A stretch of 64,000 nucleotides of DNA from Parafilimonas terrae (GTDB lineage Bacteria > Bacteroidota > Bacteroidia > Chitinophagales > Chitinophagaceae): contig NZ_FOXQ01000011.1 of assembly GCF_900115755.1 (NCBI RefSeq), positions 1 to 64,000 on the forward strand, read 5' to 3'. Positions 1 to 64,000 of this stretch are shown here, one piece after another. Positions within the stretch are counted from its first letter, which is position 1; each line of letters starts with the position of its first letter. The position numbers and the translations under genes were made by a program. The notes beneath the pieces were generated by a model that did not search any database, was not told the DNA's origin, and saw only the letters and a program-made list of their open reading frames with translations.

Positions 1-178
1 AACCGCCTGAATACATACAAACTGAAAATCTTCGCCAGCAAATCCGTTGGTCAATTTGCCTCGGCCTGAGGTGGTCAATTTAAACGGCGTACCCACCGTG
101 ACGAAGCTGGCAGCAATATTCCATTACATTTTGATGAATATGCCTGGGCTTATGATAAAGATGATAATTAATTAAAAA
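1..178. mobile_element. possible terminal remnant of an IS21-like element
   Basis: Two near-copies of the phrase GGTCAATTT occur at about 49-57 and 73-81, with CCTCGGCCTGAG between them and CGGCGTACC after the second. Arrays of TGGTCA-type repeats are what I recall at the ends of IS21-family elements in Bacteroidota. A reading frame enters from the left edge and stops at 67-69. The same frame reopens and ends at 169-171, with a tail that reads IPLHFDEYAWAYDKDDN. I do not recognise that peptide. No transposase lies inside the window, so the element, if real, lies to the left. The next 220 bases to the terminator at 401 hold no convincing gene. Confidence 0.3.
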
Positions 179-400
179 AAATGCAGCAAAGTTAGCCGCC
201 GGTTTCGGCTTCAGAATAAAGCCCAGCAGTTGTAAAGCCGGGCTGCCAAAAGACTACGGCATAAACACAGCCCCAACGCACAAAGCCTTCATTTATTCCG
301 TTTCCTTTTGGCTTGTAACATCGGCGGCTGATGGCAGGGCTTTCTTTTTTTCCTTTTTTCTTTTGGAAAATTATTATGATGAGATGCAAGATGTCTGAAT

Positions 401-427
401 AAAAAAGCCCTCTCAGGACTGAGAAGG
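401..427 (-). terminator. intrinsic terminator of the 249-residue protein gene
   Basis: Read on the minus strand, a stem of GCC-TTCTCAG pairs with CTGAGAG-GGC over a two-base loop and is followed directly by six T. It lies about 30 bases after the stop codon of the minus-strand gene at 457-1206, in the correct orientation. Confidence 0.75.
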
Positions 428-456
428 CGTGAGCAAATAACGATGCTAAAACTATT

Positions 457-1206
457 TTAAGCTACTTCCACAATTGACAGTGCATTATATGCACCATTCT
501 TCAAAGTGTATTGAACTCCGTTCACTTCCTGGAAGAACTCCACAGCAAACAGAAACACACTTGTACCAGTCCCGGCAGGTACGGCAGCAGGAGTAAGAGT
601 GACGTTTCCTGATGTCCCATCAATTGGAAGGTTTACAGCATTGGTATATTCAACACTTGAAGTACCTCCGGCAAAATCCACTTTTGCCCATGCTCCACGA
701 AGGGTTACATGAGTAGCACCAGTAGGAGCAGCAATATCATTGATCGGCACTAAGCCGGTAATACTTATAACACCAGTTGCAGTGTCAACACTGTAAGGTT
801 TGTAAAAAATGGATGAAATGATTGCATTGATATTGAAATCAAAATTTTTCAATTCATCAGTTGCACCAGCAGCAGCTATTCCGACACCAACTGTACGTTC
901 ACCCCTGGCAGAAGTAGTATCGTAATTTTTGATGATGGTCATTAACTGCGTTACCCTGGCAGTAATACGGTTATCAGATGCAGAAAGCATCAATGTGCGT
1001 ACTGTGTCACGAAGCAATTTCCCCGCAGATGCAGCAGCACCAAATTCAGAACCGTTCTCCCTTGTTCTTTGAAATGTAGGATCATTTGCAATGCGGTCAC
1101 CAGATACACCACTTTTTGTTTTCACAAGATGCCCATCCTGTGTTTTATAAAAGGTAAGTTCATCCAGAGTACCTTCTATTTTAATTATGCCTTTTAACTT
1201 AGCCAT
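457..1206 (-). CDS. conserved Bacteroidota protein of unknown function (249 aa)
   Basis: The product has 249 residues and starts MAKLKGIIKIEGTL, a start I associate with a family of uncharacterised Bacteroidota proteins. No signal peptide or membrane segment is visible. The N-terminal third is charged and polar, with RIANDPTFQRTRENGSEFG. The C-terminal half is rich in Thr, Val, Gly and Ala and looks like beta-sandwich structure. No catalytic motif is seen. It stands alone, with its own terminator downstream and a TAATTTTG box about 50 bases upstream of the ATG. I do not know its function. Secretion by a non-Sec route or a structural role is possible, but nothing in the sequence shows it. Confidence 0.8.
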   Translation of the reverse strand: MAKLKGIIKIEGTLDELTFYKTQDGHLVKTKSGVSGDRIANDPTFQRTRENGSEFGAAASAGKLLRDTVRTLMLSASDNRITARVTQLMTIIKNYDTTSARGERTVGVGIAAAGATDELKNFDFNINAIISSIFYKPYSVDTATGVISITGLVPINDIAAPTGATHVTLRGAWAKVDFAGGTSSVEYTNAVNLPIDGTSGNVTLTPAAVPAGTGTSVFLFAVEFFQEVNGVQYTLKNGAYNALSIVEVA

Positions 1207-1253
1207 TGTAAAAAATTTAATGGATTACGAATGATAAAATCAACATTCAAAAA

Positions 1254-1261
1254 CAAAATTA
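1254..1261 (-). promoter_or_regulatory. candidate -7 box for the 249-residue protein gene
   Basis: The minus strand reads TAATTTTG, matching the Bacteroidota -7 consensus TAnnTTTG. It lies 48 bases before the ATG at 1206. No convincing -33 TTG lies at the usual distance. Confidence 0.4.
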
Positions 1262-1358
1262 GAAATCGATGTAATTCCTTATTCACAAGCCTTCCAAACA
1301 GCTGTCATCTGTGCCGATTTTTCCAACTATAACTCTTTATTCCTGTTATTACTTTAAG

Positions 1359-1366
1359 TAAATTTG
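1359..1366 (+). promoter_or_regulatory. candidate -7 box for the small gene at 1429
   Basis: The sequence TAAATTTG fits TAnnTTTG exactly. Transcription would start near 1373 and leave a leader of about 55 bases. The -33 region (TTTATTCC near 1336) is only a weak match. Confidence 0.45.
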
Positions 1367-1428
1367 TACTGCTCAGTTATGCATCAAGTATAGCTGAAGT
1401 CAGATAAAGTATTAAATATTTAAAAGCG

Positions 1429-1620
1429 ATGGAGCGGATTTGTATATATCCCAAGGACATTCAGCTTGTAACCGGGAGAAGTGAAAGATACGGTCGGGAT
1501 CTTATCAAGAAAATTAAAGTGACTTTCAGTAAGAAAGACCATCACTTAGTTACTATTGAGGAGTTTTGCAACTACACCGGACTTTCTTCTCAGCAGGTTA
1601 AAGAGAAGCTGAAATACTAA
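1429..1620 (+). CDS. small conserved Bacteroidota protein, helix-rich, possible DNA-binding
   Basis: This is a 63-residue protein beginning MERICIYPKDIQLVTGRSER. The pattern YPKDIQ...TGRSERYGR and the later VTIEEFCNYTGLSSQQVKE looks like two short helix-turn-helix-like units, as in excisionase/MerR-type small proteins. I recognise it as a recurrent small Bacteroidota family with no assigned role. The protein is basic (many Lys and Arg). It is monocistronic with a promoter-like box upstream. Function is unknown; DNA binding is an inference from the fold-like pattern only. Confidence 0.7.
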   Translation: MERICIYPKDIQLVTGRSERYGRDLIKKIKVTFSKKDHHLVTIEEFCNYTGLSSQQVKEKLKY

Positions 1621-1692
1621 AACACATAACCGACTTTTTGACAGTCAATCATGTGTTATCATAGTTAGATGTTGGGCGGGGATATAAAATAC

Positions 1693-1843
1693 TTAAACTG
1701 CTTGCAATTCATAGCTCTTCACTTTGCCGGGAAACAGTTCTACAACCGGCACAAATGCTCGCAGTTCATATATCCTCTTGAATCTCTGCTGTAGTTGGTT
1801 CGATAATAGTACTTTTGGGGCTACTTACTTCACCGGAAAGCAT
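1693..1843 (-). pseudogene. broken gene fragment in two overlapping frames
   Basis: On the minus strand an ATG at 1843 opens 25 codons (MLSGEVSSPKSTIIEP...) that end at a TGA at 1766-1768. A second frame overlaps it and runs to a TAA at 1693-1695. It ends with a protein-like tail, RIYELRAFVPVVELFPGKVK and then SYELQAV. This second frame has no start codon of its own and is closed upstream by a TAA at 1825-1827. The arrangement is what a frameshift in a formerly single short gene would leave. I do not recognise the family. Confidence 0.35.
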
Positions 1844-1870
1844 ACTAATGTCTGCTTTCCGGTTTTTATT
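1833..1870 (+). terminator. intrinsic terminator hairpin
   Basis: CCGGAAAGC at 1833-1841 pairs perfectly with GCTTTCCGG at 1854-1862 and is followed by TTTTTATTTT. It lies 210 bases downstream of the 63-residue gene at 1429-1620, and no other plus-strand gene precedes it. The same bases overlap the start of the broken minus-strand frame. Confidence 0.65.
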
Positions 1871-2103
1871 TTGCTAAACCTCCGCTCCTGCGAATATTCT
1901 ATCAAATTTTATAAAACAATCCTGAAGATGTCAACACACTTTTAAACAAGCCGTTATTGTCTTTTGTACAATCAATATTGATACCAGATTGATGGAATAA
2001 TGGCTATCGAAAAAGGGTAAAATGAAAAAGTGAAACGGGCAGGAATAAAACTGGCTCTATTCTATATTCATTTTATTTAATTGAAATTTTTTAACCGCAT
2101 TTA

Positions 2104-2139
2104 TAAAAAAAATTTCCCGCCAGGAATGGCAGGAAATTT
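2104..2139 (-). terminator. intrinsic terminator of the hpf / FMN-paralogue transcript
   Basis: Read on the minus strand, AAATTTCCTGCCA and TGGCGGGAAATTT form a 13-bp stem with one mismatch and a short loop, then a run of eight T. It lies about 70 bases beyond the stop codon of the gene at 2207-3499. Confidence 0.75.
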
Positions 2140-2206
2140 TCAACCCTAAACCCTTAAAAAGCTAAGCTACGAACAAGTTCGCAAATATTCAAATGAATTT
2201 ACAAAA

Positions 2207-3499
2207 TCAGGAAAAACAGCACACGCAGGCCAATATATTAAACACTAAAAAACTCATGAACAAATGTGATATTTTAAGCCTGGGATAAATTCCATGCTGC
2301 TTTTTATTAATCGTTTTTAATTGCAAAGAATCAAGTTTGCGCAGTAAAGATGGCAGCGTTATTTGTTTCATGTTTACATAACCGAAGGTTCTCATTATCT
2401 CCATCGTGCTTCTTATTATTTTGCTATCTGCATTTTGCATGCGCACAAGTGGCGCAGCGCCTGCCTGCCTGCTATCTGCCGGGCTTTTCACCCTAAGCGC
2501 ATCCGCTCCCAATGCATATAGCTTTAATACATCAAATGCTGTATTAATATAGGCTGCTGCAATAATTTTAATTTCTTTTTCCAATCCGTACATCTCCAAA
2601 GTTTTTGACACAAACAACAATGCTTCGTATAAAGGCATGCTGGCGCTTTTTGAAGAATCTGGTGATGAATTATCTTCATTATCACAACCTTCTATAACTA
2701 TATAATCAGGAATAATACCTGTTTTGCGAAATGCATAGCATATTTCATGAACTACTTTTTTACTTGTCACGAAAAGCCTTACGCCAACAGGTTTTCCACC
2801 GGAAAGCTGTCGCAACGAATCTATGAACATTGCCATGCCTTCTGCGGTGCTGAAAGCTGTATGCATGGCAACTGATGAACCTGCAGCCTGGTTTGTAAAA
2901 TTATTTTTTGCGGAAGAAAATGAAGCAAGTTTCAGCTCTATCATTTTCACAAATGGTTGCATGGCATTTGCGCTGAACATCTCCGGGTTGAAGTTAGAAT
3001 TACTGTTGCTGCAGCCGGGATAGCCCGGCACAATCTGCCATATTATATCCTTTGCAAAACCGGCGTTAAGTTGATGTGAAGAATAATGCCGGTTCAATAC
3101 TTCCGCTTTCTCATGCGCATGAACAGGACTTTGTTTTGCATGAATAGTTTCGTTGCAAACTATACCTGACAAATAAGGCTGGGTGCAAAAGCTGTTGCCA
3201 AACAATACCGTAGGTTCTTCATAATTATTATTGCCTGAAAAAAATAAACTTTTATTACTATCCGGGTTATTATTTCCAGGTTTTAATTGCCGGCTTTCAT
3301 CTGCATTTTTAAAAAGAAACATTTTGTACTTTTTTCTCGCATAATGCATTATAATAAATAAAAAAGGAATTGCCAGAACCAACAACCAATGCAGGCCTGA
3401 ACCACCAAAATATTCCGACCTTATTATCACGCTGTTTATAAGCACAACAATTAAAAGAACGGCCAGAAATAACAGAGTGTATTTTTTATTTTGAGACAT
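2207..3499 (-). CDS. degenerate paralogue of FMN-binding glutamate synthase-type protein
   Basis: The 430-residue protein aligns by eye along most of its length with the 522-residue FMN glutamate synthase-type protein at 11684-13252. Shared stretches are TVLFGN.FC.QPY, DIIWQI..GY.GC, QPFVKMIELKL, LRQLSGGKPVG, MPLYEALLFV and AFDVLKLYALGA. Both have two N-terminal hydrophobic segments. The parts that should bind FMN and the iron-sulphur cluster are gone. The Gly-rich DGGEGGTGAAP is replaced by a Ser/Asp/Asn-rich stretch, the AHNTGEGG region is lost, and the C-x5-C-x4-C cluster segment is deleted. A third hydrophobic segment lies at the extreme C-terminus. The frame is fully open, so the loss of catalysis looks tolerated or selected. 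It follows hpf by 19 bases in one transcript. An enzymatic role is unlikely; a membrane-bound regulatory or scaffold role is inference. Confidence 0.8.
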   Translation of the reverse strand: MSQNKKYTLLFLAVLLIVVLINSVIIRSEYFGGSGLHWLLVLAIPFLFIIMHYARKKYKMFLFKNADESRQLKPGNNNPDSNKSLFFSGNNNYEEPTVLFGNSFCTQPYLSGIVCNETIHAKQSPVHAHEKAEVLNRHYSSHQLNAGFAKDIIWQIVPGYPGCSNSNSNFNPEMFSANAMQPFVKMIELKLASFSSAKNNFTNQAAGSSVAMHTAFSTAEGMAMFIDSLRQLSGGKPVGVRLFVTSKKVVHEICYAFRKTGIIPDYIVIEGCDNEDNSSPDSSKSASMPLYEALLFVSKTLEMYGLEKEIKIIAAAYINTAFDVLKLYALGADALRVKSPADSRQAGAAPLVRMQNADSKIIRSTMEIMRTFGYVNMKQITLPSLLRKLDSLQLKTINKKQHGIYPRLKISHLFMSFLVFNILACVCCFS

Positions 3500-3518
3500 T
3501 ATAATACGATTCGGTTAA

Positions 3519-3833
3519 CTATGCAGATGCTACTCTTTCGGCAAGCGACCTGCTTTTATTTCTTCTTAAAATTTCCTGCAGCACATCTACTGATTGTGAA
3601 ACGGCCCTGCGATAACCTATGCTGCTTTTTTTCACATAATGATCGTAGCCCGGCACCACCAATCTTATTTCACATAACCTGTTTTCATGCTTTTTGCTTG
3701 CGCCTTTTCTAAGAATTACGTTCGCACGAATAATATTATCACACTGGTCAAACAACTTTTTTACTTTTTCTTTTATGAATGCTTCGAGGTTTTTACCTGC
3801 TTTAAAATCTACTGATTTAATAATGATGTTCAT
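3519..3833 (-). CDS. hpf: ribosome hibernation promoting factor / RaiA family
   Basis: Starting at the ATG at 3831-3833, the product is 104 residues and begins MNIIIKSVDFKAGKNLEAFI. This is the usual short HPF pattern: beta strand, then helix, ending in the conserved basic region SIGYRRAVSQSVDVLQEILRR. An upstream in-frame start at 3902 would add 23 residues unlike the family, so I reject it. Proteins of this family bind the 30S decoding centre and silence or dimerise ribosomes in slow growth. It is the first gene after a promoter with four phased TAAT sites at 3922-3976 and is co-transcribed with the FMN-synthase paralogue. That placement suggests two-component control of ribosome hibernation. 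Confidence 0.88.
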   Translation of the reverse strand: MNIIIKSVDFKAGKNLEAFIKEKVKKLFDQCDNIIRANVILRKGASKKHENRLCEIRLVVPGYDHYVKKSSIGYRRAVSQSVDVLQEILRRNKSRSLAERVASA

Positions 3834-3921
3834 AAAGATCATTTTATAGTGAAGAAATATTTTAAGAGCAATAGCTAACCGCCGCAACTCAAATAGCGTC
3901 ACAACTTTTTCAGCTTTTATT

Positions 3922-3976
3922 CAAAGCTAAATTGCAGTTATTAGAAAGAGATTAAGAAGAAATTAGAAAGGGATTA
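3922..3976 (-). promoter_or_regulatory. promoter C with four 11-bp-phased TAAT half-sites (hpf operon)
   Basis: On the minus strand the four TAAT half-sites begin at 3976, 3965, 3954 and 3943, exactly 11 bp apart. The -7 box TAGCTTTG begins at 3929, exactly 14 bp after the last half-site. Promoters A (6124-6181) and B (11325-11382) have the identical geometry. Tandem direct half-sites one helical turn apart upstream of a -7 box are what OmpR/PhoB-type regulators bind. The adjacent regulator at 5370-6056 is the obvious candidate, by inference. Confidence 0.7.
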
Positions 3977-3978
3977 AA

Positions 3979-5370
3979 TTATTTTTGACGCACATTTTCG
4001 GCGATTGGAAGCTGAATTAAAAAAGTAGTGCCTTTGTTTACAATGGAGTTAACTTTTATCTGTCCTTTATGCAATTTAATAATGCGATATACAAGCGGCA
4101 GGCCTACGCCAAAACCTTTAGTTGATTTACTGTCTTCACTTCTGTAAAAAGGCTGAAAAATATTTTTCAGGTCGCTTTCAGCAATACCTTTTCCATCATC
4201 TTCAATAACAATATAAATTTCTTTTGGCTGAACAAGTAATTTTACTACTGCATGATGGTCCGGCGAATATTTACAGGAGTTGGAAACAACATTTTTTATA
4301 GCGGAAAGCAAAAGTTCGGCATTGCCAAACACCAATAACCTGTCTTCATTTTCCGGTAATCTTTCAAACTCAAGCTTCACGGAGTATTCTTTATCCACTT
4401 TTGTAATCTCGCCCGGCAACTGCATCAGTATTTCATCAATTCTTATTGAATTGATTTCAATACCGCCTTTAATGCCAGACACCGTTGCAAACTCCAATAA
4501 TGTTTGTGTAAGCTTGGCCAGGTTGCGCACATCCTGGTAAACAGATTGCATAATGCCGCGGTATTCTTTGGCCTCCCTGTTTCGCTGCAGCGATACTTCC
4601 AGCTGGCTTGAAACTGAAGTGAGTGGCGTGGTTAATTCATGAGATACAGAAGAAATAAACCTGCGCTGCATTTCAAAGCTTTGCTGCAAACGATCTAATA
4701 GCTCATTCAAGGTTTCTGTAAGATAATTCCATTCATCTCTTGCATTTCCCGATTTTATTCTGTGCTCAAGGTTTTGTGCTGAAATATCTTTTACATCATC
4801 TGCAATCTTCCTGATTGGCTTCAGCAATATTTTCGAAAACATATATCCCAATGTAAATGCTGCCAGGTTGCCGCATGCAAAGATTATAAGTAAAATAATT
4901 TTGAGATGGTGCAGGTTACGCTTGCCTTCTTCATCAAACGCAGCAGCTATAATAACAGGATGATTATTTATACCGGCATCATACCACGCAACGACTTCGC
5001 GGTTTCCATCGGTAAAAAAATATTCTTTATTAGTTCTTGCATTGTTCAGTATATCGGCTGTAACCTGCAAACTATCCTTTGGCATATCACTGTCAGTATA
5101 TATTCTTTCATTAAAAGAATTGTATGCCTGTATGGTTTTATCCTGCATTGGTATCACCGTAAGTGAATCTATCTTTTTCATCAGCGCCGGGTTAAAGGCG
5201 GCGGTATCATTCAGCATGTTAGCCGTGGTTACAGCCTGGTTTGTTAAATGCGCCTTCATGTTTTCCAGCCTTATGTCGTAAAAAAAATAATAGATGCAGC
5301 CGCAAAACAGCCCAAGCAATACACATAGTATAAGTGTAAACAATAAAGTTATTTTTATTCTTACATGCAT
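3979..5370 (-). CDS. two-component sensor histidine kinase (HAMP-HisKA-HATPase)
   Basis: The product has 463 residues from the ATG at 5368-5370. A first membrane helix lies at about 7-29, then an extracytoplasmic sensor region of about 125 residues, and a second helix at about 155-178. HAMP, HisKA and HATPase_c domains follow. The H-box reads SSVSHELTTPLTSV with the phospho-accepting His near residue 244. The N, G1 and G2 boxes are visible as NVVSNSCKYS, EDDGKGI and GFGVGLPL. The stop codon of the regulator overlaps this ATG by one base (TGATG), so the pair is translationally coupled. The sensor domain has no recognisable PAS or haem motif, so the signal is unknown. The surrounding genes hint at stress or low oxygen. 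Confidence 0.92.
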   Translation of the reverse strand: MHVRIKITLLFTLILCVLLGLFCGCIYYFFYDIRLENMKAHLTNQAVTTANMLNDTAAFNPALMKKIDSLTVIPMQDKTIQAYNSFNERIYTDSDMPKDSLQVTADILNNARTNKEYFFTDGNREVVAWYDAGINNHPVIIAAAFDEEGKRNLHHLKIILLIIFACGNLAAFTLGYMFSKILLKPIRKIADDVKDISAQNLEHRIKSGNARDEWNYLTETLNELLDRLQQSFEMQRRFISSVSHELTTPLTSVSSQLEVSLQRNREAKEYRGIMQSVYQDVRNLAKLTQTLLEFATVSGIKGGIEINSIRIDEILMQLPGEITKVDKEYSVKLEFERLPENEDRLLVFGNAELLLSAIKNVVSNSCKYSPDHHAVVKLLVQPKEIYIVIEDDGKGIAESDLKNIFQPFYRSEDSKSTKGFGVGLPLVYRIIKLHKGQIKVNSIVNKGTTFLIQLPIAENVRQK

Positions 5371-6056
5371 CAATGGTCTTTTAAAATATAGCCCATGCCC
5401 ACATGGGTTTGAATTAATTTATGTTCAAACTGTTTATCCACTTTATTGCGCAGGTAACTTATGTAAACATCAATAACATTTGTATTCGTTTCAAAATCCA
5501 CATCCCATACATTAATTGCTATATCCACTCTTGAGACAACCCTGTTTTTATTTCGAAGCAGGTATTCAAGCAATTGAAATTCTTTTGCAGTAAGATTTAT
5601 TGCTTTGCCATCTCTTTTTACCTCTTTGCTATCGAGGTTCATTTCAAGGTCGGCAGCTTTTAAAATGTTCCCTATCGGCAAACTTTGGTTCACCGTGCGT
5701 TTAAGCAATACCTTTATTTTTAACAGGAGCTCTTTAAATTCAAAAGGCTTTACCATATAATCATCAGCGCCGGATTCATAACCTTCAATCTTATCGTTCA
5801 GCGCACTCATGGAGGTAAGCATAAGCACAGGCACCTGCTGATTTTTAGCGCGAATGGCCTTGCACAAATCATAGCCATTCATGCCGGGAAGGTTTATATC
5901 GAGAATAATAAGGTCAAACTCTTTTGCGCAGAATAAGTGATAACCCAGTTTTCCATCATAAGCAACTTCAACGTTAAAGCCAATTTCATCAAGGCCGAAC
6001 TTTAAAGTATCGGCAATTTTTTTTTCGTCTTCAACAATTAATATTTTTCTTTCCAT
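5370..6056 (-). CDS. OmpR/PhoB-family response regulator
   Basis: The product has 228 residues with an N-terminal receiver domain. The acidic pocket is VEDE near residues 8-11, the phospho-acceptor Asp53 is in LIILDINLPG, and the switch Lys is in MVKPFEF. A C-terminal winged-helix DNA-binding domain follows, with LTAKEFQLLEYLLRN, VSRVDIAINVWD, TNVIDVYISYLR and the final wing VGMGYILKD. It is first in a two-gene operon with the kinase. Promoter A, divergent to it, carries the four-repeat operator, so autoregulation and control of the neighbouring operon are likely. Regulators of this family bind direct repeats about 11 bp apart as tandem dimers, matching the spacing seen at all three promoters. 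Confidence 0.93.
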   Translation of the reverse strand: MERKILIVEDEKKIADTLKFGLDEIGFNVEVAYDGKLGYHLFCAKEFDLIILDINLPGMNGYDLCKAIRAKNQQVPVLMLTSMSALNDKIEGYESGADDYMVKPFEFKELLLKIKVLLKRTVNQSLPIGNILKAADLEMNLDSKEVKRDGKAINLTAKEFQLLEYLLRNKNRVVSRVDIAINVWDVDFETNTNVIDVYISYLRNKVDKQFEHKLIQTHVGMGYILKDH

Positions 6057-6123
6057 ATATAAAAACAGCCATTATTTTAAGCAATTTACTTCTTCTCAAT
6101 TTAGGCGGAAAAAATCAACCCGG

Positions 6124-6181
6124 TTCTAATCATATTCTAATGCGCCGTTAATGCCAGGTTAATGGCCCGTACGTAGTTTTG
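6124..6181 (+). promoter_or_regulatory. promoter A with four 11-bp-phased TAAT half-sites (hemerythrin operon)
   Basis: TAAT half-sites begin at 6127, 6138, 6149 and 6160, and the -7 box TAGTTTTG begins at 6174. The geometry of 11, 11, 11 and 14 bp equals promoters B and C. Over about 58 bases A and B also share most flanking bases, including TTCTAATC, ATTCTAATG, TTAATGCC and GGTTAAT. The predicted leader of about 60 bases holds a perfect hairpin, GGTGAA-GTA-TTCACC. The response regulator is transcribed away from this same intergenic region. Confidence 0.75.
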
Positions 6182-6247
6182 AAAGTTATTATCCTGGTGA
6201 AGTATTCACCGTTAGGCCTGCATTGCAAAACAATTAAAAAGTTTGAT

Positions 6248-6874
6248 ATGAATACAATACAGCTAATCAATCTAAAAAACACTATTAGCGCTGAAAATTA
6301 TTTTACCACAAAAAATTTAAACGATGCTGATATTAGCCGCCATGAAATAAACGATGCAACTAACCGTAGAAATAACAATAAGCTTAATGCGGAAGTTCTT
6401 ATTGATTACATTATTAAAACGCATCATGCTTTTGCGAAAAAAAGTACAATTGCCATTTATAACCTTACGCAAAAAGTTGCGTATCGTCACAGTGAAAAAC
6501 ATATCGAATTAAAAAAGTTTAACGAAATCGCCTTTCTTTTCTTTCACCATTTGTTAAATCAAATGTTGAAAGAAGAGCAGTCCTTATTTCCCCATGTAAG
6601 GCAAACAATGAGTGAACTAAAATATCAAGGCAAAAACAATAATACTATTATACAACCTTTAAAAGAAAAGCTGCAATTGCAGCAGGCTGAACTTCAAAAA
6701 TCTTTTGATTACCTGAAAACCTTCAGGGAAATAACAAACGATTACAAACTACCGCCGGATGCATGCAGCTATTACACATCTTTATTTGACAAGATGAAAG
6801 AACTTGAAAGCGACCTCGTTATACATTTCCATTTGGAAGCCGATATTCTTTTCGGTTTATGTAACAGGAGCTAA
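6248..6874 (+). CDS. RIC/YtfE-like hemerythrin-domain di-iron protein
   Basis: From the ATG at 6248 the product is 208 residues. The C-terminal 150 residues match the hemerythrin-like domain of the iron-sulphur repair proteins ScdA/YtfE. His ligands lie in YIIKTHHAFAKK, LFFHHLLNQML and VIHFHLEADILFG, and Glu ligands in KEEQSLFPHV and HLEADIL. The usual N-terminal ScdA_N domain with its Cys pair is missing. About 60 residues without a recognised fold take its place. YtfE-type proteins repair nitrosylated or oxidised clusters and handle nitric oxide. Here the gene is first after promoter A and is followed 75 bases later by the SPFH gene. An earlier start at 6179 would overlap the promoter and is rejected. 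Confidence 0.82.
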   Translation: MNTIQLINLKNTISAENYFTTKNLNDADISRHEINDATNRRNNNKLNAEVLIDYIIKTHHAFAKKSTIAIYNLTQKVAYRHSEKHIELKKFNEIAFLFFHHLLNQMLKEEQSLFPHVRQTMSELKYQGKNNNTIIQPLKEKLQLQQAELQKSFDYLKTFREITNDYKLPPDACSYYTSLFDKMKELESDLVIHFHLEADILFGLCNRS

Positions 6875-6949
6875 AAAAGGATTAAACATAAATGCAATAA
6901 ATTTAACCATTATAAACCCTGCCACTATTAATAATTTAAACACGATTAA

Positions 6950-7861
6950 ATGACAACACAAGCTTTATCTGTTATCATAGCAGGAATAATATTTTTCTTT
7001 TTCCTTGGTATAAAAATAGTACGCCCCACACACAGGGGCTTAATTGAAAGATTGGGCAGGTATCACAAGTTTGCCACGCCAGGCTTTCACTGGATTATTC
7101 CTTTCATTGATAAAATGTATGCAGTAAACGTAACGGAACAAATGGTGGATGCACAGCCACAGGAAATTATTACCAACGATAACCTGAATGCAAGTGTGGA
7201 TGCACAGGTATATTTCAAGGTTATAGAAACAGAGGAAAGCGTAAAAAATTCGCAGTACAATGTAAATGATTACAGAAGGCAGATTGTAAACCTTGCCCGC
7301 ACCACGCTAAGGAATATTATCGGAACACTTACGCTAAGGTCTGCCAACAGTGAAAGAGGAAAGATAAACGCAGAGCTGCACAACACGCTTAGAAACGAAA
7401 CATCAAACTGGGGCATTGTAATTGTACGAACAGAATTAAAAGAAATAGACCCGCCGCGGGATGTGCAGGATACAATGAACAAAGTAGTGAAAGCAGAAAA
7501 TGAAAAAATAGCGGCTATTGATTATGCCACTGCAACGGAAACGGCAGCAGATGGCGTAAAACGCGCAAAGATTAAAGAAGCGGAAGGGCACAAACGTGCC
7601 AAAATACTGCATGCCGAAGGCGAAGCTGAAGCCATTATGCTGGTAAATGAAGCAGCTGATAAATATTTTACAGGCAATGCCCAGTTATTAAAAAAGCTGG
7701 AAACCGTTGAAGCCTCACTTAAGTCGAATGCAAAAATTGTGGTACCGGCGGGTTCTGAACTGGTAAATATTATCGGCGATATGGCGGGTGTATTACCCAT
7801 TAACACAACAAAAAATGAAAATGGAAAAAGCAAAACCACACCGCCCTCAACGCCTGTATAA
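6950..7861 (+). CDS. SPFH/Band 7 (slipin-type) membrane protein
   Basis: This 303-residue protein has one N-terminal membrane helix (about residues 5-22), then the SPFH domain with RPTHRGLIERLGRYHKFATP, GFHWIIPFID, DAQPQEIITNDN and NLARTTLRNIIGTLTL. A charged coiled coil follows (about 170-235, many Ala, Glu, Lys and Arg), as in QmcA and paraslipins. These proteins form large rings in the inner membrane and often work with membrane proteases. No NfeD partner gene is beside it here. The gap to the hemerythrin gene is 75 bases without a clear promoter or terminator, so co-transcription from promoter A is likely. Confidence 0.92.
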   Translation: MTTQALSVIIAGIIFFFFLGIKIVRPTHRGLIERLGRYHKFATPGFHWIIPFIDKMYAVNVTEQMVDAQPQEIITNDNLNASVDAQVYFKVIETEESVKNSQYNVNDYRRQIVNLARTTLRNIIGTLTLRSANSERGKINAELHNTLRNETSNWGIVIVRTELKEIDPPRDVQDTMNKVVKAENEKIAAIDYATATETAADGVKRAKIKEAEGHKRAKILHAEGEAEAIMLVNEAADKYFTGNAQLLKKLETVEASLKSNAKIVVPAGSELVNIIGDMAGVLPINTTKNENGKSKTTPPSTPV

Positions 7862-7914
7862 TTAGCAGGCATGATGTAAATATTTTAAATAACATGCATG
7901 AAAATCGCCTGCTA

Positions 7915-7945
7915 TTGAGATTGGATTTCTTAAATATTAAATTTG
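7915..7945 (+). promoter_or_regulatory. candidate promoter of the universal stress protein, near-leaderless
   Basis: TTG at 7915-7917, 20 bases of spacer and TAAATTTG at 7938-7945 match the Bacteroidota -33/-7 pair. The ATG begins at 7952, about where transcription would start, so the message would have almost no leader. Confidence 0.5.
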
Positions 7946-7951
7946 TATAAA

Positions 7952-8425
7952 ATGAAATTATTAATCGCACTTGACAATAATACCGGCGCTCAACATATTG
8001 CTGAAGCCGGTTATAAATTAGCGGAGGCATTGCATGCACATACTGTTTTGCTGCATGTAACTTCTGATGCAACCTATTACGCTTCTCCTAATTATTCACC
8101 TATATTGGGATATAATAATTTTAATAATGCAGAAGCTGTTCAAACAGATACCAGTGAAAAATTGAAAGTAGCTGCAGAAGATTACCTGGATAATGTAAAG
8201 TGGAGCCTCGGGGACAAAACAATTGAAACAGTTGTAAAGGAAGGGGATTATACAGCAAGCATACTTGAAACAGCAGAAGAAATAAAGGCAGATATGATAG
8301 TGATGGGAACGCACAGCCGCAAAGGGCTGGATAAAGTACTGCTGGGAAGCGTAGCTGAAAATGTTTTACATCATACAAACATACCGTTGTTCATTATTCC
8401 TGTAAAGCCTGCCGAAGCAGTATAA
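7952..8425 (+). CDS. universal stress protein, UspA family
   Basis: Starting at the ATG at 7952 the product is 157 residues with a single Usp domain. The N-terminus MKLLIALDNNTGA and the nucleotide-binding signature GTHSRKGLDKVLLGSVAENV (G-2x-G-9x-G-S/T pattern) are both intact. The end LFIIPVKP is typical, and the protein belongs to the ATP-binding UspA group. Such proteins rise in starvation, hypoxia and membrane stress. The gene lies 90 bases after the SPFH gene and 60 bases before aconitase, and has its own promoter-like sequence in addition to any read-through from promoter A. Confidence 0.92.
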   Translation: MKLLIALDNNTGAQHIAEAGYKLAEALHAHTVLLHVTSDATYYASPNYSPILGYNNFNNAEAVQTDTSEKLKVAAEDYLDNVKWSLGDKTIETVVKEGDYTASILETAEEIKADMIVMGTHSRKGLDKVLLGSVAENVLHHTNIPLFIIPVKPAEAV

Positions 8426-8485
8426 CAGTTTCGGCATACTGGCTTTATTTAATTTAACAGGCAGCGGTAATATAAACTGAATGCC

Positions 8486-11263
8486 ATGTCAAAAGATCTT
8501 TATCAAGCAAAAAAATTACTTACCACTAAAAACGGAACGTTTACTTACTATAGCCTTGCGGAATTGGAAAAGCAGGGGCATAATATCAGCAGGCTTCCTT
8601 TTTCCATTCGCATACTCTTAGAAAATGCCCTGCGAAATTTTGATGATTTTGCAGTAACAAAAGAAAATATAGAAACTATTCTTCACTGGCAGCCGGAAGG
8701 CTCAGATAAAGATATTCCCTTTAAACCTGCCCGTGTTTTGATGCAGGATTTTACCGGTGTTCCCGCCGTGGTGGATATTGCTTCGCTGCGTGCAGAAATA
8801 GCGCGAAAAGGGAAAAACCCTGATGAAATAAATCCGTTAATTCCTGTTGACCTTGTAATTGACCATTCGGTGCAGGTAGATTATTTTGGAACTGAATACG
8901 CTTACAACCGTAACATGGATGAAGAATATAAGCGTAATAAAGAACGCTACCAGTTTCTTAAATGGGCACAAAAATCATTTACCAATTTTAGCGTGGTGCC
9001 GCCGGGAATGGGCATTTGCCACCAGGTGAATCTTGAATACCTGTCAAAAGGTGTAATAGAACGCAACGGTAAAATTTTTCCTGATACATTAGTTGGCACC
9101 GATAGCCACACGCCTATGGTAAACGGTATTGGCGTAGTAGCCTGGGGCGTGGGCGGCATTGAAGCGGAAGCTGCTATTTTAGGCCAACCTATTTATTTTA
9201 TAACGCCACGGGTAATAGGGTTGAAATTAACCGGCAAGTTACCGCTGGGTTCTACCGCAACAGACCTGGTGCTTTCCATAGCTGAACTTTTAAGAAAGTA
9301 TGGCGTGGTTGGAAAATTTGTGGAAGTGTTTGGCCCCGGGCTCGACAATCTTTCTGTTCCCGACAGGGCTACAATTGGAAATATGTCGCCTGAATTTGGC
9401 TGCACCATCACCTATTTTCCGGTTGATGATAAAACCCTGGAATATATGCGCAGAAGTAACCGTTCGGAAGAGCAGGTGAAACTGGTAGAAGATTACTGCA
9501 AAACGAATATGCTGTGGCGTACCGGCAGTGAAGACATCCATTACACAGATATTATAGAGCTGGATATTTCAACAATAGAACCTTCCGTTGCCGGGCCAAA
9601 ACGCCCGCAGGATAAAATTTTATTAAAGAATTTCAAATCAAAATTTATAAGCCTGTTAGATGAAACCTATGGCCGTAAATACACAGAAGACAAACAATTA
9701 AGCCGGTGGATGGCTGAAGGTGGCAGCCAGCCCGTAATGCAGTCAAAAACCGAACTAACACCCGAACCGGAAATTGAAGAAACCGTTGTAAACGGAATGA
9801 AGAATGTGTGGGTAACCATTGGCGAAGAAAGCTTCATGCTTTCGGATGGCGCCGTAGCCATTGCTGCCATTACATCGTGCACCAATACTTCCAATCCTTT
9901 TGTAATGGTAGGTGCAGGTTTGGTGGCAAGAAAGGCAAGGGAACATGGATTGAAAACAAAACCCTGGGTAAAAACTTCATTGGCCCCGGGCTCCAAAGTG
10001 GTAACAGATTATCTTGAAAAGGCAGATTTATTAGACGACCTGGAAGCTATGCAGTTTCATACGGTAGGTTACGGATGTACTTCCTGCATTGGCAATTCCG
10101 GCCCATTGCCCAGTTTTGTTGCCAAAGCCGTGGAAGAGCATGATGTTGTAGTTGCTTCTGTTCTTTCGGGCAACAGGAATTTTGAGGCAAGAATTCATCC
10201 CCAGGTAAAAATGAATTTTTTAATGTCGCCAATGCTGGTGGTAGCGTATGCCATTGCCGGCCGGGTAGATGTGGATTTGATAAATGAACCCATAAGTTTT
10301 GATCCCAACCAGCAGCCTGTTTATCTAAAAGATATATGGCCTTCTGATGATGAAATAAATGATGTGCTGCACAAAGTGCTTTCGCCAAATGACTTTGCAA
10401 AAAATTATTCAGAAATCTTTGAAGGCAATGATATATGGAGAAATCTTGATGTGCCGGATGAAAGGTTATACAAGTGGGATGAAAGTTCCACTTACATTAA
10501 GGAGGTGTCGTTTTTCTACAATATTTCTAATGATGCGCCGCCTTTAAACGATATTCATGATGCAAGGGCTTTACTGGTGCTGGGCGATAGCATTACAACA
10601 GATCATATTTCCCCCGCCGGGCAGTTTAATGAATCTTCTTCTGCAGGCAAATACTTAATAAGCCGCGGTGTAAAAAGAGAGAATTTCAATTCGTATGGTT
10701 CAAGACGGGGAAATGATGAGGTAATGGTACGGGGCACTTTTGCCAATGTGCGCATAAAAAATAAACTGGTAAAGAAAGAAGGCGGCTTTACAAAATATTT
10801 TCCCACCGGCGAGGAACTTTCTGTATATGATGCTTCCATAAAATATAAACAAACACAAACGCCGTTAGTGGTGCTGGCTGGTAAAGAATATGGCAGCGGT
10901 TCATCAAGGGACTGGGCGGCAAAAGGCGCATTCCTGCTGGGTATTAAAGCCGTACTTGCAGAAAGTTATGAACGTATACACAGGAGCAACCTGGTAGGAA
11001 TGGGCGTTTTACCACTTCAATATAAACCAGGCGATACGGCAGAAAGTTTAGGCCTTACCGGCAATGAAGTATTTACTATATCGGGCATTGCTGAAGACAT
11101 AAAGCCGCTAAAAAAAGTGCAGGTGATTGCTAAAAAAGAAGATGGCAGCGAAATTAAATTTGAAGCAATTGCCCGGGTAGATTCAAAAATAGAAATAGAG
11201 TATTACAGAAACGGTGGAATATTACAATATGTATTAAGGCAGTTTTTAAAAAAGACAAGCTAA
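8486..11263 (+). CDS. acnA: aconitate hydratase (AcnA type)
   Basis: The 925-residue protein has the length and order of AcnA/IRP-type aconitase. The active-site segment GTDSHTPMVNGIGVVAWGVG is complete. The three [4Fe-4S] cysteines are visible at about residue 465 (ITSCTNTSNP) and residues 531 and 534 (YGCTSCIGNSGP). The swivel domain has GSRRGNDEVMVRGTFANVR and GKEYGSGSSRDWAAKGAFLLG. It interconverts citrate and isocitrate in the TCA cycle. No other TCA gene is near; instead it sits last in a stress-gene series behind promoter A. As an oxygen- and NO-labile Fe-S enzyme, it makes sense beside a RIC-type repair protein. That link is inference. Confidence 0.96.
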   Translation: MSKDLYQAKKLLTTKNGTFTYYSLAELEKQGHNISRLPFSIRILLENALRNFDDFAVTKENIETILHWQPEGSDKDIPFKPARVLMQDFTGVPAVVDIASLRAEIARKGKNPDEINPLIPVDLVIDHSVQVDYFGTEYAYNRNMDEEYKRNKERYQFLKWAQKSFTNFSVVPPGMGICHQVNLEYLSKGVIERNGKIFPDTLVGTDSHTPMVNGIGVVAWGVGGIEAEAAILGQPIYFITPRVIGLKLTGKLPLGSTATDLVLSIAELLRKYGVVGKFVEVFGPGLDNLSVPDRATIGNMSPEFGCTITYFPVDDKTLEYMRRSNRSEEQVKLVEDYCKTNMLWRTGSEDIHYTDIIELDISTIEPSVAGPKRPQDKILLKNFKSKFISLLDETYGRKYTEDKQLSRWMAEGGSQPVMQSKTELTPEPEIEETVVNGMKNVWVTIGEESFMLSDGAVAIAAITSCTNTSNPFVMVGAGLVARKAREHGLKTKPWVKTSLAPGSKVVTDYLEKADLLDDLEAMQFHTVGYGCTSCIGNSGPLPSFVAKAVEEHDVVVASVLSGNRNFEARIHPQVKMNFLMSPMLVVAYAIAGRVDVDLINEPISFDPNQQPVYLKDIWPSDDEINDVLHKVLSPNDFAKNYSEIFEGNDIWRNLDVPDERLYKWDESSTYIKEVSFFYNISNDAPPLNDIHDARALLVLGDSITTDHISPAGQFNESSSAGKYLISRGVKRENFNSYGSRRGNDEVMVRGTFANVRIKNKLVKKEGGFTKYFPTGEELSVYDASIKYKQTQTPLVVLAGKEYGSGSSRDWAAKGAFLLGIKAVLAESYERIHRSNLVGMGVLPLQYKPGDTAESLGLTGNEVFTISGIAEDIKPLKKVQVIAKKEDGSEIKFEAIARVDSKIEIEYYRNGGILQYVLRQFLKKTS

Positions 11264-11301
11264 TCACTTAAACAAATTATATCCTTCTTCCAAATGATTA
11301 T

Positions 11302-11382
11302 AGAATAAGATTAGAAGAATAAATTTCTAATCTTATTCTAATGTTTCCTTAATGCCGGGTTAATACCCGGTACCTAATTTTG
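11302..11382 (+). promoter_or_regulatory. promoter B with four phased TAAT half-sites plus an upstream inverted copy
   Basis: TAAT half-sites begin at 11328, 11339, 11350 and 11361, and the -7 box TAATTTTG begins at 11375, the same 11-11-11-14 spacing as promoters A and C. The first two half-sites are also present as a perfect 15-base inverted copy: AGAATAAGATTAGAA at 11302-11316 pairs with TTCTAATCTTATTCT at 11325-11339. That gives six half-sites in all. The inverted copy could also act as a hairpin ending the aconitase transcript, although no T run follows. Confidence 0.72.
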
Positions 11383-11472
11383 AATGAATGTAACAGGTAT
11401 GTAAAGCCGGCAGTTTTTTATTACAGGTGCCGGATTTTTCATCTATAAAACTATATACGAAGCGTTCAAGCC

Positions 11473-11613
11473 ATGACAAGCATTAAAAAATATTTTCAAT
11501 ATATCTTCTGCCGGCAATTCTTGCCCGGGGTGCTGTCATGCTATACCTGTATCTCTTACACTGGCAATCAACGATTGCCTTATTACCCAAATTTTAAGGA
11601 CTTTAATAAGTAA
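11473..11613 (+). CDS. possible 46-residue small protein
   Basis: An ATG at 11473 opens 46 codons starting MTSIKKYFQYIFCRQFLPG and ending KDFNK. The stop codon lies 17 bases before the terminator hairpin at 11630, so promoter, frame and terminator are arranged like a small gene. The peptide has three Cys and many aromatic residues but no recognised motif or strong membrane helix. No ribosome binding site is evident, which is normal for this phylum. The frame could be chance within a non-coding RNA. Confidence 0.25.
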   Translation: MTSIKKYFQYIFCRQFLPGVLSCYTCISYTGNQRLPYYPNFKDFNK

Positions 11614-11629
11614 TCCCCGCTCTGGTTTA

Positions 11630-11663
11630 AATACAGACCCGGGGGTGGGTTTTGTATTTTTTT
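11630..11663 (+). terminator. intrinsic terminator just upstream of the FMN synthase gene
   Basis: AATACA plus ACCC at 11630-11640 pair with GGGT at 11647-11650 plus TGTATT at 11653-11658, with small internal mismatches, then TTTTT. It lies 21 bases before the ATG at 11684, so it would have to be read through for the genes at 11684 and 13259 to be expressed from promoter B. Confidence 0.6.
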
Positions 11664-11683
11664 AATCATAAAAACTTATTATT

Positions 11684-13252
11684 ATGTCCAGCAAACGAAA
11701 AATTGTTTCGGCAAGCAATATTATTATAGTCTTACTTGTATTTGTCAATGTTATCATCTTACAGGCCGCCTTTATCGAAAATGAAAAATGGTATTGGGCG
11801 CTTGCCATCAGCCTGCCATTGTTAGTATTGGCTATTTTAAATATCCGTCAAAAAAAACATGCGATTTTACGCAACTTTCCCGTAATAGGTTATTTGCGTT
11901 ATCTTCTTGAATCAATACGGCCGGAGATAAGACAATACTTTTTTGAATCGGAGCTGGACGGAAAACCTTTTAGCCGCCGGCAGCGGTCCATCGTTTACCA
12001 GAGAGCAAAAAATGAAAAAGAAACGGTAGCTTTTGGTATGCAGGCAGACCCTAATGCGCCTGGTTTTGAGTGGGCTGCACATTCGGCGTATCCAAAAACT
12101 TTGCATGAAAAAGATTTGACGGTATTGATTGGCAACCAATACTGTCTGCAACCTTACAGGGCAAGCATTTATAATATTGGTGCAATGAGTTATGGCGCCC
12201 TCAGCAAAACAGCCATTATGGCCCTGAATAAGGGCGCAAAACTGGGTGGCTTTGCCCATAATACAGGAGAAGGCGGCATAAGCGAATATCATCTTGGTGG
12301 TGGCGATCTCATTTGGCAAATCGGTACAGGTTATTTTGGGTGCCGCGATGAAAAGGGAGAATTCCATCCACTTGCATTCCGTAAAAATGCATTGCGCCCG
12401 CAGGTAAAAATGATTGAGCTAAAATTATCGCAGGGTGCCAAGCCCGGGCATGGCGGCATTCTGCCTGCATCAAAAAATACAGAAGAAATAGCTGCCATAA
12501 GGCAGGTGCAGCCTCATACCGTGGTGCATTCACCCGCAGCGCATTCGGCATTTAATACGCCGGAAGGAATGGTGCAGTTTCTTCAATTACTCAGGGAATT
12601 ATCAGGTGGCAAACCGGTTGGCTTCAAAATATGTATTGGCGATAAGCAGGAATTTATTGATATCTGCCAGGCCATAAAAAACTCCGGTTGTATTCCTGAT
12701 TTTATTTCAGTTGATGGCGGTGAGGGCGGCACCGGCGCTGCACCGTTAGAATTTACCGATCACCTGGGTATGCCGTTATACGAAGCCCTCGCTTTTGTAA
12801 AGCGGGCATTGGATGAATACGGCTTGTCAGGCAGCATTAAAATAATTGCCGCGGGAAAAATAATTACGGCATTCGATATACTTAAGGCAATAGGGCTTGG
12901 CGCTTCTGCCTGTTACAGTGCAAGGGGAATGATGTTTGCGTTGGGCTGCATACAGGCATTAATATGCGATTCGGGTAAATGTCCTGTTGGCGTAGCCACA
13001 CAAAACCCGGCTTTATATAAAGGCCTCGATCCTGCTGATAAAGGCGTGCGGGTTTTCAATTATCACTTAAATACCATTAAAGCAACTAAAGAACTGATGG
13101 GTGCCTGCGGATTTGCACGCATTGAAAGCGTTCATGCTGCAAAGTTTTTTAGAAGAACAGACGCTCAAACAACCAGGAGCTTCGAAGAAATATATTTCAA
13201 CAAAATAAACGAGTTTAAACAACAACAAAATTTTGAGCCACAATTAAATTAA
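11684..13252 (+). CDS. FMN-binding glutamate synthase family protein, membrane-anchored
   Basis: The 522-residue protein has two N-terminal hydrophobic segments (about 9-30 and 37-53), then the central and FMN-binding domains of the glutamate synthase large subunit. Motifs include NIGAMSYGALSKTAI, GGFAHNTGEGG, RPQVKMIELKLSQGAKPGHG, SVDGGEGGTGAAP and the [3Fe-4S] pattern C-x5-C-x4-C at Cys422, Cys428 and Cys433 (KCPVGVATQNP). It lacks the amidotransferase domain of GltB, so it is one of the short, stand-alone FMN proteins whose substrate is unproven. It follows promoter B and is 6 bases from the GreA-like gene. An inactive-looking paralogue lies at 2207-3499 under promoter C. Confidence 0.9.
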   Translation: MSSKRKIVSASNIIIVLLVFVNVIILQAAFIENEKWYWALAISLPLLVLAILNIRQKKHAILRNFPVIGYLRYLLESIRPEIRQYFFESELDGKPFSRRQRSIVYQRAKNEKETVAFGMQADPNAPGFEWAAHSAYPKTLHEKDLTVLIGNQYCLQPYRASIYNIGAMSYGALSKTAIMALNKGAKLGGFAHNTGEGGISEYHLGGGDLIWQIGTGYFGCRDEKGEFHPLAFRKNALRPQVKMIELKLSQGAKPGHGGILPASKNTEEIAAIRQVQPHTVVHSPAAHSAFNTPEGMVQFLQLLRELSGGKPVGFKICIGDKQEFIDICQAIKNSGCIPDFISVDGGEGGTGAAPLEFTDHLGMPLYEALAFVKRALDEYGLSGSIKIIAAGKIITAFDILKAIGLGASACYSARGMMFALGCIQALICDSGKCPVGVATQNPALYKGLDPADKGVRVFNYHLNTIKATKELMGACGFARIESVHAAKFFRRTDAQTTRSFEEIYFNKINEFKQQQNFEPQLN

Positions 13253-13258
13253 AACAAA

Positions 13259-13672
13259 ATGAAGAAGATAAAAGACACGCTTGTTTTAAGACAAGATGAT
13301 TATGCATTATTGATTTCCTATCTGAACCATGCCCGCAGAAATTCAAGTATTGACAGGCAGAATGCAGATGAGCTTACCGCTGAGTTAAAGAAAGCAACCC
13401 TTGTGGACAATGCTGACTTTCCACCCGATGTGGTTGGGTTAAATTCTAAAGTCCGGATAAAAACAGACGATAAAAATGAGGAAATGGAATTGATGATTGT
13501 TACGCCTGATAAAGCAAATATCAAAGAGAAAAAAATTTCCATCATGGCGCCAATAGGAACAGCTTTAATTGGTTTCCGCGAGGGACAAAAAGTAAAATGG
13601 AAAGTACCATCAGGCCATAAAACATTTACCATTTTAAATGTTATGAATGACTATGGCGGAAATCCTGCATAA
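13259..13672 (+). CDS. GreA/GreB C-terminal-type protein, Rnk-like regulator
   Basis: The 137-residue protein has a short helical N-terminus (LVLRQDDYALLISYLNHARR), then the FKBP-like GreA/GreB C-terminal domain. That domain is recognisable from VVGLNSKVRIKTDD, ELMIVTPDKANIKEKKISIMAPIGTALIG and GQKVKWKVPSG. The long coiled coil of true GreA is absent, as in Rnk (regulator of nucleoside diphosphate kinase). Rnk-type proteins contact RNA polymerase near the secondary channel. It lies 6 bases after the FMN synthase gene, in the same transcript, and a strong terminator follows 65 bases later. Its presence fits a stress-adaptation regulon. Confidence 0.85.
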   Translation: MKKIKDTLVLRQDDYALLISYLNHARRNSSIDRQNADELTAELKKATLVDNADFPPDVVGLNSKVRIKTDDKNEEMELMIVTPDKANIKEKKISIMAPIGTALIGFREGQKVKWKVPSGHKTFTILNVMNDYGGNPA

Positions 13673-13738
13673 TAAACTGTTATCGGACGTCTGTCTGCAG
13701 CGGGCAGAATTCAAATATCGCCCAGCAGCGGACCGGGC

Positions 13739-13770
13739 AAAGCTGTTCAATATTGAACAGCTTTTGCTTT
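13739..13770 (+). terminator. intrinsic terminator after the Rnk-like gene
   Basis: AAAGCTGTTCAA and TTGAACAGCTTT form a perfect 12-bp stem with only TA in the loop centre, followed by TTGCTTTG. The remaining 300 bases to the next gene at 14074 are AT-rich; TAACCTTG near 14036 is an imperfect -7 box and nothing else is recognised. Confidence 0.75.
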
Positions 13771-14073
13771 GTTATGTAACTACAAAATTTAATCAATAGT
13801 TTGCGGCGAACCCTGCAAAGTGTTTAAGAACTGATAAACAAACACAACCCTTGCCGCATATTTTGTAAACCGCTAACCTGCGTTCAAACTGGCTATATAC
13901 ATATGCACATATATTTATAGTTTAATATAAATATTTAAAAAATGTTAGGCTTTTATACCTAATCTATTATTTTATTCAGGAATTTAATTACAACCTAATG
14001 ATTTTAGTAAACAGGGATAAAAAAGTTAATTGCTGTAACCTTGTAAGACCTTCTTTAATTAAATCTGTATCTG

Positions 14074-17000
14074 ATGAAACAAAATTTTACACTTGTTTTT
14101 CTTTTATTGGTATTATTTCTTGCAGGTTTCCATAAAAATGTAAAAGCACAATCTGTCTTAAATCCCAATGACCCGGTCATTAATTACGATCCGCAAAACC
14201 CACCCGCAGAGCCGCCTTACGGCCAGATAGGCAAATGGGTTAGAACAAAGAATGTATCGTGGAATTCAGATTCTTATAAAGCCTACATTTATGAAGGTTC
14301 CTGTTTTCGATTAAAATTTCCTAAATCCTATAATCCCACAGCCAATGACGGCAAAAAATATCCAATGGCAATTGTGTTTCATGGCGGCGGCGAAAGCGGC
14401 CCTATTACCGATAATGAAACACAACTATATCATGGCGGCAAGCCATATATGGATGCGGTTGACAACGGAACTTTTGATGGATATGTTTTGTTTATGCAAA
14501 GCCAGGGTTTTTGGGGAGTTACTTCTTATCAAAGGATAATCGACATTATTGATTATATGGTTCAATACAATAAGCTTGATCCTTTTTGCATGAGTGTAAA
14601 TGGTTTGTCTTCCGGAGGCCAGGCATCATGGGAGATGATCCTTAATTACCCGGATTACATAGGCGCATCATTGCCCATGTCTAATGTATCTATCGGGTAT
14701 AAAGAACCTTCGGTAGTAAATAAACTAAAGTTTACTCCTATATGGAATTTCCAGGGCGAGCTTGATGGCTCGCCATCACCTTCCACTGCACAACAGGTGC
14801 GTGATGCCATGGTTGCTGCCGGCGCCAATTATCGTTACTCCGAATATGCCAATACAGCGCACAGCACCTGGGACAGGGCATTTGCCGAGCCCGATTTTTT
14901 TCCGTTTATGTTAAGGGGGTACAGTTCCAATCCCTGGGTTTTATATGGAAGGACCGGGTTTTGTACCAGCGATGCTATAAACGTTACCATTGGCGTTGCG
15001 CCGGGGTTTGATAAATATGAATGGAGAAAAGATGGAAACCTCATTAACAACGCCACCGGCAACACAATTACGGCAACTTCATTTGGCGTTTATGAGGCAA
15101 GGGTTTTAAGAGGCACGCTATGGTCCGACTGGTCGCACATACCGGTGAATATACACATAACACCACCCACAAAGGCGCCGCCAATAAAGGTTTCAGGCTT
15201 AATGAGCAATGTAATTGTTTCCGGCGATGGCAAAGATTATGTAAACCTCGAAATACCCGACAGCGGTTATACCAGCTATGCATGGAAGAAAGTGGGAAGC
15301 GGTACCGTGCTTGGAACGGAAAGAATATTTAAAGCAACAGAACCAGGCAATTACACGGTTGCCGTAACAAAAGAATATAGTTGCTCCAGCGTTCCGTCTG
15401 ATCCTTTTTTAGTGGTGAATGCCAGCGGGCAACACGCCCCCTCTCCTGCCACTAACCTGGTTGCCAATGCTAATTCCGGCACAGAAGTTTTGCTTACGTG
15501 GTTAGACAACCCCCATCCTCAATATAATGAAACAGCTTTTGAAATTTACAGGAGCCAGTCGGCAGAAGGACAATATAATTACATAGGCAAAACTTCAGCC
15601 GGCAGTTTGGAATATACCGATGCAACTGCTTCACCTGGTGTGAATTATTATTATAGAGTAAGGGCGATAAATAATAATGGCGCTGCAGAAATGTCTAATA
15701 TCGCCAATACAGCTACCACTGCAGACAACATTGCACCAACAGCGCCGGGCAATCTACAAATTGTTTATACAACCAATTCTTCCATAAAAATTTCCTGGAA
15801 CAGTTCAACTGATAACATTGGCGTAGCCAATTACCAGGTATATGTAAATAATCAAAAAAGTTATACAACAACTGACACAACTTTTTTAATAAGCGGGCTT
15901 AAAACAGGGAAACGCTACACCATTTATATAAAGGCAGCAGACTCAAGCGGCAATGTTTCTTCACAGAGTGAAATCAAAAGCGCAGCGGCCGTTTTAAATG
16001 GCCTGGTTTATAAATATTATGAAGGCTATTGGAGAAATGTTCCGGACTTTAATACGCTTATGCCTTTGGAAACAGGCATCACTCCAAATATAAACCTGAA
16101 ACCTGCGCGGCGGCAGCCCCAGCTTGCATTTCTTTGGCAAGGCTATATAAATATCCCGGTTGATGGCACATACACTTTTACCACTAATTCAGATGACGGC
16201 AGCAAATTTTGGCTTAATGAATACGACCCCGGTATTAAGCCATTTATAAATAATGATGACGGAGTAAGAAGATCTGCTAAATCAAAATCCAATACCATCC
16301 AACTTAAAAAAGGCCTCTATCCCATAAGCCTTGCATACTTCCAGAATAAAGGCCCCAGGACAATGCAATTAGCCTGGGCATGCAAAGAGCTTTTTGGGAA
16401 TACAACCAAACGCATAATTGCGAATGCATATTTCAAAAGCAATTATGTGCCTGAAGGAACAGCGCCTAATAAACCATTAAACCTTACAGCAACGGCAACA
16501 TCGTTCGATAAAATAAAACTTACCTGGACAGATAACAGTAACAATGAAACCGGTTTCCAGGTTTACAGGAAAGTAGTGAATGGAACGCAAACCATCATTT
16601 ATACAACAGGCGCCGGCGTTTCAAGCTTCATCGATTCAGGTTTAAACCCACGCACAAAATACATTTACCGCATAAATGCTGTGAACGGGTTTGGCACTTC
16701 TGCAAAAACGCCACTGGTAAACGCCATAACCAAGGCATTGCCTGCTATAAAAACACCCACATTTTTTAAGGTTTCAACACTGTCATCATCATCAATTAAA
16801 TTAACCTGGAAGGATAATAATACAACAGAAGCAAACTACCGGGTATTAAGGTCTGTGTCAGACAGCCTGCACTTTAAGCTTGCAGCAGTATTACCGCAAA
16901 ACAGCAATGCTTATACGGATAGCAATCTTTACGGAAACATGGTTTACTACTATAAAGTGGAAGCCATAAACGATTTGGCAGCTTCTCCGGCCACGGTTGC

Positions 17001-20000
17001 AGTAAAAGGCACTACGTTAAACAGCAAGCCTTTAATAGACAACGGCTTTTTAAATAGCCAGCAATTAACAGTTAAGGCCGGCGCACAAACAATTGTACAG
17101 GTTAATGCAAGCGATGCAGATGGCGACCAGCTTACTTACTCGTATTCCAATATTCCATCTTTTGCAAACCTAACAGATAATGGAAACGGAACAGCAACAC
17201 TTGTCTTCAATCCGTTAAGTTCCAATATCGGCACATACAATGGTTTAAAAATTCGTGTTACAGATACACATGGGGGAAAAGACAGCCTCGTATTTAAACT
17301 GGTTGTAAATACGAATACCAGCCCGGTTATAGATTCCATAGCAGATTATACAATAAACGAAGGTGGCCATTTGAATATAACTTTAAATGCAACCGACCCC
17401 AACACTGAACAAACACTTCAATGGTCGGTTAAAGGATTGCCTTCCGGGTATTCAATTTCACCAATCAACAACAGGTCTGCAACATTAACGGTAAAACCGG
17501 GCTACGGTGCATCCGGTATATACAATGCAGAAGTTACTGCGAATGATGGCGCAGGCGGAATAGTAAAACGCAGTTTTACATTAACCGTGTCCGACTACGA
17601 TCCCAATCTTGAAGTTTATATAAGATTCAAGGACCTGAATGATATGGGCACGCCATGGAACAATATAACCTCGGTAAACACTCCGGCTTTAAAAGATAAT
17701 CTTGGCAGAACAACTAATATCGGGTTGAATATGCAAACAAGCTGGTGGTCGGTATGGCATGAAGGCCCTTCAACAGGCAATAACTCCGGTATTTATCCTG
17801 ACAATGTTTTAAAAGACTATTATTATTTCGGAGTTTTCGGTGGCCCTGAAACTGTTACAAGCCAGATTACCGGGCTGGATACTTCAAGAAAATACAGCAT
17901 TAGTTTTTATGCCGGCAGTGTTTGGATAGGTGCTTCAGATAATGGCACTACGGTTTATACAATCGGGTCGCAATCCAAATCTTTATATGTTCAGGGCAAC
18001 ACAACCAACACTGCAGATTTTAATGACATTAAACCTGCAGCAAATGGCACCATTACTTTTACCATGTCAAAAGGCGCTAACACACCTGTTGGCTACGTCA
18101 ATGCCATTACTATAAAATCTTTCTATACAGATTCTACCAGGCCGGTTAAGCCTGCATCTTTACAGGCATCCTATGTTGCAGACCAGGGCGTTAAGCTAAT
18201 ATGGAATGATGTGGCTTATAATGAAACAAAATACCAGGTATATCGTTCACTTGGTTCAGGCGGTGGCTTTACTTTAATAGCAGATAACCTTGCCATAAAT
18301 ACAGAAAGTTATACTGATAATTCTGTATCGGGCAATACCGGCTATTTTTATTTTGTACAAGCCGTAAACAATTCTGGAGCTTCTGTTCCCTCCGATACAG
18401 CAAGTATAGTTACAGCCAATAAAGTACCATCAATAACACCCATAGCCAATGTTTCAATTAAAAATAACCAGCAGAAAAACATTGATATAGTGGCAACAGA
18501 TGATAGCGCTGATAACATTGAACTCAGCGTTGAAAACCTGCCTTCGTTTGCAACGTTTACCGATAATGGAAATGGCACAGGCCGCATCTCCTTAAATCCT
18601 GCAAACGGCATAACAGGAAGGTTCGATAATGTTACAGTAACGGCAACGGATAATAATAATACATCGGGCTCTGTATCATTCAGCATAACGGTAACAGATC
18701 AGAATATTCAGTCTGTTTATATTAATTTTTCAAACGGTGCAACAGCGCCTTCACCATGGAATAATTTTACAGCATGGCCTTCGGCCAATGCGGGAATATC
18801 AGCATTAAAAGATGATGAAAACAATACTACCGGTATTTCTTTAAAGCTTTTAAATGGCTTCCAGGGTAATATTGCAGGCGGCATGCAGCCCGGCACTGAT
18901 TACAATTTATATCCGCAGGAAGTAGTGCGCACAGGCGAATATGAGGGCAGTTCAAGAATTGACTCCATGAAAATTTCAGGGCTTGATCAAACTAAAAAAT
19001 ACAATTTTGTTTTCTTCAACAGCCACGATGATGGATTAAACGGAAACACAAGATTTGAAATAAACGGGCGGGCTGTAACGCTGGATGCTGCTTATAATAT
19101 TAATAAAACGGTGCAGCTAAACGGCATTACGCCCAACAGCGCTGGTGAAGTAACTATAAAAGTATCGAAAGCTGCAGGCGCAGATTATGCTTATATAAAT
19201 TCACTGGTTATTCAAAGTTACAGCAGCTCGCTTCAGCTTCTCGCCCCTGCTGATCTATTCATTAAAGATGTTACCAAAAATACCGTGAAGCTTCAATGGG
19301 CAGACAGAAGTTTTGATGAAACAGGCTTTGAAATATGGCGTGCATCAGACAGCAATGCAGTATATACTTTGCAGAAAACAGTGGCTGCAAATATTACGGA
19401 GTTTACAGATTCAAATTTGCTTTCCGGCAAAACCTATTATTATTCAGTAAAAGCTGTAAAATCAGGAGCGCAATCAGGCTTTTGCAATGTAGTTGCCGCC
19501 ACCACTTACACACAGGTTATTTATGTGAATTTCACCTTTCAGAACCAGGCAAATGTTCCGTGGAATAATACATCAGCATTGCCCGAAGATGGCTTAACAT
19601 GGAATAATCTTTTAGATGATGCAGGCATTCCATCATCCATCAATTTGCAGCAAAAAGGTGTTTTTGCAGGCATATATGCACCGGGCATGAACACAGGTAA
19701 CAATTCCGGTGTGTTCCCTGATAAAGTTTTGGCAGATAGTTATGGATTATTTACAGGGCAAAGCGCAACCATGAAAGTAACAGGCCTGAATGTTAATCTC
19801 AAATATGATTTTACATTCTTTGCAAGTTCGCAGGCTGGAGGAGATGTGAATTCAGGTTATACGGTTAATGGTAAAAAAGCAGTACTGAATGCTTCGCTAA
19901 ACACCAAAGGCACTATAACGGTTTATAATGTTCAGCCGGATGAAAATGGTGAAGCAATTATTACCATTGCACCTAATACGCTTACCTCGCAGTTTGGCTT

Positions 20001-20406
20001 GCTTGGTGCGCTTTTAATTAAAGAACATGAAGCTTCCGGCAATGCGCCTTCAACAGATCATACATCAGCAGCAGCAACGCCTATTGCTGCTGTAAGCAAA
20101 GCTGCCGGAACATCTTCTTTGCAGGCGGCTGATATAATTACAGAGAATAAAGTTGTTGCTTATCCAAATCCTTTTGTAAATGATTTTACAGTGAATTTAT
20201 CTTTAAGCAAACCGGATAATATCAGGATTGAATTGTATTCTATCAATGGTTTGCTTATTTTAAATAAAAACATTGGAAACCTTCCGGAAGGAAAACATAG
20301 CTTTAAAATCAATCCTGATGTTAGCATAAAACCAGGCACTTATATTTTAAAAGTATTGCACAGGAACACAAATGCCGCCAGCTATTTTAAATTATTAAAG
20401 CAGTAA
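14074..20406 (+). CDS. giant secreted multidomain esterase with type IX secretion sorting tail
   Basis: The 2110-residue protein has a Sec signal peptide ending near residue 25 (VKAQS). An alpha/beta-hydrolase (feruloyl/PHB-depolymerase-like esterase) spans about 70-290, with the nucleophile in VNGLSSGGQ (Ser179), an Asp near 230 (GELDGS) and a His near 262 (TAHSTW). Next come an Ig-like stretch, FN3 domains (about 454-555, 555-640), a PA14 domain (about 645-785, with TFTTNSDDGSKFWLN), two more FN3 (about 790-980), two cadherin-like domains (about 985-1170), three copies of an unnamed module (about 1173-1360, 1547-1720, 1810-1985) alternating with FN3/Ig units, and a C-terminal sorting domain (about 2025-2110, AYPNPFVNDF). 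The tail marks surface display by the T9SS. Substrate is probably a plant or microbial polysaccharide ester, by inference. Confidence 0.88.
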   Translation: MKQNFTLVFLLLVLFLAGFHKNVKAQSVLNPNDPVINYDPQNPPAEPPYGQIGKWVRTKNVSWNSDSYKAYIYEGSCFRLKFPKSYNPTANDGKKYPMAIVFHGGGESGPITDNETQLYHGGKPYMDAVDNGTFDGYVLFMQSQGFWGVTSYQRIIDIIDYMVQYNKLDPFCMSVNGLSSGGQASWEMILNYPDYIGASLPMSNVSIGYKEPSVVNKLKFTPIWNFQGELDGSPSPSTAQQVRDAMVAAGANYRYSEYANTAHSTWDRAFAEPDFFPFMLRGYSSNPWVLYGRTGFCTSDAINVTIGVAPGFDKYEWRKDGNLINNATGNTITATSFGVYEARVLRGTLWSDWSHIPVNIHITPPTKAPPIKVSGLMSNVIVSGDGKDYVNLEIPDSGYTSYAWKKVGSGTVLGTERIFKATEPGNYTVAVTKEYSCSSVPSDPFLVVNASGQHAPSPATNLVANANSGTEVLLTWLDNPHPQYNETAFEIYRSQSAEGQYNYIGKTSAGSLEYTDATASPGVNYYYRVRAINNNGAAEMSNIANTATTADNIAPTAPGNLQIVYTTNSSIKISWNSSTDNIGVANYQVYVNNQKSYTTTDTTFLISGLKTGKRYTIYIKAADSSGNVSSQSEIKSAAAVLNGLVYKYYEGYWRNVPDFNTLMPLETGITPNINLKPARRQPQLAFLWQGYINIPVDGTYTFTTNSDDGSKFWLNEYDPGIKPFINNDDGVRRSAKSKSNTIQLKKGLYPISLAYFQNKGPRTMQLAWACKELFGNTTKRIIANAYFKSNYVPEGTAPNKPLNLTATATSFDKIKLTWTDNSNNETGFQVYRKVVNGTQTIIYTTGAGVSSFIDSGLNPRTKYIYRINAVNGFGTSAKTPLVNAITKALPAIKTPTFFKVSTLSSSSIKLTWKDNNTTEANYRVLRSVSDSLHFKLAAVLPQNSNAYTDSNLYGNMVYYYKVEAINDLAASPATVAVKGTTLNSKPLIDNGFLNSQQLTVKAGAQTIVQVNASDADGDQLTYSYSNIPSFANLTDNGNGTATLVFNPLSSNIGTYNGLKIRVTDTHGGKDSLVFKLVVNTNTSPVIDSIADYTINEGGHLNITLNATDPNTEQTLQWSVKGLPSGYSISPINNRSATLTVKPGYGASGIYNAEVTANDGAGGIVKRSFTLTVSDYDPNLEVYIRFKDLNDMGTPWNNITSVNTPALKDNLGRTTNIGLNMQTSWWSVWHEGPSTGNNSGIYPDNVLKDYYYFGVFGGPETVTSQITGLDTSRKYSISFYAGSVWIGASDNGTTVYTIGSQSKSLYVQGNTTNTADFNDIKPAANGTITFTMSKGANTPVGYVNAITIKSFYTDSTRPVKPASLQASYVADQGVKLIWNDVAYNETKYQVYRSLGSGGGFTLIADNLAINTESYTDNSVSGNTGYFYFVQAVNNSGASVPSDTASIVTANKVPSITPIANVSIKNNQQKNIDIVATDDSADNIELSVENLPSFATFTDNGNGTGRISLNPANGITGRFDNVTVTATDNNNTSGSVSFSITVTDQNIQSVYINFSNGATAPSPWNNFTAWPSANAGISALKDDENNTTGISLKLLNGFQGNIAGGMQPGTDYNLYPQEVVRTGEYEGSSRIDSMKISGLDQTKKYNFVFFNSHDDGLNGNTRFEINGRAVTLDAAYNINKTVQLNGITPNSAGEVTIKVSKAAGADYAYINSLVIQSYSSSLQLLAPADLFIKDVTKNTVKLQWADRSFDETGFEIWRASDSNAVYTLQKTVAANITEFTDSNLLSGKTYYYSVKAVKSGAQSGFCNVVAATTYTQVIYVNFTFQNQANVPWNNTSALPEDGLTWNNLLDDAGIPSSINLQQKGVFAGIYAPGMNTGNNSGVFPDKVLADSYGLFTGQSATMKVTGLNVNLKYDFTFFASSQAGGDVNSGYTVNGKKAVLNASLNTKGTITVYNVQPDENGEAIITIAPNTLTSQFGLLGALLIKEHEASGNAPSTDHTSAAATPIAAVSKAAGTSSLQAADIITENKVVAYPNPFVNDFTVNLSLSKPDNIRIELYSINGLLILNKNIGNLPEGKHSFKINPDVSIKPGTYILKVLHRNTNAASYFKLLKQ

Positions 20407-20433
20407 TTGCAGCACGGAATTAAATTGATAAAA

Positions 20434-20468
20434 AATGCTGCCTTCAAATTGAAGGCAGCATTTTTTAT
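20434..20468. terminator. strong bidirectional intrinsic terminator
   Basis: AATGCTGCCTTC and GAAGGCAGCATT form a perfect 12-bp stem with a five-base loop, followed by TTTTTT on the plus strand and preceded by AAAAA. It separates the convergent genes ending at 20406 and 20486. Confidence 0.88.
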
Positions 20469-20485
20469 TCGCTTTGCCTGGTTAA

Positions 20486-21043
20486 TTAAACTGCATTTGC
20501 AAAACGCCATCTTGCAAATGCCAGCAATACCAGCGAGCCTGTCCTGCTGTCATTTTTGTTTTCTTTCCAAAAGCCCACTGTCTTACTTTTTCCTGCAACC
20601 ATGGCAATTTTTTCTCCCTGCTCCCGGCCTTCTGCAGAATAAAAAAGTGCAAGCGAATTATTGCCTGCTTTCTGCAATTGTAAAAGTTCTTTTACAGGTA
20701 TTGCCATTCCTTTATCAGCGCCTTTGGCATTGGCAAATTTCCATTCTTTTATTTTATTGCCACTTGCATCTTTTAAGGTTATAACCCTGTTGCTGGCCAG
20801 CCTTTCAGGTGCGTTGCATTGATAATAATAAATAACAAGTTGCTCATTACTGTTTGCCTGGCTTACCGGCAAATTATTAATACTTAAAGGCTGGTTTAAT
20901 GCCCGTTTTAAAACGAGTTTTTTGCCAATATAAATTTCATAATAATCAAGCCCTGCATTGGCCTGTACCATAAATGCAGTGAGGCAGATGGCTGTAAACA
21001 AACCTGCTTTCAGCGCTGCTTTTTTGAAGAACAAATTTTTCAT
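20486..21043 (-). CDS. secreted protein of unknown function
   Basis: From the ATG at 21041-21043 the product is 185 residues. It starts MKNLFFKKAALKAGLFTAIC with a clear signal peptide cleaved after VQANA. The mature part holds GLDYYEIYIGKKLVLKRALN, the phrase EQLVIYYYQCNAPE and a tail ending ARWRFANAV. No catalytic motif or lipobox is seen. I recognise it only as a Bacteroidota secreted-protein type of unknown role. An upstream in-frame start at 21175 would add 44 residues without signal character and is rejected. It is divergent from the LytS/LytTR pair, so it may be their target. Confidence 0.75.
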   Translation of the reverse strand: MKNLFFKKAALKAGLFTAICLTAFMVQANAGLDYYEIYIGKKLVLKRALNQPLSINNLPVSQANSNEQLVIYYYQCNAPERLASNRVITLKDASGNKIKEWKFANAKGADKGMAIPVKELLQLQKAGNNSLALFYSAEGREQGEKIAMVAGKSKTVGFWKENKNDSRTGSLVLLAFARWRFANAV

Positions 21044-21170
21044 GATCAGATATTTTACGATGAACAATAAATTGTTTATCAAAGTAAATGCGTGGTATTG
21101 CCTGGAAATAATTTGTTTGATTAACTGCATCATAATCTTGATGTATTGCTTTATCATGAAAACGCTGCGA

Positions 21171-21208
21171 TGCATTATTGCATTTCATCATGCAAAACCT
21201 GCATTTTG
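21171..21208. promoter_or_regulatory. cluster of TGCA repeats between the secreted protein and LytS
   Basis: TGCA occurs at 21171, 21179, 21191 and 21200, and the central part TTGCAT-6 bases-ATGCAA is a perfect inverted repeat. It lies between divergent genes and 45-80 bases before the kinase ATG. LytTR-type regulators bind short repeats near promoters, so this is a candidate site, by inference. Confidence 0.35.
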
Positions 21209-21252
21209 AATAAAGGACGGCGGCATGCTGCAAATTGTTTATAATTTTAAGA

Positions 21253-22272
21253 ATGCATCTTTTCAGCAGATATAAGATTGATCATATTATATTCTGGACT
21301 ATTACAACGGTATTTTACGCTTATGTAACCACAGATGTTTTGCAAAAGGCAGGCGCATGGCATTACTGGCTGAATATTTTTATCCGCAATGCACTGCTAA
21401 TGCTTATTTGTTATACAAATATTTATTACCTGTTTCCTTCCTTTTTTAAAAAAGGCAAATACATTTTATATGGCGTGCTCGTTTTATGCTGCCTGGTCTT
21501 TTTTACCGTGTTTAAAAATTTACACGACACATGGTTGCATGGTTATATAGCAGGTAATGTTCAGAAGCAAAATTTCTTTTACAATACCTTTTATAATTTT
21601 TCCGTCGCCTTTTTCTATATGTGTTTTACCATGGCGCTTATATTAAGCAAGAACTGGTATAAGCAACATTTGTTATTACAGAAGATACAAGTGGAAAATC
21701 TTGAAACGGAGTTACGTTATCTCAAGGCGCAAATAAACCCGCACTTTCTTTTTAATTCCATCAACACTATTTATTTCCAGATTGACAAGCATAATGCAGC
21801 GGCGCGTTCATCACTGCAAAAATTTTCTGAACTGCTGCGCTACCAGTTGTATGAATGCAATGAAGAGCAGGTTGCTATTGAAAAAGAAATTGAATATTTA
21901 AAAAGCTATATCGATCTGCAGCGTTTGCGCAGGCAAAATAATTATCACATTTGTTTTGAAGTTGATGAAGGTGTACGCAATTTTTCCATCGCGCCATTAT
22001 TACTTATGCCTTTTGTTGAAAATGCTTTCAAGCATGTTTCCCGCCATACAGATAAGCCTAACAGTATAAAGATTTGTTTATGCAGGCGGGACAATTTATT
22101 GCTTTTTAATGTTGTAAATTCAAAAAGCAATAATCAATTAACAGCAAAAGAAGGCATAGGGTTAAAAAATGTGAAACGAAGATTGGAATTATTATATGCA
22201 AGCAGATATGAGCTTAAAATAAATGATGAGTCATCAACTTATACTGTTCATTTAAAATTGCAATTGTTATGA
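21253..22272 (+). CDS. LytS-type sensor histidine kinase (His_kinase family)
   Basis: From the ATG at 21253 the product is 339 residues. Four hydrophobic segments fill about residues 8-135 (FWTITTVFYAYVTT, NALLMLICYTNIYYLF, ILYGVLVLCCLVFF, FSVAFFYMCFTMALIL). A coiled-coil linker follows, then the LytS/YehU-type kinase core with LKAQINPHFLFNSINTIYF (phospho-His in NPHFLFN), LLLMPFVENAFKHV and GIGLKNVKRRLELLY. The sequence overlaps the next gene by four bases (ATGA), so the two are coupled. There is no periplasmic ligand domain, and the signal is probably sensed in the membrane. In Bacteroidota such pairs usually control a neighbouring exporter or envelope gene; here only the small secreted protein is adjacent. 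Confidence 0.92.
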   Translation: MHLFSRYKIDHIIFWTITTVFYAYVTTDVLQKAGAWHYWLNIFIRNALLMLICYTNIYYLFPSFFKKGKYILYGVLVLCCLVFFTVFKNLHDTWLHGYIAGNVQKQNFFYNTFYNFSVAFFYMCFTMALILSKNWYKQHLLLQKIQVENLETELRYLKAQINPHFLFNSINTIYFQIDKHNAAARSSLQKFSELLRYQLYECNEEQVAIEKEIEYLKSYIDLQRLRRQNNYHICFEVDEGVRNFSIAPLLLMPFVENAFKHVSRHTDKPNSIKICLCRRDNLLLFNVVNSKSNNQLTAKEGIGLKNVKRRLELLYASRYELKINDESSTYTVHLKLQLL

Positions 22273-22982
22273 TAAAATGCATAATAGTTGATGATGAACC
22301 GCTTGCCCAAAAGGGACTAAAAGAATACATTGAAGAAGTGGATTTCTTAGAACTTATTGGTGTGTGCGATACTGCTATGCAGGCATATCCTTTTATAAAC
22401 AAAGGCGAAGCCGATCTTATTTTGCTTGATATAGAAATGCCTGGATTATCGGGCATTGATTTTTTAAAATCATTGCACTATATGCCGGCTGTTATATTTA
22501 CAACTGCATATCCGCAATATGCTTTGCAGGGCTATGACCTGGATATAATTGATTATCTCGTAAAACCCATATCATTCCAGCGGTTTTTAAAAGCAGTTAC
22601 CAAAGCCAAATACTTTTTGGCTGATAAAATAAAAGATGCTTCACAAGCAGCAGATGAAAATGATTATTTCTTTTTAAAAGTTAACCAACAGGTTGAAAAA
22701 ATATTTTTTAAAGATGTCTTGTTTGTTGAAGCCATGCAGAATTATGTTGCAGTTCATCTCAATAACAAAAAGCTGATCAGTTATATCACAATTTCAAACA
22801 TGGAAAAACGGTTGCCTGCCAATCTTTTTATGCGCATACATAAATCTTATATAGCAGCGCTGCATAAAATAGATTCCATATCGGGCAACAAAATAATTAT
22901 TCGTATACATACATTGCCTTTAAGCCGCAATACAAAAGAAAAACTGATGCAGGCCGTAAATGGCAAACTTGTAAAGAGGTAA
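22269..22982 (+). CDS. LytTR-family response regulator
   Basis: The 237-residue protein has a receiver domain with the acidic pair in VDDEPLAQKG, the phospho-acceptor Asp in LILLDIEMPGLSGI and the conserved Lys in YLVKPISFQRF. A C-terminal LytTR DNA-binding domain follows, with FFLKVNQQVEKIFFKDVLFV, YVAVHLNNKKLI, MRIHKSYIAAL and the final LPLSRNTKEKL. It shares four bases with the upstream kinase gene. The family binds direct repeats near promoters; the TGCA cluster at 21171-21208 is a plausible but unproven site. Confidence 0.94.
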   Translation: MIKCIIVDDEPLAQKGLKEYIEEVDFLELIGVCDTAMQAYPFINKGEADLILLDIEMPGLSGIDFLKSLHYMPAVIFTTAYPQYALQGYDLDIIDYLVKPISFQRFLKAVTKAKYFLADKIKDASQAADENDYFFLKVNQQVEKIFFKDVLFVEAMQNYVAVHLNNKKLISYITISNMEKRLPANLFMRIHKSYIAALHKIDSISGNKIIIRIHTLPLSRNTKEKLMQAVNGKLVKR

Positions 22983-22997
22983 TTCTTTGTGCTTAAA

Positions 22998-23684
22998 TTA
23001 ACGGGTGAGCGTCTTTAAACCTTCTTCATTAATTATTGCAATGTCTTTACCATTTGTTTTAATCAACCCGGTTTCTGTAAACTCTGTCATTAATTTATAC
23101 ACCGATTCGTAAGCGGTGCCTATAAATGCTGAAATATCCTGGCGGGAAATAGTAAAAGCAATATAACCTTCAGTGTTTACACCAAACTTATCCTGAAGCT
23201 CTAATAAAGCTTTGGCTGCACGGCCTTTTACGGACAAGTGTGCCAGGTCGCGCATGCGCTGTTCTGAAAGCTGTAATTCATCTGCCATAAACATCATAAA
23301 ATCATACATAAATTGTGTGTTCACTTTAAGCGTTGCGACAAAAAAATCGAGGCTCAAAAAGCAGATGGTGCAATTCGTTAAAGCAGTTGCCGTAATGGGA
23401 TAAGAAATATTATTTGTTGAAAGCCCGCGGTGGCCAACGATATCATAATTATGCGCAAACCGCAGTATAAGCTCTTTATCTTTGCCCCAATGTTTATGCA
23501 CTTTTATCACACCTTCCAGCATAAAATAAACACCTTCAACTTTATCGCCTTCTTTAAATAAGATTTCTCCTTTTTTATAATGAATAATTTCACGGTTAGC
23601 ATCTAATGCAGGCCGCCATTCTTTAAGGCATTTTTGATAAAGAAAAGAATCGGCTGCATCAAAATTACCTTTATGTTTTTTCAT
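22998..23684 (-). CDS. Crp/Fnr-family transcription regulator
   Basis: The 228-residue protein has an N-terminal cyclic-nucleotide-binding-type beta barrel (IIHYKKGEILFKEGDKVEGV, YFMLEGVIKVHKHWG) and a C-terminal winged helix with the recognition region ISRQDISAFIGTAYESVYKL. There is no N-terminal Cys cluster, so it is not a classical [4Fe-4S] Fnr. The cAMP-contact Arg-Ser pair of Crp is also not evident, so the ligand is unknown. It is convergent with the LytTR gene and upstream of the cobA/nirBD region. Control of nitrite assimilation by this regulator is suggested only by position. Confidence 0.9.
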   Translation of the reverse strand: MKKHKGNFDAADSFLYQKCLKEWRPALDANREIIHYKKGEILFKEGDKVEGVYFMLEGVIKVHKHWGKDKELILRFAHNYDIVGHRGLSTNNISYPITATALTNCTICFLSLDFFVATLKVNTQFMYDFMMFMADELQLSEQRMRDLAHLSVKGRAAKALLELQDKFGVNTEGYIAFTISRQDISAFIGTAYESVYKLMTEFTETGLIKTNGKDIAIINEEGLKTLTR

Positions 23685-23790
23685 GCGGATAAAGATAAAC
23701 AGGAAGTATGTTTTTGTGGGCAGGATGTAGATCCAATATAAAATTGCAGTTAAATGAGTTTTTGGGAAATTACCTGGCCCTTCTTCTAAC

Positions 23791-23862
23791 CATGTAAGGC
23801 ATGTAAGCGGATGTCAGCAATTTGTAGTAATGTTTTCTTACGTTTCTAACATCGCTTACATG
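23791..23862 (-). repeat. long imperfect hairpin overlapping the cobA stop codon
   Basis: CATGTAAGCGGATGT at 23800-23814 is the inverted match, with one extra G, of ACATCGCTTACATG at 23849-23862. The loop is 34 bases. A second direct copy of CATGTAAG lies at 23791. The 3' arm contains the TAA stop of cobA (23856-23858). There is no T run, so it may be a mRNA-stabilising hairpin rather than a terminator. Confidence 0.55.
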
Positions 23863-24617
23863 GGCGCACTTATATTTATCAAATCAGGAATTGCAGAAAA
23901 TAATTTTGATTTTAAATTCACCACTTCTCCAATTATAATTACAGCCGGGTTTTCGAGCGCTGCATGTTGTGCCCTGAAATAAATATCCCTCACTTTTCCC
24001 GTAACCATTTTTGATTGAGGTGTAGTGCCATTTTGAATAATGGCAACAGCGGTTTCACCTTTACCATACCCGGTAAATATTTCCATTATGGCTTCCAGTT
24101 TGCTCATCGCCATTAATATAATAACTGTGGCCGTTGACTGCGCTGCAAGTTTTATATCGTTTGATAATTCACCGCTGCGCGTAGTGCCGGTAACCACCCA
24201 AAAGCTTTCACTTATACCGCGGCAGGTAAGCGGTATCATTTCGGAGGCCGGCGCCGCCAGTGCGCTGGATATGCCGGGCACCATTTCCACTTCCATACCT
24301 GCTTCAACAGCAGCGTCAATTTCTTCCTGCGCCCGGCCAAATACAAATGGGTCACCGCCCTTAAGCCGTACTATATTATTGTATTTTGTACCATACTCTA
24401 TAATAAGATGGTTTATCTCCTGCTGACTCAATACATGGCAACCATATCGCTTGCCCACAAATATTTTTTCAGCTGCATTAAGTGCGTATTCCAGCAGTGC
24501 TTCATTAGCCAGTGCATCATACAATATCACGTCGGCCCGCTGTAAAATTTTTATGGCTTTTAAAGTGATAAGTTCAGGATCGCCCGGACCTGCACCAATC
24601 AATATAAGTTTACTCAT
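23856..24617 (-). CDS. cobA: uroporphyrinogen-III C-methyltransferase
   Basis: The 253-residue SUMT makes precorrin-2 from uroporphyrinogen III, the first step to siroheme. The N-terminal SAM-binding signature GAGPGDPELITLKAIKIL is complete. RLKGGDPFVFGRAQEEIDAA, VEMVPGISSALAAPASEMIP and PLTCRGISESF are the other family motifs. Length is that of a stand-alone SUMT, without the CysG dehydrogenase/ferrochelatase part, which must be encoded elsewhere. It is divergent from nirB, whose product needs siroheme, and the two share a 176-base promoter region with paired palindromes. Confidence 0.95.
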   Translation of the reverse strand: MSKLILIGAGPGDPELITLKAIKILQRADVILYDALANEALLEYALNAAEKIFVGKRYGCHVLSQQEINHLIIEYGTKYNNIVRLKGGDPFVFGRAQEEIDAAVEAGMEVEMVPGISSALAAPASEMIPLTCRGISESFWVVTGTTRSGELSNDIKLAAQSTATVIILMAMSKLEAIMEIFTGYGKGETAVAIIQNGTTPQSKMVTGKVRDIYFRAQHAALENPAVIIIGEVVNLKSKLFSAIPDLINISAPM

Positions 24618-24698
24618 ATTAATATTATTTTAAAAAATATATAATATTTTATAGCACTAAATTAAAAATTATATTGAAAAACATATTACTTTCACAAT

Positions 24699-24750
24699 AT
24701 TATTTAAATAATAATATGATTGATTAATTCAATTTTATTATTTAAATAAC
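24699..24750. promoter_or_regulatory. paired palindromic sites between cobA and nirB
   Basis: A perfect 14-base palindrome ATTATTTAAATAAT lies at 24699-24712, and a 13/14 copy at 24737-24750. The two are centred 38 bases apart. Both share TTATTTAAATAA. They sit about 45 and 85 bases before the nirB ATG and 82 and 120 bases before the cobA start, where a regulator could control both directions. The region is very AT-rich, so chance is possible. Confidence 0.5.
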
Positions 24751-24793
24751 ACGATTGTTTGCCAATTATAAATATTAATAAAAATTATACTGT

Positions 24794-27313
24794 ATGAGAA
24801 TACTTATAATTGGTAATGGAATGGTTGGCCACAAATTCTGTGAAAAGCTGATAAGTAAAAAACTGCCAGGCCTCGAAATAACTGTTTTTGGTGAAGAGCA
24901 ATATGCTGCTTATGACCGTGTACACCTCAGCCGTTTTTTTGAAGGCAAAACCGTTGATGACCTTACCCTGGCGCCTGCCGGATGGTATAAAGAAAATGGC
25001 ATCAACCTGCACCTCGGCGACCCCGTACAGGCCATTAACCGCACGGCCAAACTGGTGCATACCTTTAAAGGTTTTGTGATACACTATGATATCCTGGTGC
25101 TGGCCACAGGGTCTTCCGCTTTCGTGCCGCGCATTGAAGGTGTTGAAAAAGAAGGCGTTTTCCTTTACCGTACTATTGAAGACCTTCATCTTATACAGGC
25201 TTATGCAGCAAAAGCCAAAACAGGGGCCGTTATAGGTGGTGGGCTATTAGGCCTGGAAGCCGCCAAAGCGCTACTCGACCTGGGAATTGCAGATACACAT
25301 GTTATAGAATTTGCCCGGCGGCTAATGCCCCGCCAGTTAGATGAAACCGGCTCCCAAATGCTGATGACTACTCTAACAAGCCTCGGCCTTACTATTCATA
25401 CCGATACCAATACAACCAAGATCATAGGCAAAAAAGCAATTACAGAAATGCAGTTTGCTGATGGCTCCTCTCTTAAAACAGATATGCTGGTTATTTCAGC
25501 AGGTATTAAGCCCCGCGGCGAGCTGGCACTTGAATGTGGCCTGGAAACCGGCATGAATGGAGGCATTGTAGTAAATAATTCCATGCAAACTTCTGATGAA
25601 TCTATATATGCTATTGGTGAATGTGCTTTATATAATGAAATGATCTACGGCCTGGTGGCCCCCGGCTATGAAATGGCAGAGGTAGCAGCACAGGAAATAT
25701 GCGCAATGGTTGACAAAGCCCAATCATCCGCTAGGAAACAATTTACCGGTTTTGATATGAGCACCAAATTAAAACTGGTGGGCACCGATGTTGCCAGTTT
25801 TGGAGACCCTTTTGCCAGCGGTGATGACGTGCGCAATATTGTTTTACAGGACACTGTAAAAGGTATTTATAAAAGGATAAATGTATCAGCCGATGGTAAA
25901 TATTTATTAGGCGGTATTCTCGTGGGCGATGCCTCTCAATACAACCTACTTCTGCAAACCTTCAAAAACAAAATTTTTCTGCCGCCGCATCCTGAAGATT
26001 TGATACTTCCGGCAAGGGAAGCTAAAAAAGATAATGGCGCCGGCATTGTTGCTTTGCCCGATGATGCTTTGATATGCAGTTGTGAAAGTGTTTCCAAATT
26101 AACTATTTGCCAATCGGTTTCAGAAGGTGGCTGTGAAACAGTGGATGCAATTAAAAAATGTACGAAGGCCGGTACGGGCTGCGGTGGTTGCCTGCCTATG
26201 ATTAAAGACCTGATGGTGCATACCATGAAGCAGCATGGAAAATATGTGCGCAATGTATTGTGCGAACATTTTCAATATAGCCGCCAGGAGCTTTTCGACC
26301 TTATAAAAATACATGAGCTTAAAACCTATAATGATGTTTTAGATCAGCTTGGCAATGGTGATGGCTGTGAAATATGTAAACCTGCTGTTTCTTCTATCAT
26401 TGCCAGTTTGTGGAATGAAATGGTGCTTGCAAAAGGCAATGACACCGCCCAGGACAGCAACGACCGTTTTCTTGCCAATATCCAGAAAGGTGGTACCTAC
26501 TCTGTAGTGCCCCGCATCCCCGGCGGTGAAATCACCCCCGAAAAATTAATTGTCATTGGCCAGGTAGCGCAGAAATATGGTTTATATACCAAAATAACAG
26601 GCGGCCAACGTATAGACATGTTTGGTGCACATCTCAGCGACTTGCCTTTCATCTGGGGTGAATTAATTGAAGCGGGCTTTGAAAGCGGCCATGCTTATGG
26701 TAAAGCTTTGCGTACCGTGAAAAGTTGTGTGGGCACAACCTGGTGCCGTTTCGGCTTGCAAGACAGTGTGAGCTTTGCTATACAGGTAGAAGAACGTTAC
26801 CGTGGGCTAAGGGCGCCGCATAAAATAAAGTCTGCCGTTTCAGGTTGCATAAGAGAATGCGCCGAAGCGCAAAGCAAGGATTTCGGCATTATCGCAACCG
26901 AAAAAGGATGGAATTTATATGTATGTGGCAACGGCGGCAGCAAACCACAACATGCCCTGCTGCTGGCAACTGATATAAACAGTGAAACCTGCATTAAATA
27001 CATTGACCGTTTTTTGATGTTTTACATACGCACTGCCGACCCTCTCACCCGCACCGCCACCTGGCTTAACAAAATGGAAGGCGGCATAGATTACCTGCGC
27101 AATGTGGTAGTGAACGACAGCCTTGGGATGGCTGAACAATGGGAACAGGAAATGCAGCAACTGGTGAATGCTTACCAGTGCGAATGGAAAACTGCTATAA
27201 ACAACCCTGAAATAAGAAAGCGTTTCAATCACTTTATAAATGCGCCAGGAGAAAAAGATCCAACCGTGCAGTTTAACCAGCTAAGGGAGCAGAAGAAAGC
27301 TGCCAACTGGTAA
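24794..27313 (+). CDS. nirB: NAD(P)H-dependent nitrite reductase, large subunit
   Basis: The 839-residue protein reduces nitrite to ammonium in the cytoplasm with siroheme and a [4Fe-4S] cluster. In order it has an FAD/NAD-binding domain (MRILIIGNGMVG, then GAVIGGGLLGLEAAKAL near 140-160), BFD-like [2Fe-2S] segments with Cys in CSCES and CTKAGTGCGGCLP, and the sulphite/nitrite reductase half. The siroheme/cluster cysteines are at about 645, 651 (SCVGTTWCRFG), 685 and 689 (SGCIRECAEA). Length is normal for NirB. It starts at the ATG after the paired palindromes and is followed by nirD 69 bases downstream. No nitrate reductase is seen nearby, so external nitrite may be the substrate. Confidence 0.96.
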   Translation: MRILIIGNGMVGHKFCEKLISKKLPGLEITVFGEEQYAAYDRVHLSRFFEGKTVDDLTLAPAGWYKENGINLHLGDPVQAINRTAKLVHTFKGFVIHYDILVLATGSSAFVPRIEGVEKEGVFLYRTIEDLHLIQAYAAKAKTGAVIGGGLLGLEAAKALLDLGIADTHVIEFARRLMPRQLDETGSQMLMTTLTSLGLTIHTDTNTTKIIGKKAITEMQFADGSSLKTDMLVISAGIKPRGELALECGLETGMNGGIVVNNSMQTSDESIYAIGECALYNEMIYGLVAPGYEMAEVAAQEICAMVDKAQSSARKQFTGFDMSTKLKLVGTDVASFGDPFASGDDVRNIVLQDTVKGIYKRINVSADGKYLLGGILVGDASQYNLLLQTFKNKIFLPPHPEDLILPAREAKKDNGAGIVALPDDALICSCESVSKLTICQSVSEGGCETVDAIKKCTKAGTGCGGCLPMIKDLMVHTMKQHGKYVRNVLCEHFQYSRQELFDLIKIHELKTYNDVLDQLGNGDGCEICKPAVSSIIASLWNEMVLAKGNDTAQDSNDRFLANIQKGGTYSVVPRIPGGEITPEKLIVIGQVAQKYGLYTKITGGQRIDMFGAHLSDLPFIWGELIEAGFESGHAYGKALRTVKSCVGTTWCRFGLQDSVSFAIQVEERYRGLRAPHKIKSAVSGCIRECAEAQSKDFGIIATEKGWNLYVCGNGGSKPQHALLLATDINSETCIKYIDRFLMFYIRTADPLTRTATWLNKMEGGIDYLRNVVVNDSLGMAEQWEQEMQQLVNAYQCEWKTAINNPEIRKRFNHFINAPGEKDPTVQFNQLREQKKAANW

Positions 27314-27382
27314 AAAGTTCTCTTGATTAGAAATAAAAAGGACTCTACGATTTGCCTGCCATCAACCAAAAAAACAACAACC

Positions 27383-27751
27383 ATGATGCTACATGAAGCC
27401 AATGTAAAAAAAAGTAACTGGTTCGCTGCCTGCCGCGTGGAAGACGTGGCAGAGAACGGCGGCGTTTGTGTAAAATATGAAGACACGCAGATAGCGCTAT
27501 TCTATTTTACCCGCCGCAATGAATGGTACGCCACGCAAAACGAATGCCCGCATAAAAAGCAAATGGCTTTAAGCCGCGGCATGATCGGCACTAAAAGCGA
27601 TGAACCGAAAGTAGCCTGCCCGTTTCACAAAAAAACATTTTCGCTGGCCACGGGCGAATGTTTAAGCGGCGATGAATGCGCTATTAAAACTTACCCGGTA
27701 AAAGTGGAGCACGGCATTGTGTTTATCGGCGTAGGTGAAACAATAGAATGA
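27383..27751 (+). CDS. nirD: nitrite reductase small subunit, Rieske-type
   Basis: From the ATG at 27383 the product is 122 residues, beginning MMLHEANVKKSNWFAACRVE. The Rieske ligands are present: ECPHKKQMAL (Cys and His) and VACPFHKKTFSLATGEC (Cys and His). The sequence ending IKTYPVKVEHGIVFI is typical of NirD. A longer start at TTG 27323 would add 20 poorly conserved residues and is rejected. It pairs with NirB, directly upstream. The 231 bases between nirD and the next gene contain no recognised element. Confidence 0.93.
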   Translation: MMLHEANVKKSNWFAACRVEDVAENGGVCVKYEDTQIALFYFTRRNEWYATQNECPHKKQMALSRGMIGTKSDEPKVACPFHKKTFSLATGECLSGDECAIKTYPVKVEHGIVFIGVGETIE

Positions 27752-27982
27752 TGCAGGGCATTATTTAATTTTTGTAACAGGCTATTCGCAGTTGGCAGGT
27801 TACGATTTTCAGGAGTTTCAACACTTGCGCAGCTAAGGTTTCCGCTTGCAGATACGCCGCCAGACGCAAGAACGTTAGACCGGTAGCATTAAAAGCATCA
27901 TTATAAAAATCATTCTTCAATTAACATCAACATCAAACAACATTTCTTCAAACCAATTGCTAATAATTAAAAATTAAAACTT

Positions 27983-28807
27983 ATGGACTATGTATCTCCC
28001 AAAGAAGTAGCCGGCGCCATGATGAATGCCGCCGTTACCAAATCATCGTTACCGGTAAAAGACCTGCTTATCCGCAGCATGCTTTCAGGTGCATTACTGG
28101 CAATCTCTGTTGTGCTGGCATTTGCAGCAGTAACGCAAACAAAAATTCCGCTCATCGGCGCTATAGTTTTCCCGGTTGGCTTTGTAATTATTATCGCACT
28201 TGGCCTTGAACTGGTAACTGGCAGTTTTGCACTGGTACCGCTTGCTTTTCTTGAAAAGAAGATAAGCGCCGGCACTATGCTTAAAAACCTGCTTTGGGTT
28301 TTTACAGGTAATCTTATCGGCAGCCTGTTGTTTGCTTTTTTTTACTGGGCTGCTTCAACGCAGATGGGAACAAGCACTGCGCCAGGTGCAGTAGAACAAA
28401 TGATGGTTACCGTTGCCGAAAAGAAAACCATTGCTTATGCACAAATTGGTACAGCAGGCTTGGCAACTGCATTTGTAAAAGCTATTCTCTGTAACTGGAT
28501 GGTTTGCATGGGTGTGGTGATGGGGCTTACATCAAAATCAACCATTGGCAAAATACTTTGTGCGGGCATGCCTATTTTTATCTTCTTCGCTTTAGGTTAT
28601 GAACACGCTGTTGTAAACATGTTTGTAATACCAGCAGGAATAATGTTTGGCGCCAAAGTTTCCATTAGTGACTGGTGGCTGTATAACCAGCTTATTGTAA
28701 CTGCCGGCAATATAGTTGGCGGGCTTGTATTTACAGGCATGGCCGTTTATTATACACACGGAAAACAAACAGAAGACCAGGAACTGATGCTGCAAAAAGC
28801 TGCATAA
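27983..28807 (+). CDS. nirC: formate/nitrite transporter family channel (NirC-like)
   Basis: The 274-residue membrane protein starts MDYVSPKEVAGAMMNAAVTK and has six predicted membrane helices. The FNT signatures GLELVTGSFA and KAILCNWMVCMGVV are present. The family forms pentameric channels for nitrite, formate or hydrosulphide. Its position after nirB and nirD makes nitrite uptake (or export) the likely role. The symbol rests on context; FocA-type formate transport cannot be excluded by sequence alone. Confidence 0.9.
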   Translation: MDYVSPKEVAGAMMNAAVTKSSLPVKDLLIRSMLSGALLAISVVLAFAAVTQTKIPLIGAIVFPVGFVIIIALGLELVTGSFALVPLAFLEKKISAGTMLKNLLWVFTGNLIGSLLFAFFYWAASTQMGTSTAPGAVEQMMVTVAEKKTIAYAQIGTAGLATAFVKAILCNWMVCMGVVMGLTSKSTIGKILCAGMPIFIFFALGYEHAVVNMFVIPAGIMFGAKVSISDWWLYNQLIVTAGNIVGGLVFTGMAVYYTHGKQTEDQELMLQKAA

Positions 28808-28907
28808 CTAAAAAGCAGCCTGGCTACATTTTATAGGAATTTATTCTAAAACAAGTGTGCATTTTCTATCTAAAAATGCAGATGATATTTATTGTCAATT
28901 ATTCAAT

Positions 28908-30266
28908 ATGAAACCAATATTTAAAACCATAATTTTCGGGTTAACAGCTTCCTGCTTTTATAGTACCGCATCGGCGCAATTAACCGTATCGGCACAACTA
29001 CGTACAAGAACAGAATACCGCGACGGCCTGGGAGCGCCTTTGCCAAAAGATGAAAACCCGGCACTGTTTACTTCACAACGCACAAGATTATCTGCTGGCT
29101 TCAGCACTTACCGGTTGAAATTAGGTATAACAATACAGGACGTGAGGGTTTGGGGGCAGGATGGTTCGACCATTAACCGCACTACAACGCAGGATAATAA
29201 CGGGTTAATGTTGCATGAGGCCTGGGCGGAAATTGGCCTTACAGATACGTCTAATAAAAGATACAGCATAGCCCTTAAATTAGGCAGGCAGGAAATAATT
29301 TATGATGACGAGCGATTGATGGGTAATCTCGACTGGCCGCAGCCGGCACGCCGTCATGATGCGGCTTTGCTGCAATTCAATTCAAACCAATGGATGATAC
29401 ACGCTGGTTTTGCATTTAACCAGAATAAAGAAAATGCAAGCGATACAAAATATAACCCAACGCCTGCCGGTAACTATGCAGCCAATACAAACGGCGGCAG
29501 TATGTATAAAAGTTTTGAATACCTCTATGCCGGCAGAAAGTATGAACAGGGAAATATTTCGTTTTTATTCTTTAGCGACCAGTTCAGTAAATATCATAAC
29601 GACATTACAAATGATGTGCCTTCAAAAGTTTGGGATAATGGTACATGGACAAGGTTTACAACAGGGTTTTATACGATAAATAATTTTAATAAAATAAACG
29701 TCTCTGCTTCGGCATACTACCAGTTTGGAGAAAATGCATCAGGAGAAAAATTATCAGCAGCCTTGTTATCTGCCAACGCGTTTTATAAAGTGAATAAAAA
29801 GTTTAGCGTTGGCCCCGGCATTGATTATACTACAGGTGGTTCAAGCGGCAATAAAAGCAATGCTTTTGACCCGCTCTATGGAACGCCGCATAAATTCTGG
29901 GGATTGATGGATTATTTTTATGCAGGCAGTGGTTTTGGCAATAAAGGCTTGATGGATTATTATCTGAAAGCAAAGTATGCAGCATCTTCATCATGCTCGT
30001 TTACAGCGGGCGTTCACCAGTTTAACAGCAGCAGTTCTGTATATAACAACAACGGTGATAAAATGAGCCTCAATCTTGGAACCGAAGCAGACATCACCGC
30101 CAACTATGCACTTACTAAAATAATAGGCTTCGAGGCAGGTTACAGCCATTTTTTTTCCACGGCATCGCTGACATCGCCTGGTGTAAAAAATATAACGAAT
30201 GCGCAAAGCAATAATAACTGGGCTTACCTGATGATAAAGATTCAGCCATCTTTTAATTTTAAATAA
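28908..30266 (+). CDS. outer-membrane porin, alginate-export-like
   Basis: From the ATG at 28908 the product is 452 residues with a signal peptide ending near TASAQ. The mature protein is rich in alternating aromatic/polar strands typical of a beta barrel and ends in Phe (MIKIQPSFNFK, with aromatic near the end). Motifs such as AQLRTRTEYRDG, LHEAWAEIGL, KLGRQEIIYDDERLMGNLDW and RRHDAALLQF match the alginate export/AlgE-like family that is common beside nitrogen-metabolism genes in Bacteroidota. It probably lets nitrite or nitrate cross the outer membrane, by inference. It follows the FNT channel by 100 bases and a terminator closes the cluster. Confidence 0.85.
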   Translation: MKPIFKTIIFGLTASCFYSTASAQLTVSAQLRTRTEYRDGLGAPLPKDENPALFTSQRTRLSAGFSTYRLKLGITIQDVRVWGQDGSTINRTTTQDNNGLMLHEAWAEIGLTDTSNKRYSIALKLGRQEIIYDDERLMGNLDWPQPARRHDAALLQFNSNQWMIHAGFAFNQNKENASDTKYNPTPAGNYAANTNGGSMYKSFEYLYAGRKYEQGNISFLFFSDQFSKYHNDITNDVPSKVWDNGTWTRFTTGFYTINNFNKINVSASAYYQFGENASGEKLSAALLSANAFYKVNKKFSVGPGIDYTTGGSSGNKSNAFDPLYGTPHKFWGLMDYFYAGSGFGNKGLMDYYLKAKYAASSSCSFTAGVHQFNSSSSVYNNNGDKMSLNLGTEADITANYALTKIIGFEAGYSHFFSTASLTSPGVKNITNAQSNNNWAYLMIKIQPSFNFK

Positions 30267-30296
30267 CGACACATAACACATCAACGGTGTTTTAAT

Positions 30297-30331
30297 AATA
30301 ATACCTGCAATATTTGATTGCAGGTATTATT
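30297..30331. terminator. bidirectional terminator-type hairpin
   Basis: AATAATACCTGCAAT and ATTGCAGGTATTATT form a perfect 15-bp stem with a short loop between the convergent genes ending at 30266 and 30355. Runs of T beyond the stem are short in both directions. Confidence 0.65.
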
Positions 30332-30354
30332 ATAACAGGTTGAGAAAGGCCAAA

Positions 30355-32394
30355 CTACTTCGCTTCCTTCACTTCAATCAAAAGATTCTTTTTAAAGCTA
30401 ATTTTTAGCTTAGGATTATCGCCGTTAATTATTCCAAGGTTATTATTATTTACATAATCATAAACGCTGTATTTTTTACCTGCAGCTAACCCTCTTAATT
30501 CAACTTCGCCATTAAAATCTGCGTTGTAAAAACTGTAATACATAGTGTCGCCTTTTTGTATGCAATATGTTTCAGGATCATCGTAACCAATATCATATAA
30601 TTCTCCGCGAAAGATGCCTTTGCTTAACATCTTTTCATTATAAATATTCAGCCACTTTTCAAACAGCTTTTCCTTTTCCGGTGTTAATAAATTTTCATCC
30701 TTACTTTTTACGCCGGTTGCAGGATAAACAAATTTTGTTCCCGGCACCGCGCCAATACCAATTTGCGAAGCAAAATCTTCTTTGGTATCTGTAAGCTCAA
30801 CATGATCACCAAAATAAGCCGTCTGCGGCATCAACGCCTTATATATTTTATTCTTTAACCGCACCTGCCAGCTACTGGTTGGATCGCTTGCTACAAACTG
30901 GTTGGCATAAGGCATGTGATAAAAATTCATCACATCGCCGCACGGGCAAAATTCAATCACCGCATCTGGTTTTATACTTTTTGCCGTTTCATAAATTACC
31001 TTAAACAGCAATGGCAGCTTTTCAAAGCTTTGTTCAGGATAGTCAATATTATGATCGCCATAATCGGGCGCGCATGCATTCATATACTGGCCATCTAATT
31101 TCAGTGCATCAAAACCCCAATCCTGCATAAACATTTTTACAGTGTTCCTTGTTTCTTCAATTACTGCTTTATCGGTTGGCGACATATAATAAGCATCCCA
31201 CCACGTTATATATTGCGGCGCCCCGTTTTCCTGCTGCAACAAAATATCAGGATGTGTTTTCAAGACTTTACTGCCAGGATCTGCAGCCATGGGCGCCCAC
31301 CATAATACAGCTTTCATTCCCTGTGCATGAATGCTGTCGACAAAGGCTTTCATCTCTGCATCACCGCCAGGAAAATGTTCTTTATTTGTATGCCAGTCGC
31401 CTTCCGCCTGCTGATAACCATCATCCAGCCCAACCCATTTAAACCCGAGTTCTTTTACTTTGGGCAGCGTATTTAAAATCTCCTTTAAAGTAAAATCCCT
31501 TTCATAACCCCATGCGCACCAGATTGGCTCAAACGCAGCAGGTTCAGCAGTTGCAGCCCGTATGCCTTTTGTTTGCATGAAGTTTGAAAAGTTGCGCAAC
31601 GCAGCAAAACAATCCTTTTGATGCACGCTTATAAAAGTTTCAAAAGTGTTCAGCGTATCATTTGGTTTTAAAATTTCCGGTTCGGGATAATCATACCGCA
31701 CACTCATGTTTGCAGCATCTGCATATTGATCAAAATCTATCGGCAATGAAACAAGTTTGGCAACAGCTTCCGTATTGCCAATTGCAATCCCTGCATCTCT
31801 TCTCCATAAATCAATAACAGGAATGCCGCCGCCATAATCTGAAGCATTCATGCCCATAAAATTTTTTTCATAAAAACCGCGATTAACTTTTTGAACCCAG
31901 TCGCGCCGGTCTGCATGCGAACTGCCCTGGAAACTCCAGAATGCTGTTGTATCGCTTGACGGCAATACATTGTATTCGTTATTCACCCATTGTATAACAG
32001 GCAATTCTTTATTGCTTTTATTGATGTATTGCACATTGAAATAAGCCGCATCGGGAAAATTATTATAAACTTTTATAGAAAGTATCTTATCAATATGATT
32101 GATGTTATCTGATCCGAAAAATTTCCATTCAACGCCATTACCTGCAGCATCGTTAATGGTATTTCTTTCTTTTTTTATAAGATGAAATTCTTTTGCTGTG
32201 AAATATTTTGTTTGAATATATTCTGATGAAGAAAAGCTATTGATTAATGGTTTCGCATTATTGAACGTTGCATTCACTTTTGTTTGCAAAACATCATTCA
32301 CTTCAATTTTTAAATTCTGATTGGTGATAATAGTTTGCGCTGATGCGATGCAAATGATGCAGCAATTTAAAAATGTTACTAATAGTTTATTCAT
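30355..32394 (-). CDS. exported alpha-galactosidase-like glycoside hydrolase (GH36/GH27 clan)
   Basis: The 679-residue protein has a signal peptide (MNKLLVTFLNCCIICIASAQ). A beta-sandwich N-terminal domain runs to about 290, a TIM barrel follows, and a small C-terminal beta domain closes the protein. The barrel carries KWVGLDDGYQQAEGDWHTN and the nucleophile segment DALKLDGQYM (Asp near 434). A second Asp in FVASDPTSSWQ (near 504) is the likely acid/base, as in clan GH-D. Substrate could be alpha-galactosides or alpha-N-acetylgalactosaminides; the latter suits the neighbouring galactosamine-type enzymes but is inference. It is downstream of the amidohydrolase gene on the same strand, with a palindrome between them. 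Confidence 0.85.
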   Translation of the reverse strand: MNKLLVTFLNCCIICIASAQTIITNQNLKIEVNDVLQTKVNATFNNAKPLINSFSSSEYIQTKYFTAKEFHLIKKERNTINDAAGNGVEWKFFGSDNINHIDKILSIKVYNNFPDAAYFNVQYINKSNKELPVIQWVNNEYNVLPSSDTTAFWSFQGSSHADRRDWVQKVNRGFYEKNFMGMNASDYGGGIPVIDLWRRDAGIAIGNTEAVAKLVSLPIDFDQYADAANMSVRYDYPEPEILKPNDTLNTFETFISVHQKDCFAALRNFSNFMQTKGIRAATAEPAAFEPIWCAWGYERDFTLKEILNTLPKVKELGFKWVGLDDGYQQAEGDWHTNKEHFPGGDAEMKAFVDSIHAQGMKAVLWWAPMAADPGSKVLKTHPDILLQQENGAPQYITWWDAYYMSPTDKAVIEETRNTVKMFMQDWGFDALKLDGQYMNACAPDYGDHNIDYPEQSFEKLPLLFKVIYETAKSIKPDAVIEFCPCGDVMNFYHMPYANQFVASDPTSSWQVRLKNKIYKALMPQTAYFGDHVELTDTKEDFASQIGIGAVPGTKFVYPATGVKSKDENLLTPEKEKLFEKWLNIYNEKMLSKGIFRGELYDIGYDDPETYCIQKGDTMYYSFYNADFNGEVELRGLAAGKKYSVYDYVNNNNLGIINGDNPKLKISFKKNLLIEVKEAK

Positions 32395-32410
32395 TCCTGA
32401 ATGGTTTTAT

Positions 32411-32440
32411 TTGTGTCTTTGTGTCTTCATGGTTCAAAAC
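32411..32440. repeat. CTTTGTG-type intergenic repeat, copy 1
   Basis: The stretch contains TTGTGTCTTTGTGTCTTCAT followed by GGTTCAAAAC. A related stretch lies at 51759-51790 (TTCTTTGTGTTCTTTGTG then GCTCAAAA). Both are intergenic. Similar phrases are, to my recollection, common in Chitinophagaceae-type genomes. Confidence 0.5.
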
Positions 32441-32467
32441 AAAAGCTGTCAAGACTAAAGGTTGGGC

Positions 32468-32500
32468 AAAACCTATAAGGTTTATAAACCTTATAGGTTT
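32468..32500. repeat. perfect palindrome at the amidohydrolase stop codon
   Basis: AAACCTATAAGGTTTA and TAAACCTTATAGGTTT form a perfect inverted repeat of about 32 bases. The last bases overlap the TAA stop codon (32499-32501) of the upstream minus-strand gene. There is no T run. It may be a repeat element or an mRNA hairpin between the amidohydrolase and glycosidase genes. Confidence 0.7.
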
Positions 32501-33578
32501 ATCTGTATTCGTTCATGATCTTTTCCGCATTCTTTCTGTATAACTTTTCCAGTACTTCTTCAGGCAAATCCAATCCATATAAAGCCCAATGGTAATTGAA
32601 CATTTCCGTTTCATAAAAATGCTCATCAGCGCTTTCCAAAATCCTGAAAGTAGTTAAATACATGTGTTCTTCAGGGCTATTATCTGTGCCATACAATAAC
32701 CTGTCCTGGTATTTTGTAATAAAAGCAGCCGCATACCTTGGCACCGGCGCAATCTCCGCATAACGTGCTGCGATATCAGCATATAAGTTTGGATACTTAT
32801 CCAGCATATCACCCAAGACTTGTAAATTAGAACAGGAGTTTGCCAAATGGCAGGCAATAAAAATTGTTGAAGGATTATCACGCACAGCATTTTCCAACGA
32901 TTTAATCAATGCATCATGGCCAAGCTTTCCTGGCTTATTCGTATCTACATGCCATTTGGCTGCATTCATTAAACCATCATTCGTGCTGTCGGGTGTTTCA
33001 TACATCCATTCATCTTCCGCCACATGAATGCTTATGGGTATATGCAGCGCTGCACATTTTTCAAGCAATGGCTTCATCTGCGGATCATCAATATGCAAAC
33101 CCTTTCCCGGCGTTGGTTTTGAATACAATTCGCCTTCACCTTTATCACCCAATTCACCCACACCTTTAGCTCCTTTTTTATAGCATCTTTCCAATTCCTG
33201 CACTGCATGTTTTTGCCAGCCGGTAGTGCCATAACCTGTATAATCAAACCCGCACCATAGCTCAAACCTGTCCGGATGCTTACTGTATTTTTCAACGGCG
33301 CTGTCAAAACCTTTGCCGGTTGCATAAGTGAACACCATTGTTTTCTGAATATTCATTTTATCCATCAGCTTAACCCAGTCATCAACATCATTTTGTGTTT
33401 GCACATAATCATGTGAATGCATATCGATAATTGGAAAAGCAGCTTTCTGTATATTGGCAGTTGGTGTTTTGTAAATAGATACAGGCCTGTAATTATTCAA
33501 TAATAAATTATCAGCCTTCGTTTGTGCGAAAGAGTAATGCACAAAAATGAATGTGAAAACAACCAGTAATTTTTTCAT
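32499..33578 (-). CDS. exported amidohydrolase, TIM-barrel (amidohydrolase-2 type)
   Basis: From the ATG at 33576-33578 the product is 359 residues with a signal peptide ending HYSFAQ. The metal-site start FPIIDMHSHDYVQTQ (His-x-His), a central HVAED (His), IFIACHLANSC (His) and the late DNSPEEH (Asp) fit the amidohydrolase superfamily. The exported form is probably periplasmic. It is therefore not the cytoplasmic GlcNAc/GalNAc-6-phosphate deacetylase that the pathway would need, despite the shared superfamily. Substrate is unknown. It is 44 bases after the aldolase gene, in the same series. Confidence 0.8.
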   Translation of the reverse strand: MKKLLVVFTFIFVHYSFAQTKADNLLLNNYRPVSIYKTPTANIQKAAFPIIDMHSHDYVQTQNDVDDWVKLMDKMNIQKTMVFTYATGKGFDSAVEKYSKHPDRFELWCGFDYTGYGTTGWQKHAVQELERCYKKGAKGVGELGDKGEGELYSKPTPGKGLHIDDPQMKPLLEKCAALHIPISIHVAEDEWMYETPDSTNDGLMNAAKWHVDTNKPGKLGHDALIKSLENAVRDNPSTIFIACHLANSCSNLQVLGDMLDKYPNLYADIAARYAEIAPVPRYAAAFITKYQDRLLYGTDNSPEEHMYLTTFRILESADEHFYETEMFNYHWALYGLDLPEEVLEKLYRKNAEKIMNEYR

Positions 33579-33622
33579 AATGCAAACTGCTTTAGAGATT
33601 TTAGTCATTGATCCGCCAATGC

Positions 33623-34438
33623 TTAAACATTGACCACATCAAGTTTCCTGACAATCAAATCCTTCACTGCATCAATCGCTTTTGGAAACACTTTACGCAG
33701 GTCAATCTCATCGCTTTCAGCCAATAACGATTGCAACTTTTTCATAAATGTGTTTTTTGTTTCTGTCGCAAGATTGATCTTGCTGATGCCATTGCGAATA
33801 GCTTCCTGCAACTGCTCGCCGGGAATACCGCTGCTGCCGTGCAAGACCAATGCACAATTCACTGCAGCTCTGATTTCCTTTAAGCGGTCAATGCGCAGCT
33901 TTGGTATTTCTTTATAAAAGCCATGCGCATTTCCAATGGCAACTGCTAATGCATTAATACCTGTTGCTTCTACAAAACGTTTCGCGTCATCAGCGCCCGT
34001 TGGTTCAAATGTATGTGACTGATTGAGCTTAGCTATGTAACCCAGTTCAGCTTCAACATTTGCATTATAATGCTCAGCAATTTTTACAGCCTCTTTTGTA
34101 ATGCGCACATTTTCATCAAATGGTTTTTCACTGGCATCAATCATCACACTGTCAAAACCGGCATCAAGACATTTTGTAACAATTTTAATACTGCTTCCAT
34201 GATCGAGATGCACCCAGCCTTCCACACCAAATTCTTTCAACATAACCCTTGCCATTGCAACAGCAGGTTGAATGCCGAGATATTGTAAAGAGCTTTCACT
34301 TAATTGTAAAATAAGACAGCTGTTGGTTTGCTTTGCCGCCAGCAACAATCCCTTTAATGTTTCAAAATTGTAAAAATTAACTGCCAGCAACGCTTTGCCT
34401 TCTTTGGTACAGGCAGCCAGCTTTTCTTTCATCGTCAT
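33623..34438 (-). CDS. class II fructose/tagatose-bisphosphate aldolase family
   Basis: The 271-residue protein has the zinc-aldolase motifs WVHLDHGSSIKIVTKCLDAG, VMIDASEKPFDENV, VEAELGYI, ALAVAIGNAHGFYK and LVLHGSSGIPGEQLQEAIRN with GISKINLATE. Length matches the short GatY/KbaY and FbaA-like group. In the neighbouring context (SIS isomerase, PfkB kinase, DeoR) it would cleave tagatose 1,6-bisphosphate to dihydroxyacetone phosphate and glyceraldehyde 3-phosphate. Sequence alone cannot separate that from fructose bisphosphate. It overlaps the kinase gene by four bases (ATGA), so expression is coupled. Confidence 0.9.
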   Translation of the reverse strand: MTMKEKLAACTKEGKALLAVNFYNFETLKGLLLAAKQTNSCLILQLSESSLQYLGIQPAVAMARVMLKEFGVEGWVHLDHGSSIKIVTKCLDAGFDSVMIDASEKPFDENVRITKEAVKIAEHYNANVEAELGYIAKLNQSHTFEPTGADDAKRFVEATGINALAVAIGNAHGFYKEIPKLRIDRLKEIRAAVNCALVLHGSSGIPGEQLQEAIRNGISKINLATETKNTFMKKLQSLLAESDEIDLRKVFPKAIDAVKDLIVRKLDVVNV

Positions 34439-35388
34439 TCTATGGTATAATTAAATTTTTTGAATGCTGATTTTTTTACAGACTGCAAATCGGTGAACGC
34501 TGCTGTACCGCCAAAAGCAGTTGTATTCAATGCGCCGCAAGCAGCGCCCATTTCTGTGCAATCCTTTAATGATTTATCGCGAATGAATTGCCTTATAAAC
34601 CCTGCATCAAAACTGTCGCCGGCGCCAATGGCATCAGCAAAATCATCGTTTATGAATGCAGGTTGTTCTATCACTTCATTTTTATAAAAAACCGTGGCGC
34701 CTTCAATGCTGTTTTTTACAACAATAATGTTGGCAAAACTTTTTATTGAAGCAACCGCATCCTGTATATTTTCTTTGCCGGTTATATTTTTTAATTCTTC
34801 CGCATTAGGCATGAACACATCAACATTTGGCAGTAAATTTTTCCAGTCGCAATCCCATTTTTCATAACTGTCCCATTGCGGATCAAGAGAAGTAGTTAAG
34901 CCAATATTTTTTGCACGTTTAAATAACTTTACAAGACCGGGCTTTAATGCCGGCTGGATAAAAACCGAACTTACATGAAGATGCCTCACATCGTGGAGCA
35001 TGGCATCTGTTATATCGTTTTCACTCAACGCATTCATGGCGCCGGGATAGGTAACCATGGCGCGGTTTTGTTCAAAGTTGAAAGCAACTGTAACGCCAGT
35101 TTGTAATGTATTGCTGCGAATAATATTATCTGTGGCAACACCTTTTACTTCAAGGTCTTTAATTATCTTTTTCCCGAAATCATCATCACCTGTGCAGCCG
35201 CAATAATTTACGGAAACGCCCAGTGCGCTTAGGTTTGAAGCGAAGATGGCGGAGCTGCTTCCAAGCGTATAAACCATTTTATCCGCAAGAATTTCTTTGC
35301 CTGTTTCAGGAAACTGCGCAAGCCCGCTTAAAATAAGGTCGATGTTTAATTCGCCGGCAACCAGTACATCAAATTTTTTATCCTGCAC
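34435..35388 (-). CDS. PfkB-family sugar kinase
   Basis: The 317-residue protein has the PfkB pattern: VAGELNIDLILSG at the N-terminus, LGSSSAIFASNLSALGVSVN, CGCTGDDDFGK and the C-terminal active-site segment ADAIGAGDSFDAGFIRQFI, with Asp as catalytic base. PfkB kinases of this context phosphorylate tagatose-6-phosphate (LacC/AgaZ-type role), but ribokinase-type or fructokinase activity cannot be excluded. It lies between the SIS isomerase gene (59 bases upstream) and the aldolase gene (four-base overlap). Confidence 0.9.
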   Translation of the reverse strand: MQDKKFDVLVAGELNIDLILSGLAQFPETGKEILADKMVYTLGSSSAIFASNLSALGVSVNYCGCTGDDDFGKKIIKDLEVKGVATDNIIRSNTLQTGVTVAFNFEQNRAMVTYPGAMNALSENDITDAMLHDVRHLHVSSVFIQPALKPGLVKLFKRAKNIGLTTSLDPQWDSYEKWDCDWKNLLPNVDVFMPNAEELKNITGKENIQDAVASIKSFANIIVVKNSIEGATVFYKNEVIEQPAFINDDFADAIGAGDSFDAGFIRQFIRDKSLKDCTEMGAACGALNTTAFGGTAAFTDLQSVKKSAFKKFNYTIE

Positions 35389-35447
35389 TTTTTAAGTGAA
35401 AATTTAAAAATGAAAATTCAATTTTATTAACAGCGGTTATTCATAAT

Positions 35448-36623
35448 TTATATTGTTATACCTGTTTCGAAAGAATAAATAGTTACGCCTTGCACCACCC
35501 TTGATATAGCGCCATTTACCGATGGGTTATCAGGCGATAAACCAACATCCAGGCTTTTATAAAAAGCCAGTATTTGCGCAGGTACTATTGCACAAACAGG
35601 AAGAAAATCTTCTTCAATACGTTCCTGCCTGTTACCAAAATTTATTTGTGCACCTACTTCAATCCCGCTTTCATTTTTTTCAGTTACAGCCAATTCATAT
35701 AAAGCATTATTACCGCTTTTCATAGCGCCAACGAGATCGTGCTCGTATTGCTTTACATAATCATTATTGCTGAAAAAATATACTACCAATGTTTGCTTAT
35801 CAATCACAGCTTTCGGGCCGTGCCGCAGGCCGAGATAACTGTCTTCTTTACAAATTATTTTTCCATCAGTCAATTCCTGCAGTTTAAGCGCCGCTTCAGT
35901 TGCCGTGCCAAGCAAATTTCCTGAGCCCAGGAACATGGCACGCCTGAAATCTTTGACAGCAGTCTTTTGCAACGTAGTTAATGCATCTGATAAAATATGC
36001 CCGGCTGCTTTTATTAATAACTGCACCTGATTTTTTATAATGGATGGATGATTGATATACGCCATCATCAGGCCCGTTAACAACATGCCTGAATAACTGC
36101 CTGTCATGGCAAGGCTTTTATCATTAGCCGTTTCAGGCAATACGAAAACATATTTTGGATTTGTTGTTTCATATTGCGCCAGCGAACCATTTTCATCGCA
36201 GGTAATAATAAGATGAAAACATTTTTTTGAAAATGTATCGGCCAGTTTAAGCGCGGCATTGCTTTCAGGGCTGTTGCCACTCCTGGCAAATGATATAATC
36301 AATGATGTTTGACTGGCATTAAAATAATCCTGCGGGCTTGAAACGATATTGGTGGTAGCAATGGCCCTGCTTTGAATTTTTGTATTCCTGAAAAATGCGC
36401 CTTCAAGCGAAAGGCCGATAAAAGCGCTTGTGCCTGCACCCGTAAAAATAATATTATCTGCTTCTTTATAAGCATGGGAAAGAAATGCATGAACCGATTC
36501 ACTGTGCTCAAAAAATAAATGTTCAACAGCATGCCATAAATCAGGCTGGCCGGCAATTTCTGCAGCCGTTAAATGTGCGCCTTTTCCTTTTAAGTAACTT
36601 TCATCCAGACTAAGCAATTGCAT
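35448..36623 (-). CDS. agaS: SIS-domain sugar isomerase/deaminase, AgaS-like
   Basis: The 391-residue protein has two SIS domains. FTGAGTSAFIGLSLEG and SFARSGNSPESNAALKLAD are the first phosphate-binding region; FLGSGNLLGTATEAALKLQEL and SYLGLRHGPKAVID are the second. This order and length fit AgaS, the galactosamine-6-phosphate deaminase/isomerase that makes tagatose-6-phosphate. GlmS-like activity is unlikely without the glutaminase domain. It is first in the minus-strand operon and directly behind the phased repeats at 36663-36704. A promoter with TTG, 20-base spacer and TACTTTTG lies just upstream. Confidence 0.85.
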   Translation of the reverse strand: MQLLSLDESYLKGKGAHLTAAEIAGQPDLWHAVEHLFFEHSESVHAFLSHAYKEADNIIFTGAGTSAFIGLSLEGAFFRNTKIQSRAIATTNIVSSPQDYFNASQTSLIISFARSGNSPESNAALKLADTFSKKCFHLIITCDENGSLAQYETTNPKYVFVLPETANDKSLAMTGSYSGMLLTGLMMAYINHPSIIKNQVQLLIKAAGHILSDALTTLQKTAVKDFRRAMFLGSGNLLGTATEAALKLQELTDGKIICKEDSYLGLRHGPKAVIDKQTLVVYFFSNNDYVKQYEHDLVGAMKSGNNALYELAVTEKNESGIEVGAQINFGNRQERIEEDFLPVCAIVPAQILAFYKSLDVGLSPDNPSVNGAISRVVQGVTIYSFETGITI

Positions 36624-36640
36624 GAATTAAGGTTTATAAA

Positions 36641-36704
36641 CAAAAGTAATGATTATAAATTTATCTTTCAAAATCTTTCTATTTTCTTCATAATCTTTCT
36701 ATTT
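36641..36704. promoter_or_regulatory. agaS promoter with 10-bp-phased DeoR-type operator
   Basis: On the minus strand TTG at 36671-36669, 20 bases and TACTTTTG at 36648-36641 make a promoter for the isomerase operon. On the plus strand ATCTTTC starts at 36663, 36673 and 36693, with a weaker TTTCTTC at 36683, so four units are phased at 10 bp. They cover the -33 region. DeoR-family regulators such as AgaR use short tandem repeats; binding by the divergent DeoR protein is inference. Similar CTTTCG repeats lie before SusC at 38876-38914. Confidence 0.6.
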
Positions 36705-36774
36705 AAATAATAAAATTGTGCTTAAGATTGTTTTTCAATAAATATTCTGATATATTAGCTGAAATTTTACATCC

Positions 36775-37560
36775 ATGGCCGAAAGGAAAGAGAGATTTAC
36801 CGTATCGAGACGAAAGAAAATATTGGAACATATAAAGGAGACCGGCGAAGTAATGGTAACGCAATTGAGCAGGGAATTTAATGTGAGCGAAGTAACCATT
36901 CGCAATGACCTTGAGCACCTGGAAAGAAAGAATTTATTGGTTCGCGCAAGGGGTGGCGCTATTCATACGGAAAATCATGTGGGGATAGACCAGCGGATTA
37001 CTGAAAAACATAAAATTCATGCAGCAGAAAAAGCAGCTATAGGCAAACTGGCTTCTTCTTTAATTAATGACGGAGAAACCATAATAATTGACAGCGGCAC
37101 CACTACTGCAGAAATTGTAAAACACCTGGATGGCATAAAACATTTAAACGTTGTTACCAATGCATTGAATATTGCCAATTTGCTGGCGGCGCACCCGGCA
37201 GTAAATGTAATAATTCCGGGCGGCTATTTAAGGCAGAATGCCATGAGCCTGGTTGGGCCGTTGGCAGAAAAAAACCTGCGCAATTTTTTTGTTGACAAAG
37301 TTTTTTTAAGCACTGATGGCTTTGATACCAAGCAGGGCATTTTTACGCCCAACATTGATGAAGCGCATTTAAACGGGATCATGATTGAAATTGCCAAAGA
37401 AGTGATCCTTGTTACCGACAGCAGCAAGTTTAAAAGAAAAAGCCTGGCGTTTATTTGCGGGCTTGATAAAATAAAGAAAGTAGTTACCGATAATGGTATT
37501 GCCAGTGATGACAAAAAACGTTTGGAAGAAGCAGGAATTGAGGTGCTGGTAGCGGGATAA
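36775..37560 (+). CDS. DeoR-family transcription regulator
   Basis: The 261-residue protein has an N-terminal helix-turn-helix (KKILEHIKETGEVMVTQLSR, EFNVSEVTIRNDLEHLERKN) and the conserved wing LLVRARGGAI. The C-terminal sugar-phosphate sensor domain follows, with EKAAIGKLASSLINDGETII, DSGTTTAEIVKHL and LVTDSSKFKRKSLAFI. AgaR-like regulators respond to phosphorylated sugars. It is divergent from the SIS-kinase-aldolase operon and shares its 150-base intergenic region with the phased repeats, so it probably represses both itself and that operon, and perhaps the SusC/D operon. Confidence 0.92.
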   Translation: MAERKERFTVSRRKKILEHIKETGEVMVTQLSREFNVSEVTIRNDLEHLERKNLLVRARGGAIHTENHVGIDQRITEKHKIHAAEKAAIGKLASSLINDGETIIIDSGTTTAEIVKHLDGIKHLNVVTNALNIANLLAAHPAVNVIIPGGYLRQNAMSLVGPLAEKNLRNFFVDKVFLSTDGFDTKQGIFTPNIDEAHLNGIMIEIAKEVILVTDSSKFKRKSLAFICGLDKIKKVVTDNGIASDDKKRLEEAGIEVLVAG

Positions 37561-37572
37561 ATTATCGAATAA

Positions 37573-37920
37573 ATGATAGACCAAAATTTTTGCGAATTTC
37601 TTGAATTTGTATTAACGAAAGCTTTTGCTAATTCACAAGATAATTTAATAAAACGTTTGTGGTGTGACGGCGTATTATTGCCTCAATCGGAAAAAGAAAT
37701 CTCCAAAAAACATATTAATGATAATAGACAAATTGTAACAACTGCATTCATTGGAGAAAGCGGGCAAGATAAATATCAATTGACAATTAGCCTTGGTAAA
37801 AAGGCTTTAAGCAAATATGCAAGAAACTTAAAAATAGAAGAATGCATTCCTCCAGCAACTGAAAGCTATTGGTATAAGATTGACACCATAAATAAAAAAT
37901 TGACAGTCAATCTTTATTAA
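37573..37920 (+). CDS. small protein of unknown function downstream of deoR
   Basis: The 115-residue protein starts MIDQNFCEFLEFVLTKAFAN, 12 bases after the DeoR gene, and is probably co-transcribed with it. No signal peptide, membrane segment or catalytic motif is seen. The middle has QIVTTAFIGESGQDKYQLTI, followed by charged residues and a tail ending DTINKKLTVNLY. It looks like a mixed alpha/beta cytoplasmic protein. I do not recognise the family. Confidence 0.65.
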   Translation: MIDQNFCEFLEFVLTKAFANSQDNLIKRLWCDGVLLPQSEKEISKKHINDNRQIVTTAFIGESGQDKYQLTISLGKKALSKYARNLKIEECIPPATESYWYKIDTINKKLTVNLY

Positions 37921-37940
37921 AACGGCTACAGAACAAACAC

Positions 37941-38807
37941 TCACTCGCTCAGCAGCACAATTGCCACTGCAGCCAATATCAAACCGATCAATAAAATTGT
38001 TCCTGGGAAAACAGCATAAATAATTAAAGAAATAATGATCGTTATTACAGGCGATAATCCCGTAAGCGGCACCACAATGATTGCTTTTCCATAGCGTAAC
38101 GCATATACTAAAGTAAGCGCCCCGATAGCATTTAATATCTGTATTATAAATGCGAGGTAAGGCCCTTTAAAACCCCAGTTGATGGGTTGCGAAAAATCGG
38201 TCATCCATATTGCAAAAGGCGATAGTAATAAAGCGCCAATGGCCATGTACATAAATATGCTTTCCGCTTTCATGGTATTGTTGCTAAACTTCATTACATA
38301 AGCCTGCAACCCCCACATAATAAAAACAATTACAGAAAGCCACAGCCAGCTATTGCCCGAAGTTTCACTGCCCGTTAATTTGGGGTTGGCCAGGAAAACT
38401 GCAGCAATTAATGCAAGCGATATGCCTGTCCAGTGTTTTTTATTGGTATGCTCTTTTAAGAATACAACAGATAAAATAATAGTAAGCACAGGAAACAATG
38501 ATATTAATGGAAATACTATATAGGCAGGGCCTTCGCGCAGGGCTTCAAATAAAATTAGCTGGCCACCGGCGCCAAGCAGGCCTACTATTAATCCTAAAAA
38601 AACAGAACGCTTATCCGTTTCAGGTTTCCACTTTATAATGTTTAATGCCACCAATGCGCATGGTATCATAGTTAAGCTCCATACCACATAACCTAATGTT
38701 GCAGGGAAACCTGCTTTTTCAGGTATTTCAATAAAAGCGCCCCAAACGCCCCAGAATACCGTAGTAATTATCGCATAAAACAGCCAGAGTTTCGACGATC
38801 TTATCAT
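37941..38807 (-). CDS. DMT/EamA-type inner-membrane transporter
   Basis: The 288-residue membrane protein has ten predicted helices in two repeated halves, starting with LWLFYAIITTVFWGVWGAFI. The first half ends with the charged PSLL-free LKEHTNKKHWTGISLALIAA, typical of EamA repeats; the second has IYAVFPGTILLIGLILAAVAI. DMT proteins carry sugars, amino acids or metabolites. Between DeoR and SusC it may move the imported sugar across the inner membrane, by context only. It is convergent with the 115-residue gene and divergent from SusC. Confidence 0.85.
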   Translation of the reverse strand: MIRSSKLWLFYAIITTVFWGVWGAFIEIPEKAGFPATLGYVVWSLTMIPCALVALNIIKWKPETDKRSVFLGLIVGLLGAGGQLILFEALREGPAYIVFPLISLFPVLTIILSVVFLKEHTNKKHWTGISLALIAAVFLANPKLTGSETSGNSWLWLSVIVFIMWGLQAYVMKFSNNTMKAESIFMYMAIGALLLSPFAIWMTDFSQPINWGFKGPYLAFIIQILNAIGALTLVYALRYGKAIIVVPLTGLSPVITIIISLIIYAVFPGTILLIGLILAAVAIVLLSE

Positions 38808-38875
38808 CAGCTATAATAGTTTTTGTTTTATAAAAATAACTATAAAAAACTTTTAATATTTTTTATTTTATTTTT

Positions 38876-38914
38876 ATTTCTTTCGTTATCTTTGGTTTCG
38901 TTATAAATCTTTCG
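38876..38914 (+). promoter_or_regulatory. SusC promoter with CTTTCG repeats
   Basis: TATCTTTG at 38887-38894 matches TAnnTTTG exactly; the -33 area is T-rich without TTG. CTTTCG at 38880, CTTTGG at 38890 and CTTTCG at 38909 cover the box, at about 10-bp phasing, and TTTCGTTAT occurs twice (38881, 38896). The pattern resembles the ATCTTTC repeats at 36663-36704. A leader of about 260 bases separates the promoter from the SusC ATG; nothing else in it was recognised. Confidence 0.55.
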
Positions 38915-39164
38915 AATGTATTGTTTGCAAAAAAATTGAATTATTCGGGAATAAAGCCCGGTTTACGGGAATTAAAAGATCTTTTTAATACGACAAGATT
39001 GTACATAAAACCATTAACGTTATATACAGCACTTAGCATTGAATTATAAATTTTATACCTGCTGTTAATTATAAAACAGATTCAAGATAAGTTGTCGTGA
39101 ACCAAACATCTTAAAAATTAACCGGTGAGAATTATATGTGATAATTAAAACAAACCAACTCTAC

Positions 39165-42158
39165 ATGAAAAAAATATTATTGTTGCCATTATTATTTACT
39201 GCCTTGTTTGCATCTGCCCAAACAAGGCCGTTGGAAGGTAAAGTTGTTTCGGCAACCGATCAGCATGCAGTAAGCAAAGCGTCCATCACAATTAAAAATG
39301 GTAAATCATTCATTGCAGATGACAGCGGCAGTTTTAGAATTGAGGTACCCTCCGGCGCATTATCATTAACTGTCAGTTCTATTGGCTTTGCCTCGCAGAA
39401 TGTTGCTGTGAATGCTGCAGATAATAATATTATCATACAGCTTATTGAAACAGATAAGAATTTGAATGAAGTGATTGTTGTTGGTTACAGCGATAAGAAA
39501 AGAGGTGAGTTAACAAGCTCAGTTGCTGTTGTTGATGCCGGCAAATTAAAAGATGTAACTACCAACGATGTGGGAAGCATGCTGCAGGGAAAAGTGGCGG
39601 GCCTGCAGGTAGTGAACAGTTCAGGCGTGCCCGGCGCCAATGCAGAAATAAGGCTGCGTGGCGTTTCATCTATCAATGCATCGCAATCGCCTTTATATGT
39701 GGTGGATGGAATAATCGGCGGCAATTTCGATCCCAATGATGTGGAAAGCATCACGGTTTTAAAAGATGCTGCAGCAACCGCCATGTATGGCTCACAGGCC
39801 AATGCAGGCGTAATTGTGGTTACCACCAAAAGGGCCAAGACAAATAAAACGGCTTTTGAGTTTAAGGCCACAACAGGTTTTCGCACGCCGGATTTTGGTA
39901 AGCTTGATATGATGAATGGCGAACAGTTATACAATTATCAAAAAGAGTTTTACCGGGATTATATTCCAACTGATACCGGCAACTCTTATAAGATTGACCT
40001 GTTGAAATTTTATGCTGAAAGGCCAAGAGAATTACAGGATCAAAACCATAACTGGATGACGACAATCTTTAATCCTGCGTTCATGCAGAATTATTACATC
40101 TCTATTTCAGGCAGAACAGAAAAAAGCGATTATTATCTCGGCGCATCTTATTATAATGAAGATGGCACATTCAAGAACACAAAATTTCAACGTGCTAATT
40201 TAAGAGCCTCTTCAACCTTGCATTTCAATCCAAAAATATCTTTAACCAATACCATTAATATAAGCGGCATTACAGGCACAAGCTATGATTACAATGATAT
40301 TTATTATGCATTCCTAAACCTGCCCTGGGATAATCCTTACGACAGCGCAGGCAAGCCTGTTTATGTAGATGGCAACTCTTCTTTCAAATGGTGGAGCAGG
40401 GATAAAGTAAACCCCTTACACACCATCGATCATTCAGATCATCCATACAAAGGTTTTGATGTGAATTATGATCTTAACTTTAATTATCAAATAACCAACT
40501 GGCTGGCTTTTTCAAGCACTAACCGCATTGGCGCAAGCTACAGCAAGAGCACTAATTATTATTCAGGCGATGTTGCCGGGCAATATCACGGAACAGGTTA
40601 TTTAGATGAAAGCAGCATCCTGAGTTACAGTGGCATTTCAAACGATCTTTTAAAATTCAATTTTAAGTTTGGTGATCACCAGCTAAACGGCCTTGCCGGT
40701 GTTGCATTTGAAGGCGGTAAAACAGAAACAATCGGCGCTTCCGGCCGCGGCCTGCCATTTAATTTAAGGGTTTTGAATGTTGTATCAAGCAATTTAAGCG
40801 TGAACGGATATTATGACCAGTCAGCATTAATATCTTATATCTCGCAGGTTAACTACAGTTATAAAAACAAATATTTCTTAACCGGCTCTTACCGTGTTGA
40901 TGGTTCCACTGCTTTTCAAAAAAATAACCGTTATGGCTCATTCCCGGCCATATCAGCCGGCTGGTTGGTAAGCAATGAAGATTTCTTAAAAAACAATCAC
41001 ATAATTGATCTCCTGAAAATACGTGGCGGCTATGGCGTAACAGGCACGCAGGATATTGGCGCTTCCCGCTATCTCGGGTTGTATTCATTAACCAGCCAAT
41101 ACAATAATGAATCGGCGGCAACACCATCACAATTGCCAAGCCCCAACTTAACATGGGAAAGCAAATACCAAACAAATATTGGTGTTGATATAGATTTCTT
41201 CAAACGCATTTCCTTATCAGTTGATGTATATAAAAACCAGACAAAGAATTTGTTGTTGCAGGTATCGCAGCCATTGTCTGTTGGCTTTGAAACGCGATGG
41301 GAAAATTCTGGGGAGATCGAAAACAAAGGTTTGGAAATTGCCTTATCAACTATCAATATCCAAAGCAAAAACTTTTCATGGACAACGGATTTCAACATCA
41401 GCTTTAATACAAATACGCTGCAAAAATTACCTGCAGGTTTTGTAAAAACAGGTTCATGGGCCATCTCTCAAACCTATCGAAACGGCGGTAATCTATATGA
41501 ATTTTATATGCCTGTATGGAAAGGCGTTGATCCGCAAACAGGTGCGCCTTTATGGGAAAAGATTACAAAAGATGCCGATGGCAATGTTACGGCAAAAGAA
41601 ACCACGTCAAGCTACGCCGAAGCCACTTTACAGGAAGTGGGCTCTGCATTACCAAAATACCAGGGCGGTTTCACCAACACATTCACCTATAAAAACTTCT
41701 CTTTAAGTGCCAACCTGTATTTCCTTTATGGCAACAAGGTTTACAGCAACGATCTGCGCTTTGTAATGAACGACGGCAACGAGCCTTACTATAATCAAAT
41801 TGTACTGCCATCGGGTTACAGCATTTGGGCAAAGCCCGGCGATATCGCCACCAATCCAAGCCCGCAAAACGCCGCCAATTCAACAGAAACATCAACAAGA
41901 TATTTGCAGGATGGCAGCTATCTTTCCATACGCAATATTTCGCTTGGTTATAACCTGCCGCAAAGCTTTGCCACAAGGCTTGGCCTGCAGAACATCGCGG
42001 TTACGGTTACGGCAGACAATGTTTATACCTTCACCAAATTTCTTGGGCAGGATCCGCAAACAACCATTCAGTCAGACATCTATACAACGCCCGGCGTAAG
42101 CGATTTCAAATACCCAAACAATCACCAGTATTTATTAAACATCAACATAAAATTTTAA
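39165..42158 (+). CDS. SusC/RagA-family TonB-linked outer-membrane transporter
   Basis: From the ATG at 39165 the product is 997 residues, beginning MKKILLLPLLFTALFASAQT (signal peptide). A carboxypeptidase-like CNA-type beta domain (LEGKVVSATDQHAVSKASIT) comes next. The plug has DVGSMLQGKVAGLQVVNSSG, EIRLRGVSSINASQSPLYVV and the diagnostic VLKDAAATAMYGSQANAGVI. A beta barrel follows, ending in the terminal aromatic KF. No TonB box or sigma/anti-sigma extension is evident. It imports the oligosaccharide bound by SusD at the surface. The SusD gene follows by three bases. Confidence 0.96.
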   Translation: MKKILLLPLLFTALFASAQTRPLEGKVVSATDQHAVSKASITIKNGKSFIADDSGSFRIEVPSGALSLTVSSIGFASQNVAVNAADNNIIIQLIETDKNLNEVIVVGYSDKKRGELTSSVAVVDAGKLKDVTTNDVGSMLQGKVAGLQVVNSSGVPGANAEIRLRGVSSINASQSPLYVVDGIIGGNFDPNDVESITVLKDAAATAMYGSQANAGVIVVTTKRAKTNKTAFEFKATTGFRTPDFGKLDMMNGEQLYNYQKEFYRDYIPTDTGNSYKIDLLKFYAERPRELQDQNHNWMTTIFNPAFMQNYYISISGRTEKSDYYLGASYYNEDGTFKNTKFQRANLRASSTLHFNPKISLTNTINISGITGTSYDYNDIYYAFLNLPWDNPYDSAGKPVYVDGNSSFKWWSRDKVNPLHTIDHSDHPYKGFDVNYDLNFNYQITNWLAFSSTNRIGASYSKSTNYYSGDVAGQYHGTGYLDESSILSYSGISNDLLKFNFKFGDHQLNGLAGVAFEGGKTETIGASGRGLPFNLRVLNVVSSNLSVNGYYDQSALISYISQVNYSYKNKYFLTGSYRVDGSTAFQKNNRYGSFPAISAGWLVSNEDFLKNNHIIDLLKIRGGYGVTGTQDIGASRYLGLYSLTSQYNNESAATPSQLPSPNLTWESKYQTNIGVDIDFFKRISLSVDVYKNQTKNLLLQVSQPLSVGFETRWENSGEIENKGLEIALSTINIQSKNFSWTTDFNISFNTNTLQKLPAGFVKTGSWAISQTYRNGGNLYEFYMPVWKGVDPQTGAPLWEKITKDADGNVTAKETTSSYAEATLQEVGSALPKYQGGFTNTFTYKNFSLSANLYFLYGNKVYSNDLRFVMNDGNEPYYNQIVLPSGYSIWAKPGDIATNPSPQNAANSTETSTRYLQDGSYLSIRNISLGYNLPQSFATRLGLQNIAVTVTADNVYTFTKFLGQDPQTTIQSDIYTTPGVSDFKYPNNHQYLLNINIKF

Positions 42159-42161
42159 GCC

Positions 42162-43859
42162 ATGAAGTATATGAAATCAATAAAAAGAAATTTTATGTTA
42201 CCGGCAGCTGATACGATGATTAAGCACGGTTGTGTCATTTATCCCGATTTAATCGGGACTCCCTTGTGCAGCAGTTTTTCATGGCAGCAACGCGGCCAGG
42301 CGCCTAAATCATCATCCTGTTTATTCAATATAACAATGCCAGTTTCGTTCCGCATCTATGCAACTGCAATATTGTTATGCATCATCACCTTCAGCAGTTG
42401 TATAAAAGATGTGGCGCCCAGCGATTCCATTACAACAGAAACACTTACATCAACAACGGAAGGCTTAACCAACGCGGTTAATGGTGCTTACGCTTTGTTT
42501 AAAGATCATGTAATGTTTAACGGCACGGCGGATGACAACAATATGTATTTGCGCCAGTTTTTCCAGTTATCAGATTTTGCCAGCGACGATATTGTTTGTT
42601 CACAGGTAACAGAAGACCCTTTGTTTTACAGTTTCAGTTTAGACCACTCTCCCACACAAACCAATACACGTTATTTCTGGTACATATCTTATAAGATCAT
42701 CAGCGATTGCAATACCGTAATTGAGGCGGTAGAAAAAGAACCAACAGATGATCCTGTAAGAAAACAATTACTGGGCGAATGTTACTTCCTGAGAGCCTTT
42801 GCGCATTTCAATCTTGTAAGATTATTTGCAAGGCCATACACGCAGGATAAATCATCACCCGGCATTATTCTGAGAACATCCACCAGCGATCCTTCAGAAA
42901 AAGCAAGATCAACCGTTGAAGAAGTGTATGCACAGGTTGTTGCAGATGCATTAAAGGCAGCAGACTTAATGGATGCATCGCGGGGTGTGCAGTATGCAAG
43001 TAAAGAAGCGGCAGAGGCATTGCTTTCGAGAGTGTATTTATACATGGATGATAATGCCAACGCAGCAACTTATGCAACCAAAGTAATTAACTCAGGAAGG
43101 TTTGCATTAACAACAGCAAGCACATTTCCACAATTGTTTGCAAATGCAGTAGGCGCTTCTGAAACCATTTTCTGCATTGCCTTTACAGATAAAGAAGACT
43201 ATGGCAAATTCGGCTCTATTGCTTCCATGATCTACAGCGACGGGAACAGCGGATGGGGCGAAGAATTTGCAAGCTCTTCCATCAGGGATTTAATGGGTGC
43301 ACATCCTGAAGATGTGCGCTGGGATTATATTGTACCGCTTGAAGATGGCAACGGTGGTATTGCAAAAAAGAATGGCATTGAGACTTATTATATCAGCAAA
43401 TTTTCTTTCCAGGATGGCAGCCCCACTCTAAGCTCTCCTATTATGTTCCGGCTTGCAGAAATGTATTTAAACCGTGCAGAAGCCGAAGCAAAAACCGGCA
43501 ACACAAAAGCTGCATTGGATGATGTGGATGCCATACGGAAGAATCGTGGTTTGCAAAACAGCTTGTACAACGGCAAAGTGCCTAATGGCACGACTTTACT
43601 GGACGTGGTATTGAATGAAAGGCGCATAGAGCTTGCATTTGAAGGCCAGCGCACTTTTGATGTATATCGCAACAATAAAACAATGAACAGGACCTATTGG
43701 GGTTATCATTTGCCGGGTTTAAAGGAAACAGATATTGACCTGTCAAAAACGCCAACAGGCTATAGCAATATGACCGTAGAGCCAACAGATAACAGGATCA
43801 TCTATTACATTCCGATTGATGAAATACAAAGTAATTCATTGTGCACACAAAACCCGTAA
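42162..43859 (+). CDS. SusD/RagB-family nutrient-binding lipoprotein with disturbed N-terminus
   Basis: The open frame has 565 residues. The mature part is a typical SusD: TPR-like helices (GECYFLRAFAHFNLVRLFAR), ARSTVEEVYAQVVADALKAA, RLAEMYLNRAEAEAKTGNTK and the C-terminal VVLNERRIELAFEGQRTFDV and PIDEIQSNSLCTQNP. The N-terminus is odd. MKYMKSIKRNFM is followed by about 48 non-conserved residues before FRIYATAILLCIITFSSC, the signal peptide and lipobox Cys (residue 80). The extra part includes a hairpin TCCCGATTTAATCGGGA and looks like an in-frame insertion. A second ATG at 42336 gives a normal lipoprotein signal with the Cys at 22, and is probably the working start. Confidence 0.9.
   Translation: MKYMKSIKRNFMLPAADTMIKHGCVIYPDLIGTPLCSSFSWQQRGQAPKSSSCLFNITMPVSFRIYATAILLCIITFSSCIKDVAPSDSITTETLTSTTEGLTNAVNGAYALFKDHVMFNGTADDNNMYLRQFFQLSDFASDDIVCSQVTEDPLFYSFSLDHSPTQTNTRYFWYISYKIISDCNTVIEAVEKEPTDDPVRKQLLGECYFLRAFAHFNLVRLFARPYTQDKSSPGIILRTSTSDPSEKARSTVEEVYAQVVADALKAADLMDASRGVQYASKEAAEALLSRVYLYMDDNANAATYATKVINSGRFALTTASTFPQLFANAVGASETIFCIAFTDKEDYGKFGSIASMIYSDGNSGWGEEFASSSIRDLMGAHPEDVRWDYIVPLEDGNGGIAKKNGIETYYISKFSFQDGSPTLSSPIMFRLAEMYLNRAEAEAKTGNTKAALDDVDAIRKNRGLQNSLYNGKVPNGTTLLDVVLNERRIELAFEGQRTFDVYRNNKTMNRTYWGYHLPGLKETDIDLSKTPTGYSNMTVEPTDNRIIYYIPIDEIQSNSLCTQNP
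42190..42335. repeat. in-frame repeat-like insertion in the SusD signal region
   Basis: Between the SusD-like start (MKSIKRNF) and the lipoprotein signal peptide lies a segment containing the perfect palindrome TCCCGATTTAATCGGGA (42242-42258) and the 17-mer AACGCGGCCAGGCGCCT (42289-42305). The 17-mer recurs with one change at 43858-43874, just after the SusD stop. Composition differs from the flanking coding sequence. The exact ends of the insertion cannot be fixed by eye. Confidence 0.5.
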
Positions 43860-43874
43860 CGCGGTCAGGCGCCT
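43858..43874. repeat. second copy of the 17-base repeat
   Basis: AACGCGGTCAGGCGCCT starts at the SusD stop codon (the last bases of its TAA) and differs from the copy at 42289-42305 by one base. Both copies have ATGGC close by. It lies in the 80-base gap before the next lipoprotein gene. Confidence 0.5.
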
Positions 43875-43940
43875 TCATGGCGTAAGGCCGATAGCCACAT
43901 TAAAAAATATTAGTAAAGCAGGTTTATAAAATCATTACAA

Positions 43941-44810
43941 ATGAAAAAAACTAATCTCACCATTTTAATTGCTGCATTAATTGCTGCTGTTAATTTTTCT
44001 TCCTGCAAAAAAGATTCAGATAATCCGCAGCCATTCGTGTTTTACAGCTTAAGTATTGATGGCGCAACCGTTTCTTTTACCAACAAATCTGAAGATGCCG
44101 TGAGTTATAAATGGGATTTTGGCGATGGCACCACTTCAACAGATGAAAGCCCCACACACACTTACCCGGGCAAAGGAAAATATGTGCCAACATTATACGC
44201 TACAACATCTGCAGGTGTTACCGGCGAGGCATCAACCGTAATACATATAGCAAAAGTTTCAAGCATTAAACTCGATGATAATTCATTGTCAGACTGGGAT
44301 ACGGTTGCCACTAATGTTATAACAGCCGGCGCTCATTCGGGCAATTTTATTAAAGCCAAATTTGATTATGATGCTAACTATGTATATGTTTATTTTGAAC
44401 AGAATACTAAAAAATCTGATGGCAATATTTATGACCTGTATATAGATGCCGACAATAATATAAACACTGGTTTGCTAACCGGTGAAATTCCAAACGGCGG
44501 TTATGAAGTGTTGCTTGAAGGAACCATATTTGATGACTGGCTTGACCCCTATTATTTTATTGGAACAGACCAGCAGAATTTTGGAAACTATACTTACCAA
44601 AACCTTAATGAGTTTTATAAACTTGGAACAGTTGTGCAAAGCGGAAGCGTGCAAAAATTTGAATTTGGGCTTAGCAGGAGCAAGATAAAAGGCTTAACCG
44701 GTAAGGGTTTGAGGATTGGTGTGCAGGTTGCTGCAAATGACTGGAGCGCCATCATTGGTTATTCGCCTGATCAAAGTACAGATGCATTTTTTCTTGACAT
44801 GAGCGAATAA
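43941..44810 (+). CDS. surface lipoprotein with PKD domain, SusE/F position
   Basis: The 289-residue protein has a lipoprotein signal (MKKTNLTILIAALIAAVNFS with SSC, lipobox Cys near 22). A PKD domain follows at about 30-105 with YKWDFGDGTTSTDESPTHTY. The C-terminal 175 residues have DLYIDADNNINTGL and YVYVYFEQNTKK, a CBM9-like/DOMON-like beta fold. It probably binds sugar at the cell surface as SusE/SusF proteins do. It lies 81 bases after SusD and is probably in the same operon. Confidence 0.82.
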   Translation: MKKTNLTILIAALIAAVNFSSCKKDSDNPQPFVFYSLSIDGATVSFTNKSEDAVSYKWDFGDGTTSTDESPTHTYPGKGKYVPTLYATTSAGVTGEASTVIHIAKVSSIKLDDNSLSDWDTVATNVITAGAHSGNFIKAKFDYDANYVYVYFEQNTKKSDGNIYDLYIDADNNINTGLLTGEIPNGGYEVLLEGTIFDDWLDPYYFIGTDQQNFGNYTYQNLNEFYKLGTVVQSGSVQKFEFGLSRSKIKGLTGKGLRIGVQVAANDWSAIIGYSPDQSTDAFFLDMSE

Positions 44811-44845
44811 AGCCGGAAGAAAAATAGCTGCATCATTTTAATAAC

Positions 44846-46396
44846 ATGTTCCCATCTTTCATGAAAAAATATCTTTTGTTCATTACTGTTATCATATCAG
44901 CTATTGCATTCGTTCAATGCAATAAAATTGGAAATCCTATCACCTATGCACCGCCTGCAACAGATACTATTTATTATGATGAAAGCAGCGATGATTTTGC
45001 CAATCCTGAACGCGGCTTTTATCGTGCCACAGAAACCTATGCAAGCCATTATGAACCGCTTGATGCCGAAGAGATGAAAAACTGGCGCAGCCTGCAGCAG
45101 GCCGATGATGGCAACTATAAAGTATATAGCACATTAGTATTTAGAAATATTATTTTAGATGGGTTTACACACAAAAACCTAACGCAGGATGTATTGGATA
45201 ACATCAGCAACGATTTTAAAGCAGCCCGTGAAGCAGGCGTAAAACTAATTGTTCGCTTTTGCTATACCATCACGAGCAACAGCGGCGCCTGCCCCGAAGG
45301 CTTTATTTGTCCTAAATACGGTGATGCGCCAAAGAATATTGTGCTCGCACATATAGCGCAGCTAAAACCATTGCTGCAGGATAATGCAGACATTATTGCC
45401 TGCATGCAAATGGGGTTTATAGGCACATGGGGCGAGAATTATTACAGCGATTATTTTGGCGACCCTTCATCAAATGGAAAAGGGAAATTATTGGATAAGA
45501 ACTGGAGCGATAAGAACGAAGTATTAAAAGCTTTATTAGATGCATTACCGCAAAGCCGAATGGTACAGGTGCGCACGCCGCAAATGAAACAACGTTATGT
45601 TTATGGAGTTAATGCACCTACCTCATCCGCCGCATTAACCGATGCGCAGGCTTTTGATGAAAGCGATATGGCACGCATAGGTTTTCATAACGATTGTTTT
45701 CTTTCATCGCCCAACGATTATGGAACTTATGATGATTATGGCAATTCATCATCGTCGCGTGCAGACGCCTATTCCATATTGCATTTGTATGCAGCGGCAG
45801 ATGGAAAATATACGGTTGTTGGCGGTGAAACCTGCGATGATACTTACAGTCCTGAAAACAATTGTGAGAACAGCGGCAAAGCGCAAACAGAAATGGCAAA
45901 CATGCATTACAGCTTTTTAAACTGCGCTTATAACAACGACGTAAACAACGACTGGGAAGCTGAAGGTTGCATGGATGCCATTAAAAAGAATTTAGGTTAC
46001 AGGCTTATTTTAAGAGATGGAGTTTTTCCCAAAGGCCCTGTTAAAGCAGGCATGCAGCTTGCATTCACACTGGATATAAACAATGTTGGTTATGCTTCGC
46101 CATATAATGCAAGGCCGGTGCAACTTGTTATGCGCAATCAATCAACCAAACAGGAATTTGTTTATACGATTGATACCGATATTCGCAAATGGTACAGCGG
46201 TTTAACTTCGCTTACAATAAAAATCATAACACAAAACGATATGCCGCACGGCAATTATGATTTGTTTTTAAACCTGCCCGATGCATACGCTTCATTGTCA
46301 TTAAACCCTGCTTATTCCATCCGCATGGCGAATACAAATTCCTGGGAAGAAGCAACAGGTTATAATGCCTTGAATAAATCGGTAACCATTCAATAA
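44846..46396 (+). CDS. DUF4874/DUF4832 surface lipoprotein, likely glycan-active
   Basis: The 516-residue protein has a lipoprotein-type signal (KKYLLFITVIISAIAFVQC); Met6 at 44861 is an equally good start. The body begins with DDFANPERGFYRATETYASH, then NIILDGFTHKNLTQDVLDNI, GVKLIVRFCYTI, CMQMGFIGTWGENYYSDYFG and MVQVRTPQMKQRYVYG. That is the DUF4874 plus DUF4832 pair, a TIM-barrel-like unit followed by a beta domain, often found in polysaccharide-use loci. The GFIGTWGE segment carries a Glu in a position typical of barrel glycosidases. The enzyme activity is unproven. It follows the PKD protein by 35 bases. Confidence 0.85.
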   Translation: MFPSFMKKYLLFITVIISAIAFVQCNKIGNPITYAPPATDTIYYDESSDDFANPERGFYRATETYASHYEPLDAEEMKNWRSLQQADDGNYKVYSTLVFRNIILDGFTHKNLTQDVLDNISNDFKAAREAGVKLIVRFCYTITSNSGACPEGFICPKYGDAPKNIVLAHIAQLKPLLQDNADIIACMQMGFIGTWGENYYSDYFGDPSSNGKGKLLDKNWSDKNEVLKALLDALPQSRMVQVRTPQMKQRYVYGVNAPTSSAALTDAQAFDESDMARIGFHNDCFLSSPNDYGTYDDYGNSSSSRADAYSILHLYAAADGKYTVVGGETCDDTYSPENNCENSGKAQTEMANMHYSFLNCAYNNDVNNDWEAEGCMDAIKKNLGYRLILRDGVFPKGPVKAGMQLAFTLDINNVGYASPYNARPVQLVMRNQSTKQEFVYTIDTDIRKWYSGLTSLTIKIITQNDMPHGNYDLFLNLPDAYASLSLNPAYSIRMANTNSWEEATGYNALNKSVTIQ

Positions 46397-46427
46397 ACTG
46401 TAAAGCCAGCCGTTAAAAAAATACAAG

Positions 46428-46449
46428 CATTGCATAGACATGCAATGCC
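46428..46449. terminator. hairpin after the DUF4832 gene, possible terminator
   Basis: GCATTGCAT and ATGCAATGC form a perfect 9-bp stem around AGAC, 30 bases after the stop codon at 46396. No strong T run follows. The rest of the 270-base gap up to 46671 is AT-rich and holds no recognised promoter. Confidence 0.45.
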
Positions 46450-46670
46450 AATTGTCTTATGAGAAAAATCACACCACTCTTTAATATTTTTTCAACAGCT
46501 ATATTTAAAAGATTACAGCAAAGCTATTCATGCTTTATTTCCTGCAGTTTACCTGCCCGTTAATAATGAATGAAGCAATTATTAAATTCCTTAAAAAAAC
46601 AAAAACATAATTTTTGTTTAATATCCTATTTGCATTTTTTATTTATGATGTTTGCAGAAAATATGGAAAG

Positions 46671-47771
46671 ATGAACTGGTTTACTATAAAAAATATTGAA
46701 ACAGTTGATTCACCTGCATTGATCGTTTATAAAGAACGTGTGCGGCAAAATATTCAGTCTGTATTAAACATGCGGGAAGCAGCCTTGCTGAGGCCACATG
46801 TAAAAACAAACAAAATGGCTGAAGTGTGCAGCATGATGCTGGATGCAGGCATCACAAAATTCAAATGCGCCACCATTGCCGAAGCCGAAATGCTGGGCAT
46901 GATTCAAGCGCCCGATGTATTGCTGGCTTACCAGCCAACGCCTGTAAAGGCAAAACGTTTGGCCTTGCTTATTAAACAATACCCCGCAACAAAATTTTCC
47001 TGTTTAATTGATGATGCTGACAATGCCGAAAACATCTCGCATATTTTTACAAACAACAACATTACGGTTGATGTTTTTATTGACCTGAATGTTGGTCAAA
47101 ATAGAACGGGCATAAAACCATCTAATGCTTTTGACCTTTTTGAAACCTGTACAGAATTAAAAGGCATTACTATAATTGGCCTGCACGTTTATGATGGCCA
47201 CATTCGCGATACAGATGTTGATGCGCGGAAGCAAAAAACAGATGTTGCTTTTCAACAGGCTGTTGAACTCTCAGAAAAAATAACATCATTCTTCAACATA
47301 AAATTAAAAATAGTTGCAGGCGGTTCGCCAACATTCCCTGTACATGCACAACGAAAAGATGTTGAATGCAGCCCCGGCACGTTTGTGTTCTGGGATTACG
47401 GTTATAAAACCCAGTTTCCCGATGAGCCTTTTGAATATGCAGCGCTTGTAATATCAAGGGTTATTTCTGTTGTTGACGAACATACAATTTGTGTTGACCT
47501 TGGCCATAAATCTGTAGCAGCGGAAAATGTAATAGAGAAACGTGTATATTTTTTGAATGCGGAAAACATACAGCCGCTTGGTCAGAGTGAAGAACATTTG
47601 GTGTTGAGGGTTGAAGATGCAGCTTTATATAAAGTGGGCGATGTATTGTATGGTGTTCCTTATCATATTTGCCCAACTGTTGCCTTATATGAAAAAGCTG
47701 TTATTGTTGAAAATAATGAAGCCGTTGGTGAATGGAAAGTGGTTGCAAGAGACAGGAAGATCAATGCCTGA
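46671..47771 (+). CDS. D-threonine aldolase / alanine-racemase-fold PLP enzyme
   Basis: From the ATG at 46671 the product is 366 residues. The start MNWFTIKNIETVDSPALIVY and LLRPHVKTNKMAEVCSMMLD give the PLP Lys in HVKTNKM. GITKFKCATIAEAEML, VFIDLNVGQNRTGI, LKGITIIGLHVYDGHI and IVAGGSPTFPVHA are typical of the DSD1/D-threonine-aldolase group. The C-terminal metal His is in VPYHICPTVALYEKAVI. It may cleave a D-beta-hydroxy amino acid to glycine and an aldehyde. A longer start at TTG 46614 is rejected. Its link with the sugar locus is not obvious. Confidence 0.88.
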   Translation: MNWFTIKNIETVDSPALIVYKERVRQNIQSVLNMREAALLRPHVKTNKMAEVCSMMLDAGITKFKCATIAEAEMLGMIQAPDVLLAYQPTPVKAKRLALLIKQYPATKFSCLIDDADNAENISHIFTNNNITVDVFIDLNVGQNRTGIKPSNAFDLFETCTELKGITIIGLHVYDGHIRDTDVDARKQKTDVAFQQAVELSEKITSFFNIKLKIVAGGSPTFPVHAQRKDVECSPGTFVFWDYGYKTQFPDEPFEYAALVISRVISVVDEHTICVDLGHKSVAAENVIEKRVYFLNAENIQPLGQSEEHLVLRVEDAALYKVGDVLYGVPYHICPTVALYEKAVIVENNEAVGEWKVVARDRKINA

Positions 47772-47783
47772 TGCCAGGCATTG
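47762..47783. terminator. hairpin at the end of the D-threonine-aldolase gene
   Basis: CAATGCCT and AGGCATTG form an 8-bp stem that includes the last codons and the TGA stop. TGTTTTTAAAAAGG follows about 13 bases later. It lies between two convergent genes and may end both transcripts. Confidence 0.4.
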
Positions 47784-47799
47784 ATCTGTATAACTGTTT

Positions 47800-48222
47800 T
47801 TAAAAAGGGTTAGCGGTTTCTTTCCTGGCAGCCTTTATATCTCTTGTATTTTTTTGTATGGCTATTGCTGAGAAAATGCTTAACACAAACGACATGGCAT
47901 AAAAACCCTTTTCGCTTCTTTCCAGTGTTGCATTCCATAAGCCTACCGTAAGTAACACTACAGATAAAATTAAGCAGCACCATGCAATGCCATAATACAG
48001 GTTGGTTACAGGAATATCTTCCAACTGGTCGCGTACAGCTTTTTGCACAGATATGGCAGAGAACAAACCGAATAGCAATACAGTAAAATAATATCCCTTT
48101 TCATTGAGTTCCATGCCTGCATTCCATAAGCCAATGAGGAATGCAATACTGCCGGTAAAAAAAGCTAACCAGGATGCGCCGATAAATGCGGCTGAAGGTT
48201 GTGATGGTTGTTTTTGTTCCAT
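47800..48222 (-). CDS. YiaA/YiaB-family inner-membrane protein
   Basis: The 140-residue protein carries two copies of the YiaA/B two-helix unit: AFIGASWLAFFTGSIAFLIG then LWNAGMELNEKGYYFTVLLF, and YYGIAWCCLILSVVLLTVGL then LWNATLERSEKGFYAMSFVL. The shared LWNA.-E--EKG-Y phrase is the family signature. Function is unknown; YiaA/YiaB-like proteins are often found beside stress regulators. The adjacent Crp/Fnr gene on the same strand could control it. Confidence 0.9.
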   Translation of the reverse strand: MEQKQPSQPSAAFIGASWLAFFTGSIAFLIGLWNAGMELNEKGYYFTVLLFGLFSAISVQKAVRDQLEDIPVTNLYYGIAWCCLILSVVLLTVGLWNATLERSEKGFYAMSFVLSIFSAIAIQKNTRDIKAARKETANPF

Positions 48223-48301
48223 AAAAAATATTTATAGAACAAACCTATTTGCAGCGCCATATTTAATTTTTGACAAAGATCAAAAACAAAAAAATAACTT
48301 G

Positions 48302-48874
48302 TTAAAGCCTGCCGCGAATGCGGCTTAATGTTTCCTGGCTTATACCAAGATAAGAAGCCACATAACCAAGCGGCACACGCTCCAATATGTGCGGCGATTG
48401 TTTCAATAAATTTTCGTACAACTCTTTTGCCGTTTTAAACTGCGCATTCACATATCTTTCTTCCAGCCTGATGTAATATCTTTCATAAACAATCCTTACC
48501 AGCCTTTCCACTTCGTGGTATTGATTAAATAAAGCAGTCAATGCATTTTTTGAAATAGACCACAATGTGCTGTTTTCAATCAGTTGAATATTTTCAACAG
48601 CAGGCTTGCCTGTAATAAAGCTGTGGAACGATGTTACAAAATCATTTTCAAAACCAAACCAATGCGTTATTTCTTTTCCATCAACATTATAAAAGCCACG
48701 CAATGCACCCTGCTCCAAAAAATATAACTCACGGCAAATGCTGCCTTCAGTTATAAGCAATTCATTTTTGAAGGCAGTTACTTTGGTGAAGCAATCAAAC
48801 AATGCCTGTTGTGCTTCATCACTAAGCGTGTAATAATTTTTTATGTGGGAAAGAAGGTGTTCCATTACATTCAT
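48302..48874 (-). CDS. Crp/Fnr-family regulator, short type
   Basis: The 190-residue protein has the cNMP-binding-type barrel (ELLITEGSICRELYFLEQGA, GKEITHWFGFENDFVTSF) and a short C-terminal helix-turn-helix (VPLGYVASYLGISQETLSRI, then RGRL as the end). This is the Bacteroidota Crp/Fnr type with a small DNA-binding domain and no recognised ligand motif. It lies 80 bases upstream of the YiaA/B gene, same strand, and is divergent from the dipeptidase gene. Confidence 0.9.
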   Translation of the reverse strand: MNVMEHLLSHIKNYYTLSDEAQQALFDCFTKVTAFKNELLITEGSICRELYFLEQGALRGFYNVDGKEITHWFGFENDFVTSFHSFITGKPAVENIQLIENSTLWSISKNALTALFNQYHEVERLVRIVYERYYIRLEERYVNAQFKTAKELYENLLKQSPHILERVPLGYVASYLGISQETLSRIRGRL

Positions 48875-48949
48875 TATGATTGCTCCTTTATCTTCACTGT
48901 TTAAACAATATCTTTTTTAAAGCAATCACCTGTCAAAAATATAGAACCA

Positions 48950-50017
48950 ATGTTTACAATTGATGCTCATTTAGACCTTAGTATGAATGCCATGGAATGG
49001 AACCGCGACCTGCGCAAAACTGTTTTTGAACTGCGCAAAAGCGAAGCCGGCTTAAACGATAAGCCCGACAGGTCAAAAGGGACCGTTTCTTTTCCTGAAT
49101 TGCGCAAAGGCAATATTGGTTTGGTAACAGCTACACAAATTGCAAGGTATGTAACGCCCGGAAACCCTTTGCCCGGCTGGCATTCGCCGCAGCAGGCCTG
49201 GGCGCAAACGCAGGCCCAGCTTGCATGGTATAAAGAAATGGAAGCTTGTGGTGAAATGAAAATGATAACAACTATCGATGCACTAAATAAGCATGTGGAT
49301 GTATGGCTGAATGATGATGCACCACTAAAACCCATTGGTTATATCTTAAGCCTGGAAGGTGCAGATTCACTGGTGGATATAAGTTATGTTGAGCGTGCTT
49401 ATAATTATGGCCTGCGTGCTATTGGCCCGGCACATTATGGCCCCGGACGTTATGCAAACGGCACTGATGCAACAGGCGGTTTAAACGAAAACGGAAAAGC
49501 TTTATTGAAAGAAATGGAGCGATTAAATATTATTTTGGATGCAACGCATTTATGCGATGATGCATTTTGGGATGCAATGGATGTATTTAACGGGCATGTA
49601 TGGGCGAGTCATAATAATTGCAGGAAGCTGGTGAACCATAACCGTCAATACAGCGATGAACAGATAAAAGTTTTGATTGAACGCGGCGCGGTTATTGGCG
49701 GCGCATTTGATGCATGGATGCTGGTACCGGATTGGAAACGGGGCGTATCAACACCTCAATCAACCCATTGCAATATGGAAAAAGTGATTGATAATATGGA
49801 TCATATTTGCCAGTTGGCAGGCAATACATTGCATGTTGGTATCGGATCTGATTTAGATGGCGCTTTTGGCAAAGAGCAATGCCCTTATGATCTTGAAACG
49901 ATTACGGATTTAAATAAGATTCCTTCTTTGTTACTAAACCGCGGCTATACCAACACTGATATTGAAAACATCATGCATGGCAACTGGTTAAGGTTTTTAC
50001 GTAAAGCATGGAGCTGA
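48950..50017 (+). CDS. membrane dipeptidase family protein (peptidase M19)
   Basis: The 355-residue protein starts MFTIDAHLDLSMNAMEWNRD, giving the first zinc ligands HLD. The signature continues with YILSLEGADSLVDISYVERA (Glu), LRAIGPAHYGPGRYANG, LNIILDATHLCDDAFWDAM (His), VWASHNNCRKLV (His) and HVGIGSDLDGAFG (Asp). Length fits cytoplasmic M19 dipeptidases; no signal peptide is seen. It probably cleaves dipeptides, including D-containing ones. It is unlinked to an operon here. Confidence 0.9.
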   Translation: MFTIDAHLDLSMNAMEWNRDLRKTVFELRKSEAGLNDKPDRSKGTVSFPELRKGNIGLVTATQIARYVTPGNPLPGWHSPQQAWAQTQAQLAWYKEMEACGEMKMITTIDALNKHVDVWLNDDAPLKPIGYILSLEGADSLVDISYVERAYNYGLRAIGPAHYGPGRYANGTDATGGLNENGKALLKEMERLNIILDATHLCDDAFWDAMDVFNGHVWASHNNCRKLVNHNRQYSDEQIKVLIERGAVIGGAFDAWMLVPDWKRGVSTPQSTHCNMEKVIDNMDHICQLAGNTLHVGIGSDLDGAFGKEQCPYDLETITDLNKIPSLLLNRGYTNTDIENIMHGNWLRFLRKAWS

Positions 50018-50087
50018 TAACAACGCTCACAGATAACGCAGGTTATCGCAGATAGAAATATTGCTACAGGTTGTAGTAATAAAATTT

Positions 50088-50154
50088 GCCGCACAGAGCT
50101 AAGAAGCTAACCGGGCAATAATAGCTCTTTTCACTCCCTTTCTCCCTGTGCGGC
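50088..50154. repeat. nested inverted repeat, structured element between dipeptidase and dehydrogenase genes
   Basis: GCCGCACAG at 50088-50096 pairs perfectly with CTGTGCGGC at 50146-50154. Inside it AGCTA near 50097 pairs with TAGCT near 50132. The two genes are convergent. There is no T run on either side, so it looks more like a REP-type element or stable RNA end than a normal terminator. Upstream (50031-50056) a smaller inverted repeat AGATAACG/CGTTATCT-like lies in GATAACGCAGGTTATC. Confidence 0.45.
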
Positions 50155-50187
50155 ACAACAAGCATTTACAAATTATAATCGAAGCCA

Positions 50188-51537
50188 TTATTTATTTTCA
50201 CGCATGGCTGTAACAGGTGTATCCCTGAAATTATTGGGCGATGGTTTATCCTTATCACGCTCAAGATCATTCTTATTATACGTTATCCTGAAGATGGTTC
50301 CTTTGTTATCATCACAAACATATAAAGCGCCATCCGGGCCTTGCGCCAACCCGCACGGACGATGCAGTGCATGGCCGCTTGCCGTGCTATCTGCACCACC
50401 GGAAAAGCCATCTGCAAATACTTCCCAGTCGCCATCAGGCATACCGTTTTTAAATGGCTGAAATACTACAAAGAAACCTGCCTGTGGTTCCGGCGAACGG
50501 TTCCATGAACCATGAAAAGCAATGAAGGCGCCATTCTTATATTTTTCAGGAAACATATCGCCGGTATAAAACAATAAATCGTTGGGTGCAAGATGTGCAG
50601 GGTATGCGGCAACAGGGTCAATAAAATTGCTGTCTAATGTTTTTTCGCCATCACCGCCATATTCCGGCATTAATATTTTTTTCTTTTTAAAAGGGTCATA
50701 ATAAATATAAGGCCAGCCCGCATTATCGCCGTTGTTCAAAGCATACATACATTCAGCAGGTAACTGTGCGCTTTGTTTGTCATTAAAATATTTGGGAAAT
50801 AAAGTACTGAGCTGGTCGCGGCCATGCTGCATCACAAATATTTTGTTGGCCTGGTTATTCCATGCTATGGCAACCACATTGCGCAGGCCGGTTGCATAAC
50901 GAACGCCATCGCCGTATTGCTGGTCTTTTTTATCGGCGCTGAACATCCAAACGCCGCCTGCAGAATCCAATAACGGGCAGCCCGCCATGCCCATTGATCC
51001 GGGCGTTCTGTCATTTTCCTGGCATGAATTGGACGGGCAGCCAACGGGTATAAACATATTGCCTTTATCATCAAACATAATAGACTTTGTATTATGCTGA
51101 TGCCTGTCAATCAAACCCGTTACAATGCGCTCCGGCTTCGCTGTGTCTTCAACATGATTATCCCCGTCAAGTTTATAACGGAAAATTTCTGTATTGGAAG
51201 CTGTATATAAATAACCGTTATGTATTTGCACACCAGTGCCGCCAAAATCGCCAAAGCCATATAATAATTTTCCTTTTCCATCCTGCTCATGCAGCAATAA
51301 GGTGCCCACACCATTTACCGGTTGTGCCAGCCTTACGTAAATATCGTTTTGCGGCGTTACAATAAGGTGCCGTGCACGGCCAAGCGAATCGGCAACTATG
51401 TTGGATGAAAAGCCGGCGGGCAATGAAAGGCCGCCATCGTTTAATACAGGCGCTTCTTCTTTGGTATTATTACAAGAGGCAATGAGTGCAAGCGTAAAAG
51501 CCATGCACAGAAAACGGGAAACTGATGCAAATTTCAT
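50188..51537 (-). CDS. PQQ-type sugar dehydrogenase-like lipoprotein
   Basis: The 449-residue protein has a lipoprotein signal (FLCMAFTLALIASCNN, Cys near 22). A six-bladed propeller of the soluble glucose/sorbosone dehydrogenase type follows, with LPAGFSSNIVADSLGRARHL, SIMFDDKGNMFIPVGCPSNS, GVRYATGLRNVVAIAWN, DQLSTLFPKYF and ALHRPCGLAQGPDGALYVCD. The family oxidises aldose sugars with PQQ, but many Bacteroidota members may be structural sugar-binding propellers. PQQ synthesis genes are not in this window. It is monocistronic. Confidence 0.85.
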   Translation of the reverse strand: MKFASVSRFLCMAFTLALIASCNNTKEEAPVLNDGGLSLPAGFSSNIVADSLGRARHLIVTPQNDIYVRLAQPVNGVGTLLLHEQDGKGKLLYGFGDFGGTGVQIHNGYLYTASNTEIFRYKLDGDNHVEDTAKPERIVTGLIDRHQHNTKSIMFDDKGNMFIPVGCPSNSCQENDRTPGSMGMAGCPLLDSAGGVWMFSADKKDQQYGDGVRYATGLRNVVAIAWNNQANKIFVMQHGRDQLSTLFPKYFNDKQSAQLPAECMYALNNGDNAGWPYIYYDPFKKKKILMPEYGGDGEKTLDSNFIDPVAAYPAHLAPNDLLFYTGDMFPEKYKNGAFIAFHGSWNRSPEPQAGFFVVFQPFKNGMPDGDWEVFADGFSGGADSTASGHALHRPCGLAQGPDGALYVCDDNKGTIFRITYNKNDLERDKDKPSPNNFRDTPVTAMRENK

Positions 51538-51758
51538 TTGTTATATATTAGAAGTTATACTTAATACAAGCATGCTAAGCAACCATAAACTTAGTGATAA
51601 TTCAGGGCATGCAAAAAATTGAAGGGATTTATTAGGTTGCCGGCAGTTGAATGTATGGCATCACGGTTGCGTCGCAACACTGCAACTGCATATTTTCATG
51701 GCATCTTCAGCCTTCTTTTTCCATGTTTCAAATATTTTTTTCAGCAGCTTTCAACCTC

Positions 51759-51790
51759 GTGCTTCTTTGTGTTCTTTGTGGCTCAAAAAA
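51759..51790. repeat. CTTTGTG-type intergenic repeat, copy 2
   Basis: GTGCTTCTTTGTGTTCTTTG continues into TGGCTCAAAAAA. It is related to the stretch at 32411-32440. It lies in the 269-base gap between the dehydrogenase gene and the AGE-family gene, just after the latter's stop codon side. The rest of that gap holds nothing recognised. Confidence 0.45.
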
Positions 51791-51806
51791 AATCAAACAA
51801 AACAGT

Positions 51807-53135
51807 TTATTGCGCATCATTTTCAACCCTGTTAATACAATTCATCAGCGCACGAAAAACATGATAAGTACCTTTCCATATATGCGCTTTCAATGCTGTT
51901 TTGCGCTTTGGCTCATTATCCAATCCTTCTTCATACCAATCACCATGCTCATGATCTACCAGGTAAGTTTGTGCATACTGCCATTCCTTAAAAAACTTTT
52001 GTTTGTACTGCATGGCATCATCCGGGTACATATAAGAAAACATTTGCAGGGTATTTAAAGCTTCCGCCTGCGCCCACCAGTTCTTGCTTTTATTAATAAT
52101 GGTGCAGCCGGGTTTATCTTTAAAATAATAACCTTCATCATAAAAACCGCCAAGCGAATTATCCCAGCCATTGTTTAATGCATGATCAACCATTTTCTTG
52201 CCAATTGCAAGTGTTTTATCATCAGCCTTACCATATAAAGCTTCTGAAGCTTCCTGCAACAGGTAAGCAGTTTCAACATCGTGGCCAAAAGAAACATGGT
52301 CGAGGTATTTATGTTTCAGTATAGATTGTTCTGATGAATCGCGAAACGAAACCGGCTTCCAGTCGTAGGTAAAAAACAATTGCAGGTTGCCTCTGTCAGT
52401 TACTATTTTATCTCTTATGAGTTTCAACATTTCTTCCAATCTTATTCTCACCAAACTATCAGGCCACACTTTATACAATTCCGTAAGCGCTTCCAGCAAA
52501 TGAATAGAACTGTTCTGGTCTTTATAACCAATGTCGGATGCGCTTTGTATATCAGCCGTTCTAATTATATGCGAACCATCCCTGTTTAAATGCTGGTAGT
52601 AGCCTTTATAAACAGGGTCGTGGCTATTCTTTTCAAGCCACATAAAACCAGCTTTGGCAAGATTTAAAGCAGCGGTATCGTGCGAACATTCGTAATAAGC
52701 GCTTAAGCCATAAACGGCAAAGGCGTTGCCGTAGGCTTCCTTAACCTTGCTTTTAGGCGTACCATCCCTTGCAACGAGGTTATAAAAACCGCCATAGGTT
52801 GCATCCCACATTTTATCGCGCAGAAAATAAAAGCCGTGGCGCGACATTGAAATGTAAGCTGTGTCTTTATAAAACATAGCTGCTTTTGCGGTTGACCATA
52901 TATGCCTCGCCTGTGTTACAATCATTTTATCCTGCGTGCCCGAGGGCTTAAAATCGTATGTAAAACTGCTGAGATAGCCGCCGTATAAAGTGTCAATATT
53001 ACGGGGATAATATTCATCCAGTAAGCCCTGTTTTGCCGCATACTGCATTTGCGCTGCAATGCTATCGGGGTTAGTGGTTTGAGCAGAAGATAACACCGGT
53101 AACAATAAAACAATAAAGGATAAGCGTAATAGCAT
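51807..53135 (-). CDS. exported N-acylglucosamine 2-epimerase (AGE) family protein
   Basis: From the ATG at 53133-53135 the product is 442 residues. It starts MLLRLSFIVLLLPVLSSAQT, a clear signal peptide, unlike the usual cytoplasmic AGE enzymes. The alpha/alpha-barrel is visible in AKAAMFYKDTAYISMSRHGF, MWDATYGGFYNLVARDGTP, KEAYGNAFAVYGLSAYYECS, LDHVSFGHDVETAYLLQEAS, SLGGFYDEGYYFKD and KNWWAQAEALNTLQMFSYMY. These contain the conserved His and Glu of the family. It may epimerise or isomerise a released sugar in the periplasm. It is divergent from the retropepsin gene. Confidence 0.87.
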   Translation of the reverse strand: MLLRLSFIVLLLPVLSSAQTTNPDSIAAQMQYAAKQGLLDEYYPRNIDTLYGGYLSSFTYDFKPSGTQDKMIVTQARHIWSTAKAAMFYKDTAYISMSRHGFYFLRDKMWDATYGGFYNLVARDGTPKSKVKEAYGNAFAVYGLSAYYECSHDTAALNLAKAGFMWLEKNSHDPVYKGYYQHLNRDGSHIIRTADIQSASDIGYKDQNSSIHLLEALTELYKVWPDSLVRIRLEEMLKLIRDKIVTDRGNLQLFFTYDWKPVSFRDSSEQSILKHKYLDHVSFGHDVETAYLLQEASEALYGKADDKTLAIGKKMVDHALNNGWDNSLGGFYDEGYYFKDKPGCTIINKSKNWWAQAEALNTLQMFSYMYPDDAMQYKQKFFKEWQYAQTYLVDHEHGDWYEEGLDNEPKRKTALKAHIWKGTYHVFRALMNCINRVENDAQ

Positions 53136-53188
53136 TTGTTTCAGTTTTAAATCAAGTAACAATAATTAACTTTACTAAAAACACAACC

Positions 53189-53566
53189 ATGTCAGTTATA
53201 AAATTACCCTTGCTTTTCATTGGCTCCAAAGGCGAAAAAAATTTATACACGTTATTTGACAGCGGCGCCAACCTATCCTGCATTAACCCTGATTTTATAA
53301 AAGACGTTGAAAACCCGATAAGCCTTGGAAGAGTTAGAAGAATAGCTACAGCAAGCGAAGGGCATTATATTGAGATTAAAGAAAGAGTTATTCTTGACTT
53401 TTATATTCATGACATTTTATTGAGCGATGAATTTTTATTAGTTCCCAACTTAAGCGAGGAAGCCATAATTGGCGCTGCAACTTTGCAAAAATGGCGTATT
53501 AAATTAGATTTTGAACATGATACCGTTATCGTTGATCCCAAAGTAGCCAAACTCCAACTGATATAA
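53189..53566 (+). CDS. retropepsin-like aspartic protease family protein
   Basis: The 125-residue protein has the active-site triad DSG at Asp24 (TLFDSGANLSCINPDFIKDV) and the later hydrophobic-Gly motif LSEEAIIGAATLQKWRIKLD, with the conserved IIGA.-L. This is the single-domain retropepsin-like fold, active as a dimer. There is no signal peptide or membrane anchor. Substrate is unknown. It lies between two divergent/convergent glycan-type genes and has no clear operon partner. Confidence 0.85.
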   Translation: MSVIKLPLLFIGSKGEKNLYTLFDSGANLSCINPDFIKDVENPISLGRVRRIATASEGHYIEIKERVILDFYIHDILLSDEFLLVPNLSEEAIIGAATLQKWRIKLDFEHDTVIVDPKVAKLQLI

Positions 53567-53580
53567 GATTTCCTGCCAAG

Positions 53581-56058
53581 TCAACGTTCAGATAACACCT
53601 TGTTTGCTGCCAGCACCAGCAATAAATAATCCGTTGTTCCGCCACCCAAAACATATTCGCCCTGCTGCCAGAAATAAGGCCATACGGCGAGTTCAGGAAA
53701 ATCAGGCCGTATCAATGCAGTTCCCGATGCAATACCACCCGGAATATACGACCAGTCGGCGCGGTTAAAACCATACGCAACCGTTGTTGAATTGGCGCCT
53801 ATGCCCGAAGCAAAAGAAGCCGTATTACTGCCGGGATGGCAACCCAAAACAAAGTTTAATGCAGACAGCATATACTCCTTCGTAACAATTCCGGGAAATG
53901 CTTCATGTAAAAAATATTGCTTGTAACCAAAATGCTGAATATCCCAGCCGGCGCCCCATATATTGGGCTTATACGGCACTTCATAAGGTGTTTGTTTTGC
54001 CTGCGCCTGTATCGTATCAAACAAAACCTTTACTGCATCAGTAACTGTGCTTGTAAAAGAGGCGTCATTAATCACAGGCAGCACACGGCCAACAACCCAT
54101 CCATAATTATTGATTTGCTTTGCAATAACATCTTTATTCGCTACCAAAAAATCAGCATATTTTTTATCTTTTGTGGTAATGTATAATTCAGTTGCCAATG
54201 CAATTCTTTGCGCCGGGAACTTTTCTTTTGTATCATTCCAAACCTGTTCTGCTATACGCAAACAATCACCGGCCAATGTATCATTATACCCTTTCATTAC
54301 ACGATTGGCAGCAGCCAGCGCAGCGGCCGCATGCAAACTCCTGCCCGGATTTTCTTCTGTAAAAACCCACCGGTCATCAGGCGCGTTTGGCAAACCAACA
54401 GCAGGCGGCGTACCACTTGTTTTTACATCGTTATAAAATTTGTTATCGGTAATATTGGCCGCATCGCCAAGAATTACATATTGCTGCAAGGTGGGCTCAA
54501 TAATGCCACGATAAAACCTGCCCATACTTTCATAACCGCCAACAATTGATAATAAGCCATGTTCAATTTGCTGCAACACATCAGGCTTGCCATCCGGCTG
54601 CTGTATTTCCACCACATGCGTTTGCTGGTTAACGGTGGTGTTATCATATTTTACGTCAAACGCTTCATACGCCAAAGTCAATCCATAAACTGTTTCAGCC
54701 TGCGATTCCACACGCAGGTCAAAATCACCGGCATCGTGCCAGCCGCCAACATTCAAACCCGGCACTGTTTCGCCGCTTTTATATTTTGTAAGTGTTGAAG
54801 GGCCTTGTATATAACCATCAAAATGATTGGAATCGATGGGCGCCATGCGTGCATCATCCAGGTGGCACCAGCCGTGCCAAACGCGGTATTTATCGTTAAC
54901 ACGCACATGGCACATTTGTACCGGAAGAAAATATTCAAGTGTTGGCTGCCACACATTTTCAGCATATACACTATCATCAATCTGGAAAACATGCGTGGTA
55001 TCATTCGCATATTTCACCGCATACATACCAGGCTTTTTTATTTGTGAAAAATCAAATTGCAAATAATGATAACGAAGAAAATTGCCCCAGTCTTTTGGGA
55101 TTGATTGCAGTACAGTTGTGTAGCCGCCGCTTTCATTTATACGCAGCAGCGATGCGCCTGCTTTTGTTTTATCTTTTGCATCCAATTCAATCACTGCAAT
55201 TTTTTTCTGATCCGGATGATAACCCACCTGCGAAACCTGCACCACCGGTTTGCTCATCCATCCCTTAATTGCATTGGGCGTAACCAGCCATTCAATCGCG
55301 CCTTTCGTTTTACCTTTTGCAACTAATGAACGCACCACAAACCAGCCGTTGTTATACTTACCTCTTCCATCAATCAATTCAATTTTATTATCATTGATAT
55401 TTTCAATCGTCATGGTTTGCATTGCTGTTTCAGGTGCGATAACAAGTTTATTACCAACCGCCATAGGCGCTACCTGTGTTTCACCTGCTGCATCTATATA
55501 ATTCTGCGTGTTTGCCTGCCGCGGAAAAATGCCAAATGCATTATCCATATAATACGATTTGCCAAACAAAGCGCCGGGAAACAATTCAAAATTGAAACCC
55601 ACTTTATTCCACCATTCATCCGGCAAAGCGCTGTCAAGGTCAACAATAATTTTAAATGATTTACCGGCAGGCATTACACGCACCGTATAACCAAAATTCA
55701 GATCGGGATAAATGATAGGATTAAAGCCTTTACGGTTCATGGCTTCGTTGGGATATTGCATGCGCACGCTGATGGTTTGCGTGGCCTTATCAATTGTATG
55801 CTCGCCAACTTTTGGTATAGGCGACCATTGGCCCGGCGTGGCATCCAACCTTAAATCGCCATTGGTGGCAACACGCAAACCGTTTTGTATAACACCAACG
55901 CCACCCTGGTGGCCTTCGGGATAAAAATCCTGTGCCAGCATTACATTCACGCCTTCATACTCCAGGTAATTTTTATCATTCAGATGCATTTGCTGCTGCG
56001 CATACAACTGCATATTCGCAAGTAAAAAAACAAACAGGCAAATTCTTTTCATCGGCAA
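53581..56058 (-). CDS. exported glycoside hydrolase family 9 protein
   Basis: The 825-residue protein has a signal peptide (RICLFVFLLANMQLYAQ). The N-terminal 270 residues are a beta-rich region without a clear name. An Ig-like CelD_N domain follows (about 270-380, VVQVSQVGYHPDQKKIAVIE), then a GH9 alpha/alpha barrel. GGWHDAGDFDLRVESQAETV gives the catalytic base pair Asp442/Asp445, and QQGEYVLGGGTTDYLLLVLA the acid Glu801. The usual GH9 His motif is present in altered form. Likely an endo- or exo-glucanase/glucosaminidase; the substrate is not fixed by sequence. Confidence 0.88.
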   Translation of the reverse strand: MPMKRICLFVFLLANMQLYAQQQMHLNDKNYLEYEGVNVMLAQDFYPEGHQGGVGVIQNGLRVATNGDLRLDATPGQWSPIPKVGEHTIDKATQTISVRMQYPNEAMNRKGFNPIIYPDLNFGYTVRVMPAGKSFKIIVDLDSALPDEWWNKVGFNFELFPGALFGKSYYMDNAFGIFPRQANTQNYIDAAGETQVAPMAVGNKLVIAPETAMQTMTIENINDNKIELIDGRGKYNNGWFVVRSLVAKGKTKGAIEWLVTPNAIKGWMSKPVVQVSQVGYHPDQKKIAVIELDAKDKTKAGASLLRINESGGYTTVLQSIPKDWGNFLRYHYLQFDFSQIKKPGMYAVKYANDTTHVFQIDDSVYAENVWQPTLEYFLPVQMCHVRVNDKYRVWHGWCHLDDARMAPIDSNHFDGYIQGPSTLTKYKSGETVPGLNVGGWHDAGDFDLRVESQAETVYGLTLAYEAFDVKYDNTTVNQQTHVVEIQQPDGKPDVLQQIEHGLLSIVGGYESMGRFYRGIIEPTLQQYVILGDAANITDNKFYNDVKTSGTPPAVGLPNAPDDRWVFTEENPGRSLHAAAALAAANRVMKGYNDTLAGDCLRIAEQVWNDTKEKFPAQRIALATELYITTKDKKYADFLVANKDVIAKQINNYGWVVGRVLPVINDASFTSTVTDAVKVLFDTIQAQAKQTPYEVPYKPNIWGAGWDIQHFGYKQYFLHEAFPGIVTKEYMLSALNFVLGCHPGSNTASFASGIGANSTTVAYGFNRADWSYIPGGIASGTALIRPDFPELAVWPYFWQQGEYVLGGGTTDYLLLVLAANKVLSER

Positions 56059-56322
56059 TAATTAGATGATTCTTTAAAAATCTTTTTATGATTTGATATG
56101 ATAATCGCAGCCGTATTACAACCGGCACAGTAGCTCAAAAACAATCAATGCATTGTAACAAAGTACTATACTATTTTAACCGGTTTTCAATTCATTTATA
56201 ACAATTATGCATATTCTTTTTACAAATAATAAAAGCAATTACCGGTATAATAAATCTTGATTTAAATGATGTAGTTATAATCGATATACACAGCAGTCTC
56301 TGATTCGTTTGTCATTTTCAAA

Positions 56323-57540
56323 CTAAATCATAAATTCCCCGTCTTTATAAATTACTTTTTCAGTTCCGTTTTTTAATAAAGCAATTACTGTCCTGTTATC
56401 CGTACTTATAATATCCGTATGCACTTTAGGACATGAATTATAACCCATAGCTGCCCACTCTTCTTCTGAAACCTTCATCATATCGCCGGGATAAGTGTCT
56501 TTATAAGCATTACCTAATGCAATATGCGTATTACCATAATCGCCACCCATATTTTCATCAAACAATGTGGTGGCCATAAATTTTGTAATACGGGAATGAC
56601 GTTTATCTGTCAATGAAAATTCACCCACCTTATCAGCATTTTCCTGCGCAATCATTTCTTTTAAGGCATCTTCATTTTCTGTGGCCGAAGATTCAACAAC
56701 AACGCCATTTTTAAATTTTAATGATACGCCTGCAATACGTTTTCCCGAATAATATAGTGGCTGGTTAAACCTTATAAAGCCTTCCGTTCCGCGCCAGTCG
56801 GGCGAAGTAAATATTTCAAAGCTTGGAATGTTTTTGCCGCCGCCGCTTAACCATTTACGGTTATCGCCAATCTTTATGGTTAAATCAACGGACTCACCTT
56901 TTATAAACAGTTTTTCAATTGGCAACGCATCTAATTTGTCTTTTATAGTTTCAATTTCCTGCTGCACCTGTTTCCATTTTTGCACCGGGTTATCATCTCT
57001 TAAATAACAGGCTTCGATTATCTGTTCCCAATAATCTTCCAGCGAAAGCCCGGCTTCGTTGGCCATAGATTGCGTGCCATATAAACAAAGTGTCCACGAT
57101 AATTTACCGGCCTGTTCTTTCTTTTCACGCATGGCCATATATGGCGCCCTTGCACTGTTCATGCGGCTTATTTTTGAAGAAGGCAACCCTTCAAATGCAT
57201 GAATATCGGGCTCTGCAATTATAAAAAGAATATGGTCCACTGCGTCCACAATGCCCTGCCAGTAAGGCTTTGCGAAGAATCCAATTTGATCATCGCTGCC
57301 CGTTTCAAGCAGCAGGCGGGCCATGCTTTGATCGCGGGTATTATCAGGCTGATAATGGGTAATGATGTTACCACCGGCTGCATATATTTCTTTGGCAATA
57401 GCAAGGTAAAGTGGTTTACTGCACTCCTGCCCCACCAAAAAAACGGTATCACCTTTTTTAATGCCTTCACCGTTGTTTAATGCATATAAAACCATTACCT
57501 GTGCATATTTCTTTAATAAAGTATCGCTGGGTATAAACAT
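56323..57540 (-). CDS. aminopeptidase, M29 (thermophilic aminopeptidase) family
   Basis: From the ATG at 57538-57540 the product is 405 residues, beginning MFIPSDTLLKKYAQVMVLYA. The M29 metal-site motifs are visible: NIPSFEIFTSPDWRGTEGFI, ADKVGEFSLTDKRHSR, TLFDENMGGDYGNTHIALGN and KVHTDIISTD, containing the expected Glu, His and Asp ligands. It is a cytoplasmic exopeptidase with a broad substrate range. The 264 bases upstream to the GH9 gene contain no recognised element. A start at 57588 would add 16 residues and is rejected. Confidence 0.9.
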   Translation of the reverse strand: MFIPSDTLLKKYAQVMVLYALNNGEGIKKGDTVFLVGQECSKPLYLAIAKEIYAAGGNIITHYQPDNTRDQSMARLLLETGSDDQIGFFAKPYWQGIVDAVDHILFIIAEPDIHAFEGLPSSKISRMNSARAPYMAMREKKEQAGKLSWTLCLYGTQSMANEAGLSLEDYWEQIIEACYLRDDNPVQKWKQVQQEIETIKDKLDALPIEKLFIKGESVDLTIKIGDNRKWLSGGGKNIPSFEIFTSPDWRGTEGFIRFNQPLYYSGKRIAGVSLKFKNGVVVESSATENEDALKEMIAQENADKVGEFSLTDKRHSRITKFMATTLFDENMGGDYGNTHIALGNAYKDTYPGDMMKVSEEEWAAMGYNSCPKVHTDIISTDNRTVIALLKNGTEKVIYKDGEFMI

Positions 57541-57712
57541 ATTTTTTATTTGAAATGAAACGAAAATGACGGGGATTGAGCTGACCAACCTGTTTTATAA
57601 ATCTTAAACTAACTACATTCAATGCCGTTTACTTAAGGCAAATTAAAAATTGTAAATAATCAATAATCAATGCTCAATATTCCGCGCTTAGTTCGCTTAG
57701 AAACTTTTAAGC

Positions 57713-57747
57713 TTTCACGTTTTGACGATTCACGTTTCACGTTCAGC
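57713..57747. repeat. degenerate TTCACGTTT tandem repeat
   Basis: The stretch TTTCACGTTTTGACGATT then CACGTTTCACGTTCAG carries three to four imperfect copies of TTCACGTTT. It touches the fabD stop codon. Similar degenerate AT-rich tandem tracts (TTTACGATTT at 62811-62843) occur in other gaps of this window. Confidence 0.5.
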
Positions 57748-58642
57748 TTACTCCATTTGTAACAACACTCTTATCAATTTTATTTACTAATCCCTGCAGC
57801 ACCTTGCCGGGACCAACTTCAGTAAATTCCGCGGCGCCACCGGCAATCATTGCCTGCACGCTCTGCGTCCAGCGGACTGCGCCCGTTAGCTGTGCAATCA
57901 GGTTTGTTTTTATGGCTGATGGATCAGTTACAGCAACTGCAACCACATTCTGATAAACAGGGCAGCTTGCTGCGTTAAATGTTGCTGATTCAATAGCAGC
58001 CGCCAATTCTGCTTTTGCAGGCTCCATTAAAGGCGAATGAAAAGCACCGCCAACAGGCAGCAACAATGCACGTTTTGCACCGGCTTCTTTCATTCTTGTA
58101 CAGGCCAGGTCAACAGCTTCGGTTGATCCGCTTATTACCAACTGACCAGGGCAATTATAATTAGCAGCCACCACCACCTGGTCATGATCTAATTCTTTTG
58201 TAACGGCTGCGCAAATTTCTTCCACCTTTTCATCGGCCAAAGCCAATACGGCGGCCATAGTTGAAGGATTTATCTCACATGCTTTCTGCATTGCCTGTGC
58301 ACGAATGCTTACCAGTTTCAGCGCGTCTTCAAAACTTAAAACATTATTGGCAACCAGCGCCGAAAATTCACCAAGCGAATGGCCGGCCACCATATCAGGT
58401 TTCACATTGTTTAATGTTTTAAAAGCAATTACTGAATGTAAAAAAACAGCAGGCTGTGTAACCTTTGTTTGCTTTAATTCTTCATCTGTGCCGCCAAACA
58501 TAATATCGCTTATGCGGAAGCCAAGAATATCGTTTGCCTGTTCAAATAATTCCTTTGCCTGTGCATTGGTATCATATAAAATTTTTCCCATTCCGCTGAA
58601 CTGCGATCCCTGCCCGGGGAATATGTAAGCATGTTTACCCAT
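57743..58642 (-). CDS. fabD: malonyl-CoA:ACP transacylase
   Basis: The 299-residue enzyme loads malonyl onto acyl carrier protein for fatty acid synthesis. Motifs: FPGQGSQFSGMGK at the N-terminus, the nucleophile VAGHSLGEFSALVA (Ser89), VVAANYNCPGQLVISG, the His in LLPVGGAFHSPLM, and a C-terminal EVGPGKVLQGLVNKI. Length is normal. No other fab genes lie nearby. A promoter-like TATTTTTG lies upstream. Confidence 0.95.
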   Translation of the reverse strand: MGKHAYIFPGQGSQFSGMGKILYDTNAQAKELFEQANDILGFRISDIMFGGTDEELKQTKVTQPAVFLHSVIAFKTLNNVKPDMVAGHSLGEFSALVANNVLSFEDALKLVSIRAQAMQKACEINPSTMAAVLALADEKVEEICAAVTKELDHDQVVVAANYNCPGQLVISGSTEAVDLACTRMKEAGAKRALLLPVGGAFHSPLMEPAKAELAAAIESATFNAASCPVYQNVVAVAVTDPSAIKTNLIAQLTGAVRWTQSVQAMIAGGAAEFTEVGPGKVLQGLVNKIDKSVVTNGVS

Positions 58643-58660
58643 ATCATAAATTTAGGGCAA

Positions 58661-58688
58661 CAAAAATAAGGCTTCTGTTATTAGGCAA
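58661..58688 (-). promoter_or_regulatory. candidate fabD promoter
   Basis: Minus strand TATTTTTG at 58668-58661 fits TAnnTTTG, with TTG at 58688-58686 as -33 at a shorter-than-usual spacing of 17. The leader would be about 12 bases. Confidence 0.4.
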
Positions 58689-58831
58689 ATTCCCGGCTTT
58701 TATTATTTTGAAATGACTGCAGATAGTTTAAGAAGCACAAAATTTTATTTTCTGCAATTAAGAAATGAGAAAACAATTTCTTAAATTATGCAAACTAAAA
58801 CCTGTGATCCTTCGTTATAAAATCTCTCGCT

Positions 58832-58839
58832 TACATTTG
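58832..58839 (+). promoter_or_regulatory. candidate -7 box for the M28 peptidase gene
   Basis: TACATTTG fits TAnnTTTG and lies 18 bases before the ATG at 58858. The -33 region is weak. The rest of the 215-base gap from fabD is AT-rich and unremarkable. Confidence 0.4.
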
Positions 58840-58857
58840 CGGTAATCAACAGGAAAA

Positions 58858-60498
58858 ATGAAAAAGCTTATACTGATACTCTTAATATTACCGGTTGTAA
58901 CTGCAACAAATGCACAGTCTAAAAGAGCCAAGGCAAAAGCAGATAAAATAATCACAGCCAACCTTCAATCGCACATTAATTATCTTGCCAGCGATAAGCT
59001 CGAAGGCAGAAGGGCAGGCAGCGCCGGTGAAAACCTTGCCATGCAGTACATCAGCAATATGTTTGAAAAATATAAGCTTGCACCTAAAGGCGACAATGGT
59101 TTTATACAGGCATTTGAAATAAGTGAAGGCAATTCTTTCAACTCACCGGACAATCATTTTTCTGTAAATGGTGAACAGCTTGAAGCGAAAACAGATTATT
59201 ATCCTTTGTCCATTTCAGCAAGCGCCGGGGCCAAAGGCAGCGTTTCTCCCATGCTGCGCGAACAGGATCAGATATGGTTTTGGAATGTATCTGATGTTTT
59301 GGAAGACAATAAAGACAACCCGCATTTTGACATCAGCAGTTTATTAAAAGAAGAAGCAGAAACAGATGCCAAGAAAGGCGCAACAGCGCTAATTGTTTAT
59401 AACAGTTCAACACAGGCCGATAATATCCTGTTTAATAAATTCGATACAACGGCAGCCGTTACTATTCCCGTTATTTATATAACACAACAAGGCCTGCAGA
59501 AACATTTTGCTGACCTTACCGGCATTTATGACATTGATTTGAATGTGCACCTGCAGGCAGATAACCGAAAAGCACATAACGTGATTGGCTATATTAATTT
59601 TAATGCACCCACAACTGTTGTAATTGGCGCACACTACGACCATTTGGGTTATGGTGAAGACGGCAACAGCCTGGATGGCGCCGGGCAGATACATAACGGC
59701 GCTGATGATAATGCAAGCGGCACTGCGGCTATGCTTGAACTGGCAAGGATTCTATACAATACAAAAGCAAGGAATAATAATTATTTATTCATGGCTTTTT
59801 CAGGTGAGGAATTGGGACTGCTTGGCTCCAAATACTGGCTGCAGCATCCAACAGCCAACGTGAACCTGAATTACATGATCAACCTTGATATGGTAGGAAG
59901 ATATGCGGCCGACCGTAAACTCACCATTGGCGGTTATGGCACTTCACCAACATGGGGAGAAATTTTTCAAACAACCACCGATCCCAATCTTGAAATAAAA
60001 TTCGACAGCAGCGGCAGCGGGCCAAGCGATCATTCTGCATTTTACCGCGACAGCGTGCCGGTATTATTCTTTTTTACCAACAGCCATCCTGATTATCATA
60101 AAGCCACAGATGATGCGGATAAAATAAATTATAAAGACGAAACGGAAATAGTTGATTACATCGTAAACATTATTAATGCAGCTAACGATAAAGGCAAGCT
60201 TTCATTTCTTAAAACAAAGGATGCAGAAATGCGCAGTGTAAGCCTGCCCGTAACTTTAGGCGTAATGCCCGATTATGGTTATACCGGCGCCGGCATGCGC
60301 ATTGATGGCGTAAGCAAAGGCAAAACGGCGGAAAAAATCGGCCTTAAACCCGGTGATGTTTTATTGCAGTTAGGTGATTTTAAATTTGTGGATGTGCAAA
60401 CTTATATGCAAGCCTTGCAGCACTTTAAAAAGGGCGATAAAACAACGCTGATAATTTCGAGAGACGGAGAAGAAATGAGTTTTGATGTACAGTTTTAA
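58858..60498 (+). CDS. exported M28-family metallopeptidase with PDZ domain
   Basis: The 546-residue protein has a signal peptide (LILILLILPVVTATNAQ). A PA-like insert precedes the M28 catalytic domain. The zinc ligands are visible in VVIGAHYDHLGYGED (His), HNGADDNASGTAAMLELARI (Asp), FMAFSGEELGLLGSKYW (Glu pair), YMINLDMVGRY (Asp) and GPSDHSAFYRDSVPVL (His). A C-terminal PDZ-like domain (about 460-546) has VSKGKTAEKIGLKPGDVLLQ. It is likely a periplasmic or surface aminopeptidase. The transglutaminase-like gene follows by 24 bases. Confidence 0.92.
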   Translation: MKKLILILLILPVVTATNAQSKRAKAKADKIITANLQSHINYLASDKLEGRRAGSAGENLAMQYISNMFEKYKLAPKGDNGFIQAFEISEGNSFNSPDNHFSVNGEQLEAKTDYYPLSISASAGAKGSVSPMLREQDQIWFWNVSDVLEDNKDNPHFDISSLLKEEAETDAKKGATALIVYNSSTQADNILFNKFDTTAAVTIPVIYITQQGLQKHFADLTGIYDIDLNVHLQADNRKAHNVIGYINFNAPTTVVIGAHYDHLGYGEDGNSLDGAGQIHNGADDNASGTAAMLELARILYNTKARNNNYLFMAFSGEELGLLGSKYWLQHPTANVNLNYMINLDMVGRYAADRKLTIGGYGTSPTWGEIFQTTTDPNLEIKFDSSGSGPSDHSAFYRDSVPVLFFFTNSHPDYHKATDDADKINYKDETEIVDYIVNIINAANDKGKLSFLKTKDAEMRSVSLPVTLGVMPDYGYTGAGMRIDGVSKGKTAEKIGLKPGDVLLQLGDFKFVDVQTYMQALQHFKKGDKTTLIISRDGEEMSFDVQF

Positions 60499-60522
60499 TT
60501 TTAAATAGTTTTATTCAACCAC

Positions 60523-61743
60523 ATGAAACCCTCTATAAAACAACTGAGTTTATTGGTTTTTCTTTTATTGTTTATTCAAATTTTAAATGCACAGAAAATA
60601 AGTGTAAATGAATATGCGGCAATAGATGCAAAAGCCTTGCAGATACCCGATTCATTAACTGCGACTACAGCCGGTATTGCGGGCTATATTAATTCAAATT
60701 TTGCAACAGATAAAGAAAAAGCAAGGGCTGCATTTATTTGGGTAGCATCCAATATTCAATATGATATTGACAATATGTTTGCCTTGAACTTTTATGAAGC
60801 GGCAGAAGAAAAAATAGATAAGCCATTAAAAACGAGAAAAGGTATTTGTGAAAACTATGCAGCCTTGTTTAATGATATATGTGCAAAATGCAATATAAAA
60901 TCTTTCATGGTTCCGGGCTATACAAAGCAAAATGGCTTCACCGATTATATTCCACATGTATGGTGTGCTGCTTACATTGATACCGCATGGTTTTTGTTCG
61001 ATCCCACCTGGGGTTCTGGTTATATTATGAATTCAAAGTTTTATAAGCGAATTGATAATAAGTATTTTGAAGCTGATCCTTCATTCTTAATTAAAACACA
61101 TATACCTTTTGATTATCTCTGGCAATGCCTTAATTACCCGGTATCCAACCAGGAGTTTTATGAAGGTAAAACAACACAAAATACAACCAGGGCATTCTTT
61201 AATTATGCTGATTCTATTGCTTTGTTTGAACAGCAGAACCATATTGAACAATTAACCGCAGAAGCCCGCAGGATTGAAAAAAACGGTGTAAAAAATTCAA
61301 TGATATTCGACAGGCTCAGGCATATTAAACTTGATATAGAGAACGATAAGATAGATAAAGAAAATAAACGGCAGGCCATGCTTGCAACGCTTTATAACGA
61401 TGCTGTTGCCTATTTTAATGGAGCGGTGAAAGATTTTAATGGCTTTATTGAATATCGCAATAAACAGTTTAAGCCGGAAAAAACAGATGAAGAAATACAA
61501 GGCATGATAGATTCAACTAATGCTGATATTTTGAAGGCTAAAAATAATATCAAACAAATATCCAATCCCGATCCGGCAATGGATAAATTCCTATCACAAC
61601 TTTTGCCCTTGATTGTTGACCTTGACAACCGCTTAAATGAACAACAGGATTGGCTAAATCTATACTTCAGTAAATCCAAAGCAAAAAGAAAATCTATGTT
61701 CTATGAAAAAAAGTTATCGTGGTTTGGTATCCCTTTAAATTAA
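60523..61743 (+). CDS. exported transglutaminase-like protein
   Basis: The 406-residue protein has a signal peptide (LLVFLLLFIQILNAQ). A transglutaminase-like/papain-fold domain at about 60-180 has the triad in TRKGICENYAALFNDICAKC (Cys109), YIPHVWCAAYIDTAWFLFDP (His145) and DPTWGSGY (Asp160). The C-terminal half is a long charged coiled coil without a named domain. Bacterial members may be proteases or crosslinking enzymes at the envelope. It is directly downstream of the M28 peptidase gene and probably co-transcribed. Confidence 0.88.
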   Translation: MKPSIKQLSLLVFLLLFIQILNAQKISVNEYAAIDAKALQIPDSLTATTAGIAGYINSNFATDKEKARAAFIWVASNIQYDIDNMFALNFYEAAEEKIDKPLKTRKGICENYAALFNDICAKCNIKSFMVPGYTKQNGFTDYIPHVWCAAYIDTAWFLFDPTWGSGYIMNSKFYKRIDNKYFEADPSFLIKTHIPFDYLWQCLNYPVSNQEFYEGKTTQNTTRAFFNYADSIALFEQQNHIEQLTAEARRIEKNGVKNSMIFDRLRHIKLDIENDKIDKENKRQAMLATLYNDAVAYFNGAVKDFNGFIEYRNKQFKPEKTDEEIQGMIDSTNADILKAKNNIKQISNPDPAMDKFLSQLLPLIVDLDNRLNEQQDWLNLYFSKSKAKRKSMFYEKKLSWFGIPLN

Positions 61744-61776
61744 GCTATAACGAAGCGCCGGGCGCCGGCTTACAGT

Positions 61777-62805
61777 TTATTTCAAAGCATTCCATCCCTG
61801 CGCTGTGATGTCAAAAGCATTTCCACCCTTGCTTATCAGTTTACGGCCTTCATCCAGTTCCGTCATATAGCCAACTATGCTGATATTATCATTCAAAACA
61901 AGTTTATCATAATCGTCCTGCTTCGCCGTAAAAACCAGTTCATAATCTTCACCGCCGTTAAGCGCACAAACAGTAGGGTCTAACCCAAATTTAAAAGCAG
62001 CCAAACGGGTTTCTTCGGCAATGGGTAATTTATCTTCATGCAGCCTGCAACCTAAATTGCTTTGATTGCTTATGTGCAATACTTCACTGCTTAAACCATC
62101 ACTTATATCCATCATTGCAGTTGGTACAATATTTTGCTCCGCGAAATATTCAATAATATCCTTTCTTGCTTCAGGTTTTAAAAAACGGCCAACTATATAG
62201 CTTTCATTTTCGAGGTCAGGTTGTATCTGCGGGTTTTCAAGATAAATACTTTTCTCCCTTTCCAGCAATGTAAGGCCTAAAAATGCAGCGCCTAAATCTC
62301 CGCTTACACAAATTAAATCGCCTTTATTTGCAGTGCTTCTTTTTACAAACTTATCAGGCGCAACTTCTCCTATTGCAGTAACAGAAATAATAAATCCTTT
62401 CTGAGATGAAGACGTATCGCCGCCAACCAGGTCAACATTATATCTTTCACAGGCGGCATAAATGCCTTCATAAAATTCATTCAATGCTTCAAGGCTAAAG
62501 CGGTTGCTTACGCCAATGCTAACAGTGATTTGCGCAGGTGTTGCGTTCATGGCATACACGTCGCTCAGGTTTACAACCACGCTTTTATAACCAAGATGTT
62601 TTAAAGGCGTGTACATTAAATCAAAATGCACACCTTCAATTAAAAGATCGGTTGTAACAACAATTTGTTTTCCGTAATGATCAATTACTGCGGCATCATC
62701 ACCCACACCTACAATAGTAGATGCGTTGCTTATTTCAAAATTTTTTGTAAGGTGATTGATCAACCCAAATTCTCCCAACGTTGATATTTCTGTGCGGTTA
62801 CTCAT
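61777..62805 (-). CDS. thiL: thiamine-monophosphate kinase
   Basis: The 342-residue enzyme phosphorylates thiamine monophosphate to the pyrophosphate form. The N-terminal IVGVGDDAAVIDHYGKQIVV, VTTDLLIEGVHFDLMYTPLK, GYKSVVVNLSDVYAMNATPA, DLVGGDTSSSQKGFIISVTA and the later AMMDISDGLSSEVLHISNQS match ThiL metal and nucleotide sites. Length is normal. No other thi genes or TPP riboswitch were recognised in the window. The gene is convergent with the transglutaminase-like gene. Confidence 0.95.
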   Translation of the reverse strand: MSNRTEISTLGEFGLINHLTKNFEISNASTIVGVGDDAAVIDHYGKQIVVTTDLLIEGVHFDLMYTPLKHLGYKSVVVNLSDVYAMNATPAQITVSIGVSNRFSLEALNEFYEGIYAACERYNVDLVGGDTSSSQKGFIISVTAIGEVAPDKFVKRSTANKGDLICVSGDLGAAFLGLTLLEREKSIYLENPQIQPDLENESYIVGRFLKPEARKDIIEYFAEQNIVPTAMMDISDGLSSEVLHISNQSNLGCRLHEDKLPIAEETRLAAFKFGLDPTVCALNGGEDYELVFTAKQDDYDKLVLNDNISIVGYMTELDEGRKLISKGGNAFDITAQGWNALK

Positions 62806-62810
62806 TGCTA

Positions 62811-62843
62811 TTTACGATTTACGATTTTGGATGTACGATTTAG
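62811..62843. repeat. degenerate TTTACGATTT tandem repeat
   Basis: Three imperfect copies occur: TTTACGATT, TTACGATTTTGG and TGTACGATTTAGG. An inverted relative lies near 63329-63355 (CGTAAACCCAAAATCTAAA) on the other side of the four-helix-bundle gene. Confidence 0.5.
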
Positions 62844-62878
62844 GCCTCTTCAATATTCTGACAGTTTAATTATTTATT

Positions 62879-63235
62879 TTATAATTTTTTATTGTGCAAA
62901 GTTTTCAGGCTTGCAACAATAATGGCAAGCAGTTCATCACCTTCTTTATGCAAAAGATTTATTGATTCACCAAAGGAAGGATTTAATTCAACTATCATTT
63001 CAAGAAAAAAAATTGATTCATCCAGTTCTTCTTCAACGATCTTTAATTTATTTATAAAATCTGCGTGTGATTTTGCACGGCAGGCTGCCCGGTAATTTGC
63101 TGTTGATGAAGATGCTGAACGGTTGCCCTGATCAGCGTAATTTTTATTAACAATATTATACGGAAGGCGTAAAACAAGTCTTGCATAACCTAAAGCATAT
63201 TGCTTTAATCTGTGCATTAAAATTTCTTTCGTCAT
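62879..63235 (-). CDS. four-helix-bundle protein (23S rRNA intervening-sequence type)
   Basis: The 118-residue protein is almost entirely helical, with AARCRAKSHADFINKLKIVE-like core (SSSTANYRAACRAKSHADFI) and EEELDESIFFLEMIVELNPS. That pattern is the family of small helical-bundle proteins first noted in 23S rRNA intervening sequences and now found widely in Bacteroidota. They form rings; function is unknown. No rRNA is near here. It lies between thiL and the inositol-phosphatase gene, with degenerate repeats on both sides, which suggests a mobile or recently inserted cassette. Confidence 0.88.
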   Translation of the reverse strand: MTKEILMHRLKQYALGYARLVLRLPYNIVNKNYADQGNRSASSSTANYRAACRAKSHADFINKLKIVEEELDESIFFLEMIVELNPSFGESINLLHKEGDELLAIIVASLKTLHNKKL

Positions 63236-63350
63236 TTTGTTTAAGGTTTTAGATTTACAATTTATGATTAAACCCTTATTTTGAATTTATAAACCTATAA
63301 CGTAATCAGGCACTAAGCAAATCGTAAACCCAAAATCTAAAAATTGTACA

Positions 63351-64000
63351 TTATTCTACTTCCCCGCCCTGTACCACTTTCAAAAGATCATCATGTATAA
63401 TGCCGTTAGTGGCTATAATGCCCGGCTGGTAAGGGTTATAGTAATCCCCTTTCATATCGGTTACTTTACCGCCTGCTTCTTCAATTATCAAAAAACCTGC
63501 TGCGCTGTCCCAAGCATTCAGCTTATGTTCAAAGAATCCATCGAAGCGGCCTGCTGCAACATAACAAAGATCGATGGCAGCACTTCCAAACCGCCTTACC
63601 GGAACGCCTTTTCTTATAAACTTTCCAAACACTTCAAGCGGGCCGTTTGGCATATCAAGATAAGTATATGGGAACCCCGTAACCAGGCAACTGTTAACTA
63701 AATGCTGCGTTTTGCTTACGCGTATCGGCTGGCCGTTTAAGCTTGCACCCTGGCCGCGTTCTGCAAAAAAAAGTTCATCAATAAAAGGGTTATACACTGC
63801 TCCCAGTTCCATTTTACCGTCTTTTTCAATACCAATACTTACGCAGCATATTGGTATATGATTGGCATAGTTTACGGTGCCATCAATAGGATCAATTATC
63901 CATTTGTAGTTTGAATCCTGCACAATTTCACCGGACTCTTCACTTAAAATGTAATGATCAGGATAGTTTTTTTTGATGATCTCAAAAATTGCTTCCTCGC
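63351..64000 (-). CDS. inositol monophosphatase family protein, 5' end cut by the window
   Basis: The reading frame runs to the right edge, so about the first 60 residues are missing. Seen are YILSEESGE (the metal-site Glu pair), KWIIDPIDGTVNYANHIPIC (Asp-Pro-Ile-Asp-Gly-Thr), GAVYNPFIDELFFAERGQGA and LNAWDSAAGFLIIEEAGGKV, the late Asp motif. Family members dephosphorylate inositol phosphate or related sugars and 3'-phosphoadenosine phosphates. Sequence does not fix the substrate. The stop codon is at 63351. Confidence 0.92.
   Translation of the reverse strand, partial: EEAIFEIIKKNYPDHYILSEESGEIVQDSNYKWIIDPIDGTVNYANHIPICCVSIGIEKDGKMELGAVYNPFIDELFFAERGQGASLNGQPIRVSKTQHLVNSCLVTGFPYTYLDMPNGPLEVFGKFIRKGVPVRRFGSAAIDLCYVAAGRFDGFFEHKLNAWDSAAGFLIIEEAGGKVTDMKGDYYNPYQPGIIATNGIIHDDLLKVVQGGEVE

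Follow-up and report, generated by a model that had tools for sequence, protein, structure and literature searches.

Three promoters packed into 7.5 kb of the 64,000-nucleotide stretch of DNA analysed here (the window) share the same layout, in which four direct TAAT repeats at 11-bp intervals precede a -7 box. We propose that these arrays, designated A, B and C, are the operators of the OmpR-type response regulator encoded at 5370-6056, four molecules of which would bind head to tail and switch the target genes on together; we assign this reading a probability of about 0.87. Bacteroidota are a major phylum of soils, waters and the gut, for which, to our knowledge, few response-regulator operators have been characterised. 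The elements and genes concerned are as follows.

3519-3902, minus strand: HPF/S30AE ribosome hibernation protein, the gene behind promoter C (Pfam; NCBIfam yfiA below cut-off)
3922-3929, minus strand: -7 box of promoter C, TAGCTTTG (sequence match)
3940-3979, minus strand: array C, four half-sites (minus-strand TAAT at 3976, 3965, 3954 and 3943), immediately past the kinase stop codon
3979-5373, minus strand: sensor histidine kinase (HisKA, HATPase_c; Pfam), adjoining the regulator gene
5370-6056, minus strand: OmpR-type response regulator, 228 amino acids, recognition helix NVIDVYISYLRNK (receiver and Trans_reg_C domains; Pfam/NCBIfam)
5454-5456, minus strand: codon for Tyr201 of the regulator, the position whose Tyr/Phe state predicts CTAAT or TTAAT (operator-regulator comparison)
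6124-6163, plus strand: array A, four half-sites at 11 bp (TAAT at 6127, 6138, 6149 and 6160), 5' of the hemerythrin-like gene, with the regulator gene divergent
6174-6181, plus strand: -7 box of promoter A, TAGTTTTG (sequence match to TAnnTTTG)
6248-6874, plus strand: hemerythrin-like protein, nearest to the RIC/YtfE iron-sulfur repair proteins, the gene behind promoter A (Pfam/NCBIfam, below cut-off)
6950-11263, plus strand: Band_7/SPFH protein, universal stress protein (Usp) and aconitase AcnA, 3' of the hemerythrin-like gene (Pfam, NCBIfam)
11325-11364, plus strand: array B, four half-sites (TAAT at 11328, 11339, 11350 and 11361), with a possible counterpart (1 mismatch) in the related genome G045
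11375-11382, plus strand: -7 box of promoter B, TAATTTTG (sequence match)
11684-13252, plus strand: glutamate-synthase-domain protein, the first long same-strand gene past promoter B (Pfam)

The spacing of 11-11-11-14 bp put forward by the sequence-only reading was borne out, with every TAAT and box coordinate, when the sequence was re-read at all three promoters. From array through box, the sites extend over 3922-3977 (C, minus strand), 6126-6181 (A, plus strand) and 11327-11382 (B, plus strand), and each fits YTAATN6YTAATN6YTAATN6YTAATN10TANNTTTG with 0 mismatches. With up to 3 mismatches allowed, this pattern was matched three times in the window and 0 times in 100 shuffles; in the whole genome (4,985,410 bases, 44 contigs) A, B and C were the sole matches, and a reversed-pattern control gave 0. 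When the genome was scanned at the same tolerance for the array without the box, 31 matches were found against 34 in the control, showing no enrichment beyond the three sites, while three repeats plus the box gave 9 matches against 8, with fewer than 3 mismatches only at A, B and C. Since there were no further genome matches and both relaxed scans remained at control level, A, B and C form a local regulon of three promoters around one regulator-kinase pair.

TAAT, originally taken as the half-site, is exact at all positions, but the sequence logo revealed a longer conserved unit, TTYTAAT followed by four bases. The TT preceding the half-site is strongest at the two distal repeats, though it was absent from the search pattern, and the logo units as a whole are stronger in these two repeats and weaker in the two nearest the box. 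The first bases of the half-sites are mixed in the window (C C T T in both A and B, T C T C in C). All three sites carry the TAnnTTTG -7 box of Bacteroidota primary-sigma promoters, the consensus reported for the primary sigma factor in the excerpts available (PMC7366714). Arrays A and B were correctly noted to have flanking bases in common; because 58 of 90 aligned bases are alike, the two may be related by duplication, while C agrees with A at 23 of 90 bases. A 17-pair inverted repeat at 11301-11340 places mirrored copies of the first two array-B half-sites just upstream of the array, which may allow array B to be read from the opposite side too.

Arrays A and C stay in place in related genera while many other promoter bases differ. 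Array A lies ahead of the hemerythrin gene in G045 (0 mismatches), G178 (0) and G064 (2), and array C past the kinase gene in G045 (0) and G178 (1), where A and C are on two contigs. In G045, whose regulator is 92% identical to that of the window and which has A and C at the same genes, a third site (1 mismatch) lies 5.1 kb past the aconitase gene with other genes intervening; array B of the window lies 64 bp past its aconitase gene. Gene order 3' of the hemerythrin-like gene is partly retained in G045 and G064, and the G045 neighbourhood adds two carboxymuconolactone-decarboxylase-family proteins and an FAD/NAD oxidoreductase.

The site is also widespread beyond these genomes. Counting the window genome itself in each case, it was found at up to 2 mismatches in 75 of 294 Chitinophagaceae genomes (reversed-pattern match in 1), in 47 of 345 genomes at class level (control in 4) and, with 1 mismatch, in 14 of 296 genomes of a phylum sample (control in 2). 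An exact scan with one genome per species returned at least 120 stretches and, among the matches listed, 117 were from Bacteroidota, 2 from Ignavibacteriota and 1 was filed as Pseudomonadota. Such a long, rigid motif can be scanned for in any genome with few false matches, and could provide target genes for many uncharacterised two-component systems. With identical site sequences collapsed to one, there were 226 distinct sites, and the first genes past 221 of them fell into 49 clusters, labelled by one scanned representative each: 76 of these targets were assigned to outer membrane efflux proteins, 35 to Usp, 17 to the sulfate permease family and 14 to TPR proteins; no Pfam match was obtained for two clusters, with 11 and 10 members. 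Because the targets span efflux, Usp, permease, TPR and other proteins, the operator is tied to a regulator family rather than to a single pathway. The expectation of stress-gene targets fits the window and the Usp genes, but elsewhere the sites precede efflux proteins, the sulfate permease family and others.

Two further observations were made in these scans. The first long gene often has an in-frame start codon just 5-20 bases past the -7 box (e.g. L164, L173, L179), a hint, from a choice of starts biased to early codons, that some of these mRNAs may be nearly leaderless. Arrays with purine-start half-sites (RTAAT/RTAAC) at 11 bp and with the same gap to TAnnTTTG were present in 15 of the 294 family genomes against 4 in the control (L387-L402). 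The ten proteins flanking seven of these places include alkaline phosphatase and TonB-dependent receptor parts, neighbours that point to another regulator, and the purine-start arrays were set aside from the YTAAT set; our guess is that they are possibly the sites of this other regulator, perhaps a Bacteroidota PhoB operator.

Sites and regulator occur together. Among the 294 genomes, 56 possess both a site and a regulator at least 60% identical to that of the window, 186 neither, 33 the regulator only and 19 the site only (Fisher p 5e-21). The anticipated co-occurrence with regulator orthologues is upheld by this test, but 19 of the 75 site-bearing genomes lack a regulator of at least 60% identity, so the proposal does not come cleanly through the refuting condition that the sequence-only reading had set. 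In 9 of the 19, a remoter OmpR-type regulator (40-54% identical) adjoins the site; among the other ten, one has a 31% identical regulator 1.4 kb off and one a 46% identical regulator at 4.6 kb, and eight are unexplained. When regulators were gathered by protein alone (150 rows used, among the matches listed), sites with no more than 2 mismatches were found within 3 kb of 54 of 85 regulators of at least 66% identity (31 of the 85 had none), of 7 of 27 at 60-65% and of 2 of 38 at 50-59%. Seen from the sites, 171 of 217 testable ones (those whose upstream DNA extends to 2.3 kb or more, 217 of 263 kept) have a regulator within 3.5 kb, 170 of them with both checked winged-helix landmarks, and 46 of the 217 have none within this distance. 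By our own reckoning, roughly 1-2% would have such a neighbour by chance, since 5-16 OmpR-type domains per genome were counted in the 15 genomes checked. In the 185 site-regulator pairs the regulator is upstream on the same strand in 147, divergent in 30 and otherwise placed in 8, and two main layouts emerge: regulator, kinase, site and target in succession, or a regulator and target that diverge.

The geometry of the arrays was equally constrained. At 103 regulator loci, in a test that is partly circular (63 of the loci were fetched via the motif, and three regulators are counted twice), 80 score at least 22 of 26 at a period of 11 and a gap of 10, and none do so at periods of 9, 10, 12 or 13 or in shuffles. 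The 11-bp period thus stands alone among the periods of 9-13 tried, as in the direct-repeat operators of the OmpR/PhoB class. A gap of 10 is favoured, with 60 loci scoring at least 24 of 26 versus 9 at a gap of 9 and 5 at a gap of 11. For regulators of at least 60% identity fetched as lacking a close site (40 loci), 18 loci score 22-23 of 26, and 9 score 18 or less, corresponding to no recognisable array. Most fetched regions entered through the motif; the motif-blind part consists of the family scan, the protein-only search and the genome co-occurrence.

The spelling of the half-sites follows a single residue of the recognition helix. Where position 201 is Tyr, CTAAT occurs at least once in all 111 sites; where it is Phe, 63 of 65 sites lack it, and the two exceptions (L135, L208) each carry one C. 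The first 156 pairs served to define this rule, and the class scan then contributed 22 further Tyr/Phe pairs (20 regulators), all 22 of which obeyed it; 9 of the 185 pairs, with residues other than Tyr or Phe, were left out (five Lys and one each of Ile, Leu, Pro and gap; the protein with Pro, L436, is apparently misaligned). In leave-one-out prediction (regulators with more than 60 or more than 70 gaps left out, depending on the analysis, here and in the tree), residue 201 reached a balanced accuracy of 0.968, against 0.770 for the runner-up among 228 columns. It was the best column for half-site 1 (0.889), half-site 2 (0.904) and half-site 4 (0.812); at half-site 3 it lay outside the best four, and there the 111 Tyr-type sites carry T in 61 cases and C in 46. 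The rule is valid inside both the efflux and the Usp target groups, and 11 of the 22 genomes compared, from three genera, hold Tyr-type as well as Phe-type systems, each regulator adjoining its matching operator. On the regulator tree about six changes per trait were counted. Independent pairs numbered 6 across all branches and 3 across the supported ones, none of them in the opposite direction; the association is consistent but involves few events, and three supported pairs cannot reach significance.

The regulator helix aligns gap-free with that of M. tuberculosis PhoP, which places Tyr201 at the position of PhoP Tyr220, a residue that hydrogen-bonds cytosine in the crystal according to the excerpts available (PMC4832192). 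This correspondence gives the residue-base rule structural weight, and by analogy the half-site cytosine would be the base contacted by Tyr201. Within the window genome, the helix is unique to the regulator at 5370-6056 among the 6 readable of the 7 OmpR-type regulators; position 201 is R, K, N, N and N in the five others read (5 of 6, with the sixth, L318, left out). Together, genome uniqueness, proximity within 7.5 kb, co-occurrence, operon adjacency and the residue-base match support the proposal of the sequence-only reading that this regulator binds all three arrays, and make direct binding a well supported prediction.

We consider it probable that a large family of Bacteroidota two-component systems follows one plan, in which four TTYTAAT units at 11 bp leave a gap of about 10 bases before the -7 box; at half-sites 1, 2 and 4, Tyr or Phe at position 201 would determine whether CTAAT may occur or TTAAT alone is used, thereby separating parallel systems within a cell. 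If true, this would amount to a readable protein-DNA code from which regulator targets could be predicted genome by genome, and the Tyr/Phe-to-C/T rule would offer a one-residue handle on how related regulators avoid cross-talk. The class scan also turned up four related genomes (L440-L443) whose site-adjoining regulators have Lys at position 201 and the helix DVHIRKLREK; in three of these genomes the site reads TTAAT-TTAAT-CTAAC-CTAAT, a hint that the rule may reach residues beyond Tyr and Phe.

Regulators of the OmpR/PhoB class typically bind direct repeats: the pho box has 7-bp repeats with an 11-bp period close to the core promoter, and the core of the ArcA site is TTAA-like. AgrR is presumably to be counted among the heavy-metal regulators, and we take Tyr201 of the window's regulator to occupy the position of PhoB Arg201, in the same numbering. 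The window sites have the 7-4-7 direct repeats, the tandem subunits and the nearness to the core promoter in common with PhoB and its pho box; they differ in sequence, in their four units and in their Bacteroidota -7 box. PhoB Arg201 is described as contacting guanine in the part of the source available (PMC3973317). PhoB identity was rejected for the regulator, which scores below both model cut-offs (177.8 of 296.2 for NCBIfam PhoB, 176.9 of 270 for Bacteroides PhoB). M. tuberculosis PhoP (TCACAGC-N4) is alike in its strict 11-bp period, tandem binding and Tyr at the same helix position, and is reported to bind DNA with three or four motifs more tightly than DNA with two; its motif is a different one, and its consensus site in the available text is a two-motif repeat, whereas the window sites have four units and a -7 box at a favoured distance (PMC4832192). 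For E. coli ArcA, 92 of 158 sites contain direct repeats numbering three to five, for the most part 11 bp apart, in the excerpts available (PMC3798270). ArcA sites vary in number and spacing of repeats and serve a global regulon, while sites of the window type adjoin their regulator and precede a -7 box. The nearest case that we found in Bacteroidota, judged from partial texts, is PhoP of Riemerella anatipestifer, with 583 peaks and an ArcA-like DAP-seq motif, TTTAACA; the portions available describe no four-repeat array linked to a -7 box (PMC9603813).

The nearest NCBIfam model is that of the CusR/CopR/AgrR heavy-metal regulators (TIGR01387), for which the window regulator scores 238.7 bits and an efflux-adjoining relative 254.0, with a cut-off of 279.2. 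A CusR/CopR-type assignment was rejected on this score and because all three promoters carry four direct repeats, not an inverted repeat; AgrR reads an inverted repeat according to the available text (PMC7380067). RprY was likewise rejected (NF051850, 134.4 of 370 bits, below cut-off). Among the matches listed in openly licensed literature, parts of which were available, no description of the four-repeat operator or of the Tyr/Phe rule was found. The operator appears to be a new variation on the known direct-repeat sites of the OmpR/PhoB class.

Both regulator domains are over their Pfam cut-offs (PF00072, 104.4 bits; PF00486, 88.7 bits), and D10, E11, D53, T81 and K103, which we take to be the phospho-acceptor aspartate and the conserved receiver residues, are all present; the HAMP domain of the kinase falls slightly under the Pfam cut-off. 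The regulator would be controlled at the arrays by phosphorylation, its kinase partner being the predicted donor. Each 11-bp turn would take up one of four regulator molecules, stacked head to tail along a single face of the DNA, and every molecule would read its TTYTAAT unit through the major groove. As the logo is stronger in the distal than in the proximal repeats, the molecules may be arranged as two tandem dimers, with the distal half-site pair as the stronger anchor and the proximal pair, at approximately the position of the -33 element, touching the primary RNA polymerase on the TAnnTTTG box in a PhoB-like manner. HPF, the hemerythrin-like protein with the SPFH protein, Usp and aconitase behind it, and the output of promoter B would be co-induced. 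Judged by these targets, the trigger may be damage to iron-sulfur proteins or the onset of dormancy.

That binding activates rather than represses is what we infer from the position and geometry of the arrays. A regulator that occupies the same sites but covers the -33 region and blocks the polymerase until a signal relieves it is improbable, although some observations would suit it: the proximal repeats lie at about the -33 element, and ArcA, a tandem-repeat regulator, has repressed as well as activated operons in the available text (PMC3798270). No -33 consensus was found beside the array in the logo of the sites, which is not diagnostic, as a -33 motif has likewise escaped identification in Flavobacterium johnsoniae according to the excerpts available (PMC7366714). 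A repressor, however, would need no fixed gap, whereas the array-to-box gap favours 10, and in many cases the regulator operon immediately precedes the site in the same orientation. The favoured distance makes activation at such promoters directly testable.

It is very unlikely that the arrays are recognised by some other protein, be it a different transcription factor or a nucleoid protein, with the regulator a mere neighbour or target. About one fifth of the testable sites (46 of 217) lack such a regulator within 3.5 kb, as this would allow, but the spelling tracks the base-contacting position of the neighbouring regulator even between paralogues in one genome. The same tracking speaks against the arrays being an extended promoter for an alternative sigma factor that works with no activator, to which we give still less credence: the favoured distance to the -7 box would suit such a promoter, yet four 11-bp repeats cover 38 bp, more than sigma factors usually contact, and the box itself matches the primary-sigma box reported in the available text (PMC7366714). 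The similarity of A and B at 58 of 90 bases would accord with chance or plain duplication, with C a coincidence, but this explanation is next to negligible given that C is unlike A outside the repeats (23 of 90), that no matches arise in shuffles or elsewhere in the genome, and that A and C recur in other genomes. Activation by the regulator at 5370-6056 is the reading retained here.

From left to right, the genes are those for a glutamate-synthase-domain protein, HPF, kinase, regulator, hemerythrin-like protein, SPFH protein, Usp and AcnA, beyond which lie promoter B, a second glutamate-synthase-domain protein and a GreA/GreB-like protein. The hemerythrin-like protein is under both cut-offs (Pfam Hemerythrin, 23.6 of 25.3; TIGR03652, 108.4 of 204.7), and the HPF gene, to judge from its similarity to relatives, more likely starts at an ATG near 3830. 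The SPFH, Usp and AcnA genes are possibly carried on one transcript from promoter A.

Behind promoter B, the expected transcript begins as follows.

11384-11439, plus strand: expected promoter-B transcript start, TAACAGGTATGTAA, followed by a putative hairpin and a run of T (sequence, folding)

The same 14-mer, with a possible hairpin and T run, is also found past the third site of G045 (L090, 15872-15918), ahead of any long gene. Promoter B might therefore conceivably give a short regulated RNA or a leader, an idea that stays weak because the folding z-scores of the expected transcript were -1.8 (window), -1.4 (G045) and +1.1 (a shorter window piece). An Rfam scan of window positions 1-20000 gave no match. 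The window genome and G045 each contain a single exact copy of the 14-mer, both at these promoters; with 1 mismatch allowed, 33 matches were counted in six genomes against 23 in the control. Finally, glutamate-synthase-domain proteins are encoded on both flanks of the regulon (2207-3499, a partial profile match, and 11684-13252).
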